In this document: positions 1 to 64,000 of the stretch, piece after piece | Layout: every line of letters starts with the position of its first letter | Numbering within the stretch: position 1 is the first letter of the stretch | From: Strigamia acuminata | Lineage: Eukaryota > Arthropoda > Chilopoda > Geophilomorpha > Linotaeniidae | DNA: 64,000 nt | Direction: 5' to 3' | Assembly: GCA_949358305.1 (NCBI GenBank) | Contig: OX442314.1 | Span: forward strand, 57,235,369 to 57,299,368 | Notes under the pieces: generated by a model | What the model was told of the DNA's origin: nothing | The model's input: only the letters and a program-made list of their open reading frames with translations | Databases searched by the model: none | Translations under genes and position numbers: made by a program

Positions 1-735
1 GCCTACGTCACATCCAGCGAGTGTTTGTGCATTCTAAACCAACTGCCCAATTTGAAAGTGTTTAAAACTAATCTCTGGACCCAGTTATTACCTTTGTTGA
101 AACGACAGTTTGTTTCAGACGAACAATTGCGCACTTTTTCATTAGCAGGACATGTGAAAATTAATCCTGATATGAGGATTGAAGAAGACGACGTTGTGTT
201 TCTCAACTCCGGTTTTCCTCATTGCCATGCTTTATCTATTAGCTGTAATAGAAATGTGAATCCTCTGTTGAAACCGTCTGGCTACAAGCACGGCATAATG
301 CAACGACTCACCTTTTTGGATTTGTTAAATGTTCAGTCGGTCAACGTTTCACTTATTCACCGCTTCTGTCCATTGTTGCAGAAATTAATTTTAAATAATT
401 GTACCATTTTCAGGGAAACCGGCGATACTGTATATTTACGAGGCAGATTAGAAGAGTTACATTTTTTCCATTGTCCGACACTTACTGACAATTTGCTGTT
501 GGAAATTGTTCAGTTGGACGCACTTAATAATCTCAAACTTTTGCAGCTTACGGGCTGTCATCAGATTAGCTTTTATTCGATCGGGAGATTGATGGAAATG
601 CGCAATCCGTTGAATAAATTGATATTAAACCGTTGCTCTCGTGTTACAAACGCTCCAGCTTGTCATAAAAGTCATATTATTAAAATCATTCGAAGTAAAA
701 ACTTATATTTTGAGGTTAAAATCAACAGATGCTAA
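1..735 (+). CDS. Leucine-rich-repeat protein, 3' part (F-box/LRR or AMN1-like)
   Basis: The frame is open from the first base and ends at TAA 733-735, so the N-terminus lies outside the window; 244 codons are visible. The protein carries Cys-containing LRRs: segments such as LQKLILNNCTIF, LEELHFFHCPTLTD and LKLLQLTGCHQIS repeat at about 25-30 residues. This is the spacing of the LRR_CC type found in FBXL substrate receptors and AMN1. No F-box is visible in the part present, so the exact family is open. The last 35 residues (after NRCSRVT) are basic and not LRR-like. No intron is needed inside this piece. Role by family: protein-protein recognition, often for SCF ubiquitin ligases. That role is inference only. 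Confidence 0.6.
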   Translation, partial: AYVTSSECLCILNQLPNLKVFKTNLWTQLLPLLKRQFVSDEQLRTFSLAGHVKINPDMRIEEDDVVFLNSGFPHCHALSISCNRNVNPLLKPSGYKHGIMQRLTFLDLLNVQSVNVSLIHRFCPLLQKLILNNCTIFRETGDTVYLRGRLEELHFFHCPTLTDNLLLEIVQLDALNNLKLLQLTGCHQISFYSIGRLMEMRNPLNKLILNRCSRVTNAPACHKSHIIKIIRSKNLYFEVKINRC

Positions 736-807
736 GAAATTAATGGAAATCTGAATCTTTCAACAATTCTTGTTAGTTGTTCTGGACAGATTGTGTGTAT
801 TGCAGTG

Positions 808-813
808 AATAAA
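808..813 (+). terminator. Poly(A) signal of the LRR gene
   Basis: AATAAA lies 73 bases after the stop codon of the LRR gene, on the same strand. This is a usual distance for a 3' UTR signal. Confidence 0.5.
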
Positions 814-1164
814 AGTTTACTTGATAAATATTTCATTTTCTTATCGTATTTACATTCAGCTGTCGAACTGTGGAATTGTCATGAATTTGTGAGATTGAAC
901 AAACCGACTATAATAGATGTCTAGATTGAACAACCCAATTAAAATAAATGTCTGAATTGATCAAAAACACTAAAAAAAAAAAATAAAAAAAATTACCGGA
1001 AGTAAATTAGCGTTGCATTTAATAATTTAGGTCTGCAGTGTAGCGTATGAAAAAATTATTATTAGAAAGCCCGGGATAATTTTTTTTATTGGTAAATCAT
1101 CAAATTTTCTTAAAGATTTTAATATGCGGGTTCTCCACATCTTGCTAGGCCACTGCTTTTGATT
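814..1164. other. AT-rich intergenic stretch
   Basis: No coding region is recognised. On the minus strand an AATAAA (plus-strand TTTATT at 1085-1090) sits about 75 bases beyond the stop of the DNAJB9-like fragment and could be its poly(A) signal. Around 890-960 a short phrase (ATTGAACAA...AATAGATGTCT) occurs twice in degenerate form. Confidence 0.4.
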
Positions 1165-1332
1165 TTAATTGCCTTTGAATTGAAAGTCGCTGTCCTGACG
1201 ATACGAATGTGGAAAATCGTTTTCGAATTCCTTGAAGATGTCGTCGAAATTGAAATGAAAATTCGAATGGCTGCCGAACCTGTTCTCTCCAGAAGAGAAC
1301 TCTGTTTGTGACCAGCTGCCCCTGCGCTCTGA
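1165..1332 (-). pseudogene. DNAJB9/ERdj4-like C-terminal fragment
   Basis: A 55-codon minus-strand frame ending at TAA (1167-1165) contains FHFNFDDIFKEFENDF. This closely resembles the FNFDDLFKDF segment that follows the J domain of the ER chaperone DNAJB9 (ERdj4). Just upstream the same frame has a TGA at 1335-1333, and no J domain (HPD motif) is visible nearby. A minus-strand AATAAA follows. It could be a terminal exon of a gene whose other exons are not recognised, or a degraded retrocopy. The stretch 1333-1430 is GC-richer than its surroundings and may hold more of it out of frame. The match rests on one short motif. Confidence 0.33.
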
Positions 1333-1817
1333 TCACTTGCTTGCAGCACTTGGCGTAGTTGTGGCGTCTCTCACGCGCCTGTTGCGGTCCCCCGCAACCA
1401 GACGGAGTTCTAACAACTTGGTCCCAAGATAAAAACTACGTAACTTGTATGTAATTTAACGTCGATGATACTTAAATGATGAAGAAAAATTAACCAACTT
1501 TTCTTTTTGGATTACAAATTTCAATTTAATTTAATTTGTCTTTCACAACCGAAAATGATCAAGCTTAAAAAATTAACTTGTTTCCAACTAATTTTTTTTT
1601 AAATAAATTTTATACCAAAATACAAAAATCAAATTTTTTAAAAGAATGTTTTTTTTTGTTTTTGTTTTTTAATTCGCGAGCAGCAGTGAAAGAGGAACTA
1701 AAGTCATAAAACTATAATTAAATATTGACATTTCATTCATCACGGTTGTTTTGCCGTGACACAAACATTATACAAAGCAAAAATAAAAATTTACAAAGTG
1801 ATGCATTTTCAGATGGC
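1333..1817. other. Intergenic; start of the tandem-duplicated block
   Basis: From about 1575 the sequence matches the 3' flank of the second zinc-finger gene (about 9950-10130): both contain the phrase CAACT(A/G)AATTTTTTTTT followed by ACCAAAATACAAAAATCAAATTTT. This marks the downstream edge of a tandem duplication of the whole gene. No separate gene was seen. Confidence 0.5.
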
Positions 1818-2381
1818 TTATTTGTTGTTCTTATCAGCATTACATAACAAGTCCAAAAATACTCTATCTGCACGTTCTTGCGCCTCGTCGCGTATCCACG
1901 GAGACGGAAACATCTCTTCACCCAAAGGCTCATCGACTCGACAACACCGAATATCTTCGGGCCGATGCCCCCCTTTAAAATACTCCAGCTGACGCCTCAC
2001 CTTCACCACACTCGCCATCCCAGGCCGGGCGATCGCAATCGCGTGCTTGCTGCCATCCAAGTGCTGCTGGTAAGGAATCGGACCGCTCAACGTCACTTCG
2101 CATTCGGAGCAAGAAAAAACCTCATTCGGATCCAAATTTGCTTTCTTAACGTGCGCCGCGCTCTTCAAGTGCTCTTTGTACGGTATTTCACCGCTAAACT
2201 TCTTATCGCACACCAAACAAGAAAACGGAAACGGCAAATCCGCGTCGGTCGCTGAAATCGAACTCTCCGTCGCCTCGTTTTCAATTCCGCTCAGAGTTTT
2301 CATAGTCGCTTTTCGCAAATGCAGCGCGCTGGCCAAATGCTGGTCGTACGGCTCTTTGCCGTTGAATTTCTTGTCGCAAAT

Positions 2382-2525
2382 TGTGTTATCAGGAATGACG
2401 AATGAATGACAGGTCAGTGTGAAGTCAAACTAACAAGTGATTTATTACAAGTCAAAGTACAGTTTATATATGTCGGGAATACGTCATACGTTCGTATGAC
2501 GTAAATACAATTAGCCAATTACACA
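2382..2525 (-). repeat. 3' LTR of gypsy A
   Basis: 144 bp, identical to 6579-6722 as far as I can read. Ends are the inverted TGTG/CACA. It is preceded on the plus strand by the target repeat CAAAT (2377-2381). Confidence 0.9.
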
Positions 2526-2537
2526 TCTCCCCTTTTC
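2526..2537 (-). other. Polypurine tract of gypsy A
   Basis: The minus strand reads GAAAAGGGGAGA immediately upstream of the 3' LTR. This is the expected place and composition for the plus-strand DNA primer. Confidence 0.7.
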
Positions 2538-2541
2538 AAGC

Positions 2542-5451
2542 TCACAAATTCGTACGAGTCGGTCTTTTAACTTCTCTGCCGGATCTGGTAAAATATGGAG
2601 ATCCTGTGGGAGCGTTGGGGCGAATAACTCCTTCGTCTGGATTTACCGGGTGATCTGTGTTGATCAATTCTTCTTCTTCTTCTTCCTCTTCCTCCGTCTG
2701 ATCCTCGTTTTCTCCCGAGATTACCTCTTCGTCTTCGGCTTCTGGAGCAATGTCGGGAAGTGGTATCAAATGAAATCGGTTCCGTCGAATCGTTCTCTTA
2801 TCGGTTTCGACGATGTATGATCGGGGTGATGTATCGAGTTGTTTTATACGTCCTTCGCGTCGTAGATCGGTGATCCAAACAGTTTCGCCGATTTTTAGTG
2901 GATGTAGTTCTCGTACGCCGTGGTGTCTGTCGTAATTCGTTTTCTGTGTTTTCCGTCTGTTTTCTTCCTTCTGGCGTAACGTTGATTCGTTCGGTGTTTT
3001 CGGATTCAATTTCGAGCTGATGATAGGGACTGACAAATTTCGAATAGCTCTTCCGTTCAGCAGTTCGGCCGGTGAAAATCCGTTTGCAAGAGGAGTTGCG
3101 CGGTAAAGCTGCAGTGCGCGATAGCCGTCATCCGCTTTTTTCAAGCTTCGTTTTATGATTTTCACCGCTGCTTCGACGAATCCGTTACTTTGAGGAAATC
3201 CGGGGCTACTCGTGACGTGAGTAAACTGCCATTCTTTGGCGAACGTCCGAAATTCCGAATTCAATAATGGTCCAAAATGTGTTCCGTTGTCGCTGTAGAC
3301 GACTTCGGGCGATCCTTGTTCCGAAAATAAAGATTTTAAATGCTTTATTGTCGTTTTCTCGTGAAGGCTTGTCATCGGAAAAATAAATGGAAATCGTGAG
3401 AAGTAATCGGTAACGAGGAGATACCATTTGTTCTCTAGTTTAAATAGATCCATCGCAATCTATTGCCATGGTCGCTTTGGAAATTCGGATGGCATCAACG
3501 GCTCGTGTCGATTATTCGTCTCCTTGATGCATTCGGGACAGGCTTTAATCAATTTTTCGAGCTGCGTCGACAAACCTGGCCACCAAACCGATTGTTTTGC
3601 CAAGGCTCTGCATTTAGTTATTCCAAGATGGGCGCCGTGAATTTTTGCTAACATTTCTTTCTGGAGAGCCGCCGGAATCACGATACGAGACGCTTTGAGC
3701 AAAATTCCGACATCAACAGTGAGATCCGTTCGATGTTGCCAATAGTCTTTAACGAGTGCGGCGGGAACTTCGTTTTTCGGCGGCCAATAATGTTGTGAAA
3801 ATCTGATGAGATGTCTGCAAATTTCGTCTTCTTGCTGTGTTTTCGTGATTTGTTGTAGACGTTCGTCCGTGGCTGGAAGTGATCTGGTCACCAAATGTAC
3901 GTACGCGACTATTTCTTGATCTAGATCGTAATCGCCCTGCGTTCTTTCGATTGGTCGGCGAGAGAGAGCGTCGGCGAGTCCCAAATCTTTTCCCGCGATG
4001 TGAACCACTGTATAGGCGTGACGCTGGAGTCGTAACCGCATTCTCTGGAGTTTCGGGGTTAATTCGTCGAGTGGTTTGGTCATGAAGATCGGAACCAGCG
4101 GCTTGTGATCGGTTTCTAATCGGATCGGGATGCCTGTAATGAAATCTAGAAAACGGTCGCATGCCCAGGTAAGTGCGTATCCCTCTTTATCGATCTGTGC
4201 CCAGTTGGTTTGAGCCGATGTGAATGTCTTCGCTGCGTATGCAATAGGTCGAAACTCGCCGCTATCTTGTTTTTGTTTTAACACGGCTCCAACCCCGTAA
4301 CTTGATGCGTCGGAGGAGATTACAGTTTCTCGTTTCGGGTCGAACCAAGCGAGGACGGGTTTTGCTGATAATGCAAGTTTCAGTTTTTCGAACGCTTCGT
4401 TTTGTATCGGGCTCCACAAGTATTCGTTTTTCTCTCGTAGTAAATCGTTTAGTGGGTGTGCTAACGTAGCTAGGTGTGGAATAAAACGCCCCAAGTAATT
4501 GATCGTACCGAGAAAACTACGAAGTTCCGATTTGTTTTGTGGCGCAGGCATTTTAGCTATCGCCTCAATTCGATCGTCGTCGATGTGTACCCCTTCCGAA
4601 TCGATGATATGGCCCAAAAACTTGATGCTTGTCACGCCGAAAACGCACTTCTCCTTGTTCATCGTCACGTTTTTTTCAAATAAACGTTTCAAAACGGCTC
4701 GTAATCGTTCGTCGTGCTCCTCGATCGTGTCTCCGTAAACCAAAATATCGTCAACGTTACACTGGATGCCGATTAATCCTTCTAGAATTTCCGTCATCCT
4801 TTTCTGAAATACCTCCGGAGCCGCAACGATGCCGAATGGTAAACGAGTGAATTTAAAACGTCCGAATGGTGTGATGAATGTGGTGAGGAGTTGCGATTCT
4901 TCGTCCAATTCGCATTGCCAAAATCCGTGGTTAGCGTCCAATTTCGAAAAATACTTCGCTTTCCCGAGGCGTCCAAATAGATTTTCCGTGTTTGGCATCG
5001 GAAAAATTTCTCGTTTGATGTAAACGTTGAGTGGAACGTAGTCAACGCACATTCGGATGGATCCGTCTGGTTTCGGAACTGTGACGAGACCGGAACACCA
5101 GTCGGTTGGCTCGTCCACCGGCACGATAACGCCCAAAAGCAACATTTTGTCTAAACTTTTCTTGATCTCGTTTAGTTTCGGAATCGGGGCCCGGCGCGGT
5201 GTGGTTAGAGCATGCGGAATCGCTCCATCTCGTAATCGTATTTTGTATGGGATTTCAACGCACCCAAGACCTTGGAAAAGCTCTGGATACTCGATTTCTG
5301 GTCGTACCGAAGTGTGAGTCGTTTCCGTCGTTTTTATACTCCGCACGCGTTTCACGATCCCCAAATCTTCACATGTCCAGCAATGAACGACTGAGATCTT
5401 TGACCACGAATATCTCCGTAAGTTTTTTCTTTCCGCGATACGAAATCTCAT
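2542..5451 (-). pseudogene. gypsy A pol (RT, RNase H, integrase), one in-frame stop
   Basis: One frame runs from before 5451 to 2542, interrupted only by a TAG at 3462-3460 just before the integrase core (context RPWQ-stop-IAMDLF). The order is reverse transcriptase (SKLDANHGFWQ, then CNVDDILVYG), RNase H (ISSDASSYGVGAVL, ADALSRR), integrase H-H-C-C zinc finger (HGAHLGITKCRALAKQSVWW...CPEC), and the integrase core with its three acidic residues in MDLF, YSDNGTHF and GFVEAAVK. The tail is acid-rich (a run of Glu). The RT box has Asn where Tyr or Phe is usual before VDD, which is odd. Pol is offset from gag by what amounts to +1. Apart from the TAG no other lesion was seen. Confidence 0.85.
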
Positions 5452-6517
5452 CCCAAAAACTTCCCATGGTCTCCAAAGCGTTTTGATTTGCGCCTTTTAA
5501 TCGTCTCTCGGGCTTCCGTAATCTAATTTCTGAAAAATAATTGTTAAATGTTTCGAGCGAAATGCAAGTGACGTCTGCTCCAGTGTCGGCCCGGAATGAT
5601 AGCCGCACGTTCCGTATTTCGGCCGAAATGCTCCATCGTGTTGTTTTTTGTACCGGAGCTTCGGTCACAACGTGTCCCAAAAAGTGATATTCGGACTGCT
5701 CATCGTCATCTGCGTGTACGATCTCGATTTTTGCCGATTTGACCAATCGACACACACGTGTATAATGTCCGGTTTTCTTGCAATTTGCGCATTTTGATAA
5801 GGCGGCGGGGCATGTGGATGAAAAATGTACATCGTATCCACAGTTTCCGCAAGGTCCGTCGTTATCTTTCGTTTTCGGAGTCGGTCGTGCTGGTTTTCCT
5901 CGGTATTTCCTTTCCGGTTGGTCAGTCCGAACGCGTCCTACTTCCGTTTTAGTGTCGAGCGTTGGTCGTAATTCTATTTGTTGTCGTCGAACTTGCTCGT
6001 TCATTCGAACCGTATCGATAGCTTTTTTTAACGTTAGATCATCCGCTAACTGTAGCTTTTCACATAATTGACGATTTCGTAAACCCACAACGATTCGATC
6101 GCAGATCAATGTTTCGCGGAGATTCTCGCTGGTCAACTTGTCCAATTTGCAATTGTCGGCCAATTCGTACAACGCGGTGATAAAATCGTCCACCGATTCG
6201 TCTTCATTTTGGACCCGTTGATTGAAACGCGCTCGTTCGAAGATAAGATTTTTCTTTGCGACAAACAATTTATCGAAAGCTGCGATGACGGAATCGAACT
6301 TTTTTAATTGTTTTGGAGTCAGATTCGCTTTTTTTAAAATGTGTTCCGCCTTCCTGCCCATGCTGTATAACAAGCCGTCGATCTTGTCGATCTTGTCTTC
6401 GTCTGTTTTCTCGCGGAGTCCAGAAAAGTTCAAAAATCGTACGAATCTCGTTTTCCATTCGGGCCAGTCGGATGGAGTTGAAAAGTCGAATTGTTCGGGA
6501 AACGGAGTGGTCGTCAT
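5369..6517 (-). CDS. gypsy A gag with protease region
   Basis: 382 codons beginning MTTTPFPEQFDF. A capsid-like domain (PSDWPEWKTRFVRFL and following) leads to two zinc knuckles around residues 220-260 (CGNCGYDVHFSSTC, with Cys in place of the usual last His spacing, and CANCKKTGHYTRVC). A retropepsin-like segment RADTGADVTCIS follows, where DTGA is the active site. The frame ends at TGA 5371-5369 inside what should continue into pol; the pol frame picks up at CEDLGIVKRV. The required shift is +1, so either this family uses +1 frameshifting or a single-base lesion broke a continuous gag-pol. I favour a lesion. Confidence 0.8.
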   Translation of the reverse strand: MTTTPFPEQFDFSTPSDWPEWKTRFVRFLNFSGLREKTDEDKIDKIDGLLYSMGRKAEHILKKANLTPKQLKKFDSVIAAFDKLFVAKKNLIFERARFNQRVQNEDESVDDFITALYELADNCKLDKLTSENLRETLICDRIVVGLRNRQLCEKLQLADDLTLKKAIDTVRMNEQVRRQQIELRPTLDTKTEVGRVRTDQPERKYRGKPARPTPKTKDNDGPCGNCGYDVHFSSTCPAALSKCANCKKTGHYTRVCRLVKSAKIEIVHADDDEQSEYHFLGHVVTEAPVQKTTRWSISAEIRNVRLSFRADTGADVTCISLETFNNYFSEIRLRKPERRLKGANQNALETMGSFWDEISYRGKKKLTEIFVVKDLSRSLLDM

Positions 6518-6560
6518 CGTAGCGAAATTTCACGAATGATTTGAGTTTAATTTTAAGTCG

Positions 6561-6578
6561 GTTTAACCGCTGCCACCA
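6561..6578 (-). other. Primer binding site of gypsy A
   Basis: Directly inside the 5' LTR the minus strand reads TGGTGGCAGCGGTTAAAC. It begins with the TGG expected for annealing to the CCA end of a tRNA. I cannot assign the tRNA with confidence. Confidence 0.6.
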
Positions 6579-6722
6579 TGTGTTATCAGGAATGACGAAT
6601 GAATGACAGGTCAGTGTGAAGTCAAACTAACAAGTGATTTATTACAAGTCAAAGTACAGTTTATATATGTCGGGAATACGTCATACGTTCGTATGACGTA
6701 AATACAATTAGCCAATTACACA
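6579..6722 (-). repeat. 5' LTR of gypsy A
   Basis: 144 bp, the partner of 2382-2525. It is followed on the plus strand by the target repeat CAAAT (6723-6727), after which the zinc-finger coding sequence resumes. Confidence 0.9.
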
Positions 6723-7146
6723 CAAATGTCGCAAGCGAACGGGAAGGTGTCTTCCAGCAAATTCTGCGCTTTTTTTAAGTGCAGCGCGCTGGCCAAATGC
6801 TGTTTGTAGGATTCGTCGCCGTTGAATTTCTTGTCGCAAGTGTCGCAGGCGAATGGGAATGCCCCATCGATACGCTTTTCCAAGCAGTTTTCAATTTTCG
6901 GTTGGTTCTGCAGTTTTTTCAGGTGTTCTGCGCTGTTTAGATGTTGTTGGCGGGGTTCTTTGCCGGTGAATTTCTTGCTGCAAGTTGTACAGACGAAGGG
7001 AAACGGATCGTTGTTTACGTTGTTTGATTTCATTCTCTTACTCCGTCCTGTAGTAATACCAGCTTCGTCTTCTTTAGCACTAACATCGTCTAATTTTCTT
7101 TTAGGCATCTTATTATCGACGGTTTGAAAGTGACAATATTGACTTA

Positions 7147-7180
7147 TCCACAGATTAGAGGAATTCCTCTAATCTGTGGA
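7147..7180. repeat. Perfect 34-bp palindrome
   Basis: The left half TCCACAGATTAGAGGAA is followed at once by its exact reverse complement, so the two arms of 17 meet with no spacer at GAATTC. A partial third copy of the outer end (ATCTGTGGAT) follows at about 7184. It lies about 40 bp upstream of zinc-finger gene A and is absent at the same place upstream of copy B. Confidence 0.85.
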
Positions 7181-7199
7181 CTTATCTGTGGATCGTGTT

Positions 7200-7590
7200 G
7201 CGCCAGGTGTGACGCTGATTGGTCGACGATGGTCACGTTTCGGTGACTTGTTCAATGGCGTCGCAACGTGTTTGAATTGTCATTATTCATTAATTTTGTT
7301 GGTATAAGAAACTTTAGTTGAAAAATAGAATGAAATGAGTTAAAAATTTATATACAATAGCCTATAAATATGTTTTTTTTATTTATTTTTTTTCATTTTT
7401 ATTTTCTCTGAACGAGAAATACGGATTTGTATAAAAATCGGATACAAAAATACGTCAGTAATGGACGAAAAAAAAACATAAATTGTGTACAAATTACGTT
7501 TCAATAACGTTATCACGACATCACATACGATACACTGAACGTTCGTTTAACGTGACTTTGCAATATGCTTTACAGTTTGTGTAAAGTTGT
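7200..7590. repeat. Upstream arm of tandem duplication (matches about 11508-11885)
   Basis: From GTGTGACGCTGATTGGTCGA to the phrase GAACGTTCGTTTAACGTGA, this stretch is nearly the same as about 11508-11885. Each lies on the 5' side of a zinc-finger gene copy, so gene and 5' flank were duplicated together. Copy B has extra sequence between about 11200 and 11500 that copy A lacks. Confidence 0.8.
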
Positions 7591-8640
7591 TGTAAAATCG
7601 AAAAAAAATTAGACATTTAACATTGTATTTACACATTTCTTAAATGTCATGTCCATGTGTAAATTAGACATTTACGTTAAATTTAAGTTGCTTGCAAATG
7701 ACTTAGAAAGTTAATATTGTACGAGTTTAACACCGGCTGGCGACATACGTATTTCAAAAATAAAAAAAATAAAAAATTTACATTTGTTAAATATGGGGTT
7801 GCTTCTATCAATTTTACTTCAAAACTTAATTAGAATATCATTGTTGGAGTTTAATGAAACAAAAAGGTGATACAATTTCGGTAGTTTAACATTTCAGTTT
7901 GGTTTTAGAAGTTTGGATTCTTTAATTTTAAGCCCCATGTCTATATGTATTGCTTCAGCATAAATAATAATTGTTTGTGCTTTAATGTAACAGGTGTTGG
8001 TTATTTATTAGTGTTTTAGATAATAAATAATCACTCACAGCCCATCTAGATGTATGTGAGTGATTATTCTATTTACTGCAGGCACAGGCACAGCATGCCT
8101 TATGATAACATGGATCTCGTGATCCAGCACCGGGTAACTAATTGTTGGGATTACCATTTTCCAGGTAGTTTGTTTAGCACAATATTAGAAATACCGTTCA
8201 CGAGCTACCAACCCGGCAAGTACATTATATTGGCCCTTCACCGACCTTTAAAGTACGGAAGGACCAGCCCTAAAAAGACGGGGACCTGAGAATTACCGGC
8301 AGTGCGACTGCCGGCGATCAGACTACGATATATTATCGTCTACAACAACCATCCTTACCTCAATGGGGCCAGTTGAGTTGAGGGACCAACTTACAACTGG
8401 CAAGGCCTACTGTGTAGGCACATTATACTAAGCTACCGTACAGAATCTCACAGCGAGCTAGAACTACGGGACCATTTGGTTGCCGGCGTTAGTCATCCCG
8501 AAATAGCCCTACAACGACAATTACCGTTAGGTAGAGAGTCGAGGGTGCCCGATGTGTCGATAAAGAAAGAGAGATCAAACGATAACCAATACAATATAGA
8601 CATATTCGGAGCAACCAAGGGGGATTTCCGGTGGAAACAT
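7591..8640. other. Unassigned intergenic DNA
   Basis: No gene is recognised. From about 8050 to 8480 the composition is more even than the surrounding AT-rich DNA and includes a perfect hairpin, CCGGCAGT-GCG-ACTGCCGG at 8296-8314. Short open frames on the plus strand here (8050-8289 and 8476-8721) show no motif I know. Confidence 0.35.
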
Positions 8641-8652
8641 GAGTTTATACAG

Positions 8653-8935
8653 GGTGGACAAAAAGTCTGGTTCACAGTAAATAATTCCCAAACTGTTTTA
8701 GTTGTTGATTTAGCAAAATGATTGTAAGGGTAGTTTTTTGGGGGAAATCCAATTATGACATCGAACTTGACCTCAGAGGTCATATTCAAGGTCATCCATA
8801 TTGTAACTCGAGAACCGTCATAGATAGAGAGAAAAAGTGAATTAGAAAGTTGTAGAGGACCATCTAATTAGCCTAGAACTGTTCTTAACAAAATTATCTC
8901 TTACCGAAAAGTTTTGAGAAAAAAAGGTTTGAAAT
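8653..8935 (+). repeat. Repeat with CAGGGTG(n)CAAAAAGTCTG end
   Basis: It begins ACAGGGTGGACAAAAAGTCTGG and continues with TTGACCT..., CAAGGTCAT..., a GAGAACCGTCATAGATAGAGAGAAA block and a TTGTAGAG block. The same string of landmarks in the same order and spacing recurs at 45424-45660 plus 59493-59555. The end sequence is the kind seen at termini of insect DNA transposons with TA or short target sites. No transposase is present. The right boundary is uncertain. Confidence 0.6.
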
Positions 8936-8940
8936 GTTAG

Positions 8941-10169
8941 TCTACTCAGCTTTGTAACTCAGCTTAGTAACTTAAAACTATTGAGGCAATCAAGCTAATC
9001 CTCAATTAGAACACTTTATTGGGTCATACCTGTAAGTGGAAGAAAGAAAACACAAAAGAAAGGAAATAATTTATTTTGGAAATACATTCCAACATGCGTA
9101 AACTTTCGTCACAAACATTTCTCACTTTCTTTGTCAACCTGACCAAAGATGGCTGCCAATAAATGCTGTGTCTACAAGTTTATTATTTGGATACAATGAT
9201 AGAAAATTTAATATTTCAAAGATAAATACAACCAACAACGACATTTGTAATTGGAACTGTGCACGCGAATTGAATCAAAAGACATTTTCAATCTAAAAGC
9301 CATGAAATTTTAATCGTTAATTTGTTACAGCACCTGTAAATAAAGCTTATATTGTTAGGTCTAAATTTTGGACCCATTCTCAAGTGGCCCCAATTCTAAA
9401 GTACACTCGTCAAAGGATATCATTTTTTCCGCATAATTAAAACAAAATTCTTCGTGCAATTTTCTCTTTGGACCGGTTGTAAATCTAAAAAAAAAACAAA
9501 AATAAAAACTCATACAGCCAAAAAGATTATATAAATGAAAAATGAGATTATATTAATTTTATCTCTTTCCATAATCAGTGCATTGCCGAAAACAGAATTA
9601 TTGTTTTTTAATTCAAGTGTTGTGTAATTGTTTGTGTGATTGCCACTTCCCAACTTGGTCTCAAGTAATAAAGTTTTGTCCTGAAAAAATAATGATTGGC
9701 AAATTATTGGCACAAATATTTTTTAATATTAATATTTAATATTTATCCAAGGTTATACTTACCTGACTGAATTTAATGTGCAGCAAATTTTCTGAAATGT
9801 TGAAACGTTCCCACAAGTGCGAATAATTTCCAACTTCGAAGTGAATTACTTTCTGGTATTTTGTCCCAGTACTCCGACATCAATGGGTCTAACTTCAGAG
9901 AATAGACTTTCCTGTATTGGAACTTAATCAATTTCAACTTCAAATATTAATTTGTTTCCAACTGAATTTTTTTTTAAAAAATAAAAACCAAAATACAAAA
10001 ATCAAATTTTCCATAAAAATGTTTTTTTTGTTTATTTTTTTTCAATTAAAACATAAAGCATAAAACTGTAATAAAATATTGATATTTCAAAAGCATGATT
10101 CATCATGGTGGTTTTAGAGTGAAAGATCACATTAAACAATACAAAAATAAAAATTCACCAAGTGATGCA
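8941..10169. other. Unassigned AT-rich intergenic DNA
   Basis: No gene is recognised. From about 9950 onward it is the 3' flank of zinc-finger gene B and matches about 1575-1760 (3' flank of gene A), marking the start of the second duplication unit. Confidence 0.4.
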
Positions 10170-11183
10170 TTAACCACCTAACAAATCCAAAAATTCTCCA
10201 TCTGCACGTTCTTGCGCCTCGTCGCGTATCCACGGGGACGGAAACATCTCTTCACCCAAAGGCTCATCGACTCGACAACACCGAATATCTTCGGGCCGAT
10301 GCCCCCCTTTAAAGTACTCCAACTGGCGCCTCACTTTCACCACACTCGCCTTCCCAGGCCCGGCGATCGCTATCGCGTGCTTGATGCCATCCAAGTGCTG
10401 CTGGTAAGGAATCGGACCGCTCAACGTCACTTCGCATTCGGCGCACGAAAAAACCTCGTTTGGATCCAAATTTGCTTTCTTAACGTGCGCCGCGCTCTCC
10501 AAGTGCTCTTTGTACGGTATTTCACCGGTAAACTTCTTATCGCACACCAAACAGGAAAACGGAAACTGCAAATCCGCGTCGGTCGCTGAAATCGAACTCT
10601 CCGTCGCCTCGCCCAAAATTTCGCGTAGAATTTTGACAATGCCATCCAATTGCTGCTGGTAAGGAATCGGACCGCTCAACGTCACTTCGCATTCGGGGAG
10701 TTCGATTTCGATTAGAATTTCGGCAAACGCTTTTCGCAAATGCAGCTCGCTGGCCAAATGTTGGTAGTACGGCTTTATGCCGTTGAATTTCTTGTCGCAA
10801 GTGTCGCAAGCGAACGGGAAGGTGTCTTCGAGATAATTCCTCGCTTTTTTTAAGTGCAGCGCGCTGGCCAAATGCTGTTTGTAGGATTGGACGCCGTTGA
10901 ATTTCTTGTCGCACGTTTCGCAGGCGAATGGAAATGCCCCGTCGACGCGCTTTTCCGAGCAGTTTTTTTCGATTTTCGGTTGCTTTTGCAGTTTTTTCAG
11001 GTGTTCTGCGCTGTTTAGGTGTTGTTGGTGGGGTTTTTCGCCGGTAAATTTCTTGCTGCAAGTTGTATTGACGAAGGGAAACGTGTCGTTGTTTACATTA
11101 TTTGATTTCATTCTCTTACTCCGTCTTGTAGTGATACCAGCTCCGTCTTTAGCACTATCGTCGTCTAGTTTTCTTTTAGGCAT
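10170..11183 (-). CDS. U1/JAZ-type zinc-finger protein, copy B (intact)
   Basis: A single uninterrupted frame of 337 codons starting MPKRKLDDDSAKDG and ending DLLGG. The layout is a basic Lys/Arg stretch, then repeated fingers of the C-x2-C-x12-H-x5-H type (CETCDKKFNG...HLASALH; CDTCDKKFNG...HLASELH; CLVCDKKFTG...HLESAAH; CAECEVTLSG...HLDGIKH), then the same conserved tail as copy A. Two units have lost ligands: the first finger has Asn for its first Cys (VNTTC), and one unit near residue 180 (LPECEVTLSG...QQLDG) lacks a Cys and the His pair. The family (JAZ/ZNF346, zf-met) binds dsRNA or RNA-DNA hybrids; a role for this protein is inference. It is the tandem paralogue of copy A and the only whole copy here. 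Confidence 0.78.
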   Translation of the reverse strand: MPKRKLDDDSAKDGAGITTRRSKRMKSNNVNNDTFPFVNTTCSKKFTGEKPHQQHLNSAEHLKKLQKQPKIEKNCSEKRVDGAFPFACETCDKKFNGVQSYKQHLASALHLKKARNYLEDTFPFACDTCDKKFNGIKPYYQHLASELHLRKAFAEILIEIELPECEVTLSGPIPYQQQLDGIVKILREILGEATESSISATDADLQFPFSCLVCDKKFTGEIPYKEHLESAAHVKKANLDPNEVFSCAECEVTLSGPIPYQQHLDGIKHAIAIAGPGKASVVKVRRQLEYFKGGHRPEDIRCCRVDEPLGEEMFPSPWIRDEAQERADGEFLDLLGG

Positions 11184-12802
11184 CTTATTATCTATCTATA
11201 AATCGTGTAAAGCTATAAAATAGTATAAAATTGTATAGAGCTATAAAAATTATACCAAAATTCCGCCCGTTTGAATTTTTCTTCGGTACCACGGCGCTGG
11301 TTGGTTGAACCATCGACGGTTGACTCTAATAATTACGACTTCAAAGTGACGGTGTCTTATGTGTGCCTGCGAAGCAAAATGCGTCGAAAGTGTTGCATAG
11401 ATTTGTTCATGGATTTACTCTCCTAGAGAACACAATGTGTAGAAATAATGAAATCTTTAAAGGAAAACACAAACGAGGGAAAACACGGTATTTGATGCAA
11501 TTTGTTGCGCCGGGTGTGACGCTGATTGGTCGACGATGATCACGTTTCGGTGACGTGTTCAATGGCGTCGCAACGTGTTTGAATTGTCATTATTCATTAA
11601 TTTTGTTGATATACGAAACTTTAGTTGAAAAATAGAATAAAATGAGTTAAAAATTTATATACAATAGCCTATAAATATATTTTTTATTTTTTTATATTTT
11701 TATTTTCTCCAAACGCGAAATACAAATTTGTATAAAAATCGGATGCAAAAAAACGTCAGTAATGAACGAACAAAAACATAAATTGTGTTAAAACAAAGTT
11801 CACAATTGCCACCAAATTACGTTTCAATAACGTTATCACGACATCACATACGGTACATTGAACGTTCGTTTAACGTGAAAGTGCTCCAGACATTTAAGGT
11901 GCGTCCGAAAAGTCTGTGGAATGACGACAAATTTGAAAAAAAAAATTACTTCTAGTATTTTTATTTAATTTTCCTTTTAGGATTATTAAATATACCACTC
12001 AAGTAATATCTGATTAAATTTTCAGACTGATTTAATGAAATTTATTCAAAATATCAGCAATGAATGAAAAAACTGGTGTCCAAAAAGTCTGTAGCTTACT
12101 GTTCATGCTGCTTGAAATAGTTAATTTTTTAAATTCAATTTTCCATTCTATTCCTTTTCTTGAATGATTTAAAGTCAACTACAATTTTGCAATTTTGCAA
12201 TTCTTGTAGCAATAAAAATAAATGCCTTGATGAAAATTAATTGTTTTATAAATTGTAGTGATTTATTTTAATTTTAAATTATTATTTTAATTTTTATGAT
12301 AGATAATTTACCACCTAAGTTAAAAAATGTAATATTTCCACTCAGAAAATGCTGTTTTAGAAACAAAATTATTAAAATAAAATAAAAAGTAAACTGATTG
12401 TAAAATAAGAGATTTGTTTGAAAAAAAACCTAAATAAAATTATTTTCTGCTGAGAAATATAATGTTTGTAAAAGGAAAATAAATTTATTGACAATTTTCG
12501 CATTTATCAATATATTAATAAATAAAGAGTAAATGTGTATATATATTTGTTTTCTGGCCTATTTTCTGAATAATTTCAACGGTGCGGTTAAATTTGACAA
12601 TGCTTTATTGGATGACGGGTTACTTACAACTGGCGGGACAATATCTTGTCATATTTATTCACACATTATATTTATTCAAATGTCGGTTTCAAATCGTTTG
12701 ATCGGGGCTACCTCTTGACGTGATCATAACTGATGACGTTCCACAAATCTTTTATGCCAGCCGTGGTTATCTGCAACATGGCCAAGGATGCGAATAACAC
12801 GT
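11184..12802. other. Intergenic, with duplicated 5' flank and AT-rich repeats
   Basis: 11508-11885 repeats the 5' flank of copy A. At 11899 and 12071 two more short sequences of the CAAAAAGTCTG type appear (GGTGCGTCCGAAAAGTCTGTGG and GGTGTCCAAAAAGTCTGTAG), about 170 bp apart, so a small relic of that repeat class may lie here. 12100-12540 is very AT-rich with no gene seen. 12541-12802 shows nothing recognisable. Confidence 0.4.
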
Positions 12803-13306
12803 TTATTCCAAATTCGACTCGCTCACTATATCCATCGAGCTGTGCGGCGGACCGCACGAGCGCAGCCGCAGACGAAGCCCGCGCGCGTCAACGTTCTTCA
12901 ACTGCGCCAACAAATCCACGAACAGTTCAAACTGCGCGATGTTCACCGGTCGCTCGGCCGGCCCCGCACACACCGAATGCGGCAGCACGATTTGATTGAT
13001 GCAGCGTGCGCTGTCGACACAAAACCATTAGTGAAAATTAAAATTCTCATTCCATTTGATTTCTTACTTGGTGATTTGTATGAGTAGTTCCTTCAGATCA
13101 AACTCGTTGGAACACACGAGTTCCGGAATGCGAGCTGCTCGCAGCCATCGCAGCGCATTCGTCATGTTCATCACGCGTCCTCGGTTGCGGTGCTCGTCGC
13201 CGAACACGGCGTACGCGGCGAATGCTTCCGGAATGCCCCAGACGTCGTCTTCGGGTTCGGCGACGGACGAAAAGCGCGCGTGGCTGTCCCGGGGTTCGCA
13301 CCCCAT
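12803..13306 (-). CDS. TPPP/p25-alpha family protein, two exons
   Basis: Exon 13306-13068 (ATG at 13306) joins exon 13010-12803 across a 57-bp intron (minus-strand donor GTAAG at 13067, acceptor TCGACAG at 13011), giving 148 codons with stop at 12805-12803. The product matches the p25-alpha layout: EAFAAYAVFGDE, then NALRWLRAARIPE, then NEFDLKELLIQIT, then VNIAQFELFVDLLAQLKN. These correspond to the F-x-x-F-A-x-F-G-D, K-W-x-K-x-A, T-D-x-x-I-x-F and I-x-Y-x-x-F-x-x-x-L-x-x-L-A positions of TPPP (tubulin polymerization-promoting protein). An insert of about 15 residues (LPHSVCAGPAERP) sits before the last block. Family role: binds and bundles microtubules. The frame is also open upstream of the ATG with a possible acceptor (CTCAG) at 13332, so the true N-terminus may be longer. 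Confidence 0.6.
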
Positions 13307-13669
13307 TTTCGTCTCCGTCAAATTTGGGCGTCTGAGATCGAAGAGAAGAGGATTCTCGGATTTTGGTACCAATTTCGAATGAAACAGCCCCACGCCAGGA
13401 AGTAGAGCCCGAATGGAACAAATGAGTGGATGAAGTAGAACGAGAATGACAAAAACATTCTCAGCAGCCTGGGCATCCACGTCATTATTAACGTGCACGG
13501 TGCAGTGCCATCTGTTGTTATTGTTGCCACTTTTCGGTAATAATGACGCAAGGACAAGTGAAGGTGCAGTTTTGGCAGCAAAAGCGACCCCTTGATGCTT
13601 CACCGCACGTCCCAAAGCAAAAACAAAGAATAAATTTAATTATAGACGAAAAAATAACACTTTGTTTTT

Positions 13670-14247
13670 GATAAATAGCCAAAAAAATATTTTAGACTAA
13701 AATACGCACAAAAAAGTTTATTTTAGGCAAAAATAGACACAAAAAATTTTATTTTAAGCAAAAATAAGCACACAAAAAATTATTTTAGGTAAAAATAGGC
13801 ACAAAAAATTTATTTTAGGCAAAAATAGGCAAAAAAAAATTATTTTAGGCAAAAATAAACACACAAAAAATTATTTTAGGTAAAAATAGGCACAAAAAAA
13901 ATTTATTTTAGGCAAAAATAGGCAAAAAAAATTTATTTTAGGCAAAAATAAGCAGAAAAAAATTTATTTTAGGTAAAAATAGGCACAAAAAAATTTATTT
14001 TAGGTAAAAATAGACAAAAAAATATTTTTTAGGCATGAATAGTCAACATAATTAATTTCTAAGAACAAAACAAAACAATTCATTTTTAGTCCTAAAAGTT
14101 AAACAATATTTTCAATCTTGTCCTTACGCATTGTTTCACTCTCGTATTGTACAAAAAAACAAGGGGGGATTGTATTTACGTGTATATTTTTCCTTTAAAT
14201 TTAATTATCCAGTTGGAATATAACTCAATTTAATGTCGATCTCGCGT
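13670..14247. repeat. Minisatellite-bearing repeat, copy 1
   Basis: It starts GATAAATAGCCAAAAAAATATTTTA, then about a dozen units of roughly 29-31 bp built on TTTATTTTAGGCAAAAATAGGCAC, then a non-repeated tail (CTCGTATTGTACAAAAAAC, AATTATCCAGTTGGAATATA) ending GTTAAACG. The same body and tail recur at 15090-15677 in the same orientation. The two copies bracket the three exons of the exonuclease-like gene. Confidence 0.85.
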
Positions 14248-14295
14248 TAAACGAACATTCACAAACGTTGTATTTTTAACCCGAAAAATTAACGC

Positions 14296-15065
14296 ATGGA
14301 AGATAATGTCGACACAATGTCGATGCGCGACTGCAACACCGAATTGTGCAAATTCGCTCGCAGGACTATCATCTTCAGGAACCCCGGCAAAGCGAACCGA
14401 ACGATCCAGCGAATCGCCAAAAAATTCTCCGAAGTCAGTGTGAGCGGCGAGGGAGAAAACATCGGTAAAACTCGAAATTACGGACGGAAAAATCACATTT
14501 TCATCCCGCCTCTGATCTCGCACAGGCCCGTGCGGCGAAGTGAGTGTTTTGCAGATCGGCACCTGTGACGGAATGTGCTTCATGTTCGACCTGCAGACGT
14601 GTCCCGCGTTGGTGGACGACGGCGGGCTCAAGTTTCTGCTGGAGTCGCACGACGTGATCAAAGTCATCCACGACTGCCGGGCGCTCAGTGCCGCTTTGTA
14701 TTGCCGCTTCAAAATCGCGCTCTCAAACATATTCGATACTCACGCAAGTTGTGGATGGATTTTTGTTGTTGCATTTATCGATTTTGTTTATCGATTTATT
14801 TTTGTTTTTTCAGTGTGCGCACGCAGTGATTCAGAGCCAGTTTAACAGCACTTCGCCGTACGACATTCCGGTGGTTAATTTGCGGTACATTTGCGAGAAG
14901 TATTCGTGCGGAGAGAATTCGGCGGCGAATTTCATACGGAAGTATTCGCGGAGTGTGGCCGACATTGATTGGACGAGGAGACCGTTTTTCAACCACACGG
15001 TGTGCTACGCTGCAGCACGTGTGATGTGTCTGGTTCCGGAGATATACGAGAACATGAAATCGTAA
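14296..15065 (+). CDS. 3'-5' exonuclease-fold protein, Egalitarian/EXD1-like, likely inactive
   Basis: Three exons, 14296-14464, 14526-14743 and 14814-15065, give 212 codons. Intron 1 (61 bp) is GT-AG; intron 2 (70 bp) fits a GC-AG intron with donor GCAAGT. The joined product is a DEDD-type (RNase D/WRN) exonuclease domain: EVSVSGEGENIG, VLQIGTCDGMCFMFDL, VIKVIHDCRALSAAL and NIFDT are readily aligned with Egalitarian and EXD1. Three of the usual acidic residues need attention. The D-x-E of motif I reads S-x-E, the motif II Asp (IHDCR) is kept, and motif III Y-x3-D reads YAAAR with Arg for Asp. So catalysis is unlikely, as reported for mouse EXD1 in piRNA biogenesis. The start is the first ATG of the exon and could be wrong if an upstream exon exists. 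Confidence 0.68.
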
Positions 15066-15089
15066 ATTGCGTCTAATTAAACCGGGCTT

Positions 15090-15677
15090 GAGAATAAAAA
15101 TAGCCAAAAACATATTTTAGGCTAAAATAGGCACACAAAAATTTATTTTAGGCAAAAATAGGCACAAAAAAATTTATTTTAGGCAAAAATAGACACAAAA
15201 AAAATGATTTTAGGCAAAAATAGGCACAAAAAATTTATTTTAAGCAAAAATAAGCAAAAAAAAAATTATTTTATGTAAAAAGAGATAAATAAATTTATTT
15301 TAGGCAAAAATAAGCAAACAAAAAATTATTTTAGGCAAAAATAGGCACAAAAAAATTTATTTTAGGCAAAAATAGGCAAAAAAAAAATTTATTTTAGGCA
15401 AAAATAGGAAAAAAAAAATTTATTTTAGGTAAAAATAGACAAAAAAAATATATATATGGCACGAATAGTCAACATAATTAATTTCTAAAAACAAAACAAA
15501 ACAATTCATTTTTAGTCCTAAAAGTTAAACAATATTTTCAATCTTGTCCTCACGCATTGTTTCACTCTCGTATTGTACAAAAAACAAGGGAGGATTGTAT
15601 TTACGTGTATATTTTTCCTTTAAATTTAATTATCTAGTTGGAATATAACTCAATTTAATGTCCATCTCGCGTTAAAC
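15090..15677. repeat. Minisatellite-bearing repeat, copy 2
   Basis: Second copy of the repeat at 13670-14247, same order: AATAGCCAAAAACATATTTTAGG, about 12 units of the TTTATTTTAGGCAAAAATAGGCAC type, then the same tail to GTTAAACG. The copies differ by scattered substitutions and indels, so they are not newly duplicated. Confidence 0.85.
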
Positions 15678-16065
15678 GGTTTTTTCGAGTATTTTTATTC
15701 CTTTATTTGCGATTTTGGGGTCCCGCAAATTAAAAATAAAAACAATATTTTGTCGTTTTTATCCGTTGGTGTGGTTGTTTCAATTTCCGCCGACGCTAGC
15801 GCCGTCTGTCGGCGAATTAAACTAAAATGGCTTCCAAGTCACCCGCTTCAATTTAAACAACATTGCGTCCGACATGAAAAAGGCATTTGTAAACTTCCAA
15901 ACCAGTCCTATTTTGTTGAGAATTTAATGCTCTACAAAACTGTCTCATTTGTTTTTGAGTCTCCTCAAGAAAAAGTACTTATTTAGCAAATTTGAAACAC
16001 CGATGAAAAAGCCTCTACCCAAAAAACTTATTTTTTTTTTTAACATCTACTTATTCTTATTCTAG
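15678..16065. other. Intron or 5' flank of the RS-repeat gene
   Basis: No coding exon is recognised. A T-rich tract followed by TTATTCTAG at 16057-16065 is a good splice acceptor directly in front of the long open frame. At least one upstream exon is therefore expected; I could not find it. Confidence 0.4.
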
Positions 16066-17974
16066 ATTGATCTGTCCGAAAACGTGGGGCATTTACCAAA
16101 ATATGACGCACTTGCACATCATCTACCACGTCTTCCCCGACGAATACGAGGCCGAAACGAAACGTCTCATGCAGCGCCGCTACCAGGAAATGCTGGTCGT
16201 CAAACAGGTCGAGGAGTGTCTCAATTCCACCGACAAACCCCAAGTGACCAAAAACATCGAACGCTTACTGGGCAAGATGAAAAGCATCAAAAGCAATTCA
16301 ACCAAGAGCTCAACTAAGAGCTCAGCGTCCAAAGCCACTATCACCAAACGCTCGTTGAAACCCGGCTCGAAAGAGAAGGCGCAGTCGGAAAAGGCTTCGC
16401 TGATGGCGAAAAGGTACAGCAGATTGCCGAAAAGCTGCGGCAGCAGGTCGACGCGGACGGAAGTGAAACTGCGCCGGAATAACAAACAGAACGTCATCAC
16501 AACCAACTCTCGCGCGACGAAGTCATGCGGCGATGGCTGCCGCGACGCACCGAGCAAGAAGTTGTGCGGAACTTTCAAGGCAACCCGCGCGGAAAGTGCG
16601 AGGCGACTCGGCAGTTCGGAGGGAAAGAAGACGGCGAGATTCGGAAAGGGCTTCACGATTCCGCCGGACAAATGCCGGAGCAACCTCGACGGGAGTCCGA
16701 GAAAGATTCTGAAACGACGGAGCCACGACTGCAACGACGAGCCGGCCGATAAAAAGCGAAAGATGACAAGCCGCCATGTTTGCGACCACCGCCAGGAGTG
16801 CGCGGCCGACAAGGAGGCCAGGCATGTCGTAGCCATGACGAAGTGGATGGATTATCTGGATCTGTGCAGGAACAAACAGACAGCCATGACCGAAAAACCC
16901 AAACGTGAGAATTCGTCCGAGGGGACCACGACCACTGATCCGGGCAAAACGAGCGAGTACTTGAGCGCGGGAAGCGACAAATACAAAATGGAGTTTTGCT
17001 ACGACGATTCGGTGGCGCCCAACAACAACAACCAAGATGGCTGCCAAAAGGGGAGACCGCAGTCGGGCAGTTTTTGGGGGAGACTGTGGAAGGACGATTC
17101 CGGTTGCACGGAGCGTGACGTCATGATAGGGGATCAGAACGAGGAGCGCCATAGCAGACGCCGGAAGTGTCCGAACGCCGGAAGTCCGAAAAAAACCCGT
17201 TCACCACAGAGGCACAAAAAATTCAGTTCGCCCCGAAAGTATGGAAAATCCCGTTCGCCCCGGAGCTGCAGGAAACCCCATTCGCCCCGAAGGCATAAAA
17301 AATCCCGTTCGCCCCGAAGCTGCAGGAAACCCCATTCTCCCCGGAAGCACAGGAAATTGCGTTCGCCCCGGGGCTGCAGGAAATCCCGTTCTCCCCGGAA
17401 GCGCAGGAAAACCAGGAGTAAGTCACCCTGTTCGTCAAAATCGACGACTAAAACGGTGAGCTGGTTGGACGAGCTGACCGGCCCGAATTGCGACGGCGAG
17501 CCCGACCCGGAGGACAGCTGCGACTACGGCTACAATTTGTACGAACTCGGGTCGTCGGATACGAATCCGTTGCCGTGCGGCGTGTACAACTGCCAGGCGA
17601 CGAGCTGCTCGAAATTGCCGAAGAAGACGGTTTTGACGGATCGGGAGGCGAATAACACGAAGTGTTTTCGGGACGAAGGCAACAAGTGCACGTGCATCGA
17701 CTGCTGGTTGCTGGGCGCGGAGTCGGAGTCGGACTGCGAGGCTCCGCGGGACGGGAACGAACATAAGTGCGATTGCGGCTGCTCGTGTTTGTGTTACGAC
17801 GACGACGACGCGGAGGAGACTCGTGAGAGTACACAGGATACATCAGACAATAGAGATGGGGATCGAAGAAGGCGATTTCGGTCGGTGGATGAAGAAATGG
17901 CGTGGCGGAAGGCAAAGACGGCGGCGGTGGATCGGGAAAGGAAATTCCATAGAACTTGTTGGCGTCGGAGTTAG
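16066..17974 (+). CDS. Unknown RS-repeat, Cys/Asp-rich protein, last exon (partial)
   Basis: An open frame of 635 codons (from 16067) follows a splice acceptor, with the exon starting at 16066, and ends at TAG 17972-17974. I do not recognise the family. The first 60 residues look folded (ICPKTWGIYQNM, EAETKRLMQRRYQEML). Next come Ser/Lys/Arg-rich, probably disordered stretches. Residues about 370-465 are a repeat of the type SPRSCRKPHSPRRHKKSR, encoded by a DNA minisatellite at about 17180-17420 and reminiscent of RS domains. The C-terminal 170 residues are acidic and Cys-rich (KCTCIDCW, HKCDCGCSCLCYDDDDAEE) and end in a basic tail. Cys clusters suggest metal binding, by inference only. The gene is GC-rich relative to its flanks, with codon use like the other host genes nearby. 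Confidence 0.62.
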
Positions 17975-18022
17975 CAAACGTTGTTTGTGTGCGTGTGTGG
18001 GTCTAAATTGTATAGTTTGTGC

Positions 18023-18028
18023 AATAAA
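18023..18028 (+). terminator. Poly(A) signal of the RS-repeat gene
   Basis: AATAAA lies 49 bases after the stop codon on the same strand. Confidence 0.6.
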
Positions 18029-18720
18029 GTTTGATATTTGTCCAAAGGTTTATCTTTAATAGGCTTTTTAGGAGGCGTAGTCACAGAAACTGGTCCGTTC
18101 CTGTATTGCCATTTAGCACGACCGGATTTAGCACGGTAGGGCCATGCAACTGTTCACGTTGCTGTCTTATGAAGAACTGGTTATGTAATGTCTCTCTTGT
18201 GTGACCATGCTGGACAGTTCCATTGATCGAGACCACTTCTGGAACTAGCAGCACTACCTGACAGGAGGTAGCTTAACTTGGTGGAACCAGTTTCTTAAAT
18301 CTAGTGCGAACACGGCTAGCTTGTTAGTTTTCAAACTGCATATACTTTAGTAAGTTTTTAGAACTGCAAAATCAAATTACAAAGCTTAACTTGGGATGCT
18401 GGTTCGCTACCCCAAAAATTTTAAAATTTAAAAAAAAAAGTGATAAGATAAAATCTTTAATTTTTTTTAAATGAAAGGACAAATCCTGAAAAATGCTTTT
18501 TATTGTCCCAGCACATAATAAATCCATACAAGAAAAATTTTTTTGTACGGAAATCAAATTCAAAGGAGATGCTTTGCAGTGAAGGTAATCCAAAAAGCAA
18601 TAAATTGTGTTGTTTAATAGACAAACGTTTTCTACTTTCCAATAAATTAGGCAATTCAACATTCTCGATAGGTAACACTTAGTCGTCTATGCCTACTGGT
18701 TTCCACACCAAATCGACTCT
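18029..18720. other. Unassigned intergenic DNA
   Basis: 18070-18310 has balanced composition with no open frame of note. 18360-18700 is AT-rich. Its last six bases, GACTCT (18715-18720), are the left target-site copy of the BEL/Pao element. Confidence 0.4.
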
Positions 18721-19020
18721 TTGAAAGGTCGCAGGTCGAATTCGTACTTTGTATGTTTTGAAACTGGTTGTACTTGTATTTTTGCTGGTTTGACTGCTGC
18801 TCAAAAAAGGACATCTTTTAAGGTTGAAAACAAGTTTATTGTGTCTAAAATATTTGGGGTCTACAGAACTGAAATCAGGCTAAATGAGGTCAACACTACA
18901 CATCTGGACACACGTCACACTCTCATAAAAGTGTCACTCGCTCATAAACGTGCCCCCTCAATGTTGAAAACTCTCCTCTTGCAAACCCACCCTACTCTAA
19001 CTAAAACTCCAGTTTTTACA
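18721..19020 (-). repeat. 3' LTR of the BEL/Pao element
   Basis: 300 bp from TTGAAAGGTCGCAGG to CCAGTTTTTACA on the plus strand; the partner is 24312-24612. Confidence 0.88.
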
Positions 19021-22000
19021 CTGGGGGCGGAGTGGTTACATCACTCGATTCGTCTTCGTGCGATTCTAAAATGCACAATCTCTGAACTGGTCTACGCAAA
19101 TTTTTCCCAACTGGTAACTTCAACTCGCAAGCCCTAACACGACCGTCTCGTCCTCGAAAAATTTCTACGACACGACCGATCTTCCAAGTCATCCTTGGCT
19201 GGTTCAATTCTTCAATGAGGACTACGTCTCCGACTCGTACCTCACGTGCATCAATCTTCTTCTGGTTATGGACACGTAGTTCGGTGAGATACTCGTGTCT
19301 CCACCGATTCCATAAATGTCCTATCTTCAGTTGGCGTGACTTCCATCGCTTTAACAATGTGACTTGTGATGATGGAAGACTTGAATTTATCTTTTGGTTT
19401 GGGTCTGGCAAATTACCGCTTCTCTTCCCAATCATAAAATGGGACGGAGTCAAGGGCTGGACGTCTTCTCCCTCTGTATAGACGTATGTGATAGGCCGAG
19501 AATTAATGCACGACTCAATTTCTGCTAAAATTGTTATCAATTCCTCAAAATCTAACGACGCCCTGCCTAAAACTTTCTTTAAACTCATTTTAGTGGACTT
19601 TACCATCCTTTCCCAGAACCCCCCCACCATGGAGCACGTTCTACAATGAATCGCCATTTTATATTTAAATTGCTCAAAAACCCCTGCATTTGTTCTCCTC
19701 GAATAGCATTTAAAAGGGTACACAATTCTTTATCAGTTCGCTTAAAAGTAAGGGCATTATCGGAATAAATAATCGAGGCAACCCCCCTTCTCGCGAAGAA
19801 CCGCTTCAATGACAAAATAAATTTCTCGGTATTCATGCTCGTCACTAACTCTAAATGTACTGCTCTTATCACAGCACAAGTGAAGACAACGATATAACTT
19901 TTTTCACCGTTGCGCTGGTAAAGTGGCCCCGCAAAATCAATTCCCACCACTTGAAATGGCTCGGCTTGGGTGACTCTGTCCGGGGGCAGTGAAGCTTCTG
20001 ACTGACGCACGTTTCGTCCCTGCACGCGTTTACAGATGAAACAATGTCTCAAAATGTCCTTCACGGTTCTACGCAACTTGGGCATCCAATATTTCTGGCA
20101 TATCTCAGACAACGTCTCTCCCAAACCTCCATGGAAAACTCTACTATGGGACTCTAAAATGATTAATTTTGTCAAAAAATGATTAGACACTAAAATGCAC
20201 GGATTTTTTAAATCGCTGTCAACGCTCGCCCACTGAATTCTCGTGTTCAGTCGCATCACATCATTACTGTCCAAATGACCCGATACATTTTTCAGTGGTG
20301 AACTATGGTCAAAACTCTGATGGCTTTTTATGGCAGCTATTTCGTTCGAATAATTTTTTTGTTGCATCACTCGAATCCAATAAGTCTCTGCATCTGCCAT
20401 CTCTTCTGTGGTCAAAGGAGTCCCGTCTCTAATACGCAATCTCGTATTGTTGATGAAACGTTTTATCCACGCCGTGACACGCAAAAGTTTCTTCCAACTG
20501 CCGTATCTCAAAGGCTCGTCCATCAGCTGCCAGTCTGGATCCACGACTGTCGCCACAAAATATTCCTCTGACTCGATCTCGTCGTCATTCGTGGCTGGTG
20601 GACTGCTTGGCCATTCGATTTCGTCTTTTGTAAGTCACTCGGGACCCTTCCACCATGCGTCTGCTTGAATTAACCTTTCTGCATCGATTCCACGCGTCAG
20701 AAGGTCTGCCGGATTTTGAATGCCTGGACAATGTCGCCAACTCGCAAATGGTACATGTAACTGTATCTCGTCCACTCTTCTCGCGACGAATGGAATGGCC
20801 TTTTTCTTTTCGTTCAGCCAACACATCACGATGGTGGAATCAGTCCATGCTCTCACTTTTGCGGTCGTAAATTGCTTCAATCTGTGAGCGACTCGGGCTA
20901 GAAGCAAGGCACCCATCAATTCGAGTCGTGGCAACGTCAATGTCTTTATTGGAGCGATTCTAGATTTAGAAAGAATAAAAAATGTGTTAACTCTTCCATC
21001 TGAGTGACGTACACGATTGTACGCCACTACCCTCGCATCACAAAAAAGGTGAATTTCGCTGTCGTCTGAACTCGAATCCAAACCAAAATGTCGTGGCACT
21101 CGGATTTCCTCTAGCAATGGCAGTTGTGCTTTCCAACTTTCCCATGGACCGACAAGTTCTTGTGGTAGGTGATCGTCCCACCCTATTTGCTGTTTCCACA
21201 GCTGCTGGAACAGTAACTTTCCTGTGACTGTGAATGGCGACGCAAACCCCAATGGGTCGAAGATTTGCGCAACTAGTTGAATGACCTGTCTTTTGGTGAT
21301 TGACTCCTGTGTTAAAGTTATTTTTATGTCTTCAAACTCAAGTGACAAATCGTCTCGGTCGCCATTCCACTTCAGTCCCAGCACCTTCTGCTCGCTGTCG
21401 ATCACTGCCTCTGGATGGTCTTCTGCAAACTGTTTTTGAAGTGATTTGGAATTACTATACCACTTAACCAGTTCCATATTCGCTTCACGCATAATGGTTG
21501 ACACCGTCTTATAAGTCTCGATCGCCTCTACTTCCGTCGTCACACTGTCGAGAAAATCGTCTACGTAGAAACGTCTCATCAATTTCGCGATCAACTCGGG
21601 CCATTGTTGCTCGTATCGCTCGAGATGATGTTGAATTGTTCCATTCAGTAAGTATGGACTTGGAGAAGCTCCAAACAGAACTCGAGTCTGTCGGAGAATT
21701 TCCAGTTTGATTGGTCCTTTCACGTCCCAACCGTCAGCAATCCAAAGGAAACGTACCGCGTCACGATCTTCTAAATGTAACAGGATCTGGTGAAATGCCT
21801 GCTTAATGTCACTTATTATTGCAATGATAAATTGTCTGAAAAAAAGCAATGCATTAATCAATTCAGGCAATAAGTTCGGTCCGGTGAACAAGCAGTCGTT
21901 CAAAGAACGACTCTTCTGTGCATGAGAGGAGGCGTCGTATACAATTCGCAGTTTGGTGGTGCTACGCCGTTCTCGTATTACTGGTCTGTGTGGCAAATAG

Positions 22001-24210
22001 TAACAGCCACTCTGGTCACTGATTTCTGGGGCTGTCTCGATGATCCCATCTGTTTTTTGATCGTCTAAAACCTTTTTATATCGATAATATAATTCTGGTT
22101 CCTTCTTAAATTTGCGTACGAGGTTCCACAAACGTCGCAACGCAATCTGATAATTGTTGTCCAATTCCGTTTTTTCCATCAGCCACGGCAATCGAACTTC
22201 GTATCGACTTCCTGTCCAGTTGATGGATTCCTTGAACTTGACTACGGCTTGGCTGTCTTCGTCTTGCGCATCTGTGAGGGTCTCGTGGGGAATGCCTACG
22301 GCTTCCAACTCCCAAAACTGGCGCAAAAGCTGGTCTAGTCGGTCTTCGTACCGCACGAGATGGACTTGTATCGCTTGTTGTCTGTCCATTGCTTCTTGGC
22401 TAGGGATTCCACCGTGGAGTGTCCAACCGAGTGAAGTATTTAGACACATTAAATTCTCACCCAATCGTCTTGATTCCCCGGTCACAATGCGCCAAAATTG
22501 GTCTGCTCCAATCAAAACGGATACTTCATGGTGTGGTGTTGACATCTGGTCAATGTTCAGTCGAATGTTATGTTGTTTTAACATCTTTCTCACGTTCGAA
22601 CCGGACTGTTTGACGACCGAATTGGTGATCCATGGCACTTCAATCAGTTCTAAATCAAAATAATTGTCATGATTATCCAAACTTCGCAATGTGACCTTCA
22701 CTCTTCGGCGCTGCACAGCTCTAGCTTCTGAGTCGCCAAATCCAGAAATTTGCATCATCTGGTCCCCCACGACTTGGGCTTCAAGATCTGTCACTAATTT
22801 TTGACTGATGAAGGAACGGTGGCTTCCGCCGTCAAAAAGACACTGGACAGTTTTCATTTTGCTGTCTGACTCCACGTTGACCATCAGGACCTGTAAAAAC
22901 AAATCAGTGTTTTCGGCTGTGATTGCTGCGGCAGTGACGGTTGATTCGATCACGGCTTCCGTTTTGGTTGCTGGTCCCTCACACAACAAAATGTGGTGAA
23001 AGCGTTCGCAATTAACGCATTTCTCCTTCTTTGGACAGCTACGGACCATATGCTTGCTACCCAAGCATCGGAAACACTTTCGCATCGCCATGCATTTCTT
23101 CAATCGATCCTGAATGGACAGTGGGCAGTCTTCTTTTTTGTGCGACACCTCATCGCAAAAAACGCAACTACTTGACGAGACGCTGGTGGTTAATGCGCTC
23201 GCGGACGTCGGTTTATCGCCTCTTGTCGATTTCTTGTAATCAACAAACGTCTTCGAGACGTGCTTGTCGCCCTCCTTCGGTCCATGTTGATCGTTTACTG
23301 CTGCGTACTGCTCTCGAAGCTCCAGTTCAGATCTAAGAAACTCAAGAAAAATTTTAATGTCGTGACTGTTATCAACATGTTTCCTCGAGAAATCTAAGGC
23401 AATAATATCTGGTACTGCTGCTCTGAGCAGAGGGCATAAGATCACACCAAATGTGGACGCTTCTATTTCTTCATTTTCTAAACTTCTTATGTGCTGTTCA
23501 CACTTATCATAAAGTTTTCTTAATTTAACAAGGTCGCTAACTCGTTTGACAGGTTCGAGTTTCATCAAGGTCTGAAGATGTGCATTTATTATCACTTCTT
23601 TTCGTCCAAATCGATTTTGGAGAAGTGTAACGGCTGTAACATAATTTTCATCGCTTATTTTTAGTCCTCGAACCACTGCTGCTGCTGTTCCCTCAAGCAC
23701 TGAATTGAGGTAAACAAATTTGGCCTTGGCTGTAAGTGAAGCGTTTTCGTGCACACTTAACTCAAAGTTTGACCAAAATTCACTCCAGTCGATTGGGTTG
23801 CCACTGAATTTAGACACTACTAACTTGGGTAGTCGCACTGATCCGTCGCTGGAAACGTGACTCGATCCCCCGCCATTTTGTATGATTGGATTAGGAGCCG
23901 GGAGTACGGGCGCTAACAATGCTTCTAATTTAATGTCAATATCGGAAATGGCATCTATTATTTTTTCTCTGTATTGTTCGTTCTCTCCTTCTTCAATTTC
24001 CAACTCCTCACGCACGACAATGTGTTGCTGAATTTTCTCGTCGAGTTCGCACAACAATTCACTTTTCGCCGATAATTGATTTCTCAACTTACGTATCGCG
24101 GCAACATCTGGTTGTAACGCGGCTATGGCTAGGACAATGGACTGCATGATGCGATCAACTCCACTTCGTGCTGTTTTTTGCTGAGTCTTGAGGCGGACAA
24201 CGTCATCCAT
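19016..24210 (-). pseudogene. BEL/Pao gag-pol, two lesions
   Basis: The frame opens at ATG 24210 (MDDVVRLKTQQ) and runs to TGA at 20637-20635. It continues in the same frame to 19600, with a one-base shift at the C7 run 19619-19625 (minus G7), after which the final frame runs to 19016. Domains in order: coiled-coil N-terminus; gag (KLVVSKFSGNPIDWSEFW); zinc-knuckle region around residues 375-410 (CFRCLGSKHMVRSC, CVNCERFHHILLC); protease-like FDGGSHRSFIS; RT (YDASSHAQ, SDIKQAFHQI, FYVDDFLDS); RNase H (ARVAHRLKQFTTAKVRAWTD); integrase (HHCC finger CFICKRVQ; acidic residues in GIDFAGPLY, YSDNALTF and GGFWERMV). The frameshift falls exactly between APWWGG and FWERM, just before the catalytic Glu. 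Confidence 0.88.
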
Positions 24211-24292
24211 CTTGGAATTTTTTGAGGCAGGAACGTGAGTTCGACGCTACGAGTCTATTTTACTAACTGTTCTGTCCAAGATCACTGTTTTC

Positions 24293-24310
24293 TCCCGGGT
24301 TTCGGCACCA
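24293..24310 (-). other. Primer binding site of the BEL/Pao element
   Basis: The minus strand reads TGGTGCCGAAACCCGGG next to the inner end of the 5' LTR, starting with the TGG that pairs with tRNA CCA ends. The tRNA is not assigned. Confidence 0.6.
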
Positions 24311-24311
24311 T

Positions 24312-24612
24312 TTGAAAGGTCGCAGGTCGAATTCGTACTTTGTATGTTTTGAAACTGGTTGTACTTGCTATTTTTGCTGGTTTGACTGCTGCTCAAAAAA
24401 GGACATCTTTTAAGGTTGAAAACAAGTTTATTGTGTCTAAAATATTTGGGGTCTACAGAACTGAAATCAGGCTAAATGAGGTCAACACTACACATCTGGA
24501 CACACGTCACACTCTCATAAAAGTGTCACTCGCTCATAAACGTGCCCCCTCAATGTTGAAAACTCTCCTCTTGCAAACCCACCCTACTCTAACTAAAACT
24601 CCAGTTTTTACA
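24312..24612 (-). repeat. 5' LTR of the BEL/Pao element
   Basis: 301 bp, partner of 18721-19020, one base longer (extra C in TACTTGCTATTTT). It is followed by the target repeat GACTCT at 24613-24618. Confidence 0.88.
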
Positions 24613-24888
24613 GACTCTGCCATCTAAATTCAATTAATTTCGAGCGATAACATGAAAATATTTCTTTCTTTTAATTAAACCGTTAAATGGCAGATGTCTC
24701 TACGTCTTCATTAGATATTTTATTCAAGGGTTTTTAAAACTGATTTTTATCAATAAATTTCATCGCTATATCGCACAATAGAAGAGAAACCGAAAAGCAA
24801 AAGGGTAATTAGTCCTAATTTTGGCTTGAATCTGACATCAAAATTTGCACAAAAAAAATGCATCTTTGCACCCAACATTACAGTTTTG
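24613..24888. other. AT-rich intergenic DNA
   Basis: Nothing is recognised beyond the 6-bp target repeat at its left edge. Confidence 0.4.
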
Positions 24889-25092
24889 CCCATAAAATTG
24901 TATTTTTGAACATAAAATTGTATTTTTGCACATAAAGTTGTATTTTTGCACATAAAATTGTATTTTTGCACATAAAATTGTATTTTTGCACATAAAATTA
25001 TATCTTCGCACATAAAATTGTATTTTTGGATATAAAATTGTATTTTCGCATGTAAAAATGTATTTTTGCACATAAAATTGCTTTTTCGCACT
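24889..25092. repeat. 20-bp minisatellite, about 10 units
   Basis: Head-to-tail units of CATAAAATTGTATTTTTGCA with few changes (TTTTTGAACAT, TTCGCACAT). The repeat creates open frames on the minus strand (FYVQKYNFMCKN type) that are artefacts of the unit. Confidence 0.92.
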
Positions 25093-25104
25093 TATTTTAT
25101 TTAA

Positions 25105-25138
25105 TTTATTACTATTATTATTATTATTATTATTATTT
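25105..25138. repeat. (TTA)n microsatellite
   Basis: About ten ATT/TTA trinucleotides in a row following the minisatellite. Confidence 0.85.
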
Positions 25139-25450
25139 AAACCAGACATATTTTCTTTTGCTTTCTGCAGGAAATATTTATGTAATGATTTACGCCATGC
25201 TCACTTGTCAGTGAGTATCCTCTACCCATTTTTGAAGTGATATCTGAGTTTATTATTGCTATTTAATTACTTAACCCTAAGTGAATGAGTCTTGTGAATA
25301 TAAATAGTGTTGTTATTTCCAACAAGCTGGGATTTCTAACCGCCTAACGCCCTAGACAAACAGTGGCCAACTTAAAAGATTTCCCACAGACACCTAAGCG
25401 CGTAGCAAATTGTTGTTTAAATCTTACTCAACTAGGATAAACGTGACATT
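25139..25450. other. Unassigned intergenic DNA
   Basis: No coding or repeat feature is recognised. Confidence 0.4.
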
Positions 25451-26190
25451 CTATACTCTGGCTCAGTATAAGAATGCACTATTTCCCGTTGGCCCAGACT
25501 GATTACTCCTAAGTGTGGACGGTGTACTACCAACAGGAAAAGTAGTTTTGTTTCGTTTTTAATTTGTTTGATTATTATAATAATGTGAAAACCAGAGCGT
25601 TTTAGGAGCAGAAGGACGAGCGTTAAGACGCAGAGTCGCGCTGTGAAGTGAAGCCAACATCGAGGCGGCGCTTTTGGAGATCGGATGACGTGAAAACGGA
25701 AGTCGCTAATTTGGTCATGATTTCTCAAATTTTACCTTTTGTTCCTGATTTGTTGTACGTAAACCCCGTTTTTGAACACAATAAATCTTGTCTTTAACCA
25801 TCAAGCATGATTTTTATTCGTCTCAACTAAAAAGTTCAGTTTAGTCAGAATTTCATTCAGAATTCAATCAAAATTAGTTTTATTCAAATTGCGAGACTTC
25901 AAAAATAATTGAAATGATGTAAGTTTATTTGCTTTTTATAGTTCAATGTTTTTTCAATTCATAAAATAATGTTTTATGCTATTCTTATTTCAAAATACAT
26001 GTTTGTTCAGTTTGTTTAGTTTATTGGTTGCTTTGTCAGGAAAGCAAGCAATTTTTGAATTTTTTTATTGGTTGTTTTGTTCTGGAAAGCACGCAAAATG
26101 TATTTTGGTCTATTTTTTGGTATCACTACACTAGTGAAACGGCTGGGCCAATGGGAACGAGTGCATTCTTATAGTGAACCAGAGGTATAG
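25451..26190. mobile_element. Non-autonomous inverted-repeat element, about 740 bp
   Basis: The left 50 bp (CTATACTCTGGCTCAGTATA...) and the reverse complement of the right 50 bp (CTATACCTCTGGTTCACTAT...) agree at roughly 43 of 50 positions, including AAGAATGCACT and TTGGCCCAG. No transposase is visible inside. Target duplication is not clear (ATT to the left, TTA to the right). The arms have diverged, so this is an old element. The superfamily is not assigned. Confidence 0.6.
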
Positions 26191-26419
26191 TTACGGTAGG
26201 TAACAAATCCAGTCAAAGAGCATTCATTCCAATTTGTTGGAAAATTCAGTTCATTTTCAAAGTTGAAAAGGTTCTTTGCCTATGTTTTGATGTGGAGTTC
26301 TCTTTCTTTCTCGGCGAAAAATTCTCACTTTACGAGCTAGAGGAGAGTGAAAAGTAGTTGTTACGCCTTTCTCGGAGATTCTATTTTCAAAATGATATTG
26401 ATTCACTAAAGGAAATGAA
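26191..26419 (+). other. Upstream part of the BEL/Pao relic, degraded
   Basis: Many stops in all frames. It probably belongs to the relic that becomes recognisable from about 26440. Confidence 0.3.
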
Positions 26420-26930
26420 TTTATTAGGAAATGATTCTTTATTGAAAAATCTCTATCCTTTTGTCGGGGAAGATGGGTTCCTACGTCAGGGTGGGAGATT
26501 GAAAAAAATCATTTTTGTCCTACGCTGAGGTCCACCCTATAATTTTGCATCCTGAATCTTGGATTTGTCGGTTAATAATTCGTCAAACTCATGAAGTTGT
26601 TAGTTCACGGGGATCAAAGTGAGACCCTGTTCGCCATAGGTTTTGGATATTGTGTGCTTGTCGCATAATCAAATCCGTCTTTAGGAATTGTTCGATCTGT
26701 CGAATTGCAAAATTAGAGAAAAATGAACGAATTTCTGGGGATCTGCCTGTCAAAAGGATGACACCATCAAATTTACACATAATGGATTAGATTGGGTCCT
26801 ATTCATGTTAAGGTAGGCAAAAAAGAATTGAAAACGTCGTTCACGGAGCAAAAAATCATTTGGAAGTTTATTCCGCGGCGTTTTCCCTGGGCTGGAGGAG
26901 CCTGGGAGCGCTTAGTTCGATCTATTAAAG
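26420..26930 (+). pseudogene. BEL/Pao integrase relic, 5' half
   Basis: Plus-strand translation, with stops and shifts, gives LLKNLYPFVGEDGFLRQGGRL, then LIIRQTHEVV, and FIPRRFPWAGGAWERLVRSIK at the end. These are the start of the BEL integrase domain (the D-x-x-G-x-L-R-x-G-G-R-L phrase) and the P-W-x-G-G-x-W-E-R-L catalytic Glu region. The homology stops at about 26930 and seems to resume at about 35265, so the relic was split by later insertions. Confidence 0.75.
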
Positions 26931-27080
26931 TGTGACCGCTTGGCCACCCTCGGTCACCTGCGTCACTCCACACACTGCCTAGTGGCCTAGCTGGGAAGGA
27001 GGGACCTGAGTGGTGTGATGAAAGAGAGATGTTGCTGGGAGAGCAGAGAGGAAGGACGTGCAGTAGACGGGAGATAAGTG

Positions 27081-27642
27081 TGTAGGAGAGTGGTGCGCAA
27101 ATAATCGGTAAATGAACCGATGTGGAAGCGTGAAATAAAGCACGTCGCAAATGCGCGACGGTTAATTCCGATAACAGAATCGCGTGATGCGATTCGACCG
27201 AGCGCGTGATGCGATTCGAGCGAGCGCGCGACTTATGGTCGCTTATATGCGCTTAAATAGCACTGAAGGTGCTCTAAAGTGAAGGTAAACACTTAAAAAC
27301 ATAAAAGTTTAATGAAAAGTAAACCATATCTTACATAAATGAATTTCCAAAGGTGAAAAGATGTGAAAGTGCACACACCTGTGTGCGCTGCCATCTTGGA
27401 TTCGGGATAAGAGTGTCACAGCACTCTGGTGACAGTTATTAACATTAAATTTTAAATTAAAGAACAAATCATCTAAGTAAAACATAAGCAAAGTATGGAA
27501 TTACATACTGGACAGCAGAAATTAAATCCAAATAGAGAAAACAGTAAATAAATGATCAAATATCAATACAATGTGTTTGAACACAAAACATATAGTAAAT
27601 AAACATTTGATATCGACAACATGAGTGGTTCTTAGACCAACA
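27081..27642 (-). repeat. 3' LTR of the copia element
   Basis: 562 bp; ends TGTAGGAGAG...CCAACA on the plus strand. It contains several small hairpins, for example AATCGC-GTGAT-GCGATT at about 27179 and a directly repeated CGCGTGATGCGATTCGA. Confidence 0.93.
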
Positions 27643-27655
27643 AATCCCCCCTTCG
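27643..27655 (-). other. Polypurine tract of the copia element
   Basis: The minus strand reads CGAAGGGGGGATT directly before the 3' LTR. Confidence 0.7.
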
Positions 27656-27849
27656 ATCTTAAATGTTCGGGGAAAGATACAATCGGGTACTAGAATTATA
27701 GTATAAACATTAATCAAAAGGGAAATAATAATGTCGAATCACCGAGCCGGGTACTATCATTGAAAAACTCTACGAAAGCCCGAATATTCCCACTGATCTC
27801 GATGATTCTCACAATCGGGAAAAACTAAATTAAGAATGTCACGATAAAG

Positions 27850-30800
27850 TTACAATCGGAAAATCCGAGAAATCAACGATTGTAAACGTTCCGATCCGAG
27901 CCACTTCGTGAAGATGTCGGCGACGTTGAGATCGCCGGGCACTTTGCGGAGTTCGAAGCGTCCCGCCGTATACCACTCCCTGAGCCAATGATAACGTACA
28001 CGAATATGTCGAGTTTTCGAAGTTTCGACATCGTTGGAAGTAAACTGTATGGCCGAGAGAGCGTCGGAATAGATTACGGGTCGCGATAATCGGTTGAGGA
28101 TCGGAAACTGAAGATAAACGTGGTCCAACCAGTAAAGCTCCTTGACACACTCAACAAGGGCGATAAATTCTGCTTCCATTGTTGAGCATGCCACGGTCGA
28201 CTGTTTACGACAGGACCAGCCGATTGGAATGTTGCCGATGAAAGTGATATAGCCGCCGAAACTCAATGATGTCTCCGGATCGCATGCCCACGAAGCGTCG
28301 GTGTAAGCCCACAATTGTGAAGATGTACAGCCGGATAGTTCAATACAAAAGTCTGCGGTGTTTGCCACGTACTGCAAGACTTGAAGTAATGCTCGAATGT
28401 GGGTCTTATTATAACAGATGTTATACTGCGACAAATGAATAACGGAGTAAAGAATATCGGGGCGTGTCCTCGAAGCCAAGAATAACAGCGATCCGATCAG
28501 CGAGCGGTATGGAAAATCTTCCAAATTCTCGGTCGATCCTCTGACGAGTGTCGTCCCGGGTGTCACGGGAACTTTCACGAGCTTGTTGGTCGAGGTACCG
28601 AACTTTTTGATGATCTTCGCAATATAAGCACGTTGGGAAATGAATGTGCGTCCCATATCACGGATAAACTCGACACCTAACAATTTCGTAATCGGACCGA
28701 GATTGACGATTTGGAATTTCGAACTGATGAGTCGGATCAATTGGTCGAAAACACTGTCGGATGCGTAGAATAAAATAATATCGTCCACGTAGACTAACAT
28801 GATAGCGGAATTTCCGAAGACGTAAACACAATTACACGCGGGCATTCTTCGGAATCCGAGGTCTCGAAGCGTTTCGTCCAATTTTTCGAACCACTGTCTT
28901 CCCGACTGGTGGAGTCCGTATAGTGACTTGATGAGGAGCCACACATTGTTGGGGTTGGAACATGTGGCACCTGCAGGGATCCGCATGTAGACTTTATGTT
29001 TAAGTTCGCCATACAGGTACGCACATTTCACATCTAAGTGTGCATCCTTCCAACCACGCAACACTACGAGAAGACAGAAGAATAAACGGATTAAGACGAA
29101 ATTCACCACCGGACTAAAAACTTCATCGTAGTCGACTCCGAGAGTTTGACGAAAACCCTGGGCGACTAAACGAGCTCGATATCTGGTGATCGTCCCTGCT
29201 GCATCGGTCTTAAGCTTAAAAAGCCATTTGCAGCCAAGAATCGTGGTATCCGGTGGTCTTGGAACTTCGAGATAAACTTCTCTTTCGGTAAATGTGTCGA
29301 GCTCTTCCTTAATGGCTTCCCGCCACTTCGGAGCATCGGAAAATTTCGGGATTTCAGCATAGGAAGCTGGTTCCGTTCTACAAAGGTGAGCCGCATGGCG
29401 AGCACCCGGAATCGTAGGCAGTGTGTACTCGATGTTGCTCCAAATAAATAAACTGGGATCATAATCGATGTTGTTGAGCATACAGTATTCATCAACATCC
29501 CTCTGAGATCTGAGTCGAATGCCCGGCATCGGAAAATAGTAAACGTCCGTTTTAATCGATCCCGGAACTTGATCCTTCCGAAGGTGTTCCTCGCGTCTCC
29601 AATCACTGCACTCGGAATCTCCCCCAATGGGTCGCCAAATATATGCAGTATGGCGATCCGTAGCAGGCAAGACTTCAGTCCCGACTATGTGCTGAATTGG
29701 AGCAGGAGACATTGGAGTATCGTCAAATACCGACACTGTATGAGAAAGATCTGCTCCACGGGTTTTCCGGCGATATGTGATGTATCTCGCTGGAGAACCA
29801 GGCGGTGATTGGCGAGGAGACTGCTCTGCAGATGTCCCAGTGAAATCAGATGTTCTTGGAAGAATGGCTTGGTCATCAAAGTCAGCAATATCGTCATCTG
29901 TATCTCCTTCCTGATAGAGGATGGGATACGATTGTGAATGTCCTAGACTTGCCGAACTCGGTAATTGCAGTGCACACGCATCCAACAGTAACTGCTCTGG
30001 CGTTGTCGGAGGCGGCAATTGGATGACCGGTGTATGAACAGAGTGAGATGTCGATACGCCGCTGGCGTGGCTTGCTCCACCATTATCGGAGTCGTCGTCG
30101 GAATGGTCAGAATGTTCGGAATCGGATCCTCTTGGCCAGTCATGGAACTGGACGTTGTCGTTAAACGAAACCGATTGCTGTCCGACATCAGAAAAAGTTT
30201 CTTCGGGCCGTTGAGATGCGCCACGAAGAGATTTCCGATATGATTGGCGTTCATCGATCTTGACGTGAACCGTTTCGTAAACTCGATCTTCTACCGGATT
30301 CCAAACTCTATATCCGCGGGTACCAGTCGCGTAACCAACGAGATATCCCTCCCATGCACGCGGATCTAGTTTCTTGCGGCCTGGCGCGGTGTAATGCACC
30401 CAGCATTTGGACCCCATTTTGCGTAGGTGTCGTAAAGACAATGCTCGTTGTCGCCATAGGATATACGGAATTTGGTTATTCAATCTCGAATGCGGACTTC
30501 GGTTCTTCACATACGCGAAAGTAACTGCGAGTTCCGCCCAAAGGTCGTCCGGGAGTTGAGTTTCGGAGATAAGAGATCGGACACTGTCGGCCATTGTTCG
30601 ATTTATGCGTTCTGCAGTGCCGTTCATTTGAGGTGATGCAGGATTGGTCCTCTGCCCTTGGATGCCCTTTTCTTTGAGGTAGTTCGAGAATTCATTTGAC
30701 ATGAATTCGCCGCCACGGTCGGATCTGATTGCTTTCACGCGAGTGTTCTGAATTCGTTCGACTCGGGCGACGAAGTCCTTAAATGCCCCAAAAGTCTGGG

Positions 30801-32832
30801 ATTTCTGCGCCAACGGGATAATCCACGTGTAACGCGTGGCATCGTCGATGATGGTGAAAACATAATCCGAGCCGCCCAGTGACGTGAGCGGGGCTGGTCC
30901 CCACAAATCCATGTGTAGAAGATCCAATGGTTTCGATGTACAGGGATTCGGGTCCGGTTTATGTGAAGCTCTGGTCGATTTAGCAATTCTGCAGTCGTTA
31001 CACGACAATTCCTGTCGAACTTCAGCTGGTTGCAAACCATAAACCTGGTCGTTAGCTGCCAGAAGCTTCATTGCATTAGTATGCAGATGACCGAGTCGAC
31101 TATGCCATAGACCGGTGGCGTCTTTAACCGAAGCAGGATTAGCAATTACCTTCTTCTGTGACGGAGGTAAATTGCCAGGAGGAGGGGAAGTTGGCAGGAA
31201 TTGCAGAGCATTGGAATAGGACTGTGTGGTCGGATTGACAATGACCGGTGAAGAAACGGGAGTAAGGACGGGAAAATGAGTGGGATCGGTCAGGTTTGGA
31301 ATTGGTTGGGTGGGAATTGCCTTCACACTCTCAACCGCTGGCAGTTCGAAACGATAGTCTGTAATTTCCCGTTGCTTTTGTTTTCCTTTAGCCGGTTTCG
31401 GTACATTGTCGAAATCCACTTCTGTCGTGACCAGTGTTTTGACAGGTTGAATTACCGGTGGAGTGGCCGTCGAAACCGTTGTCGAACTGATGGGAACCGA
31501 ACACAAACCGTCCAAATAATACAAGCCACCACGTTCCTTTGCACGAATGATTGGCAAACGATAGTCCGATTCATAAACATTAACTTCTCCGTTGAAAATG
31601 TGGATATGATGTCGCGTTTTATCGATTTTCGACACCGAAATCAAATTGGCTTCGAAATTCGGTGCATATAGAACGTTGGTCAAATCCAAAACGCAATCTG
31701 CATCATCAACTGACGTGAGAAGTTGAACCGTTCCTCGTCCAGTAACTTGCGATTTGCCTTGGCCCAATTCGATATCGAAAGGCGGAATGTTCGTGAAATC
31801 GGTGAATAACGCTCGCACATGGGTCACGTGGTCGGTAGCGCCGCAGTCAACAATCCACTCATTGGATTGCATAAAGTGGGCAACTGGGCGCTCAACGACT
31901 TGCGGTGCACTGCAGAAAAATGTCCCTTTCCGAATTGGACGTGAGCTCCCTCGAGGACGAGTGTCTTCGACCTTGGCGACGGCGGTCTTATTCCGTCTTC
32001 GACTCTTACTTCTCGAGGAGCGTTGTACGGAAGCCGTCGACTGATTCGGGTTCGGATTCTCACGTCGAGGGTGGGGGCACTTATTCGCGTAGTGGCCCAT
32101 CTGGTCGCAATTGAAACACCGAATAGTTGACAAATCACGAGCACCGGATTTATTGCGTTGGCGAAACTGTCCTTTCGCAGAAGCATGAGCCGTCGGTGGA
32201 GTTGTTCGAAGCAGACCCGCCGATCTTAAACGAGATTGTTCGGATATCAACTGTTCGGCAACCAAAGTCGGTGTAAATTTGTCATCCGGCCAATGGTAAA
32301 TTGCGAACGTTGCCTGGGCATACTCAGGTGGCAATCCCTTAAGATACTGATATGCGTGGTGGTCGGGCGAAGTTTCCTCCTTAACGTCCTTTAATTGCCT
32401 CACGTAGTGATCGACTCGGGCAATAAAATCCGGCATATCCTCGTTGGGTCCAATCTGGAGATTTAAAAACTCCCAACGCATGGCTGCTCTTCTGGCCCGT
32501 GAGCTTGGCGCATAAATCTTAGCCAGCGCGTCCCACGCCTCTTTCGGCGTGTTGCACGTGTCCAACACTGATCTTTTGGGCTCGCTGACTTGGATATAGA
32601 TGTGACCGAGGGCTTTATCTTTCTTGGTCATGTACCGGTCCTTTTCTTTTTCCGTCAAGGTAGCTAAATGTTCGACTTCCTTCTCCTCGGTAACATGCCT
32701 CCAAAGGCCCTCGGACTTTAAGAGCATCCGCATCGATCGTTGCCACTGCTCGTAGTTTCCAACTCCGAGTACGGGAATTTTGCTCGATGAATCTCCAGAT
32801 TTGTGCATCGTGGCGTTGAAAACTGACAACAA
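27850..32832 (-). CDS. copia gag-pol polyprotein, 1660 aa, intact
   Basis: One frame from ATG 32832 to stop 27852-27850. Gag carries a UBN2-type domain (GVGNYEQWQRSMRMLLKSEG; WEFLNLQIGPNEDM) and a zinc knuckle CFNCDQMGHYANKC at residues 239-252. The protease motif is WIVDCGATDHVT at about 327-338; the active triad reads D-C-G where D-S-G or D-T-G is usual. A GAG-pre-integrase motif follows (LWHSRLGHLHTNAM). The integrase core has HMDLWGP, AIRSDRGGEF and NGTAERINR for D, D and E. RT has KWLFKLKTDAAG, DVKCAYLYGEL and LVYVDDIILF. RNase H has AYTDASWACDPET and AEFIALVECVKE with a later DALSA. No stop or shift was seen. It is capped by an acidic, Ser/Thr-rich linker between integrase and RT. Confidence 0.95.
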   Translation of the reverse strand: MLSVFNATMHKSGDSSSKIPVLGVGNYEQWQRSMRMLLKSEGLWRHVTEEKEVEHLATLTEKEKDRYMTKKDKALGHIYIQVSEPKRSVLDTCNTPKEAWDALAKIYAPSSRARRAAMRWEFLNLQIGPNEDMPDFIARVDHYVRQLKDVKEETSPDHHAYQYLKGLPPEYAQATFAIYHWPDDKFTPTLVAEQLISEQSRLRSAGLLRTTPPTAHASAKGQFRQRNKSGARDLSTIRCFNCDQMGHYANKCPHPRRENPNPNQSTASVQRSSRSKSRRRNKTAVAKVEDTRPRGSSRPIRKGTFFCSAPQVVERPVAHFMQSNEWIVDCGATDHVTHVRALFTDFTNIPPFDIELGQGKSQVTGRGTVQLLTSVDDADCVLDLTNVLYAPNFEANLISVSKIDKTRHHIHIFNGEVNVYESDYRLPIIRAKERGGLYYLDGLCSVPISSTTVSTATPPVIQPVKTLVTTEVDFDNVPKPAKGKQKQREITDYRFELPAVESVKAIPTQPIPNLTDPTHFPVLTPVSSPVIVNPTTQSYSNALQFLPTSPPPGNLPPSQKKVIANPASVKDATGLWHSRLGHLHTNAMKLLAANDQVYGLQPAEVRQELSCNDCRIAKSTRASHKPDPNPCTSKPLDLLHMDLWGPAPLTSLGGSDYVFTIIDDATRYTWIIPLAQKSQTFGAFKDFVARVERIQNTRVKAIRSDRGGEFMSNEFSNYLKEKGIQGQRTNPASPQMNGTAERINRTMADSVRSLISETQLPDDLWAELAVTFAYVKNRSPHSRLNNQIPYILWRQRALSLRHLRKMGSKCWVHYTAPGRKKLDPRAWEGYLVGYATGTRGYRVWNPVEDRVYETVHVKIDERQSYRKSLRGASQRPEETFSDVGQQSVSFNDNVQFHDWPRGSDSEHSDHSDDDSDNGGASHASGVSTSHSVHTPVIQLPPPTTPEQLLLDACALQLPSSASLGHSQSYPILYQEGDTDDDIADFDDQAILPRTSDFTGTSAEQSPRQSPPGSPARYITYRRKTRGADLSHTVSVFDDTPMSPAPIQHIVGTEVLPATDRHTAYIWRPIGGDSECSDWRREEHLRKDQVPGSIKTDVYYFPMPGIRLRSQRDVDEYCMLNNIDYDPSLFIWSNIEYTLPTIPGARHAAHLCRTEPASYAEIPKFSDAPKWREAIKEELDTFTEREVYLEVPRPPDTTILGCKWLFKLKTDAAGTITRYRARLVAQGFRQTLGVDYDEVFSPVVNFVLIRLFFCLLVVLRGWKDAHLDVKCAYLYGELKHKVYMRIPAGATCSNPNNVWLLIKSLYGLHQSGRQWFEKLDETLRDLGFRRMPACNCVYVFGNSAIMLVYVDDIILFYASDSVFDQLIRLISSKFQIVNLGPITKLLGVEFIRDMGRTFISQRAYIAKIIKKFGTSTNKLVKVPVTPGTTLVRGSTENLEDFPYRSLIGSLLFLASRTRPDILYSVIHLSQYNICYNKTHIRALLQVLQYVANTADFCIELSGCTSSQLWAYTDASWACDPETSLSFGGYITFIGNIPIGWSCRKQSTVACSTMEAEFIALVECVKELYWLDHVYLQFPILNRLSRPVIYSDALSAIQFTSNDVETSKTRHIRVRYHWLREWYTAGRFELRKVPGDLNVADIFTKWLGSERLQSLISRIFRL

Positions 32833-33687
32833 CGCGACGAAAACACAGGCTCAGGGAAATGGCACACAGGAGACACCGTAGCACTGCACGAAAACGAAGC
32901 ACAACACTCGATGCGAAGCACTTTCGAGGCGGAAACCGTCAAATTGGGCAATTCCTTCTGAAGGAATTCAAAAACCTCCGGTAGCCAGTCTGAGAGGGTC
33001 CGATCGGTGCACCTGGGCCCGCGGGAAACCTCACTTGTACCACGACAAGCACTACCGGAGAATACGTAATCGCTTGATCGGATTCGATCGAAGGGCGAAT
33101 ACGATGCTAAATGTCCCCCAAAAGCCTTAAATTCTACCTTAAAGTTAACAATGTAAATCGACAAGAAGGAGAAATAGATGAATCGGTCGCGGGTGCAACT
33201 CTCGTGCAAATGAAGGCACGGCGCAGCTTTCTCGAAAAGCTGGAGAAAACGCAAATTCGGATTTAAAACCCGAATTCTTCTCGAAAAAATTCGAGGCTCT
33301 TCGTGAAGATGTTCTAAAGATCGGTGATTACAACCGTTCACCGGGGAACTAAGCCGCCAATAATCTAGTATTGGATTCTCGTTGTATCCGCCGCAACGTG
33401 CTAAGCGGAGAAGTGAATCCAGATTGACGAAAAACCTGAAAAAAACAAAAATTTGTCGCGAAATTCGCGAATCCCGCGGAATTTCGGACAAAATTAACGA
33501 AGCAATGGTGAAATAGACTGCCCTGGCAGTCCAGAACGTCGATCGAACGTTTCGAAGCGAAGATTCGGGCGAAAATCGTCGAAATCGGCGAAATCTGAAA
33601 ATAAAATGAATTTCGCCGCAAAAATCGCGAATCCCGCGAAAATTACGCCGAAAATTAGGTGAAAAATAAGAGCAGATCGTCCCCAGA

Positions 33688-33699
33688 CCTCTGCTACCA
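33688..33699 (-). other. Primer binding site of the copia element (tRNA-iMet)
   Basis: The minus strand reads TGGTAGCAGAGG one base inside the 5' LTR. This is the exact complement of the last 12 bases of animal initiator-Met tRNA; the match ends there. Confidence 0.8.
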
Positions 33700-33700
33700 C

Positions 33701-34262
33701 TGTAGGAGAGTGGTGCGCAAATAATCGGTAAATGAACCGATGTGGAAGCGTGAAATAAAGCACGTCGCAAATGCGCGACGGTTAATTCCGATAACAGAAT
33801 CGCGTGATGCGATTCGACCGAGCGCGTGATGCGATTCGAGCGAGCGCGCGACTTATGGTCGCTTATATGCGCTTAAATAGCACTGAAGGTGCTCTAAAGT
33901 GAAGGTAAACACTTAAAAACATAAAAGTTTAATGAAAAGTAAACCATATCTTACATAAATGAATTTCCAAAGGTGAAAAGATGTGAAAGTGCACACACCT
34001 GTGTGCGCTGCCATCTTGGATTCGGGATAAGAGTGTCACAGCACTCTGGTGACAGTTATTAACATTAAATTTTAAATTAAAGAACAAATCATCTAAGTAA
34101 AACATAAGCAAAGTATGGAATTACATACTGGACAGCAGAAATTAAATCCAAATAGAGAAAACAGTAAATAAATGATCAAATATCAATACAATGTGTTTGA
34201 ACACAAAACATATAGTAAATAAACATTTGATATCGACAACATGAGTGGTTCTTAGACCAACA
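33701..34262 (-). repeat. 5' LTR of the copia element
   Basis: 562 bp, same sequence as 27081-27642; followed by the target repeat AAGTG (34263-34267). Confidence 0.93.
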
Positions 34263-34725
34263 AAGTGTGTGCTGTTGCGGTCCCAATGCCAGCAGAGGCA
34301 ACCCTGCCTGCTGCTGACTCTGCTCCTCTCACCATTCACCACTGTGACACTCAGCAACATGGCCTGGAGCCTGTTGCAGCCTCCATAAGCGGCTAAATGG
34401 GCTGTGTAGTGTTGTTCCTTTTGTTGTATTTGGACGCCAGAGGGCGCGATTGTATTGACAGGAGTTTACCTGTTGGAGATTATGAGTGACACATGTCACT
34501 CTGTGTTTAGCTACGAATAAAGGAGCATCTCAAGTGATTTACCGTGTGCGTGAGCTTTATTATGGACATTAAATATCACAGGCTGTAGGCGAGTACTACA
34601 GCAGAATGTTCGTCCAGAGTAATCGACCATGTCACCCATGGGACTCGGGTCCCAATAGTTTTTGAGAAAAAAAATAAAAACACTTTTGGAGGTCAAAATT
34701 GACCCTAGATTGGGGTGGGGAGGGT

Positions 34726-34885
34726 TAATCTTTGTTGGTTTTTGTTAATTTTTGCTGGTTTTTGTTGATTTTTGTTGATTTTTGTTGTTTTTTGTTGGTT
34801 TTTGATTGTTTTTTGTTGATTTTTGTTGGTTTTTGGTCTATTTTTTGCTGATTTTTATTGGTTTTTGTTGGTTTTTTTCGTTTTC
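34726..34885. repeat. TTTTTGTTGR tandem array
   Basis: About 15 units of roughly 10 bp (TTTTTGTTGG, TTTTTGTTGA, TTTTTGCTGG). It creates a Lys/Asn/Gln-rich open frame on the minus strand that should be ignored. Confidence 0.85.
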
Positions 34886-35264
34886 CTTTGTTCTTTTTAT
34901 TTATACATTTTTGCGTGTTAATAGTGGTCAAATCGAAAACGGAAGAAATGGAACAAATCCCCCAACTTCAAATCATGATACATGGAATTTTGATAGAATT
35001 AAGAGCAGCGTGGTTAATCCGACGCCAAGAAATTCTTCAACACTTCCAACCACTGGTCCTACCAGCAGACCCTCTGTGCGTGATGGGACAGTTGCTAGTG
35101 TAGCGTGCCCAATAGCAAAAGAGATGGGAGACTCCAACCCTTAGACAACGAATTAAAGGCCAAAACCCATAATCTGGATTCCCTGTCTCATTCTTACGTG
35201 ACGTGTGCGTCCCTCCCATTGTAGTGAATCCCCATACTGCAGTGGGTAAGACCATATCCAGTCA

Positions 35265-35779
35265 CAAAAGATAAATTACGCCAATTATTTCTTAGAAACA
35301 TCGTCGATTTAAAAACTTTGCAAACCGTTGTTTTGGAAATAAGTTCAGTAATCAATTCGCGTCCATTGTCATACGTCTCAGAATCCAATGATGGTGGGTA
35401 TGTCTTATTGCCAGAACATTTTTTGACTGGTAGAATGTCCAAAGTCCTATTGAACAAAAATGTAAATGCTATCAAAAGAAAGGATTTAGTAAAATTAGAG
35501 AAATCTAGGAGGAAACTACTTTTTAACTTTTGGCAGATTTGGAAAGATAGTTACTTAAAACAGCTAAGAAACTTTCATGAGGTAGCAGGAAATCCTAATT
35601 ATAAAAATGTAGAAGAAGGTCAAATAGTTTTACTGGAAAAGATCGGCAAATATCCTTATTTTTGGCCAATGGTCAGAATTGTTAAAATTTTTCCAAGAGC
35701 AGATGACATTGTTCGATACGTTAAGGTTGTCCTTGTGGAAAATAGTTTGTTCATTCTGCAAAACACATTCGAGTTTTAG
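35265..35779 (+). pseudogene. BEL/Pao integrase relic, C-terminal half
   Basis: An open stretch from 35318 to the stop at 35777-35779 encodes EISSVINSRPLSYVSE, LLPEHFLTGR and the tail VEEGQIVLLEKIGKYPYFWPMVRIVKIF. This is the standard end of BEL integrase (INSRPLTY...LTPxHFLIGR...GDLVL). It continues where the 26420-26930 relic stops. It is well preserved for such an old fragment, but the upstream half is full of stops. Confidence 0.78.
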
Positions 35780-37157
35780 AATCAGATAAAGTTCAAGTTT
35801 TTGCCTTGGTTTCTTTTCTGCTGTCGGCAATTCTATCTTGCCAGCAAACAGTTGGATTAGAATAAATTCAATTTCCATTTTTACCTTTTCCCCGATGTTT
35901 TGTCATTTCCAGTTGACTTTTCCACTTATTGACGACTCAAGGCAGCGCACCAGCCCACGACTACGGGTTGTAAAACGGGTTTACGTCGTGAATTTCTACA
36001 GATGAGACTAGAAAACAGTGAAGAAAAATGGTTGTGAAATAATCCAACTTCTTTTAATGTCAATGTTAATGTTTCACTCTCTCATCATCTGTTGCTGTGG
36101 TCGCTTCATAAGCAACCAACCGTTGGTCGATGTTACCCTTTACAGAGTCTTAGCAGAAAACATATATTACCAAACTCTTCAACATGTCAGTCAGAACATC
36201 CATTATTACTGTATAACCATTTTCAATTTCTTTGATATTGTTGTGTGAATTGTTATTGTGTGAATGTCTTAATCATTGTTTGAAGTTGCTTAGTTTGTGG
36301 GACGTGCAAATACTGAACTACTAAAAATTGAAGTTTTCCCAATGTCTAAGAATCATTTGGAACAGAAAGATGTTCAATCACTTCGACGCCAATCACTTCA
36401 TTTCAGCACCACTCATGTTACGTTTGCTAAACGTGAACTAAAAAAAGCCCAACAAAAGCACTGCATAACTAAGCAGTGATCATTAATTTTGCTGATTGAT
36501 TTCGCAAGGGCAAACAAATAAAATTGTCATGAATAAGACCATTAGGAACAAGCTGTGCATGTTTGTAGCGAATGTAATACAACATTGTAATTGATGTATA
36601 TCTTTATTTGCGATCTTGGTTAAGTTTTAAGAATTTATTTATCTGTTTTCTTGTCCCAAGACTGTTTTGTACGGAATTGCATATGGGACACTTAGTTTTT
36701 CTTTATCAATCTTTACTATCATGTTAACGATGAAGTAGCTCTGTATCTATTGTTATTTCCGCACGTTATCACGTGCGAATCTTTTGTTTCTTCACTTGTA
36801 AAATAAACTCGAAACGTGCTTGTTGCTCTTCCGAGTCTCCTCTCATTTTGAACCTTCTGCCGCCATTGCGCGATGGTGCGAGATCGTTCTTCCGAGCTCT
36901 TATCGAACCGTGTAAGGACATATCATCACACAAAATGAAGACGTTAATTTCCTACTTGTCGCAATCATTTATTTCGGCCGTGATTGCTACAACGAACAAT
37001 TACCACAGATCAGAGTGATAACTGATTTGCGCACTGCAGGAAGAATGTGGCCTCAGTCCTCTGAAACTTTATGTAAAGCAAACTAAAGGGACTGAAGTCA
37101 CCATGCTACAATCCCACAAATTTAATTTCATAAAGGTTTACACAAAACAACATCCAA
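35780..37157. other. Unassigned AT-rich DNA
   Basis: No gene is recognised. Several short open frames exist on the plus strand (36018-36248, 36297-36479, 36773-37018) without known motifs. Confidence 0.35.
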
Positions 37158-37364
37158 ATGCCATCTGAGTCAAAATTATATGCTTTTAGTGGATGTGTGG
37201 ACCATTTACTTAACTTTTGCCACGTGTGTGGATTTCAATTACCAACCATGGGATCACAACAATGGGATCCACCGCGTATGCAACAATTAGATGCGGATTC
37301 ATGTGGGCCCACCATACTTTATTTTGCGAGACGATATCTCATAGATAGGGACTGGATGAGATAA
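37158..37364 (+). pseudogene. Ulp1/C48 cysteine-protease-like fragment
   Basis: The open stretch ends with QQLDADSCGPTILYFARRYL. This fits the Q-x-D-x-x-x-C-G-x-x-x-L signature around the catalytic Cys of Ulp1/SENP (C48) proteases. Such domains are also carried by some DNA transposons, including MULEs, and a MULE relic lies about 360 bp away on the other strand. Only this motif supports the call. The His/Asp half is not visible before it. Confidence 0.35.
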
Positions 37365-37724
37365 GTTCACCCATTTGACCTGCGACATCGTCTAGTCTAC
37401 GAACTGATCCATGAAACCTTACGTCCATTTAACACAGACGGTGCGGACGAATTAGTCCCGGAAGTGTAAATAATTTTTTTTCATCTCATGTTTAGTATTG
37501 AGTTTGTTAATATGTTTTTTTTAGAGATCAAATTATTGACACCCACAAAACAATTGAAAAAACCCACAAAAGTATTTAATTTTACACCAATCATTCACAC
37601 ACTATTTTTATTTATTTTTCCACCAATTCTAGTTATCAACACCCCAAAAATATTTATTTCCACACTGTTTACTTATACACTATTTCCCTTGATTTTGCCA
37701 CCAAATATTAAACATTCCCTGGTT

Positions 37725-38290
37725 TTAAGTTTGCAACGCCATTGTGGCCTTAGATGGCCTACCCCGTTTGCGTTTATGCCCAATTGGAACATTCTTGGCC
37801 TCGGGTGGCACTGCCAGAAAGCCCTCTTTGACGGCTATTCCAAGAGTATGTTTGCAAACACATGTCTTATAGAATGTTGGGCAAGTACAAGTGGCTTCAT
37901 CCCATTTGTCCCCAGTCATGGTTACAAACCAGAGGCGAGTGTACGTTTGTCGGTAGGTGTCGGAGCCGATCTCTCAAAGTGTAATGCGACTTTATGACAC
38001 TATTGGTTGACTCCAGACCATTGTTTGTGCAAGGAGAGCCCAGACAATGACCAACATGCCACCCAATAAAACGATTCAAGTACTCCTCCTCAAAGTAATC
38101 CAGAAAATCAACAACACTTGTATCCGGTCTCCACTTCTTCAACAATAGGCCTTTTGCTACTTCTGAAATTCTTGTCTGAGTTTGACAACTGCAATGCCAA
38201 AATGTCCGATCGCAATGCCATTTGAATGTCGCGTTGCTTAAACGTGCTAAAATCGTCGAAAACGTCTTGTAAACGTTTTGGGGAAAAATA
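37725..38290 (-). pseudogene. MULE (Mutator-like) transposase relic
   Basis: Minus-strand pieces read, 5' to 3', SDILALQLSNSDKNF, KKWRPDTSVVDFLDYFEEEY, GSPCTNNGLESTNSVIKSHY, and finally CTCPTFYKTCVCKHTLGIAV. The N-N-x-x-E-S-x-N-x-x-I-K block is the end of the MULE transposase domain, and C-x-C...C-x-H is a SWIM zinc finger. The last piece ends with KRKRGRPSKATM, AT-hook-like. Frame changes and stops between the pieces show it is dead. Confidence 0.72.
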
Positions 38291-39295
38291 ATGGAATTTG
38301 GGGGTTACATTCAAGGATTTGGGGACAAAATCAATATGTGTGCATTTAAATATTTTCGGTGTTTTTACAAATATAAATAGGGGGTCAATAAATACAACCC
38401 CTTTTTTATAAGTAGAATGGGAGCTTTCTCTCTTGAGATCCAGCATGCAGCAATCTCACAAGTCAGTTAGGGTGTTTCTTCTAATTGCACCTTCTAATCA
38501 GTTGAAGCTGATGAAAACAGAGAGAAAACAGCATTCACTACTTCGACAGGACATTACGAATTCAACGTGCTTGGACAAGGCTTATGCAACAGCCCTGCAG
38601 CTTGCAGAAACTAATGAACTAATGAAAGTACTAGAGAATCTTCTTGGAAAAGTGTGCATAGCATTGTCACGGGCAGGTTACCCACCCTTCTTTTTTATCC
38701 ATTCTCTACTTAGACTGACCCAATCTTAAGTTCTCTTATTTTTTCCCAATCTTTCTTTTCATCTACATTGATGAATCATCTCTAAATATATGCGCAGCTT
38801 CATCGCGCGCATCTTATTATTTCCAACAATTAACCTTATTTTATACCTTTCACCCCCTCACCCCCTCTCTTAAACCAGACCAGATGACTCAGTTTATCTC
38901 GTCACTGTCTGCACAATCAAACCAAACTTCTCATACTTCTTTCAACGAGTTAATACCTCTTAGATTGAATTGAGTTTGTCACTTATTATTTAACATTGCG
39001 TCTTAACACGCGCACTTCTAATTTAACTCTTAATAGCGCCTCTTTTTGCCCACCTTTTATCACTTTGCATGCCTGTGATATTCTACGCCCACCCGCTTAT
39101 GAATTACACTGCGCATACTCATTCTTTTTAAACGTAAAGACCCACAACGTGAGATTGAGCCTGTCGAATATAAATAATGTGTGTTACAGCAAGCTTAGGT
39201 TTATCCACCGTCCGATATCCGCATCTGACGACGGCACAAAACGAGTAAATCTACGAACTTTGCCCACTGGTTTGCGCTAACATCACCAGCAGCAT
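38291..39295. other. Unassigned DNA
   Basis: No gene is recognised. A plus-strand open frame at 38433-38729 has no known motif. Confidence 0.35.
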
Positions 39296-39640
39296 ATATT
39301 GACGATTTAATTATCATCTCCAAAACCTTTAAACAACATTTATTGGATTTGGAAAATGTGTTGAGATTATTAAATTTCAAAGTGAAATGAAGCAAATGCA
39401 CATTTGGTAGAGACAACAAGATACTTAGGACATGTAATAGATGCAGAGGGGATTTCACCAGATCCAAGGAATCTAGAATCAGTGGCAAATTATCCATTGC
39501 CAACTAATGTCAAACAGCTTCGAGGATTCTTGGGTCTATGCTAATATTATTGGAAATTTATTTCCAATTTTGCGGACTTTTCTAAGCCATTGGTGAATCT
39601 CACAAAGAAAGATGAATCATTTGATTAGGGACCACCCCAT
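39296..39640 (+). pseudogene. Ty3/gypsy reverse-transcriptase relic
   Basis: Plus strand, with stops and shifts: YIDDLIIISKTFKQHLLDLE, TRYLGHVIDAEGISPDP and VKQLRGFLGL. These are the (Y)xDD box and the following thumb region of gypsy RT. The upstream RT part is missing. Confidence 0.8.
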
Positions 39641-39889
39641 GATAAGCCATTTACTACATTGAGAACAGCATTAATTATACAACAGCGAAAATAAATGTTG
39701 CTAATTTAGGAATTGTCTAATTTCTCCATTTGAACTCAGAACTTAAAAGAAAAAACCACCACCACGTTACACCCTTACTGCAGGCTACGGACAGGTCAAA
39801 TCCTCAGTCTAATTTCTTCTGCCATTTTGGTTCTACAGAAAAATTTTTGCTGCTACTTTTCGGGTCAGTTTTGTCGTTTATTTCTTCAT

Positions 39890-40185
39890 GGCGGATGATA
39901 ATAACGCCAGTGGTTCGGCCAAACGTGGCCGCCCAGCTGCCAACAAGCAGAAAACGGCGAGAACTGCTGTTTTGGACGAAGCGTAGGGCCCCAACGTGGC
40001 CGGCGTCCTCGTTGAAGAGTATCGCCTGCTGAACGCCATGCTGACGTTTCCGAGCCGGTTGCGTCGCAAGCAGCTCCTTTTCTCCAAGGCCTTCAAGACT
40101 TACTGTCTTTTTCGCAGACTCTGTCCCGTGAAACGCGCCCTTTGTGCGCGAGGGATATTCCTTCTCGGCCGGTGGGTCAGCGCAT
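39890..40185 (+). pseudogene. Fragment of an unknown basic ORF with an AT-hook-like start
   Basis: A GC-richer stretch that reads MADDNNASGSAKRGRPAANK, then a stop (TAG at about 39985) and further EEYRLLNAMLTF...RLRRKQLLFSKAF. The K-R-G-R-P motif near the N-terminus is also present at the start of gypsy B gag. It sits inside the gypsy relic and may be a separate insertion. Confidence 0.3.
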
Positions 40186-40231
40186 GTCTAGATGCAGATG
40201 CTTTGAGCAGAATTCCAAAAGAAGTTAGTTA
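40186..40231 (+). pseudogene. Gypsy RNase H end fragment
   Basis: Reads DADALSRIPKEVS then stop. D-A-L-S-R is the conserved end of gypsy RNase H, so this continues the relic of 39296-39640. Confidence 0.5.
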
Positions 40232-40239
40232 AGAAGAAT

Positions 40240-40632
40240 TACAAAAATAACCCTTGTTGCTTCTTGAAAAAGTCAACACATCGTTATGTGTTTCCGGATT
40301 AAACATGTTTATTGTGAAAACTGGCGTTTTACTCCAGGTTCACATTTCCTTAGATGTTTTTGTATTTTGATTCTAACATTTTAATTCTGGGTTCACATTC
40401 CCTTTAATGTGTAAAATTATTGTTATTTTCATAAAACTTGATTTAATAATGTTTTTCATTTGATATTTGTTTTTATTAATTTTTATTATACTTGTAATAT
40501 CTTAGTGTCTTTTATTTGCTAATTTTTATATTTCTTGATTTGATATTTGATATTTGCATTTAGTGTGTTTTTATTTGTTTATTTTTACAATATTCAGTGT
40601 CGTTAACCTTTCTGATTAAATTGGGTTAGATT
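40240..40632. other. AT-rich DNA inside the gypsy relic
   Basis: No gene is seen; T-rich with GTGTTTTTATT-type phrases. Confidence 0.35.
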
Positions 40633-40779
40633 TGTTGTCACTCAACCCGGCTTCAGCCTTCCCCTTTGGAATGCAGCTGAAGCCAATTAACGGATGAGTG
40701 TTGCTCCAATAGGAGCGTTTCTTGTATATAGTTTTTGTGAGACAATAAACTTAACCCCAGTGAACATACAAACTTCACA
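40633..40779 (+). repeat. Possible short LTR
   Basis: Starts TGTTGTCACTCAACCC, has GTATATAG and CAATAAAC near the end and closes ACAAACTTCACA, i.e. TG...CA with promoter-like and poly(A)-like words. A TGGAAGC word follows one base later, as a primer site would. No second copy is in the window. Confidence 0.3.
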
Positions 40780-40949
40780 GTGGAAGCACGCTGATGATTT
40801 ATTTCAAAATACACATTTATACTTACAAAGAAGCCAGAGCCACTTTAGAAAAACCAACTAAAAGCGCTTGGAATCTACAGTTATGATGCACGGTTCTTTT
40901 TATGTATGGTGACTATTGATGATGATCCAGTTTTCATTTCAGTTTCATT

Positions 40950-41215
40950 CAGTTTCATTCAGTTTACATGAAATGCATAATGGACTTGCAGGTGCTCACT
41001 TTGGGTTATCAAAGACATGGAAGCGGATTAAAACAAGATTTTACTGGGATAACATTTATAAAGACGTCCGTAATTATGTATTATCATGTCAACACTGTGC
41101 TAAAGCTAAAACAATGACCACACCACCTCTAAAGGCTTACTTCAACCCCGGTCAGCAATATCGAAACCATTTGAAAGAATTGGAATTGATACCTTAGGAC
41201 CATTTCTACTATCAA
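40950..41215 (+). pseudogene. Gypsy integrase zinc-finger relic
   Basis: Reads HNGLAGAHFGLSKTWKRIKT then FYWDNIYKDVRNYVLSCQHC. This is the H-H-C-C finger at the start of gypsy integrase. It lies in order with the RT and RNase H pieces at 39296 and 40186. Confidence 0.75.
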
Positions 41216-41563
41216 AACTTTTTGCATAGATGACTTGATTTTTTATTTAGTAAATTCAGAAAGCTCCCACTATTGGTGCATGAAGTGTTTGCATGTCAGC
41301 ATGACATTTTTTCTGTTTATCTAAGTTTTCGTTTTTAGTCTTGAGTTCAGGTTATTGTTCTTTTAGGCATTCATTTGTTTCTTCCCGTGTTCCTGCAATG
41401 GTAGGAATCTGCACTTTGGTTCCCTGTTTTTGTGTTAATGTTTAGAGCCCCATTTTCGAGGAATATGTTGGTCTGCCTGTGTTTCAAAATTTTGTTCTTG
41501 GGGTGGCATATTTGGCTATCTCACAAATGGCCATCAGCAATCGGTCCGCTGCGCGCCCTCTCT
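41216..41563. other. Unassigned DNA
   Basis: No feature is recognised. It ends where homology with 59556 onward begins. Confidence 0.35.
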
Positions 41564-42097
41564 GGCGAGTTGGAGTGATGGTTCAGTCGTCGTGCCTCCA
41601 CCAAAACAACCAAGCTGATCTTTCCTTGGATAGTGGGTTCTCTACGAGGAGCTTTCTCTACCGCCTCTGCTCTTTGTGCCAATAGCTTTCGATTTGGGTT
41701 TAGTTTTGCTTTAGTTGATGCTTTTTGTTTTGCCGCGAACGCTGTTGCCAGCAACATGGAGTGTTTGTGTCAAGTTTTTGCCACAAGAGCCCGCCATTGT
41801 TGGGCTTGATTTCTCGTTTATTTTGTTATTTTGATTTATTTATTCATTATTTGATTCTATGAAGTTGTGCCCGTTATGTTATGGCCAATGCAACCAAGGA
41901 GTGTGCAGCCTTGCTTTATAAGTTGTCACAGGCATGGATTTCACTCCCGTTTTAATTTTAGAATTTCCCACCTAGCTGTTGACCAAGACATGTCTCTTAA
42001 ACACTAAGTTTAAATGTCAATCCAATCTCTTTTTGTTTCGCGCCCTAAACCAGCGCACCCATTTCCCATCTAGCCGTATCGGTAATTAATTCACATT

Positions 42098-42710
42098 AGG
42101 TGCGTTCAATTTGCGAAAGGAAAGAAGAATCTTTCCTTTCGTTACTTTCGCCAAAGGAAGGAAAGTTACTTTTGAATGAACACACTTATTTGTTGTTACT
42201 TTCCTTTTGTTTGTGCTTGTGCAAATCCAAGTATTTGTTTGCTGTAATGCAGGTTTTAGTTCACAAAAATCAAGTTTTACAGTTAAAACGGACGTTTTAC
42301 CAGTTATTTTATGCATTAAAATGAATGTTTTACCGTGAAACGAATGGAAATGATTAATTTCGTTCAAATTTACCGATAAAAATCAATTAGCTGGACGCAT
42401 GGTTTTCCTTTGGCAATTCAAGCACCAACAAGTTATCAAAAACCACTTCTTTAGCCTAGTTGGATAAGTCGTCCTAAAATTTTGACAATACGATCGTTTT
42501 GATTGTTGGTACGGCTGACAAACTACTATTGCGCATGCGCCGATTGCAAAGTAAAAAGCGAAAGGAAGAAAAGTGACCGGATTGCTTCCTTTCGCTAAAG
42601 TGACTTTGGCTACTTTCCTTTCGGAAATTATGACGATTTTGACGTCACTTCCGGTGGCGAAAGTAACGAAAGGAAAGATTCTTCTTTCCTTTCGCAAATT
42701 GAACGCACCT
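42098..42710. mobile_element. MITE with 56-bp perfect terminal inverted repeats
   Basis: 613 bp. The ends AGGTGCGTTCAATTTGCG... are perfect inverted repeats for 56 bp. The target duplication is ATT (42095-42097 and 42711-42713). The second copy of the host duplication has the unfilled site (TTCACATTGTAAAA at about 60317), which proves insertion. Inside, CGAAAGGAAAG-type words recur in both orientations. No transposase. A 3-bp target site is compatible with PIF/Harbinger-like elements, but the superfamily is not certain. Confidence 0.9.
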
Positions 42711-43305
42711 ATTGTAAAAAAGGTGAACGCAAACATCTACGGAAGCCTTAGGTAAATCGCGCACAAAAGCGTTGATACAAATAGACCCATCAAAGCTCCG
42801 TAGGCGTGTCAATTTTATCCCTAGTATTCAAAACAACAAGACCGCACCCAAACAAACATGGCGGACGCGAATGGTTAAGTTGTTTATTTATTACAGTAAT
42901 CTCTCACTTGGGATTTATTTTTCATGTCAGCTCAAGACTTGTTTATTGTTTTGGCATCATACTTATGGTTGATCATGTGTGACCAGCTGTCCCTGTGCAC
43001 CAATCTGTAGGCCCATGGTTAATTTAGCAACTGACAAGTAAGAGCCTAGTAAGTTACTTTGCTGTGGCATAGCTGCAACTTGTTAACTTAAATGGGCTGT
43101 AATTTATTGCATTTTGTTGAGTTATATATTTGAGCACTAATTATATCCTAAAAAATAGCAATTTATTTATTAATTGTATTATGTGAGCAGACGTGTTCAC
43201 ATCATACTGTTGTTTACATTATTTTTGTTAAGGTGCTGCAACGTACTTTTTTTTATATTGCGGCCAATCATAAAGCATTACGCTGTGCCTATCTGATTAT
43301 ATGTA

Positions 43306-44168
43306 TTAGACCTGTGCGCGGAGTCGAAACATTGAAAATAGATGTTGCAACACGTTGGAACAGTTTGCTTACAATGCTACAAAATTTTCGAAAAAACAAA
43401 GACGTAATTCGAATGATGCTGGAGAAACTGCAAAAATATAACTTGATTTTGTCGGATGCAGATGAGGAAATACTTAAGTCGCTAGAAACGGTACTTGAAG
43501 TGTTTAAAGATGCGACTGATATTTTGAATGGATCGAGGTATCCAACTTTGAATTGCGTTTTATTGTTCAAAACTGAAATATTGCATCAATTATCAGAATT
43601 TCGTATATCTGACGATTTAGAAATCTCAAATTACGCTAGAGTTTTGAGCTGTAATTTGGAAAAGCGTTTGCCTACGACAGAGGAGAATGTTGGTGCAGCT
43701 TTGTTGGACCCAGCTGCTCAGCATTTGGATATTGTAACAAATTATTTGATTTCTCGTAGCACGACAAAGTACCAATTTTTTAGAAGTCTAGCTAAGAAAT
43801 ATAATGTTTCCGTTTCCGTTACAACCCACAACGCTGAGACTGATAGTTCCCCAAAAGAACCACCACGTAAAAATTCCAGAGCCTCTTTACTGCTGAAATA
43901 TGCAGCTCAAATTCCCGAAACCAATGGACTTGCAAATGAAGTTGTAAAATATACAAATGTCCACGATTCAATTGAAGATGTTCTGATGTGGTGGAAAACA
44001 CACGAGACAGTATTTCCAATTTTATCTAAACTGGCAAAAATATCTTTGTGTATTCCTGCCACAAGCGCACCATCGGAGCGAGCATTTTCAACAAGTGGAA
44101 ATTTAATTTCTGCTAAACGAGCAAGTTTAAATCCAAAAACAGTTAAGGAAACTGTTCATTCACGATAA
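43306..44168 (+). pseudogene. hAT transposase, C-terminal part, frameshifted end
   Basis: An open stretch of about 285 codons begins VETLKIDVATRWNSLLTML and ends with the hAT dimerisation domain (WWKTHETVFPILSKLAKISL, then ATSAPSERAFSTSGNLISAK). The RW near the start and the SAPSERAFS block identify ZBED/hAT proteins. Near the end the frame is broken: the natural ending FIHDNY appears in another frame just after ETV, so two bases were lost or one gained. The N-terminal half (BED finger, catalytic Asps) is missing. Homology to copy 2 of the host repeat stops at about 43305, so the hAT piece was inserted here. An AATAAA-type sequence follows at about 44211. Confidence 0.82.
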
Positions 44169-44224
44169 CTACAGCTTTGTTGTTTAGTAAAAATTTTGTG
44201 TAATGTGTATTAAATAAAATAAAA

Positions 44225-44506
44225 ATGGATTTTCAATTTTCATTCTTTTTATTTCATTTCAGTCAGTTTTTATTTTTTTTTTTGTTAATTTTTTTAAATT
44301 TTTTTTTTGGGGGGTTTCTAGGGTTTTTTTTGTGGATTTTACACCCAAAATTTCGGCTGAGCCGATCAGCCGGCTGGCCGCCGCCGATACCGTATTGGAT
44401 CGGCTGAGCCGCCAGCCACCGGCCCCTGCGAACGAGCCGGATTCGAGCCGCCGCCATCTCGTGGCGGCCAGCCGAAACAAGCCGCCGCCGAAAAATTGCG
44501 CTCGGG
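44225..44506. other. T-rich then GC-rich stretch
   Basis: 44225-44335 is T-rich. 44350-44490 is GC-rich with GGCTGAGCCGATC and its inverted form GATCGGCTGAGCC. No gene is seen. Confidence 0.35.
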
Positions 44507-44650
44507 CAGTGTTGCTCGCTAATGGAATTTCGCTATCGCTACTTTAGCGAAATTCAAAATCGCTAGTTAATTTGAAAGTAGCGATTTTTTAAGCGACGCT
44601 AATGTAGAATGGTTTACCAGCGAGAAAATTAGCGGCTCGGCGCACAGGTC
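44507..44650. mobile_element. hAT-like terminus with two subterminal hairpins
   Basis: Begins CAGTGTTGCTCGC, similar to the CAGTGTTG end of the hAT MITE at 45661. Two perfect hairpins follow: GAATTTCGCTA at 44525-44535 with its complement at 44545-44555, and AAAATCGCTA at 44556-44565 with its complement at 44579-44588. The other end is missing. Confidence 0.45.
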
Positions 44651-45423
44651 TGATTGCTACACAATCACTGCCCTCAGCGCAATGCACTTGGTTTCCACAT
44701 GTGGTTTCCGTTAGTATTGTTTTGTCTTGTTTTATTGCAGAGTGGCATTGATGTTGTTTTATTTTATTATTTTATTGTTTTTATTATGCGCGCTTGATGA
44801 GCGGAAAAATTTAATTCTGGCAGTGAAGGCAGAAAATTCATCTGGATTTAAAGGTCGTCCTTTGTTTTGTGTATGGAAAGATGAACCACAAAAAAGGTAT
44901 GTTTGAAAGAAGCAGAACTTAATTACAAGCAGAAACGAGCCAAAATATTGGCACAATAAACTTGTACCGCTGAAAACAATCGAAAGAGTATGTTGTCTCC
45001 TTATCAAGAAGCAAACAGACTGGAGCATTTGCAGTTAATTGCAGTTCATTACTCAGTTCATTACTCTCGGTTTTCAAATCCAACATGCGGAATTCTTCTT
45101 TTCTTGACGAAATTTTCAGTGAGTCACATGATTAGTTTCTAACCTCAACCCGGGTTCATATATTTGACTTTTCAGACTTAGAACATTCTCAGTTTTCGTC
45201 TGTCATTTGACATTTTTCACGTGTTCATGCTCATTTTTGCTCGTCATGCCGATGCGTTTACAACCTATTTTATGCTGTTTGTATTCTTAGTTATTTATTA
45301 TCAAGAATATTTGTGTTATCTCTTAGTTATACGCTTTTTGGATACAGTTATATTTTTATTCAATTTGTATTTTGGGTTTTAAGTCGCATGCAATGCGTAT
45401 TCACGTGTTTTTCTTGATATTGT

Positions 45424-45660
45424 ACAGGGTGAACAAAAAGTCTGTATCTTTACTTAATATTTCTGAAAGTGCTGACAATGCATCTAATCTAATGATGGTG
45501 AAGTACTAAAGTTGGGTGGGGCAATCTTTTGGTGACCCGAAATTTGACCTTGGAATGTTCCTTCAAGGTCATTTGAAAATTATCTCGGAAACCGTTAGAG
45601 ATAGACAGAAATTTCCAATTGCAAACTTGTAGAGCAACATTTATTTAGTCTGGAAATGAC
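45424..45660 (+). repeat. CAGGGTG/AAAAAGTCTG repeat, left part
   Basis: Starts ACAGGGTGAACAAAAAGTCTG and shows the same sequence of landmarks as 8653-8935 (TTTGACCTTGGAA, CAAGGTCAT, AAACCGTTAGAGATAGA, TTGTAGAGCAAC). It stops at the hAT MITE and continues at 59493-59555. Confidence 0.65.
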
Positions 45661-46626
45661 CAGTGTTGTATCAAACGAGAACTAATAGTTCGCGTTCGCA
45701 AACTTAGTTCGTAGTTCGCGAACTACGAACGCGAACTAGTTCCCCGTTTTGAAAGAACGTGAAAAACGAACGAAGTTCGTTTTTTTGACGCGAACTACGT
45801 TCTAGTTCAGTTCTAGTTCGTTCACCGGACGTTTTATGTCACAGCCAATCATTGACGATTTCTTTTCTATTGTTTTGGCGGATTTGGCGGATTTGCAACA
45901 ATAGTTTTCCATTCAATTCCCTTTCGTAATCGTGTTTTCCGAGATCTTTTATCGCACTAATATGGAAGCTGAAGCTGTGGAGTTAACCGAAATTCGTAAG
46001 AAACCAGTGTTGTCTGAATGGTTTGAGTGATTAACACTTCGTAAATATTTACATGGTAGAAGACTTCCGGATTGTTATAGAAAAGATTCCATTAAAAAAA
46101 AATGGTTTCGAGTAAATTTTCTAGTAAAATTCCAACAAAAAACTTGCACGACAAAATCCATTGAAAAAGAGAGATAGAATTATCAATTATACGTCAAAAT
46201 GTGCACGAAAATTTGGATCCAGGATCGCGATACCGTTGGAAAATAATAAAATAAAAGAATGAACCAATCAAACGCGTGTTAAACGTATTAACGACGTCGA
46301 CAATACATTCTAGTTGTATTCAACGACTGTTTACATGCAAATCAAATCATTAATTCTTTCAATCATTCGACATGCCGTACAGGAAATCGACAACCAGTCT
46401 TGAGGAATTATGTTTGCTTACAATCATTACTAATTTCGATTCAAATTTTTATTCACACCAGGTTCAAATAAAAATTTGAATTCGTAAAAAAATATTTGTA
46501 AAATGAACTGAACTAGAACTGAACTAGAACTGAACTAGAACTTAGTTCACTTGGAGTTTTTGGGGGTGAACGGGAACTAGAACTAGTTCCCTAAATTGAA
46601 AACGGTGATGAACGCGAACTAGAACT

Positions 46627-47704
46627 TGTGGTGACCTCAAATATTCCTATTTGAGTGCGCACCATATTTCCAAATTGTCTTATAAACATATTCAACAAAC
46701 TTATATGTTTTGTTTCAATGTAAATTGAAATAAAACATACATTAATAAAATATAAAACAAGACACAATATTACCCAAATAATATTGTGTTTTGCAGCAAG
46801 TTTTGGCCCAGCAACAGCGTCAACCAATCGCGCTGCAGCGTGCATTGCTTTGATGATGCTGCTAGGCGTGTGCCTGGGCGGAGCATCCCTTCCCCTCGCG
46901 CGTGCCCGGCTCGATTGTTGCACACGACCCGAAGGCGGCCGTGTGTGATCTTCATGCAACTCGTCATCTGCGCAGCTTTTCTGAGCAGATTTAGAAGTGA
47001 GCCAAACGGTTTTGGCCCACTCTTCCCGCACTCTTGATTCCACCTCCAAACTGTTCACAACCGTGTCAAACTTCTGCCAAAACTGCAAAGTGTGATCTGT
47101 GATTCTTGGACGAATTGAGTTTCATCGCTGGTCTGTACCCACTGTACGGAATAGCAACTTTCTAGCTTGAATTACTACGAGTAATTTAAGCCATTTCTGT
47201 GTGTGAAACTAACATCGAGTTTACTCTGTTAGTTTGAAGGCTTTGTGTCGAGTTTAACTCCACAAGGCGAATTGTGTTAAGACGGATTGTTACGTCGAGC
47301 TTGCTCCGTAATAATCAAATCGCTGTGTGCAAGACGTATTCTCGTGTTGAGCTTGCTCCGCGAGGATTTTTAGTATATTTTAGCAAAGTATTTTAGCGTC
47401 GAGTTTACTCCGCTAAAATCCCGCGCTCACACGACGCCATCGACGCCATTTTGGAGCCAACGGTCAACTGTGAGTGTCCAAGTACGAAGAGAAACCAGAT
47501 CGACCCAGTCATTACACTTATTATTTCGCATTATATTCGGGTGTATTTAAAACGATTAAAACAATCTAATTTTTCCTTTACTCTGTGTAAAATCATTCCC
47601 CTAGACAACCATTTGGCCACAGAGTAGAAGTCCTGTACGGCATCTCACCGACGATTGCTTGTTAAATTTATATAATTTAATAAGTAAAAACCCGGATCGC
47701 CGCA
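46627..47704 (+). repeat. 5' LTR of gypsy B
   Basis: 1078 bp, TGTGGTGACC...GGATCGCCGCA. TATA-like TATAAAA is at 46751-46757. An AT-rich first part is followed by a GC-rich block (46800-46990) and then the hairpin array at 47166-47419. An antisense open frame crosses 47088-46591, but with identical LTRs there is no way to judge whether it matters. Confidence 0.93.
47166..47419 (+). promoter_or_regulatory. Array of five hairpins with a shared apical motif (5' LTR)
   Basis: Five stem-loops share the 12-base apex TCGAGYTTRCTC. Positions (left arm / apex / right arm): 47206-47214/47215-47226/47227-47235; 47240-47247/47248-47260/47261-47268; 47285-47294/47295-47306/47307-47316; 47338-47346/47347-47358/47359-47367; 47390-47398/47399-47410/47411-47419. 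The arms differ completely in sequence (AAACTAACA, GCTTTGTG, GATTGTTACG, ATTCTCGTG, ATTTTAGCG) yet pair over 8-10 bp, with only G-U exceptions. Within the apex GAG can pair with CTC, leaving a YTTR loop whose outer pair alternates T-A and C-G, and a 2-base 5' bulge (TC or TT). Hairpin 2 has one extra A and hairpin 4 has TT for TC. A related hairpin with a different loop lies just upstream (47166-47190). Function unknown. Confidence 0.8.
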
Positions 47705-47706
47705 CT

Positions 47707-47724
47707 TGGGGGCCCGTCCGGGAT
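47707..47724 (+). other. Primer binding site of gypsy B (tRNA-Pro type)
   Basis: TGGGGGCCCGTCCGGGAT starts two bases after the 5' LTR. It matches the known tRNA-Pro primer site used by murine leukaemia virus at all but one of 18 positions. Confidence 0.85.
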
Positions 47725-47796
47725 TGTTTTGATTATTAAAATCCGATTTTTGCGAAAAAATCCTTTATTTCCATTGTTCTTTTTCAATTTGACAAA

Positions 47797-50688
47797 ATGG
47801 CGACGCCAATGCAAATTGTAAAACGACAACGAGGTCGACCAAGCACTCAGAAACGAGCAGCGACGGTTTTGCCGGCTCTCGAGCCTGAAATGCTTATGGA
47901 GAAAATTATTTCTGAAGAAATAACACCAGTTCCAGATCCGAAACAACTTAAGGATGCTGAAAATGAAGTTGCTAGAGCATTAAGCGCTTCAAGTGCGAGT
48001 TCTAACGACCAAGAACTCCCGCCACTTCCACTGGAGGAAGTGGAAAATACGTTACGTGAAATGGAAAGTGAATCGTCTCACGAATCACCTCCTCGCATGA
48101 CCATGTTGGATGCTTTGAGAAATCAAGCACGCCAAGATGGCGCCCAAATAACGGACGACATGACGGTGGAAGAGATTCATCGCGCCATGATACGACTTCA
48201 CACTGACCGAGCCGTTTCAAATTTACAATTTGAAATGGAACGAAAAGAAGCTGAGCTTCAACAACAAAAAGCGGAGGTTGAGCTTCAACACATGGAACTC
48301 AATCGACAAAATGAGGAATTTCTAGCCCAAAAAGCTAGAGAATACAGATTAAAAGGTGAAGTGGAAGATCTTTCTAAAATGAATACTAGAAATGAACTTT
48401 CAATTCGCTCACACCAAGAGGCGCGAAGACAGCTCGAGCTTACCAAAAGTAAGCTGGAGCAGAAAAATAAAGAATTGATTGATTTGGCAGACCACTACCA
48501 ACGCAATCATAATCAACTAGTGAGATATGCTGCTGAATTAGACACACGTGCTAAAACACAGCGTACTCGCGAAAGCAAAATAGCTAAGCGTGAAGACGAG
48601 ATTTTCCACTCGCTGGATCAACCCAGTACGAGCGGACAAGTCAAGTCTAGCGGCCCTGCTAAGCGATTACAACCAGAATCGCAAAATCAAATAAACGAGA
48701 ATGAAATTCTCCGAGCTGATTTGTTACGCGCTCAAGAAGAGCTTGCAGAAATGAAAGACCGTTTGCAAGCAAGAAATTATACTGACCAATTGGTGCAACC
48801 AGAAATGGCTGCGCCAACTGTCCCTATTTTGACTCCCGAAACAATAACAATTTCTGTTGTTTCAGAGTTAAGTAGCCAATCTGGATTATCGAGTGATGAC
48901 GACCAACGTTCGCGTCGTCGCCATCGCTCAAAAAGAAAACGTCCTTCAGATTCTGAGGAACGGAGAGCTGATCGCAATCCGCTCCCTGGTAATCGAAACC
49001 CTATTTTTCACAACAGTGACCGACTGTTGGGGATAGTAGACGATCGAAATAGACGGCATGAAACTGGTATTCATGTTACTCGAACGATACCACTGACTCA
49101 ACAGCAAGACTCGTCAAAAAGAAGTCGACGAGACACCAATCCAACACGCGAACCGCCGGACGGACATGAAAGCCCGCCAGGTGGGGGTCAGTATAGAAGA
49201 AATCCACCAGATGGAGGAAATCCAGATGGACATGGAGATGGACCACCTGGAGGTGGACGTCGACCGCCCGACGATGACGGCGACCCACCCGACCCACCTG
49301 AAACACCACATTTTAACACGCCTTCAAATTCACAATCTGATTCAAGGTCGGATTCTGATGTGAATGCGCAACAAGAACGCGATAATCGACATCGATCTCA
49401 TCGACGTCGACATCGAGGCCATTCTTCTCGGCGTAATACACATTATTACACTGCTGAAGAAATTGATCGATTATTAGCTGATCGTCGATCTTCCGATCGA
49501 TCTGACGCTACTGCCGATAATGCTGATATTGCATTACGACAAAAAATTGCACAATATACTGCCAACAACTGGACTCACGATCTAGTTGATGAAAGAACTA
49601 TTAGATGGGATCACATCAAACCCGCTTTATTCGATGGAGAATGGGAAGCTGGATCCACTCTTTTAGATGAAGTGTTACGAATTTCAAGGTTGAATGGCAT
49701 TGCATGTCACACTGCTTTGAAAAGAGTAGTACCAAAAGCTCTTATAGATCGAGCTGAGAAATGGTTTTATTCTAAACAATTTCAAAACTGGAATCACTTT
49801 GTAGAGGAATTCATGACTGAATATGGGGAGTCAAGTGAAGACTTACTACAAATGTGGGATAATCTTTCTCAAAATAAAGGCGAAAGTCTTCGCTCTTATT
49901 TAAGAAGGACTGAGGATTTATTGGTCACTCTCCCTTATACAATGGGAGATGCAGCCATTGATCGTCAATTCCGACGTGGATTGACAGATTATTCAAAAAA
50001 TGTTCTACTTTCAGTACGAGCACCTTATCCGGGTGGTTTCGCTGAATTAGCCAAATTTATGCGAGCCAATCAAATAAGGATTGACGAAAATTATAAAGCT
50101 TATCTACCAGCTGATGAAAAAGTTGCGTACGCTAAGCGACAGCAACGGAGAAAGGAATTAGCAAAAGACACACGTTTTGCTAACACCCCTCTTTTGCAAC
50201 CCCCAAAACGAGGAGATTTTTTGGCAGAGACTGCTAAGGAATCTAAAAAGGGATCGGATGGGAAAAATCCACATCCAACCCCTAAAGCTCACTTAGCCGA
50301 AGTGACTGAAATGGAAACTGCTTCTGAACCAGAGAAATCTGACTCGGAACCAGAAAGCGAGGCTGCAGCTGCTTTATTAGCCCGTAATAACGCAGTAGCT
50401 CGAAAATTTGGACCAAAGATGACGCCTAAAAACGTTACTTTTGGTTCACCAAAGACAGACGCGCTCAGTAGATCGAAGTCGCCGACCCCTAAAAAGGACG
50501 AAGCCAAACGTTCAAGTTCGCCTTCGCCAAAAGTCGCGAAATCGCCTGCTACTGACCCGTGTAATATTTGTAAAAAATTGGGACATTGGGCTAAAGAATG
50601 TCCTGATAGGAAATCGAGCAAAGACAAGATCATTGAGGAGTTCGAAAAATCGATGAAATCAATCGGCGAGCTTCTAAAAAACTTGTAA
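47797..50688 (+). CDS. gypsy B Gag, 963 aa
   Basis: ATG at 47797 (MATPMQIVKRQRGRPST, an AT-hook-like R-G-R-P) to TAA 50686-50688. Order: basic N-terminus; long charged coiled coil at about 130-270 (Glu/Gln/Lys heptads such as MERKEAELQQQKAEVELQ); Arg/Ser and Gly/Pro-rich linker around 385-560 (RRHRSKRKRPSDSEERR, PPDGGNPDGHGDGPPGGG); capsid-like domain at about 590-770 (HIKPALFDGEW, MTEYGESSEDLLQMW, ESLRSYLRRTEDLL); acidic stretch; zinc knuckle CNICKKLGHWAKEC at 922-935; short helical tail. At 963 residues it is longer than common gypsy Gags (about 300-500), owing to the coiled coil and linker. The stop sits 3 codons after a -1 slippery site leading to pol. Confidence 0.92.
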   Translation: MATPMQIVKRQRGRPSTQKRAATVLPALEPEMLMEKIISEEITPVPDPKQLKDAENEVARALSASSASSNDQELPPLPLEEVENTLREMESESSHESPPRMTMLDALRNQARQDGAQITDDMTVEEIHRAMIRLHTDRAVSNLQFEMERKEAELQQQKAEVELQHMELNRQNEEFLAQKAREYRLKGEVEDLSKMNTRNELSIRSHQEARRQLELTKSKLEQKNKELIDLADHYQRNHNQLVRYAAELDTRAKTQRTRESKIAKREDEIFHSLDQPSTSGQVKSSGPAKRLQPESQNQINENEILRADLLRAQEELAEMKDRLQARNYTDQLVQPEMAAPTVPILTPETITISVVSELSSQSGLSSDDDQRSRRRHRSKRKRPSDSEERRADRNPLPGNRNPIFHNSDRLLGIVDDRNRRHETGIHVTRTIPLTQQQDSSKRSRRDTNPTREPPDGHESPPGGGQYRRNPPDGGNPDGHGDGPPGGGRRPPDDDGDPPDPPETPHFNTPSNSQSDSRSDSDVNAQQERDNRHRSHRRRHRGHSSRRNTHYYTAEEIDRLLADRRSSDRSDATADNADIALRQKIAQYTANNWTHDLVDERTIRWDHIKPALFDGEWEAGSTLLDEVLRISRLNGIACHTALKRVVPKALIDRAEKWFYSKQFQNWNHFVEEFMTEYGESSEDLLQMWDNLSQNKGESLRSYLRRTEDLLVTLPYTMGDAAIDRQFRRGLTDYSKNVLLSVRAPYPGGFAELAKFMRANQIRIDENYKAYLPADEKVAYAKRQQRRKELAKDTRFANTPLLQPPKRGDFLAETAKESKKGSDGKNPHPTPKAHLAEVTEMETASEPEKSDSEPESEAAAALLARNNAVARKFGPKMTPKNVTFGSPKTDALSRSKSPTPKKDEAKRSSSPSPKVAKSPATDPCNICKKLGHWAKECPDRKSSKDKIIEEFEKSMKSIGELLKNL

Positions 50689-50717
50689 GCGCGCATCCAG
50701 ACGGTCTAGTGGATGCG
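50676..50717 (+). promoter_or_regulatory. -1 ribosomal frameshift signal between gag and pol
   Basis: The heptamer A AAA AAC (50676-50682) is in the right phase for the gag frame (CTA AAA AAC TTG TAA). Nine bases later a perfect 8-bp stem begins: CGCATCCA (50692-50699) pairs with TGGATGCG (50710-50717) over a 10-base loop. Slipping back one base moves reading into the pol frame, which is open through this point (CTT GTA AGC GCG). This is the classical slippery site plus stimulator layout. Confidence 0.85.
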
Positions 50718-53700
50718 ACGCCTACCGCCTCGGAAAATGAACTAACACCATCTCAGATTTTAGATGAATTTTTAAATACCCAGATTAAATTAGAAATCGA
50801 AAATAATTTAATATTTCCAAAAATTGATGTTTCCAGTTTAAAGCTTGTGCTACAAAGTGAAAACATCACTGAGGAATTTTTTAAAGAAAAAGTTCAACAA
50901 ATAAAAGTTGATTGGGAATCTAAAATAAAAGATGCTGTTACTTTACTAGATGGAAAAGCTAGGCCCACACCTGAAATTGTTGAAAGGTCAGGTAAAATTG
51001 ATTTACCTGGTCTTGATGAATGCATTGAAAAATTAATGGCTACAACGCTAGTCACTAATGATTTATTGGACGAATTACCATTGGATCCGCCAATAGAAAT
51101 TAAGCCACCGCGACGTTTTAAATGCAAGTACGCGGACATACCAAACAGCAATGATTTGCCGACGATTCGATTGCAGACGGCAAACGGTATGATAACAGGG
51201 ATGTTAGACTCTGGAGCTAATCGAAGCTTCATGGCCTACTCCGTAGTAATTTCGCTGAAACTGGAAGATGAAATTCGACCAATAGGACCGGATGTGAGAG
51301 TTACGACTGCTTCAGAAGATGTAGTCCCTGAAGGGACTCTCCTACTTTCTTTTGCATGGACACACGGGATGTTAAGTCATCCATTCATAATTTTAAGAAA
51401 TAAATATCCTATTATTTTATTAGGATGTGATTTCATGAATCGACTCAATATTCAACCAAATCCTAAGACCATGTCTTGGAATTTTGTCAAGTCTTTGAAA
51501 GAAGATTTACCTTTTGTTCCTCAAGCGATTCTTGATCGTTATCAAGAGTTTCTTGATCCACCCGAAGAAATCATGAAACGCGACTTTATTAAAGCAAATC
51601 ACATGAAAGCTGGTTCCGCCACTGCATGTCAAGCTAAAGTTGCCGATGAAGAAAATATAGTACAAAGACTTGTTAGCGATGCTAATTTGTCAATGGAAAA
51701 TAATTTAATGCTTGAAAAAGTATTAAAGAAACATGAAAAGATTTTATCACGCCGACCAGGTAGAACACACCTCGTTAGGCATGAAATTAAACTGGACACT
51801 AAAGTTCCGATTAGAGTTCCGTTTAAAAGCGTAAATCCACAGAAACGTGAAATTATCCGTCAAATCTGTCAAGATATGTTGGATAATGGGTACGTTGAAC
51901 AAGCCACTGGAGACTATGGGATGCGAATAGTTCTAGTGATGCGTCCGGATTGTGATCCAAGACTCTGCATTGATTTTAGACCACTCAATGCACATACATT
52001 ATACGACCCTCCTCAAATGCCCAGCATTGAGGAAATCTTGCGAGAACTCGGAAGGTTTGAATGGGTCACAACAATAGATTTGTCAAAAGGCTATTGGCAG
52101 ATAGAGGTTCATCCGAACGACCGTGCTAAAACTGCATTTTGGAGCCCTTTGGGTCGACTACAATTTCGAGTCATGCCCTTTGGTCTCGTAAATGCGCCGT
52201 CAACTTTCCAGAAGTTAATAGAAAAAATTTTGGGGGACGCCTATCGAAAATTTGCATGGGCATACCTCGATGATATAATCATTATATCTAAAAATTTTGA
52301 AGAACACATGATTCATCTGGAAGAAATTCTGAGTAAACTTGAAAATGCAAATCTTCATGTTCATCCAGAAAAATCGAAATTTGGCAGAAAAGAATTAACT
52401 TTTCTTGGTTACAAGTTAAGTGTTCAAGGAGTTAATGTCGACCCTAAAAAAGTCGCCGCCATTAAAGAAATGCCAGCTCCTTCAAATTTGAAAGAGTTGC
52501 AAAGGTTTTTGGGAATGGTGAACTTTTTTCACCGATTACTTAAAAATCTGGCAGTAATGACAGAACCTCTACGTCCTTTACTCAAAAAGGATGTGGAATT
52601 TATTTGGTCAGAAATTCATCAAGAAGCTTTTGATCAAATAAAAGATGCTTTAACGAATGCAGAAACAATGGCCATGCCTGATTTGACAGAACCATTTATT
52701 GTGCATACCGACGCCAGCAGAAAAGGACTAGGCGCCGCGCTTATGCAAATGAGAGAAATCGATGATCAAAATATCGAAGTGCCTTGTGTTTATGCCAGCA
52801 GAAGTTTACAACCTGCTGAGATAAATTACAGCGCCACAGAATTGGAGTGCCTAGCGGTAATCTGGGCATTACGTAAATTTCGACATTATTTGGAATTTAC
52901 AACATTCATAGTAAGGACTGACCATCAAGCATTAAAATGGTTGATGCAGTTGGACGAACCTGCTGGAAGGTTAGCGCGTTGGCAAATGGAGCTAATGCGC
53001 TACTCTTTCGAAATACAATATATTAAAGGTCCACTAAATGTTTTAGCGGATGCTTTATCCAGATCACCGATTGATAAACCAGAAAATCCTGAAGATGATG
53101 GAGATAATGACGAATTATTATCTTACTGTCCATCACCACAACGAAAATGGAAAATGGGAAAATTCCATGAGCTTCCTGTCTCCACATTAGAGGAAAAGGA
53201 AGATCATGAATTCGTCAACTATTGGACTAAAATTTATGACTCCTCTGAGGAATCAGATGACGTCATAAGAGCGCAAATTTCAAGGAAATTCCAAGTTCCT
53301 TCGTCAAATGTTTTAATAAAAGCATTTGTCGCCAAAATTGTAGAACGTCTTGATTGTGAACCTCCCACAAGGGAAGACATAATCAAGGCCCAAAAAGAAG
53401 ATAAAGTTTGCCAATTGATGCGTAATTTTTTAAATTGTAATCAATTTCCGCCTGACGTCACAACGCGACTCCAGAGGAAACAATATAGAAAACACGCAAC
53501 CACCTTCTTAATTGAAGATGACTTATTAATGCAATTTCATCCCACAATGTCTGATGAATTGGGGGAGGATGGGAGAGCACTCAAAGTTTTTGTACCTCAG
53601 ACATTGAAGTATAAAATTATTTGGCTGATGCATGGCCACCCACTTTCTGGCCACCCAGGAATTGCAAGGACTCTTTATCGAGCACGCCGAATTTATACCT

Positions 53701-55157
53701 GGAAAGGCATGAAATCGGACATTACGAGATTCATTCGACATTGTGAGCGTTGTCAAGCTTGCAAACCTCGAACGAAAGGACAAATTGAAGCAGCGCAAAT
53801 GGGTCCTTACAGCCCATTTGACTGTCTAAGTGTTGATTTGACCGGCCCAAAACCTCGGACGCGCAAAAACAACACACATATTTTAGTCATACTTGATGTG
53901 GCAACTCATTGGCCAGAATTATATCCAATGTGTAACCCCACTGCTGGAAAAGTAGCAAATTGCATTTATCACCTTTCCATGAGCATGGGATTCCCTCGTA
54001 AAATTATTTCTGACAACGGCCCGCAATTTCGTGCCCAAGTCTTTAAAAAATTTTGTGAAAAGTTCAAGATGGTTCCAACACCAACTTCAACGTATCACCC
54101 ACAAGCTAACCCGGTTGAAAGGGTTAACCGTGACATCAAATATTTGGTTGCAATTTATTCATCTGTTCATTCCAAATGGGACGAATATTTGCGTGAATTT
54201 GCATTTAGTTTGAGAACTACGGTGACGAGAGGAAGAGACTTCTCTCCCGCATTTCTTAACTTTTTTCGCGAACTCAGAGTACCTTGGGATCCAAGAATAC
54301 CTGAAGGAATTTTGGTCGTAGATCCAAAAAACCCACATTTATACGTGCAAAAATTAGAAGCCGTTATCGCCGAAACATATCAGCACATGATGTCGCACGT
54401 GTTAGATTTGCGTAGACGAGTTAATCTTAAAAAAGAAGGTGAGAAGTTCTCCAATTTTAAATTAAACGATTTAGTTTGGAGAGATTCTCATGTTTTGTCG
54501 AGCGCTGCCCGCGGCATTGCAGCTGGCATCGCTGATAAAAGAACAGGACCTTATGTAATAACCAAAGTATTACAGGGAGGTTCAGTAGAATTGAGAAAGC
54601 TAGAAAATAACGAAATATTTCCAGCTGTCCATTCGTCTGAATTAACTCCGTATTTCCCGAGTTTCGACCAGGAAGTATGGTTAGAAGGCGAAGAAGTCGG
54701 TCAAAAGACTGAAAATATAATTAATACGTTAGATGACGATGAATTAAAGAAAATACCTGTCGATAATTCATCCAAACCACAAATGGAGTCAGACCTCGTG
54801 AATAACGACGTTGAACTTCGTGACAGTTTCAAAAAGCTTGAAATTGCTAAAAAAATAAATAAAAAGGTGTTTTTAGAAAAGAAACAAAAAACATCTGAAA
54901 TAAAAGACTCATCTGACTCAGTCTCCGATGACAATGAAGACGGCGATTTAAATACAATAAATCCCTCGCCGACAAAGAGATATAATCTTCGGACTCGTAA
55001 ACCGAGAGGAAAAAACAACATGTGTCTTCTCCCCTCGCTAACCTCGAGATCCAGGGATCAGCCGTATGACGTAAGGAGCAATTCCTCAAGCCATACTCAA
55101 ACCATTCAAACAGTAAGATTGGATGACGTCACTAACAGCGACGTTACCCAAACGTAA
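50682..55157 (+). CDS. gypsy B Pol (protease, RT, RNase H, integrase)
   Basis: Open from the frameshift site to TAA 55155-55157; about 1482 residues counted from 50709. Protease: MLDSGANRSFMAY (DSGA). RT: CIDFRPLNAHT, TIDLSKGYWQI, FGLVNAPSTFQ, WAYLDDIIIISK (YLDD at about residue 520). RNase H: VHTDASRKGLGAAL, SATELECLAVIWAL, VRTDHQALKWL, ADALSRSP. Integrase: finger HPGIARTLYRARRIYTW...CERCQACK, core acidic residues in LSVDLTGPK, IISDNGPQF and NPVERVNRD. A C-terminal part follows with a GPY-like motif (DKRTGPYVITKVLQGG) and an acidic/Lys-rich tail. All catalytic residues are in place and no stop interrupts it. There is no separate start codon; translation is expected through frameshifting as Gag-Pol. 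Confidence 0.95.
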   Translation, partial: LVSAHPDGLVDATPTASENELTPSQILDEFLNTQIKLEIENNLIFPKIDVSSLKLVLQSENITEEFFKEKVQQIKVDWESKIKDAVTLLDGKARPTPEIVERSGKIDLPGLDECIEKLMATTLVTNDLLDELPLDPPIEIKPPRRFKCKYADIPNSNDLPTIRLQTANGMITGMLDSGANRSFMAYSVVISLKLEDEIRPIGPDVRVTTASEDVVPEGTLLLSFAWTHGMLSHPFIILRNKYPIILLGCDFMNRLNIQPNPKTMSWNFVKSLKEDLPFVPQAILDRYQEFLDPPEEIMKRDFIKANHMKAGSATACQAKVADEENIVQRLVSDANLSMENNLMLEKVLKKHEKILSRRPGRTHLVRHEIKLDTKVPIRVPFKSVNPQKREIIRQICQDMLDNGYVEQATGDYGMRIVLVMRPDCDPRLCIDFRPLNAHTLYDPPQMPSIEEILRELGRFEWVTTIDLSKGYWQIEVHPNDRAKTAFWSPLGRLQFRVMPFGLVNAPSTFQKLIEKILGDAYRKFAWAYLDDIIIISKNFEEHMIHLEEILSKLENANLHVHPEKSKFGRKELTFLGYKLSVQGVNVDPKKVAAIKEMPAPSNLKELQRFLGMVNFFHRLLKNLAVMTEPLRPLLKKDVEFIWSEIHQEAFDQIKDALTNAETMAMPDLTEPFIVHTDASRKGLGAALMQMREIDDQNIEVPCVYASRSLQPAEINYSATELECLAVIWALRKFRHYLEFTTFIVRTDHQALKWLMQLDEPAGRLARWQMELMRYSFEIQYIKGPLNVLADALSRSPIDKPENPEDDGDNDELLSYCPSPQRKWKMGKFHELPVSTLEEKEDHEFVNYWTKIYDSSEESDDVIRAQISRKFQVPSSNVLIKAFVAKIVERLDCEPPTREDIIKAQKEDKVCQLMRNFLNCNQFPPDVTTRLQRKQYRKHATTFLIEDDLLMQFHPTMSDELGEDGRALKVFVPQTLKYKIIWLMHGHPLSGHPGIARTLYRARRIYTWKGMKSDITRFIRHCERCQACKPRTKGQIEAAQMGPYSPFDCLSVDLTGPKPRTRKNNTHILVILDVATHWPELYPMCNPTAGKVANCIYHLSMSMGFPRKIISDNGPQFRAQVFKKFCEKFKMVPTPTSTYHPQANPVERVNRDIKYLVAIYSSVHSKWDEYLREFAFSLRTTVTRGRDFSPAFLNFFRELRVPWDPRIPEGILVVDPKNPHLYVQKLEAVIAETYQHMMSHVLDLRRRVNLKKEGEKFSNFKLNDLVWRDSHVLSSAARGIAAGIADKRTGPYVITKVLQGGSVELRKLENNEIFPAVHSSELTPYFPSFDQEVWLEGEEVGQKTENIINTLDDDELKKIPVDNSSKPQMESDLVNNDVELRDSFKKLEIAKKINKKVFLEKKQKTSEIKDSSDSVSDDNEDGDLNTINPSPTKRYNLRTRKPRGKNNMCLLPSLTSRSRDQPYDVRSNSSSHTQTIQTVRLDDVTNSDVTQT

Positions 55158-55280
55158 CTTCCGGTATTTGAACTGATCACTTCGCGTCTGAGTTCACTTC
55201 GATCTCACACGTGTGCTAAGTGCTCATCTCCCAAAAAACCAAAAGCAACAACCGGATTATTTCAACGAGAATCTTCAATT

Positions 55281-55359
55281 GTAAGTAGTTTTTTCTTTGG
55301 AATTTTCCAAGGAAAAAACTAATAAATTAATTTTCGTTTTTCTTTTCCATTTGGATTAG
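55281..55359 (+). other. Probable 5' UTR intron of gypsy B ORF3
   Basis: Donor GTAAGTAG at 55281 and, after a T-rich run, acceptor TTGGATTAG ending at 55359, 8 bases before the ORF3 ATG. 79 bp, in the size range of host introns in this window. It lies between the pol stop and ORF3. Confidence 0.5.
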
Positions 55360-55367
55360 TCGTTCAA

Positions 55368-58203
55368 ATGGAAGGAGAGGAACCGAAAGAAGGAAGCGAA
55401 GCCGGCGCCAACAGCCTCGAATTAGAAACAAATTCGACGCTGCTTGGTTCCGCAAACACTTCGAATGCATCCGTGGATGTCACCGAAGAGTCCGCCGAAG
55501 CGTCCGCTGAAGCTCAAGCCGCTCTAGCCGACGCTGCTGCCCGTTTGCCAGTCACGCCGTCTCAGCCCCGACTTCGAGGAGGCCTATTCGCCGATCCAAA
55601 CGGCGAAACTCGTGCACAGAGACACGACCGGGTAAATAATTTAAAATAAAATTACCTTTCAGTCATGAAAAGTAATTAAAAGTGCATTTTCACTCCGAAA
55701 AAGCAAAAAGTTCGTTGGTAACGCCTTCGCAAGAAGACGCCGCCATTATTATCATCAGATGGCGCTGTGTCTCATTTTTGAGGCGTTGCTACGGTAACGC
55801 TCCAAACACTGAAACATAGCCGTCGGAAACAACGTTTTTCACGATTTTTCAAATATTTTGAAAAATTTAACGAATCTAAACTGCCGAATGAAATCTCACC
55901 CGTGATTTTATTCACTGAAAATTCGGAAATAATTATTTTACACGAAAAAATGGATTTTAATTATTTCTTCGAATATTTTACAGATCATCCAACTTCGGGA
56001 GACGCATCTCGACTTGCACCCCGATGTTCCGACCGCTCCTGGTGTCTGGCGACATGCATTGCCGCCAGAAATCATCAAGTCCAAAGGAAGACTGACGTTT
56101 TGGGCGGCCCGACACAAATTCTCCAAGGCCTTAAACAAGCGATGGGGAACGAAGTTTCGGATCGCCTACTTAATCGATGGATTCGGTCATCGCGACGCCC
56201 TCGAGTGGGCAATGAAGCGCGACACCTTCGGACCACTGCGAAACGTGTTGCTCGACTTCGCCTTCACAGTGATCGCTCAAGAAACGCGAGACCATCGCCG
56301 TTACTTCAACGCTCCTGCGTGGGAGCGTCGACAGATTTTGGAGGACATTTTCCAACGCTTGGATCAAACCAAGGCCGAGGTTGTACGCCTCTACAACGAA
56401 TCTTTCCGTGTAACAACGGACGGAAAGAAACGTTGGGTGCCGACATGCCAGTCGGAGATGCATCAACTAGCCATGGGCGGATGTTTCCATGCAGATTTCG
56501 TGCCGAACCCGTATCCAGAGCCTGAGCCCCGGGTACAGGTCGCTTCCACCATCCACGTGGTGCCACCGCGCTCCACGTCGAGGTCACGATCATCGAGGTC
56601 GCCCTACAGTGGCCGTCGCTCCTCCCCAACACAGTCGTCGGGGGAAGGCGCCATTGGAGGGTTACCTCCACTCCAGAAGGCTCGTCATCGCTCACATCAC
56701 CGACGCGAGCCGACGCCGCCGAAAAGACATTCGAAGTCCGTATCGAGACCCACATCCCGAAGCCGACCTCGAGTGCAATCGCGTCAATCTTCCACGAGGA
56801 GTTCACTCTCGTCGCGTGAAGAACGATCCAACGCTTCACAGCTTACCGCTTCCTCCTCCGGCCGGATTGACTGGTCGGACGAGATAGCGAAGGAAGATCA
56901 ACGCATCGCCGCATTGCAAGCCGGTCAGGGAGACGTTAACACCTCTTTGCCGTTCGCTTGCCGTCCAGTCACCAGCGACATGCGACCAGATCCATCGGTG
57001 CCCGTGCCACAAGTGACATCGGTCATCCGTTTTGAGGGATACGTCTCTCACGAACCATTTCCCGCACAGGAGTGCGCTGATCTCTGGAGGCGATTCTCAT
57101 CGTTTCCCGAGACAGCCCAAACGATGTACCTCGCGCATCTGGACGAATACCAACTCGCTCAGATCCGCGAAGGTGAGAAGGAATGGCAATGGCTTGCGCG
57201 AGAGCTTACGTCGTGCAAGTCCGACAAGCAACTGCAACGGACGCTGCAGAAGATGAACAGGAAGTTGTCGGAGGGACTTCTTCGAATCCTGTTCCAAGGA
57301 GTCTTTCCCGACCCACAGATTGCTCTGGCCGCCGCCACTCGATTGTGGACCGTGCCGCTAGGGCTTCCACGAGCCTTGCTGGACGATTGGGAGTCAGTTC
57401 GCCCCGATCCTCCAACGATGCTCGCCGAATTGACGCAACAAGCCGAGGCGACTGGCGAAACTCCGGCTGGATCCGCCATTCGACTACGGCAGGAATGGGC
57501 TGCGCTGAAGCAGCGACGCACAGCAGAACGAGCCACCGCCCGTCCCGCTGGCGCACCACCGTCATCCGCAGCTCCACTCCACGCTGCCATCACGGCAACG
57601 TCGAGTGTTTCCCGTGCGACCGAGGCACCGAGTTGCAACATCTCGTCTCCGATGGAATGGCTCGACAGCGACGATCGCGAGTTCGTCGTGCCTGTGGCCT
57701 GCGGTGCCAGACCAAAGACGCGCACCCCGGCTTTACGCAGATCCAGATCCCTCTCGATCTGCAAGAAGTCGCCGCCACCGCCGCCTCCTCCAAAGGATTC
57801 GCCGCCAAGAGATAGGGGATCGAGTATGGCCACCCACCTCACCGCCTATCAACGTTTGCGCTCATTATACGCCTTTTGCTACATAACGAGCGCAACGAAA
57901 ACGATTCTCCAGAACAGCGAGGATTTATGCAACCGAGTCCTCGCGTGGCTGGAAAACCACATCAAGGAACAGCAGCCGTGGATCCTGCATCAACGCCTGG
58001 TGTTCGCTCGAATTACGCCTCAAGACCCGCAGGAGTACTTCGAGATGGGTTTTGGACGAAGGGATGGTGTGGACCGCATCAAGCAAGTGTGGCTCCACAT
58101 CAACCCTGGCTTCCGGTCAGGACCAAACGCCGGCCGACCTTTGTGCACCGTCACCGAGCACAAAGATCCAAACGATCATTCGACGGACATGTTGCCGAAA
58201 TAA
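55368..58203 (+). CDS. gypsy B ORF3, spliced, unknown function (not an envelope)
   Basis: Exon 55368-55631 (ATG at 55368, MEGEEPKEGSEAGAN) and exon 55984-58203 join in phase 0 across a 352-bp intron (donor CGG/GTAAAT, acceptor TTTTACAG), giving 827 codons before the stop. I do not recognise the family. The first exon is acidic and Ala-rich. The second begins with a folded-looking region of about 150 residues (KGRLTFWAARHKFSKALNKR, LLDFAFTVIAQETRDHRRYF). Then comes a Ser/Arg-rich segment (RSTSRSRSSRSPYSGRRSS) of RS type, a second helical region (SFPETAQTMYLAHLDEYQLA), a Pro run and a third region of about 110 residues (WILHQRLVFARITPQDPQEY). No signal peptide, transmembrane segment or furin-like site is seen, so the position of env is filled by something else. 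Codons are far richer in G and C than gag and pol, suggesting a captured gene. Confidence 0.7.
55632..55983 (+). other. Predicted intron in ORF3
   Basis: GT at 55632, AG at 55982-55983. The first exon frame would otherwise stop six codons on (TAA at about 55647). AT-rich against GC-rich exons. Joining the exons keeps one open frame. Confidence 0.6.
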
Positions 58204-58362
58204 TTAGGGAACACGCCCGTTTATTAAAAATGATTCCTTTTTTATTTTTATATTGTAATAAAAAAGAATAAATATATATCCTGTTCCATTTTACTTTGAA
58301 ACCTTGTGTATTTATTCCTATACTTACCTGTCTCTTTTTGGAAAAGAATAAGATTCTTTCTT

Positions 58363-58377
58363 AAAAGGGGGGGGAAG
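58363..58377 (+). other. Polypurine tract of gypsy B
   Basis: AAAAGGGGGGGGAAG directly before the 3' LTR. Confidence 0.85.
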
Positions 58378-59455
58378 TGTGGTGACCTCAAATATTCCTA
58401 TTTGAGTGCGCACCATATTTCCAAATTGTCTTATAAACATATTCAACAAACTTATATGTTTTGTTTCAATGTAAATTGAAATAAAACATACATTAATAAA
58501 ATATAAAACAAGACACAATATTACCCAAATAATATTGTGTTTTGCAGCAAGTTTTGGCCCAGCAACAGCGTCAACCAATCGCGCTGCAGCGTGCATTGCT
58601 TTGATGATGCTGCTAGGCGTGTGCCTGGGCGGAGCATCCCTTCCCCTCGCGCGTGCCCGGCTCGATTGTTGCACACGACCCGAAGGCGGCCGTGTGTGAT
58701 CTTCATGCAACTCGTCATCTGCGCAGCTTTTCTGAGCAGATTTAGAAGTGAGCCAAACGGTTTTGGCCCACTCTTCCCGCACTCTTGATTCCACCTCCAA
58801 ACTGTTCACAACCGTGTCAAACTTCTGCCAAAACTGCAAAGTGTGATCTGTGATTCTTGGACGAATTGAGTTTCATCGCTGGTCTGTACCCACTGTACGG
58901 AATAGCAACTTTCTAGCTTGAATTACTACGAGTAATTTAAGCCATTTCTGTGTGTGAAACTAACATCGAGTTTACTCTGTTAGTTTGAAGGCTTTGTGTC
59001 GAGTTTAACTCCACAAGGCGAATTGTGTTAAGACGGATTGTTACGTCGAGCTTGCTCCGTAATAATCAAATCGCTGTGTGCAAGACGTATTCTCGTGTTG
59101 AGCTTGCTCCGCGAGGATTTTTAGTATATTTTAGCAAAGTATTTTAGCGTCGAGTTTACTCCGCTAAAATCCCGCGCTCACACGACGCCATCGACGCCAT
59201 TTTGGAGCCAACGGTCAACTGTGAGTGTCCAAGTACGAAGAGAAACCAGATCGACCCAGTCATTACACTTATTATTTCGCATTATATTCGGGTGTATTTA
59301 AAACGATTAAAACAATCTAATTTTTCCTTTACTCTGTGTAAAATCATTCCCCTAGACAACCATTTGGCCACAGAGTAGAAGTCCTGTACGGCATCTCACC
59401 GACGATTGCTTGTTAAATTTATATAATTTAATAAGTAAAAACCCGGATCGCCGCA
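58378..59455 (+). repeat. 3' LTR of gypsy B
   Basis: 1078 bp, partner of 46627-47704, read as identical; followed by AACT (59456-59459). Confidence 0.93.
58957..59170 (+). promoter_or_regulatory. Hairpin array, 3' LTR copy
   Basis: Same five hairpins as in the 5' LTR, shifted by 11751 bases. Confidence 0.8.
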
Positions 59456-59492
59456 AACTAGTTCGCGATTTAGTGAACGAGATACAACACTG

Positions 59493-59555
59493 GAAATGAC
59501 TAATCCTCAAATCTTTTGTACTAAAAAATTTTAAGAAAATTGCAATTTCTGTCGA
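59493..59555 (+). repeat. CAGGGTG/AAAAAGTCTG repeat, right part
   Basis: Continues the repeat of 45424-45660 beyond the hAT target repeat. GGAAATGACTAATCCTCAAA and TTTTAAGAAAA align with the same stretch of the copy at 8870-8930. It ends abruptly where copy 2 of the large duplication starts. Confidence 0.55.
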
Positions 59556-62192
59556 GTTGGAGTGATGGTTCAGTCGTCGTGTCCCCACCAAAACAACTAA
59601 GTTGATCTTTCCTTGGATAGTGGGTTCTCTACGGGGAGCTTTTTCTACCGCCTCTGCTCTTTGTGTCAATAGCTTTCGATTTGGGTTTAGTTTTGCTTTA
59701 GATGATGCTTTTTGTTTTGCCGCAAACGCTGTTGCCAGCAACATGGAGTGTTTGTGTCAAGTTTTTGCCACTAGAGCCCGCCATTGTTGGGCTTGATTTC
59801 TCGTTTATTTTGTTATTTTGATTTATTTATTCATTATTTGATTCTTTGAAGTTTAGCTTGAGACTCCGACAGTGGGAAAGATGAAGAAATTGAGAAATTG
59901 AAATTGCCATTGAGGGTGCAGAGGCGGTGGAAACTCTCGGAGTAGGGATTCAAGACAGCAACACATTCCTTCCCGCCAGTATCGAACGCCGTACCCAGTG
60001 CCGGATTTTCACGCGAAAGGGCCGGTGCTTATCCCACCGTATCACCCGGACCATCCCATGGACAGAGGGTTCCCCAATTATGAGTTGTGCCCGTCATGTT
60101 ATGGCCAATGCAACCATGGAGTGTGCAGCCTTACTTTATAAGTTGTCACAGGCATGGATTTCACTCCAGTTTTAATTTTAGAATTTCCCACCTAGCTGTT
60201 GACCAAGACATGTATCTTATCGTAAACACTAAGTTTGAATGTCAATCCAATCTCTTTTTGTTTCGCGCCCTAAACCAGCGCACCAATTTCCCATCTAGCC
60301 GTATCGGTAATTAATTCACATTGTAAAAAAGGTGAACAAGCACATCTACGGAACGGAAGCCTTAGGTAAATCGCGCACAAAAGCGTTGATACAAATAGAC
60401 ACAGCAAAGCTCCGTAGGCGTGTCACATCACAACAAAACAATTCTTTATCCCTAGTATTCAAAACAACAAGACCGCACCCAAACAAACATGGCGGACGCG
60501 AACCTGTGCTGAATTGGAAACAAGTAAATATAAAAATACCAAGTTTTTGAAAAAGGCTTTTATATTGGTGTTCAAATCGCCGCCAGAGTACGTTACTACC
60601 GCAGATTGTTTCGTGATTGCCGTGATTGTGCCAAAAAACCTTCAACAAAGTACTTTTTCTAAATAATATTAAAAAACAAAATATATGGGCAGATAGGAAT
60701 TTTTGTTTTAACCAGGTTTAGCCTGGTTTCAGAAAAACTATCGAATTTGCTGACAACAGAGCAGTTAAGTGAACAGAATTCCCCTCCCTATGTTGCTCGC
60801 AACACGAGGTAATCATGACAAAGTTATATCGTTACAAACTCAAAGATGAGATTACGACAGCCGATTTGTCCGTTTCCGTTCTTTCACAGTTAAGTAAGGT
60901 AGCCTCATGTTCAGTTTCCATGGTTAAGTTGTTTATTTATTTCATGTCAGCTCAAGACTTGTTTATTGTTTTGGTATCATACTTATAGTTGATCATGTGT
61001 GAACAGCTGCAATTTATTTATTAATTGTATCGTGTGAGCAGACGGGTTCACATGATACTATTGTTTACATTATTTTTCTTAAGGTACTGCAGCGTACTTT
61101 ATTTATATTGCGAGCAATCATAAAGCATCATGCTGTGCCTGTCTGATTATATGTACTTACTTTGGCTTTTCGCCACCAGATGTCACTACCTTTTGTTCTT
61201 TTGACACCCAGTGCTCTCCTTAACAAAGTGTTAGATGTAAGCGTATAGTTAGAATAAATCAATTATATTATTTATTCCTAGTGATTCTATCTATCTGTGT
61301 GTCATCATCAACACAACACATTTCCAATTACCACTTTATTAGGATTCTACAATGCATGTAGTTTTTAAACATGCATATTAGTAAGTATTTTGTTTTATTC
61401 ATAAGCTTCCACTGCACCTCATTGCTACACAATCACTGCCCTCAGCGCAAGGCATTTCGTTTCCACATGTGGTTTCCATTAGTATTGTTTTGTTTTGTTT
61501 TAATGCAGAGTGGCATTGGTGTCGTTTTATTTTATTATTTTATTGTTTTTATTATGCGCGCGTGAGGAGCGGAAAAATTTGATTCTGGCGGTGAAAACAA
61601 AAAATCTATCTGCATTTAAAGGTCGTTATTTGTTTTGTGTATGGAAAGATGAACCACAAAAAGGTATGTTTGAAAGAAGTAGAACTTAATTACAAGCATA
61701 AACGAGCCAAAATATTGGCACAACAAACTTGTACCGCTGAAAAAAATCGAAAGAGTATGTTGTCTCCTTATCAAGAAGCAAACAGACTGGAGCATTCGCA
61801 GTGAACTGCAGTACATTACTCAGTTCATTACTCTCGGTTTTCAAATCCAACTTTCGGAATTCTCCCTTTCTTGACGAAATTTTCAGTGAGTCACGTGATT
61901 AGTTTCTAACCTCAACCCGGGTTCATATATTTGACTTTTCGGACTTAGAACATTCTGAGTTTTCGTCTGTCATTTGACATTTTTCAGGTGTTCGTGCTCA
62001 TTTTTGCTCGTCATGCCGATGTGTTTACAACCCATTTATTTTATGCTATTTGTATTCTTAGTTATTTATCACCTAGAATATTTGTGTTATATATTAGTTA
62101 TACGCTTTTTGGATACAGTTATATTTTTATTCAATTTGTATTTTGGGTTTTAAGTGGCATGCAATGCGTATTCACGTGTTTTTCTTGATATT
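59556..62192. repeat. Large direct duplication, copy 2
   Basis: Matches 41564-45417 in order but lacks the MITE and the hAT piece. It has its own extra sequence at about 59852-60080 and about 61163-61418. It serves as the empty-site reference for the MITE insertion. Confidence 0.82.
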
Positions 62193-63156
62193 GCATATTG
62201 TCACGCGTACAGATCGTCCCGATCAACGACCGATCTGTACCGCCCATTCTGACATTTTAAGTTGCTAAATTCCACCGATAGATGGCATTGCCATCAGGCA
62301 GCATCATCGGATCACTTAACTACCTGAATAGGGGGGACATAAGGTGACTTAATGGATAGAAGCACCCAGTTAAGTAAGTTCTCTCCAGGATCTCAAACCT
62401 GAATGATCTACTTTGACATTTCACAAAGAAAGACTTGGTGTCAGCCTGTTTTAGGCTTGGCCCTCGTCTCTCCTAACAGTTTATTTGAATTGCTTTGGTC
62501 ATATAAGATTGATTGATTTACTTATTTATTTATTGTGTAAGTGTATAAAATTGATTGACATTCAAACTCATGTAAAAAAAAATAGAGTAGACTTTAACTT
62601 AGTTAATCTTTACAAATTGATTTAGTCTCGAAAATTTCTGAATAGAAATATCCGGCTTAAGTTAATAAAGAATAATTGGAATTTAACGTTACAAATCTGA
62701 GTCATTCCTTACAAACCCCTCATTTATAACTTACGTGGTTTAAACACATTGGGCAGGTAAACCAAATAACAATATCTTGTGCATCATTACGTACGCCATA
62801 TTTCTTGAATGTTCTTGGGGTTTTTTCACATATTTATATTGCTCTTTCCGAGTTGTTAGATTATTTATGTATGCGTGGTTAGCCTTACCACATTAGGGTT
62901 GCGTATAATACTCTCATATGTTTACATTAGTGTTATTTTTTCTAACTTTCGGATTCTTTATAAATTATTGCTTGCATTGTTGTATGTATATTTTGATTAG
63001 ATATTATCTTTAGTCTCACGTGTTAAGCATGCAGATTAGTTGTACGGCTTATGCATTTTTCGTATTGATACTAACAATTTATACTTTTTTTTGGCTATGT
63101 TAATTTCCTTATTAAGACAGGAGTGATACTTTTGAGCAAGATTTATTTTTTGTTTA
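62193..63156. other. Unassigned DNA
   Basis: Starts at the point where copy 2 of the duplication loses homology. 62210-62250 contains an inverted repeat ACAGATCG...CGATCTGT. 62207-62710 has a repeat-like look (GGCTTGGCCCTCGTCTCTCC; CCTTACA) and might be an LTR, but I found neither a second copy nor target repeats. No gene is seen. Confidence 0.35.
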
Positions 63157-63220
63157 TACGCCATTGTTGGGCTTGACTTTTCATTCATTTTGTAATTTCA
63201 ATTTATTTATCTACACATAT
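63157..63220. repeat. Short third copy of part of the large repeat
   Basis: ACGCCATTGTTGGGCTTGACTTTTC and the following AATTTATTTATC match about 41790-41840 and 59780-59835. Confidence 0.6.
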
Positions 63221-63760
63221 TTTTACTTTTTATAGTTAGTTCAGCCTAAGATTTTGGCATGCTTTGCATCTTTGATTTTATTATGAGTTCCTATAATGTC
63301 ATTTTGTATAAGCGCCGCCTAGCGCACTATGTTAAATACCGGAACAAAACTTTAGGGAACCACTTCGGTTTCCACGTTAACGCTAACACGTTGTCCCTTA
63401 TTCCTACATCCACTTCAATCGCTTTACATCCAACAGATTTGACCCGTACACCCGAGGAGTTGATGCTGTACGATCCACCAGGAAAGCCAGCGTCCTTTAA
63501 AAAGAAATATTGGCTGAACATAGACTCAACATTAAGGCTGAGGGCTTGTCCCACGCGAATGGGTACAGTTACACAGTGATTCTTGCGCCCCCCACAACGT
63601 GAAGGGAACAGTCATGCTATACACTTCAAAACTGCATTAATTGGTATGTCAGCACCTGTTTTATTTAGTGCTGCTTTACCAGTAAAGGCCAGGCAATGTA
63701 AATGCAGCAAGCCTTAAAACGAAGGGATTTGTATCAATTACCAGTATAAATGCTACATTC
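63221..63760 (+). other. Unassigned DNA with a 106-codon open frame
   Basis: A plus-strand open frame at 63259-63579 (MLCIFDFIMSSYNVILYKRR and following) shows no known motif. It may or may not be coding. Confidence 0.3.
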
Positions 63761-63798
63761 ACGATGGAATGAAGGTCTTATGATACCAAGACCAAGAG

Positions 63799-63896
63799 AT
63801 GTAAATGCCACATTCATGTGGAAATGCGGGCTTACAATACATATCCATGTAAATGCCACATTCATGTGGAAATGCGGGCTTACAATACAGAAATTT
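63799..63896. repeat. 48-bp tandem repeat, two full units
   Basis: GTAAATGCCACATTCATGTG starts at 63801 and again at 63849; the units are almost identical through GCGGGCTTACAATACA. A more divergent unit precedes them (about 63748, AAATGCTACATTCACGATGG). Confidence 0.88.
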
Positions 63897-64000
63897 TCAA
63901 ATGACCAGAGCTCTCTTCTGGTTCCACCGAGACCTGTCAAGTCATCAGTTTATCCAGGGGTGACCACGTGGAGGTAGAGAGTTGGATTTGACACCCCCTT

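Follow-up and report, generated by a model that had tools for sequence, protein, structure and literature searches.

The window analyzed here, a stretch of 64,000 nucleotides from Strigamia acuminata, contains a young Ty3/gypsy element bounded by two LTRs that are identical at 1078 of 1078 bases (Table 1). The Ty3/gypsy assignment made in a preliminary description of this DNA holds, the Pfam domains of the pol product running in the order RT (418-570), RNase H (658-765), H2C2 (962-1021) and integrase (rve, 1035-1131) and the Gag product carrying a zinc knuckle; with the LTRs, the primer site and the short target-site duplication, the element shows features by which an LTR-retrotransposon of this type is recognized. 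The primer site, which we take to be of the tRNA-Pro type, was the same in two other elements of this genome (L045 and L046) and one base off in three more (L059, L062 and L042). Relatives found with pol were animal elements (pseudoscorpion, insects, fish) with no more than 47% identity among the best 120 of 809 matches, which indicates that there is no close named relative, and a protein search with Gag, in which 7992 candidates were scored, returned none at E 0.001. Other mobile-element coding regions were noted in the window at 3460-5451 (-), 20635-24210 (-), 27850-32832 (-) and 43233-44168 (+), the types represented being a second Ty3/gypsy-type element, Pao/BEL, copia and a hAT dimerization domain. 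Inverted repeats and two AATAAA motifs were also seen at 46700-46800, near the 5' end of the LTR.

Table 1. Features of the Ty3/gypsy element and of its hairpin array, in window coordinates.
Feature	Position	Strand	Remarks
Target-site duplication AACT (4 bases)	46623..46626 (left copy); 59456-59459 (right copy)		sequence
5' LTR (TGT...GCA), 1078 bp	46627..47704	+	identical to 3' LTR
H0, sixth hairpin, without the apex	47165..47191	+	12-nt arms, 92%
H1, apex 47215-47226 TCGAGTTTACTC	47206..47235	+	R2 46.6 bits
H2, apex 47248-47260 TCGAGTTTAACTC (13 nt)	47240..47268	+	R2 17.3 bits only, E 0.2
H3, apex 47295-47306 TCGAGCTTGCTC	47285..47316	+	R2 49.7 bits
H4, apex 47347-47358 TTGAGCTTGCTC	47338..47367	+	R2 41.3 bits
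H5, apex 47399-47410 TCGAGTTTACTC	47390..47419	+	R2 46.7 bits
Primer-binding site TGGGGGCCCGTCCGGGAT, two bases past the LTR	47707..47724	+	sequence
gag ORF, 963 aa	47797..50688	+	Pfam: Retrotrans_gag, zinc knuckle (CCHC)
Gag arginine-rich stretch 1, residues 371-386 RSRRRHRSKRKRPSDS	48907..48954	+	putative partner of the array
Gag arginine-rich stretch 2, residues 531-546 RHRSHRRRHRGHSSRR	49387..49434	+	putative partner of the array
pol ORF	50709..55157	+	Pfam: RT, RNase H, H2C2, integrase
Third ORF, 729 aa, RS-rich, 3' of pol	56014..58203	+	no Pfam match
3' LTR, with second array copy at 58957-59170	58378..59455	+	LTR comparison; hairpins listed there

Five stem-loops had been described in 214 bp of the LTR (47206-47419), and all five were present at these positions in both LTRs, with arms of 8-10 pairs that contain 0, 1, 1, 2 and 0 G.U pairs in H1-H5, respectively, i.e., none in two hairpins and one or two in the rest, as had been stated. 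The apex said to be shared by all five is common to H1 and H3-H5 but not in length to H2, where it measures 13 rather than 12 nt, and the array, placed at first in the 3' third of the LTR, actually spans approximately 54-74% of the 1078 bp, from the middle to the last third. A hairpin model (R2) run over the remaining window gave a single match (13.3 bits, E 2.2), and an Rfam scan of 46500-48500 gave one match, far under the gathering score and away from the array. All five hairpins were drawn in the minimum-energy fold (-86.5 kcal/mol, z -3.95, equalled by 0 of 200 shuffles); since the antisense strand also beat its shuffles (z -4.06), strand is not given by fold energy alone. Among 3000 dinucleotide shuffles of 47166-47430, the maximum was three such hairpins, and the apex was never common to even two. 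Similarity within the array averaged 46% for arms (10 hairpin pairs) and 85% for apices (6 pairs, H2 excluded). H3, H4 and H5 are spaced at 52-base steps and, over 30 bases, H4 and H5 were 80% and 67% like H3, respectively, which suggests tandem duplication.

Similar tips are widespread in the genome (237.5 Mb, 157 contigs), where TYGAGYTTRCTCYG occurred at 891 places (413 + 478) as opposed to 18 (10 + 8) for a reversed control. A search with the window array matched at least 49 stretches (a lower bound, since 40 of the 258 candidates were scored), and among RT matches, of which 116 were scored of 3897 candidates, 88 were 97-100% and 28 were 75-78% identical. The first loci compared were 20 places from the first 100 found by the apex pattern, all on one contig. 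Hairpins that matched T.GAG.TT.CTC and had no fewer than 7 of 9 positions paired were selected, and 27 of 29 were used; constancy of the letters in this set is by construction, the pattern having selected them. Paired cells numbered 348 of 351 (99.1%) and cells changed on both sides 97, values reached in 0 of 500 shuffles each. Nine of the 13 pairs showed two-sided changes, a count matched by 120 of 500 shuffles, and the number of further pair types was as good in 22 of 500. The outer apical pair, left free by the pattern, was C-G in 16 hairpins and U-A in 11, with no exceptions. A second selection tolerated two substitutions in the apex and applied no filter to the arms; of its 53 candidates, 47 had at least 7 of 9 positions paired, and the six poorly paired ones were a type II hairpin (L013; see below), two versions of a site upstream in the LTR, two candidates on the opposite strand and a lone one (L020).

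Changes at individual pairs were followed in an alignment of 11 LTRs from the family of the window element, family A (the window and 10 of 16 stretches, aligned whole). In H5, a change of G-C to A-U was accompanied by one of A-U to G-C, at 47398/47411 and 47395/47414, and in H1 both partners had changed in two stem pairs as well as in the outer apical pair, with a fourth pair changed in one copy. H0 had a single two-sided change, in one copy, and its innermost pair was open in 10 of 11 copies; H4 lacked its outermost pair in 9 of 11, and isolated misfits occurred in L032, L037 and L039. One LTR (L034, at the same place as L018) contained seven hairpins, having expanded by two at H1, and because it bears both H1 variants, part of the change at H1 may reflect choice between paralogues and not repair in place. 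G.U cells far outnumbered A.C cells in family A (33 vs 1 over 43 distinct hairpins, 35 vs 5 over all 47), a bias that marks the sense RNA.

Other LTR families carried arrays of other composition. The usual order in family B (22 copies, i.e., 20 of 40 matches plus L042 and L031) was a type Ib hairpin (TTGACTTGTTC or TTGATTTCATC), a type II hairpin (CACC(T)GCGAGCTT..CTCCGGA), a type I hairpin as in the window and another type II hairpin. In three copies (L081, L082 and L084) the third slot held a type Ib hairpin in place of type I, which indicates that single hairpins can be exchanged as units. Family C (13 copies, i.e., 12 of 41 similarity matches plus L046), represented by L045 and L046 (RT identity 78%), had type Ib bulges of two or three bases; part of type Ib was lost in L102, and L095 and L098 had a damaged type II. 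The apex was also present on hairpins in stretches that do not align to the window LTR (L035, called D, L040, called E, and L036). As in family A, whole stretches were aligned for families B and C. Alignments of these hairpins used 23 of 41 in one case (A3) and 17 of 26 in the other (A4). Outer stems of type II in families B and C were paired in 96.2% of cells, with two-sided changes at 7 of 17 pairs (0 of 500 shuffles); further pair types were reached by 11 of 500 shuffles, and 9 of 20 rows failed at the outermost pair. The covariation score of type Ib stems was no better than that of shuffles (144 of 500 reached the same), an internal A.C mismatch recurred in them (a C.A cell at one position in 10 of 16 rows), and the G.U bias was absent from 31 hairpins of families B-E and L036 (22 A.C vs 17 G.U cells). 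Around arrays of the L042 type, stems without the apex were noted that had changed on both sides (CTCGGGTAACGCCCGAG to CTCGAGTAACGCTCGAG, in L074 and L079), as was a GCGCAACAAAC...GTTTGTTGCGC stem below the array in L042 and its relatives.

When R2 was applied to 19 stretches upstream of RT matches, only L059 and L062, with RT 97-98% alike, were matched; the type Ib and II hairpins of L045 and L046 were missed by this model and found by eye and by pattern. In a sister family at RT 75%, the LTR at L055:343-1509, the sole LTR without an array to be located, had a primer site that shares its first part with that of the window; absence of the array is established for this LTR alone, the remaining stretches at RT 75-78% having yielded no LTR.

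The evidence for a selected structure is thus strong for family A and type II and moderate to weak for type Ib. Stem mutations in related copies left uncompensated, which the preliminary description had named as evidence against structure, were mostly absent, two-sided changes being found in their place; the weak type Ib stems and the frequent A.C cells of families B-E are the part that did not conform. Its central proposal, an RNA under selection for its fold and for a recognized tip, gains support from two-sided pair changes beneath a nearly fixed apex.

As to the position of the array in the RNA, four LTRs of families B and C (L042, L031, L045 and L046) had a TATA-like CATAAAA upstream of the array, at 246-279 bases from its first apex, together with AATAAA downstream of the array, an arrangement that would place the array in the repeat region, R. 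Two of them (L045 and L046) also had AATAAA near the LTR start, and CATAAAA was lacking from L035. Signals in the window were weaker (ATTAAA at 47555, AATAAA at 46729 and 46744, TATAAA at 46681 and 46751), and there a start near 46711, followed by a long U5, is equally possible. Whatever the start, the transcript includes an LTR at one end at least; from the signals listed we infer which end would carry the array.

Constancy among the tips was greatest around the bulge. The base below it was a purine in all 47 hairpins from the first loci and in all 31 from families B-E and L036 (four hairpins are in both sets, and the count covers types I and Ib only). The first bulge base was U in 46 of 47 (C once, in L028) and was fixed by the search pattern in the set of 31, while G-C followed by A-U lay above the bulge in 46 of 47, all candidates no more than two substitutions from the apex; hairpins that break this core numbered 2 of 47, both in L028. 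The type Ib slot keeps G-C and A-U with few exceptions (TTCAC in L078, core lost in L102). Variation in types I and Ib affected the loop, the third upper pair and the length of the bulge (UU, UC, UCU, UCC), the variants of the tip being GAGYUURCUC, GACUUGUUC, GAUUUCAUC, GAUUUUAUC, GAUUUGAUC, GACUGGUUC and GAACUAUC. The constancy of the UU loop and of the third upper pair in family A exceeded what the core by itself requires. Type II, with C, U or A as bulge base, gave no clean fit.

These constant positions recall the arginine sandwich, in which a base is supplied by the pair preceding the bulge and a bulge pyrimidine caps through a triple with the stem; in TAR, U23 forms this triple with an A-U pair and the arginine bonds to G26 (PMC6189040). 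The TAR triple is flanked by a G-C pair on either side, and HIV-2 naturally has a UU bulge (PMC11885821). Judged by composition, the tips of types I and Ib (purine, U-first bulge, G-C, A-U) would correspond to such a sandwich, a three-dimensional form that we infer, and the letters of the type I tip agree with each described feature, an agreement recognized after the fact. By our estimate, approximately 1 in 100 random bulged hairpins would fit so short a core, and in an exploratory census of any bulged hairpin the core was present in 61 of 333, mostly relatives.

Comparison with known systems gave partial likeness in each case. Like TAR, the array is LTR-derived RNA with a purine below a bulge of two to three bases that begins with U, followed by G-C and A-U (and G-C again in type I); unlike TAR, it has a UU loop (closed by U-A or C-G) and not a hexaloop, comes in five to seven copies, belongs to a Ty3/gypsy element in which no Tat was found and may not lie at the cap. 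The TAR hexaloop binds cyclin-T1. Gammaretroviral GACG hairpins of psi are likewise repeated upstream of gag, but the array loops are not GACG and are unable to self-kiss, and the array tip is bulged. Like the Su(Hw) insulator of gypsy, the array consists of tandem repeats around a constant core and lies in an untranslated region of a Ty3/gypsy element, but the insulator repeats are DNA sites without paired arms. The array shares with the first stem of this host's 7SK the letters CA-UU-GA and GAUCUG and with 7SK the close placement of several motifs, since sandwiches there lie near one another (PMC6189040); it differs in having one motif per hairpin and no GAUC palindrome and in being retroelement RNA. 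In agreement with the earlier statement that no five-hairpin array of this kind was known, none was found in a limited search of the literature on LTR hairpins and TAR-like elements, which does not establish its absence from print.

The reading we consider likeliest, though tentatively, is that the array serves as a multivalent docking site of the sense RNA on which an arginine-rich protein would bind, the Gag of the element itself being the most likely one. Capping would fall to the first U of the bulge, with an arginine inserted against the G; a series of such tips would bind the protein with avidity, and Gag, by way of its arginine-rich stretches, would pick its own genomic RNA and start assembly on the array, which would lie in R and hence at both ends of the RNA. 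Four 16-residue stretches of Gag contain 7-9 R/K, RSRRRHRSKRKRPSDS and RHRSHRRRHRGHSSRR being the most basic, so that these two, which may serve as signals for nuclear import, are not unique within the protein. RSQKKRKR and SRSRPRSRRQQHRR occur at similar places in Gag of family C, and Gag of the sister family without the array has KKKR at about the place of stretch 1, a comparison of three families that is too few for a test; in family B, where the pieces examined were broken or not gag, no such stretch was seen. The N-termini of Gag in families A, B and C (gag starts of the window, L042 and L046) contain an AT-hook-like motif, RGRP. The RS-rich product of the third ORF may be another partner of the array.

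A host protein could also read the bulged tip by another rule, the array then acting in export, stability or translation of the RNA, as constitutive transport elements do by binding NXF1. Such a role, which would suit repeated tips in an untranslated LTR as well as the excess constancy of the family A loop and third upper pair, seems rather unlikely, since loop and third pair vary in families B and C while the core of types I and Ib stays.

Somewhat less probable still is mimicry of TAR or 7SK, by which the array would capture HEXIM or compete with 7SK, bring or free P-TEFb at the LTR and raise elongation. A single 7SK match in the host genome exceeded the family cut-off, and its first stem according to the Rfam alignment has CAUUGAUC on one strand and GAUCUG on the other; in the Rfam consensus CA is paired, UU bulged and GA.. 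paired, letters that match those around the bulge of an H1 hairpin of the L030 type (CA-UUGAG...CUC-UG). Two host HEXIM genes over the cut-off have basic motifs (KTKKHNRGKGRKHKW and KLKKTRRGKKRKLRN), and TAR and Tat of HIV provide a precedent (PMC6189040). Against this, few letters match, energy folding of the isolated 7SK piece draws the first stem differently and omits the bulged stem, and the first array apex lies 246-279 bases past the TATA-like box in the four LTRs described above, unlike TAR at the cap. No Tat family was among the Pfam matches (E 0.001) of four ORFs, a search that a diverged Tat would escape. The narrower proposition that a TAR-like array evolved independently, mimics the HEXIM site of host 7SK and seizes HEXIM and P-TEFb in the absence of Tat is a little more doubtful again. 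The second HEXIM-like gene (L094, 1294-2088, -) is divergent, the canonical one being at L093.

Binding of the Gag zinc knuckle or dimerization through the loops, as proposed in the preliminary description, is about as improbable as mimicry in the broad sense. The element does encode a CCHC knuckle and the array is upstream of the primer site, but the UUUA and CUUG loops are not self-complementary, which disfavors dimerization of the kissing type. Knuckles of studied retroviruses prefer an unpaired G, and the tips of H1, H2 and H5 have none; in H3 and H4 the G of the CUUG loop would be free if the outer apical C-G pair opened, and knuckle binding is accordingly less favored.

A function of the array as DNA, i.e., as tandem palindromic binding sites of an insulator or enhancer, would find a precedent in the gypsy insulator repeats and would fit repeats in an LTR and the missing G.U bias of families B-E; it is very unlikely, given that arms differ between hairpins yet pair and that the G.U excess of family A marks RNA. 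Least probable of all is that the array has no present function and consists of leftovers of tandem duplication and recombination, as the 52-base steps and the two H1 variants of L034 might suggest, since arms have diverged far more than apices, pairing is kept across several LTR families and the compensations in H5 and type II already disfavor it.

Compensated stems, changed loops and bulge lengths and swapped units together point at a recognized core, which in the preferred reading would be bound by arginine-rich Gag. To our knowledge, the cis-acting RNA signals of Ty3/gypsy elements are poorly mapped, and the hundreds of places with the apex in this genome offer one module in many natural variants. 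Should the core prove to be an arginine sandwich, recognition of the TAR type would extend beyond lentiviruses and 7SK, and if the reading through HEXIM and P-TEFb were true, a second lineage of retroelements would have found the trick of HIV, with many hairpins in place of one.
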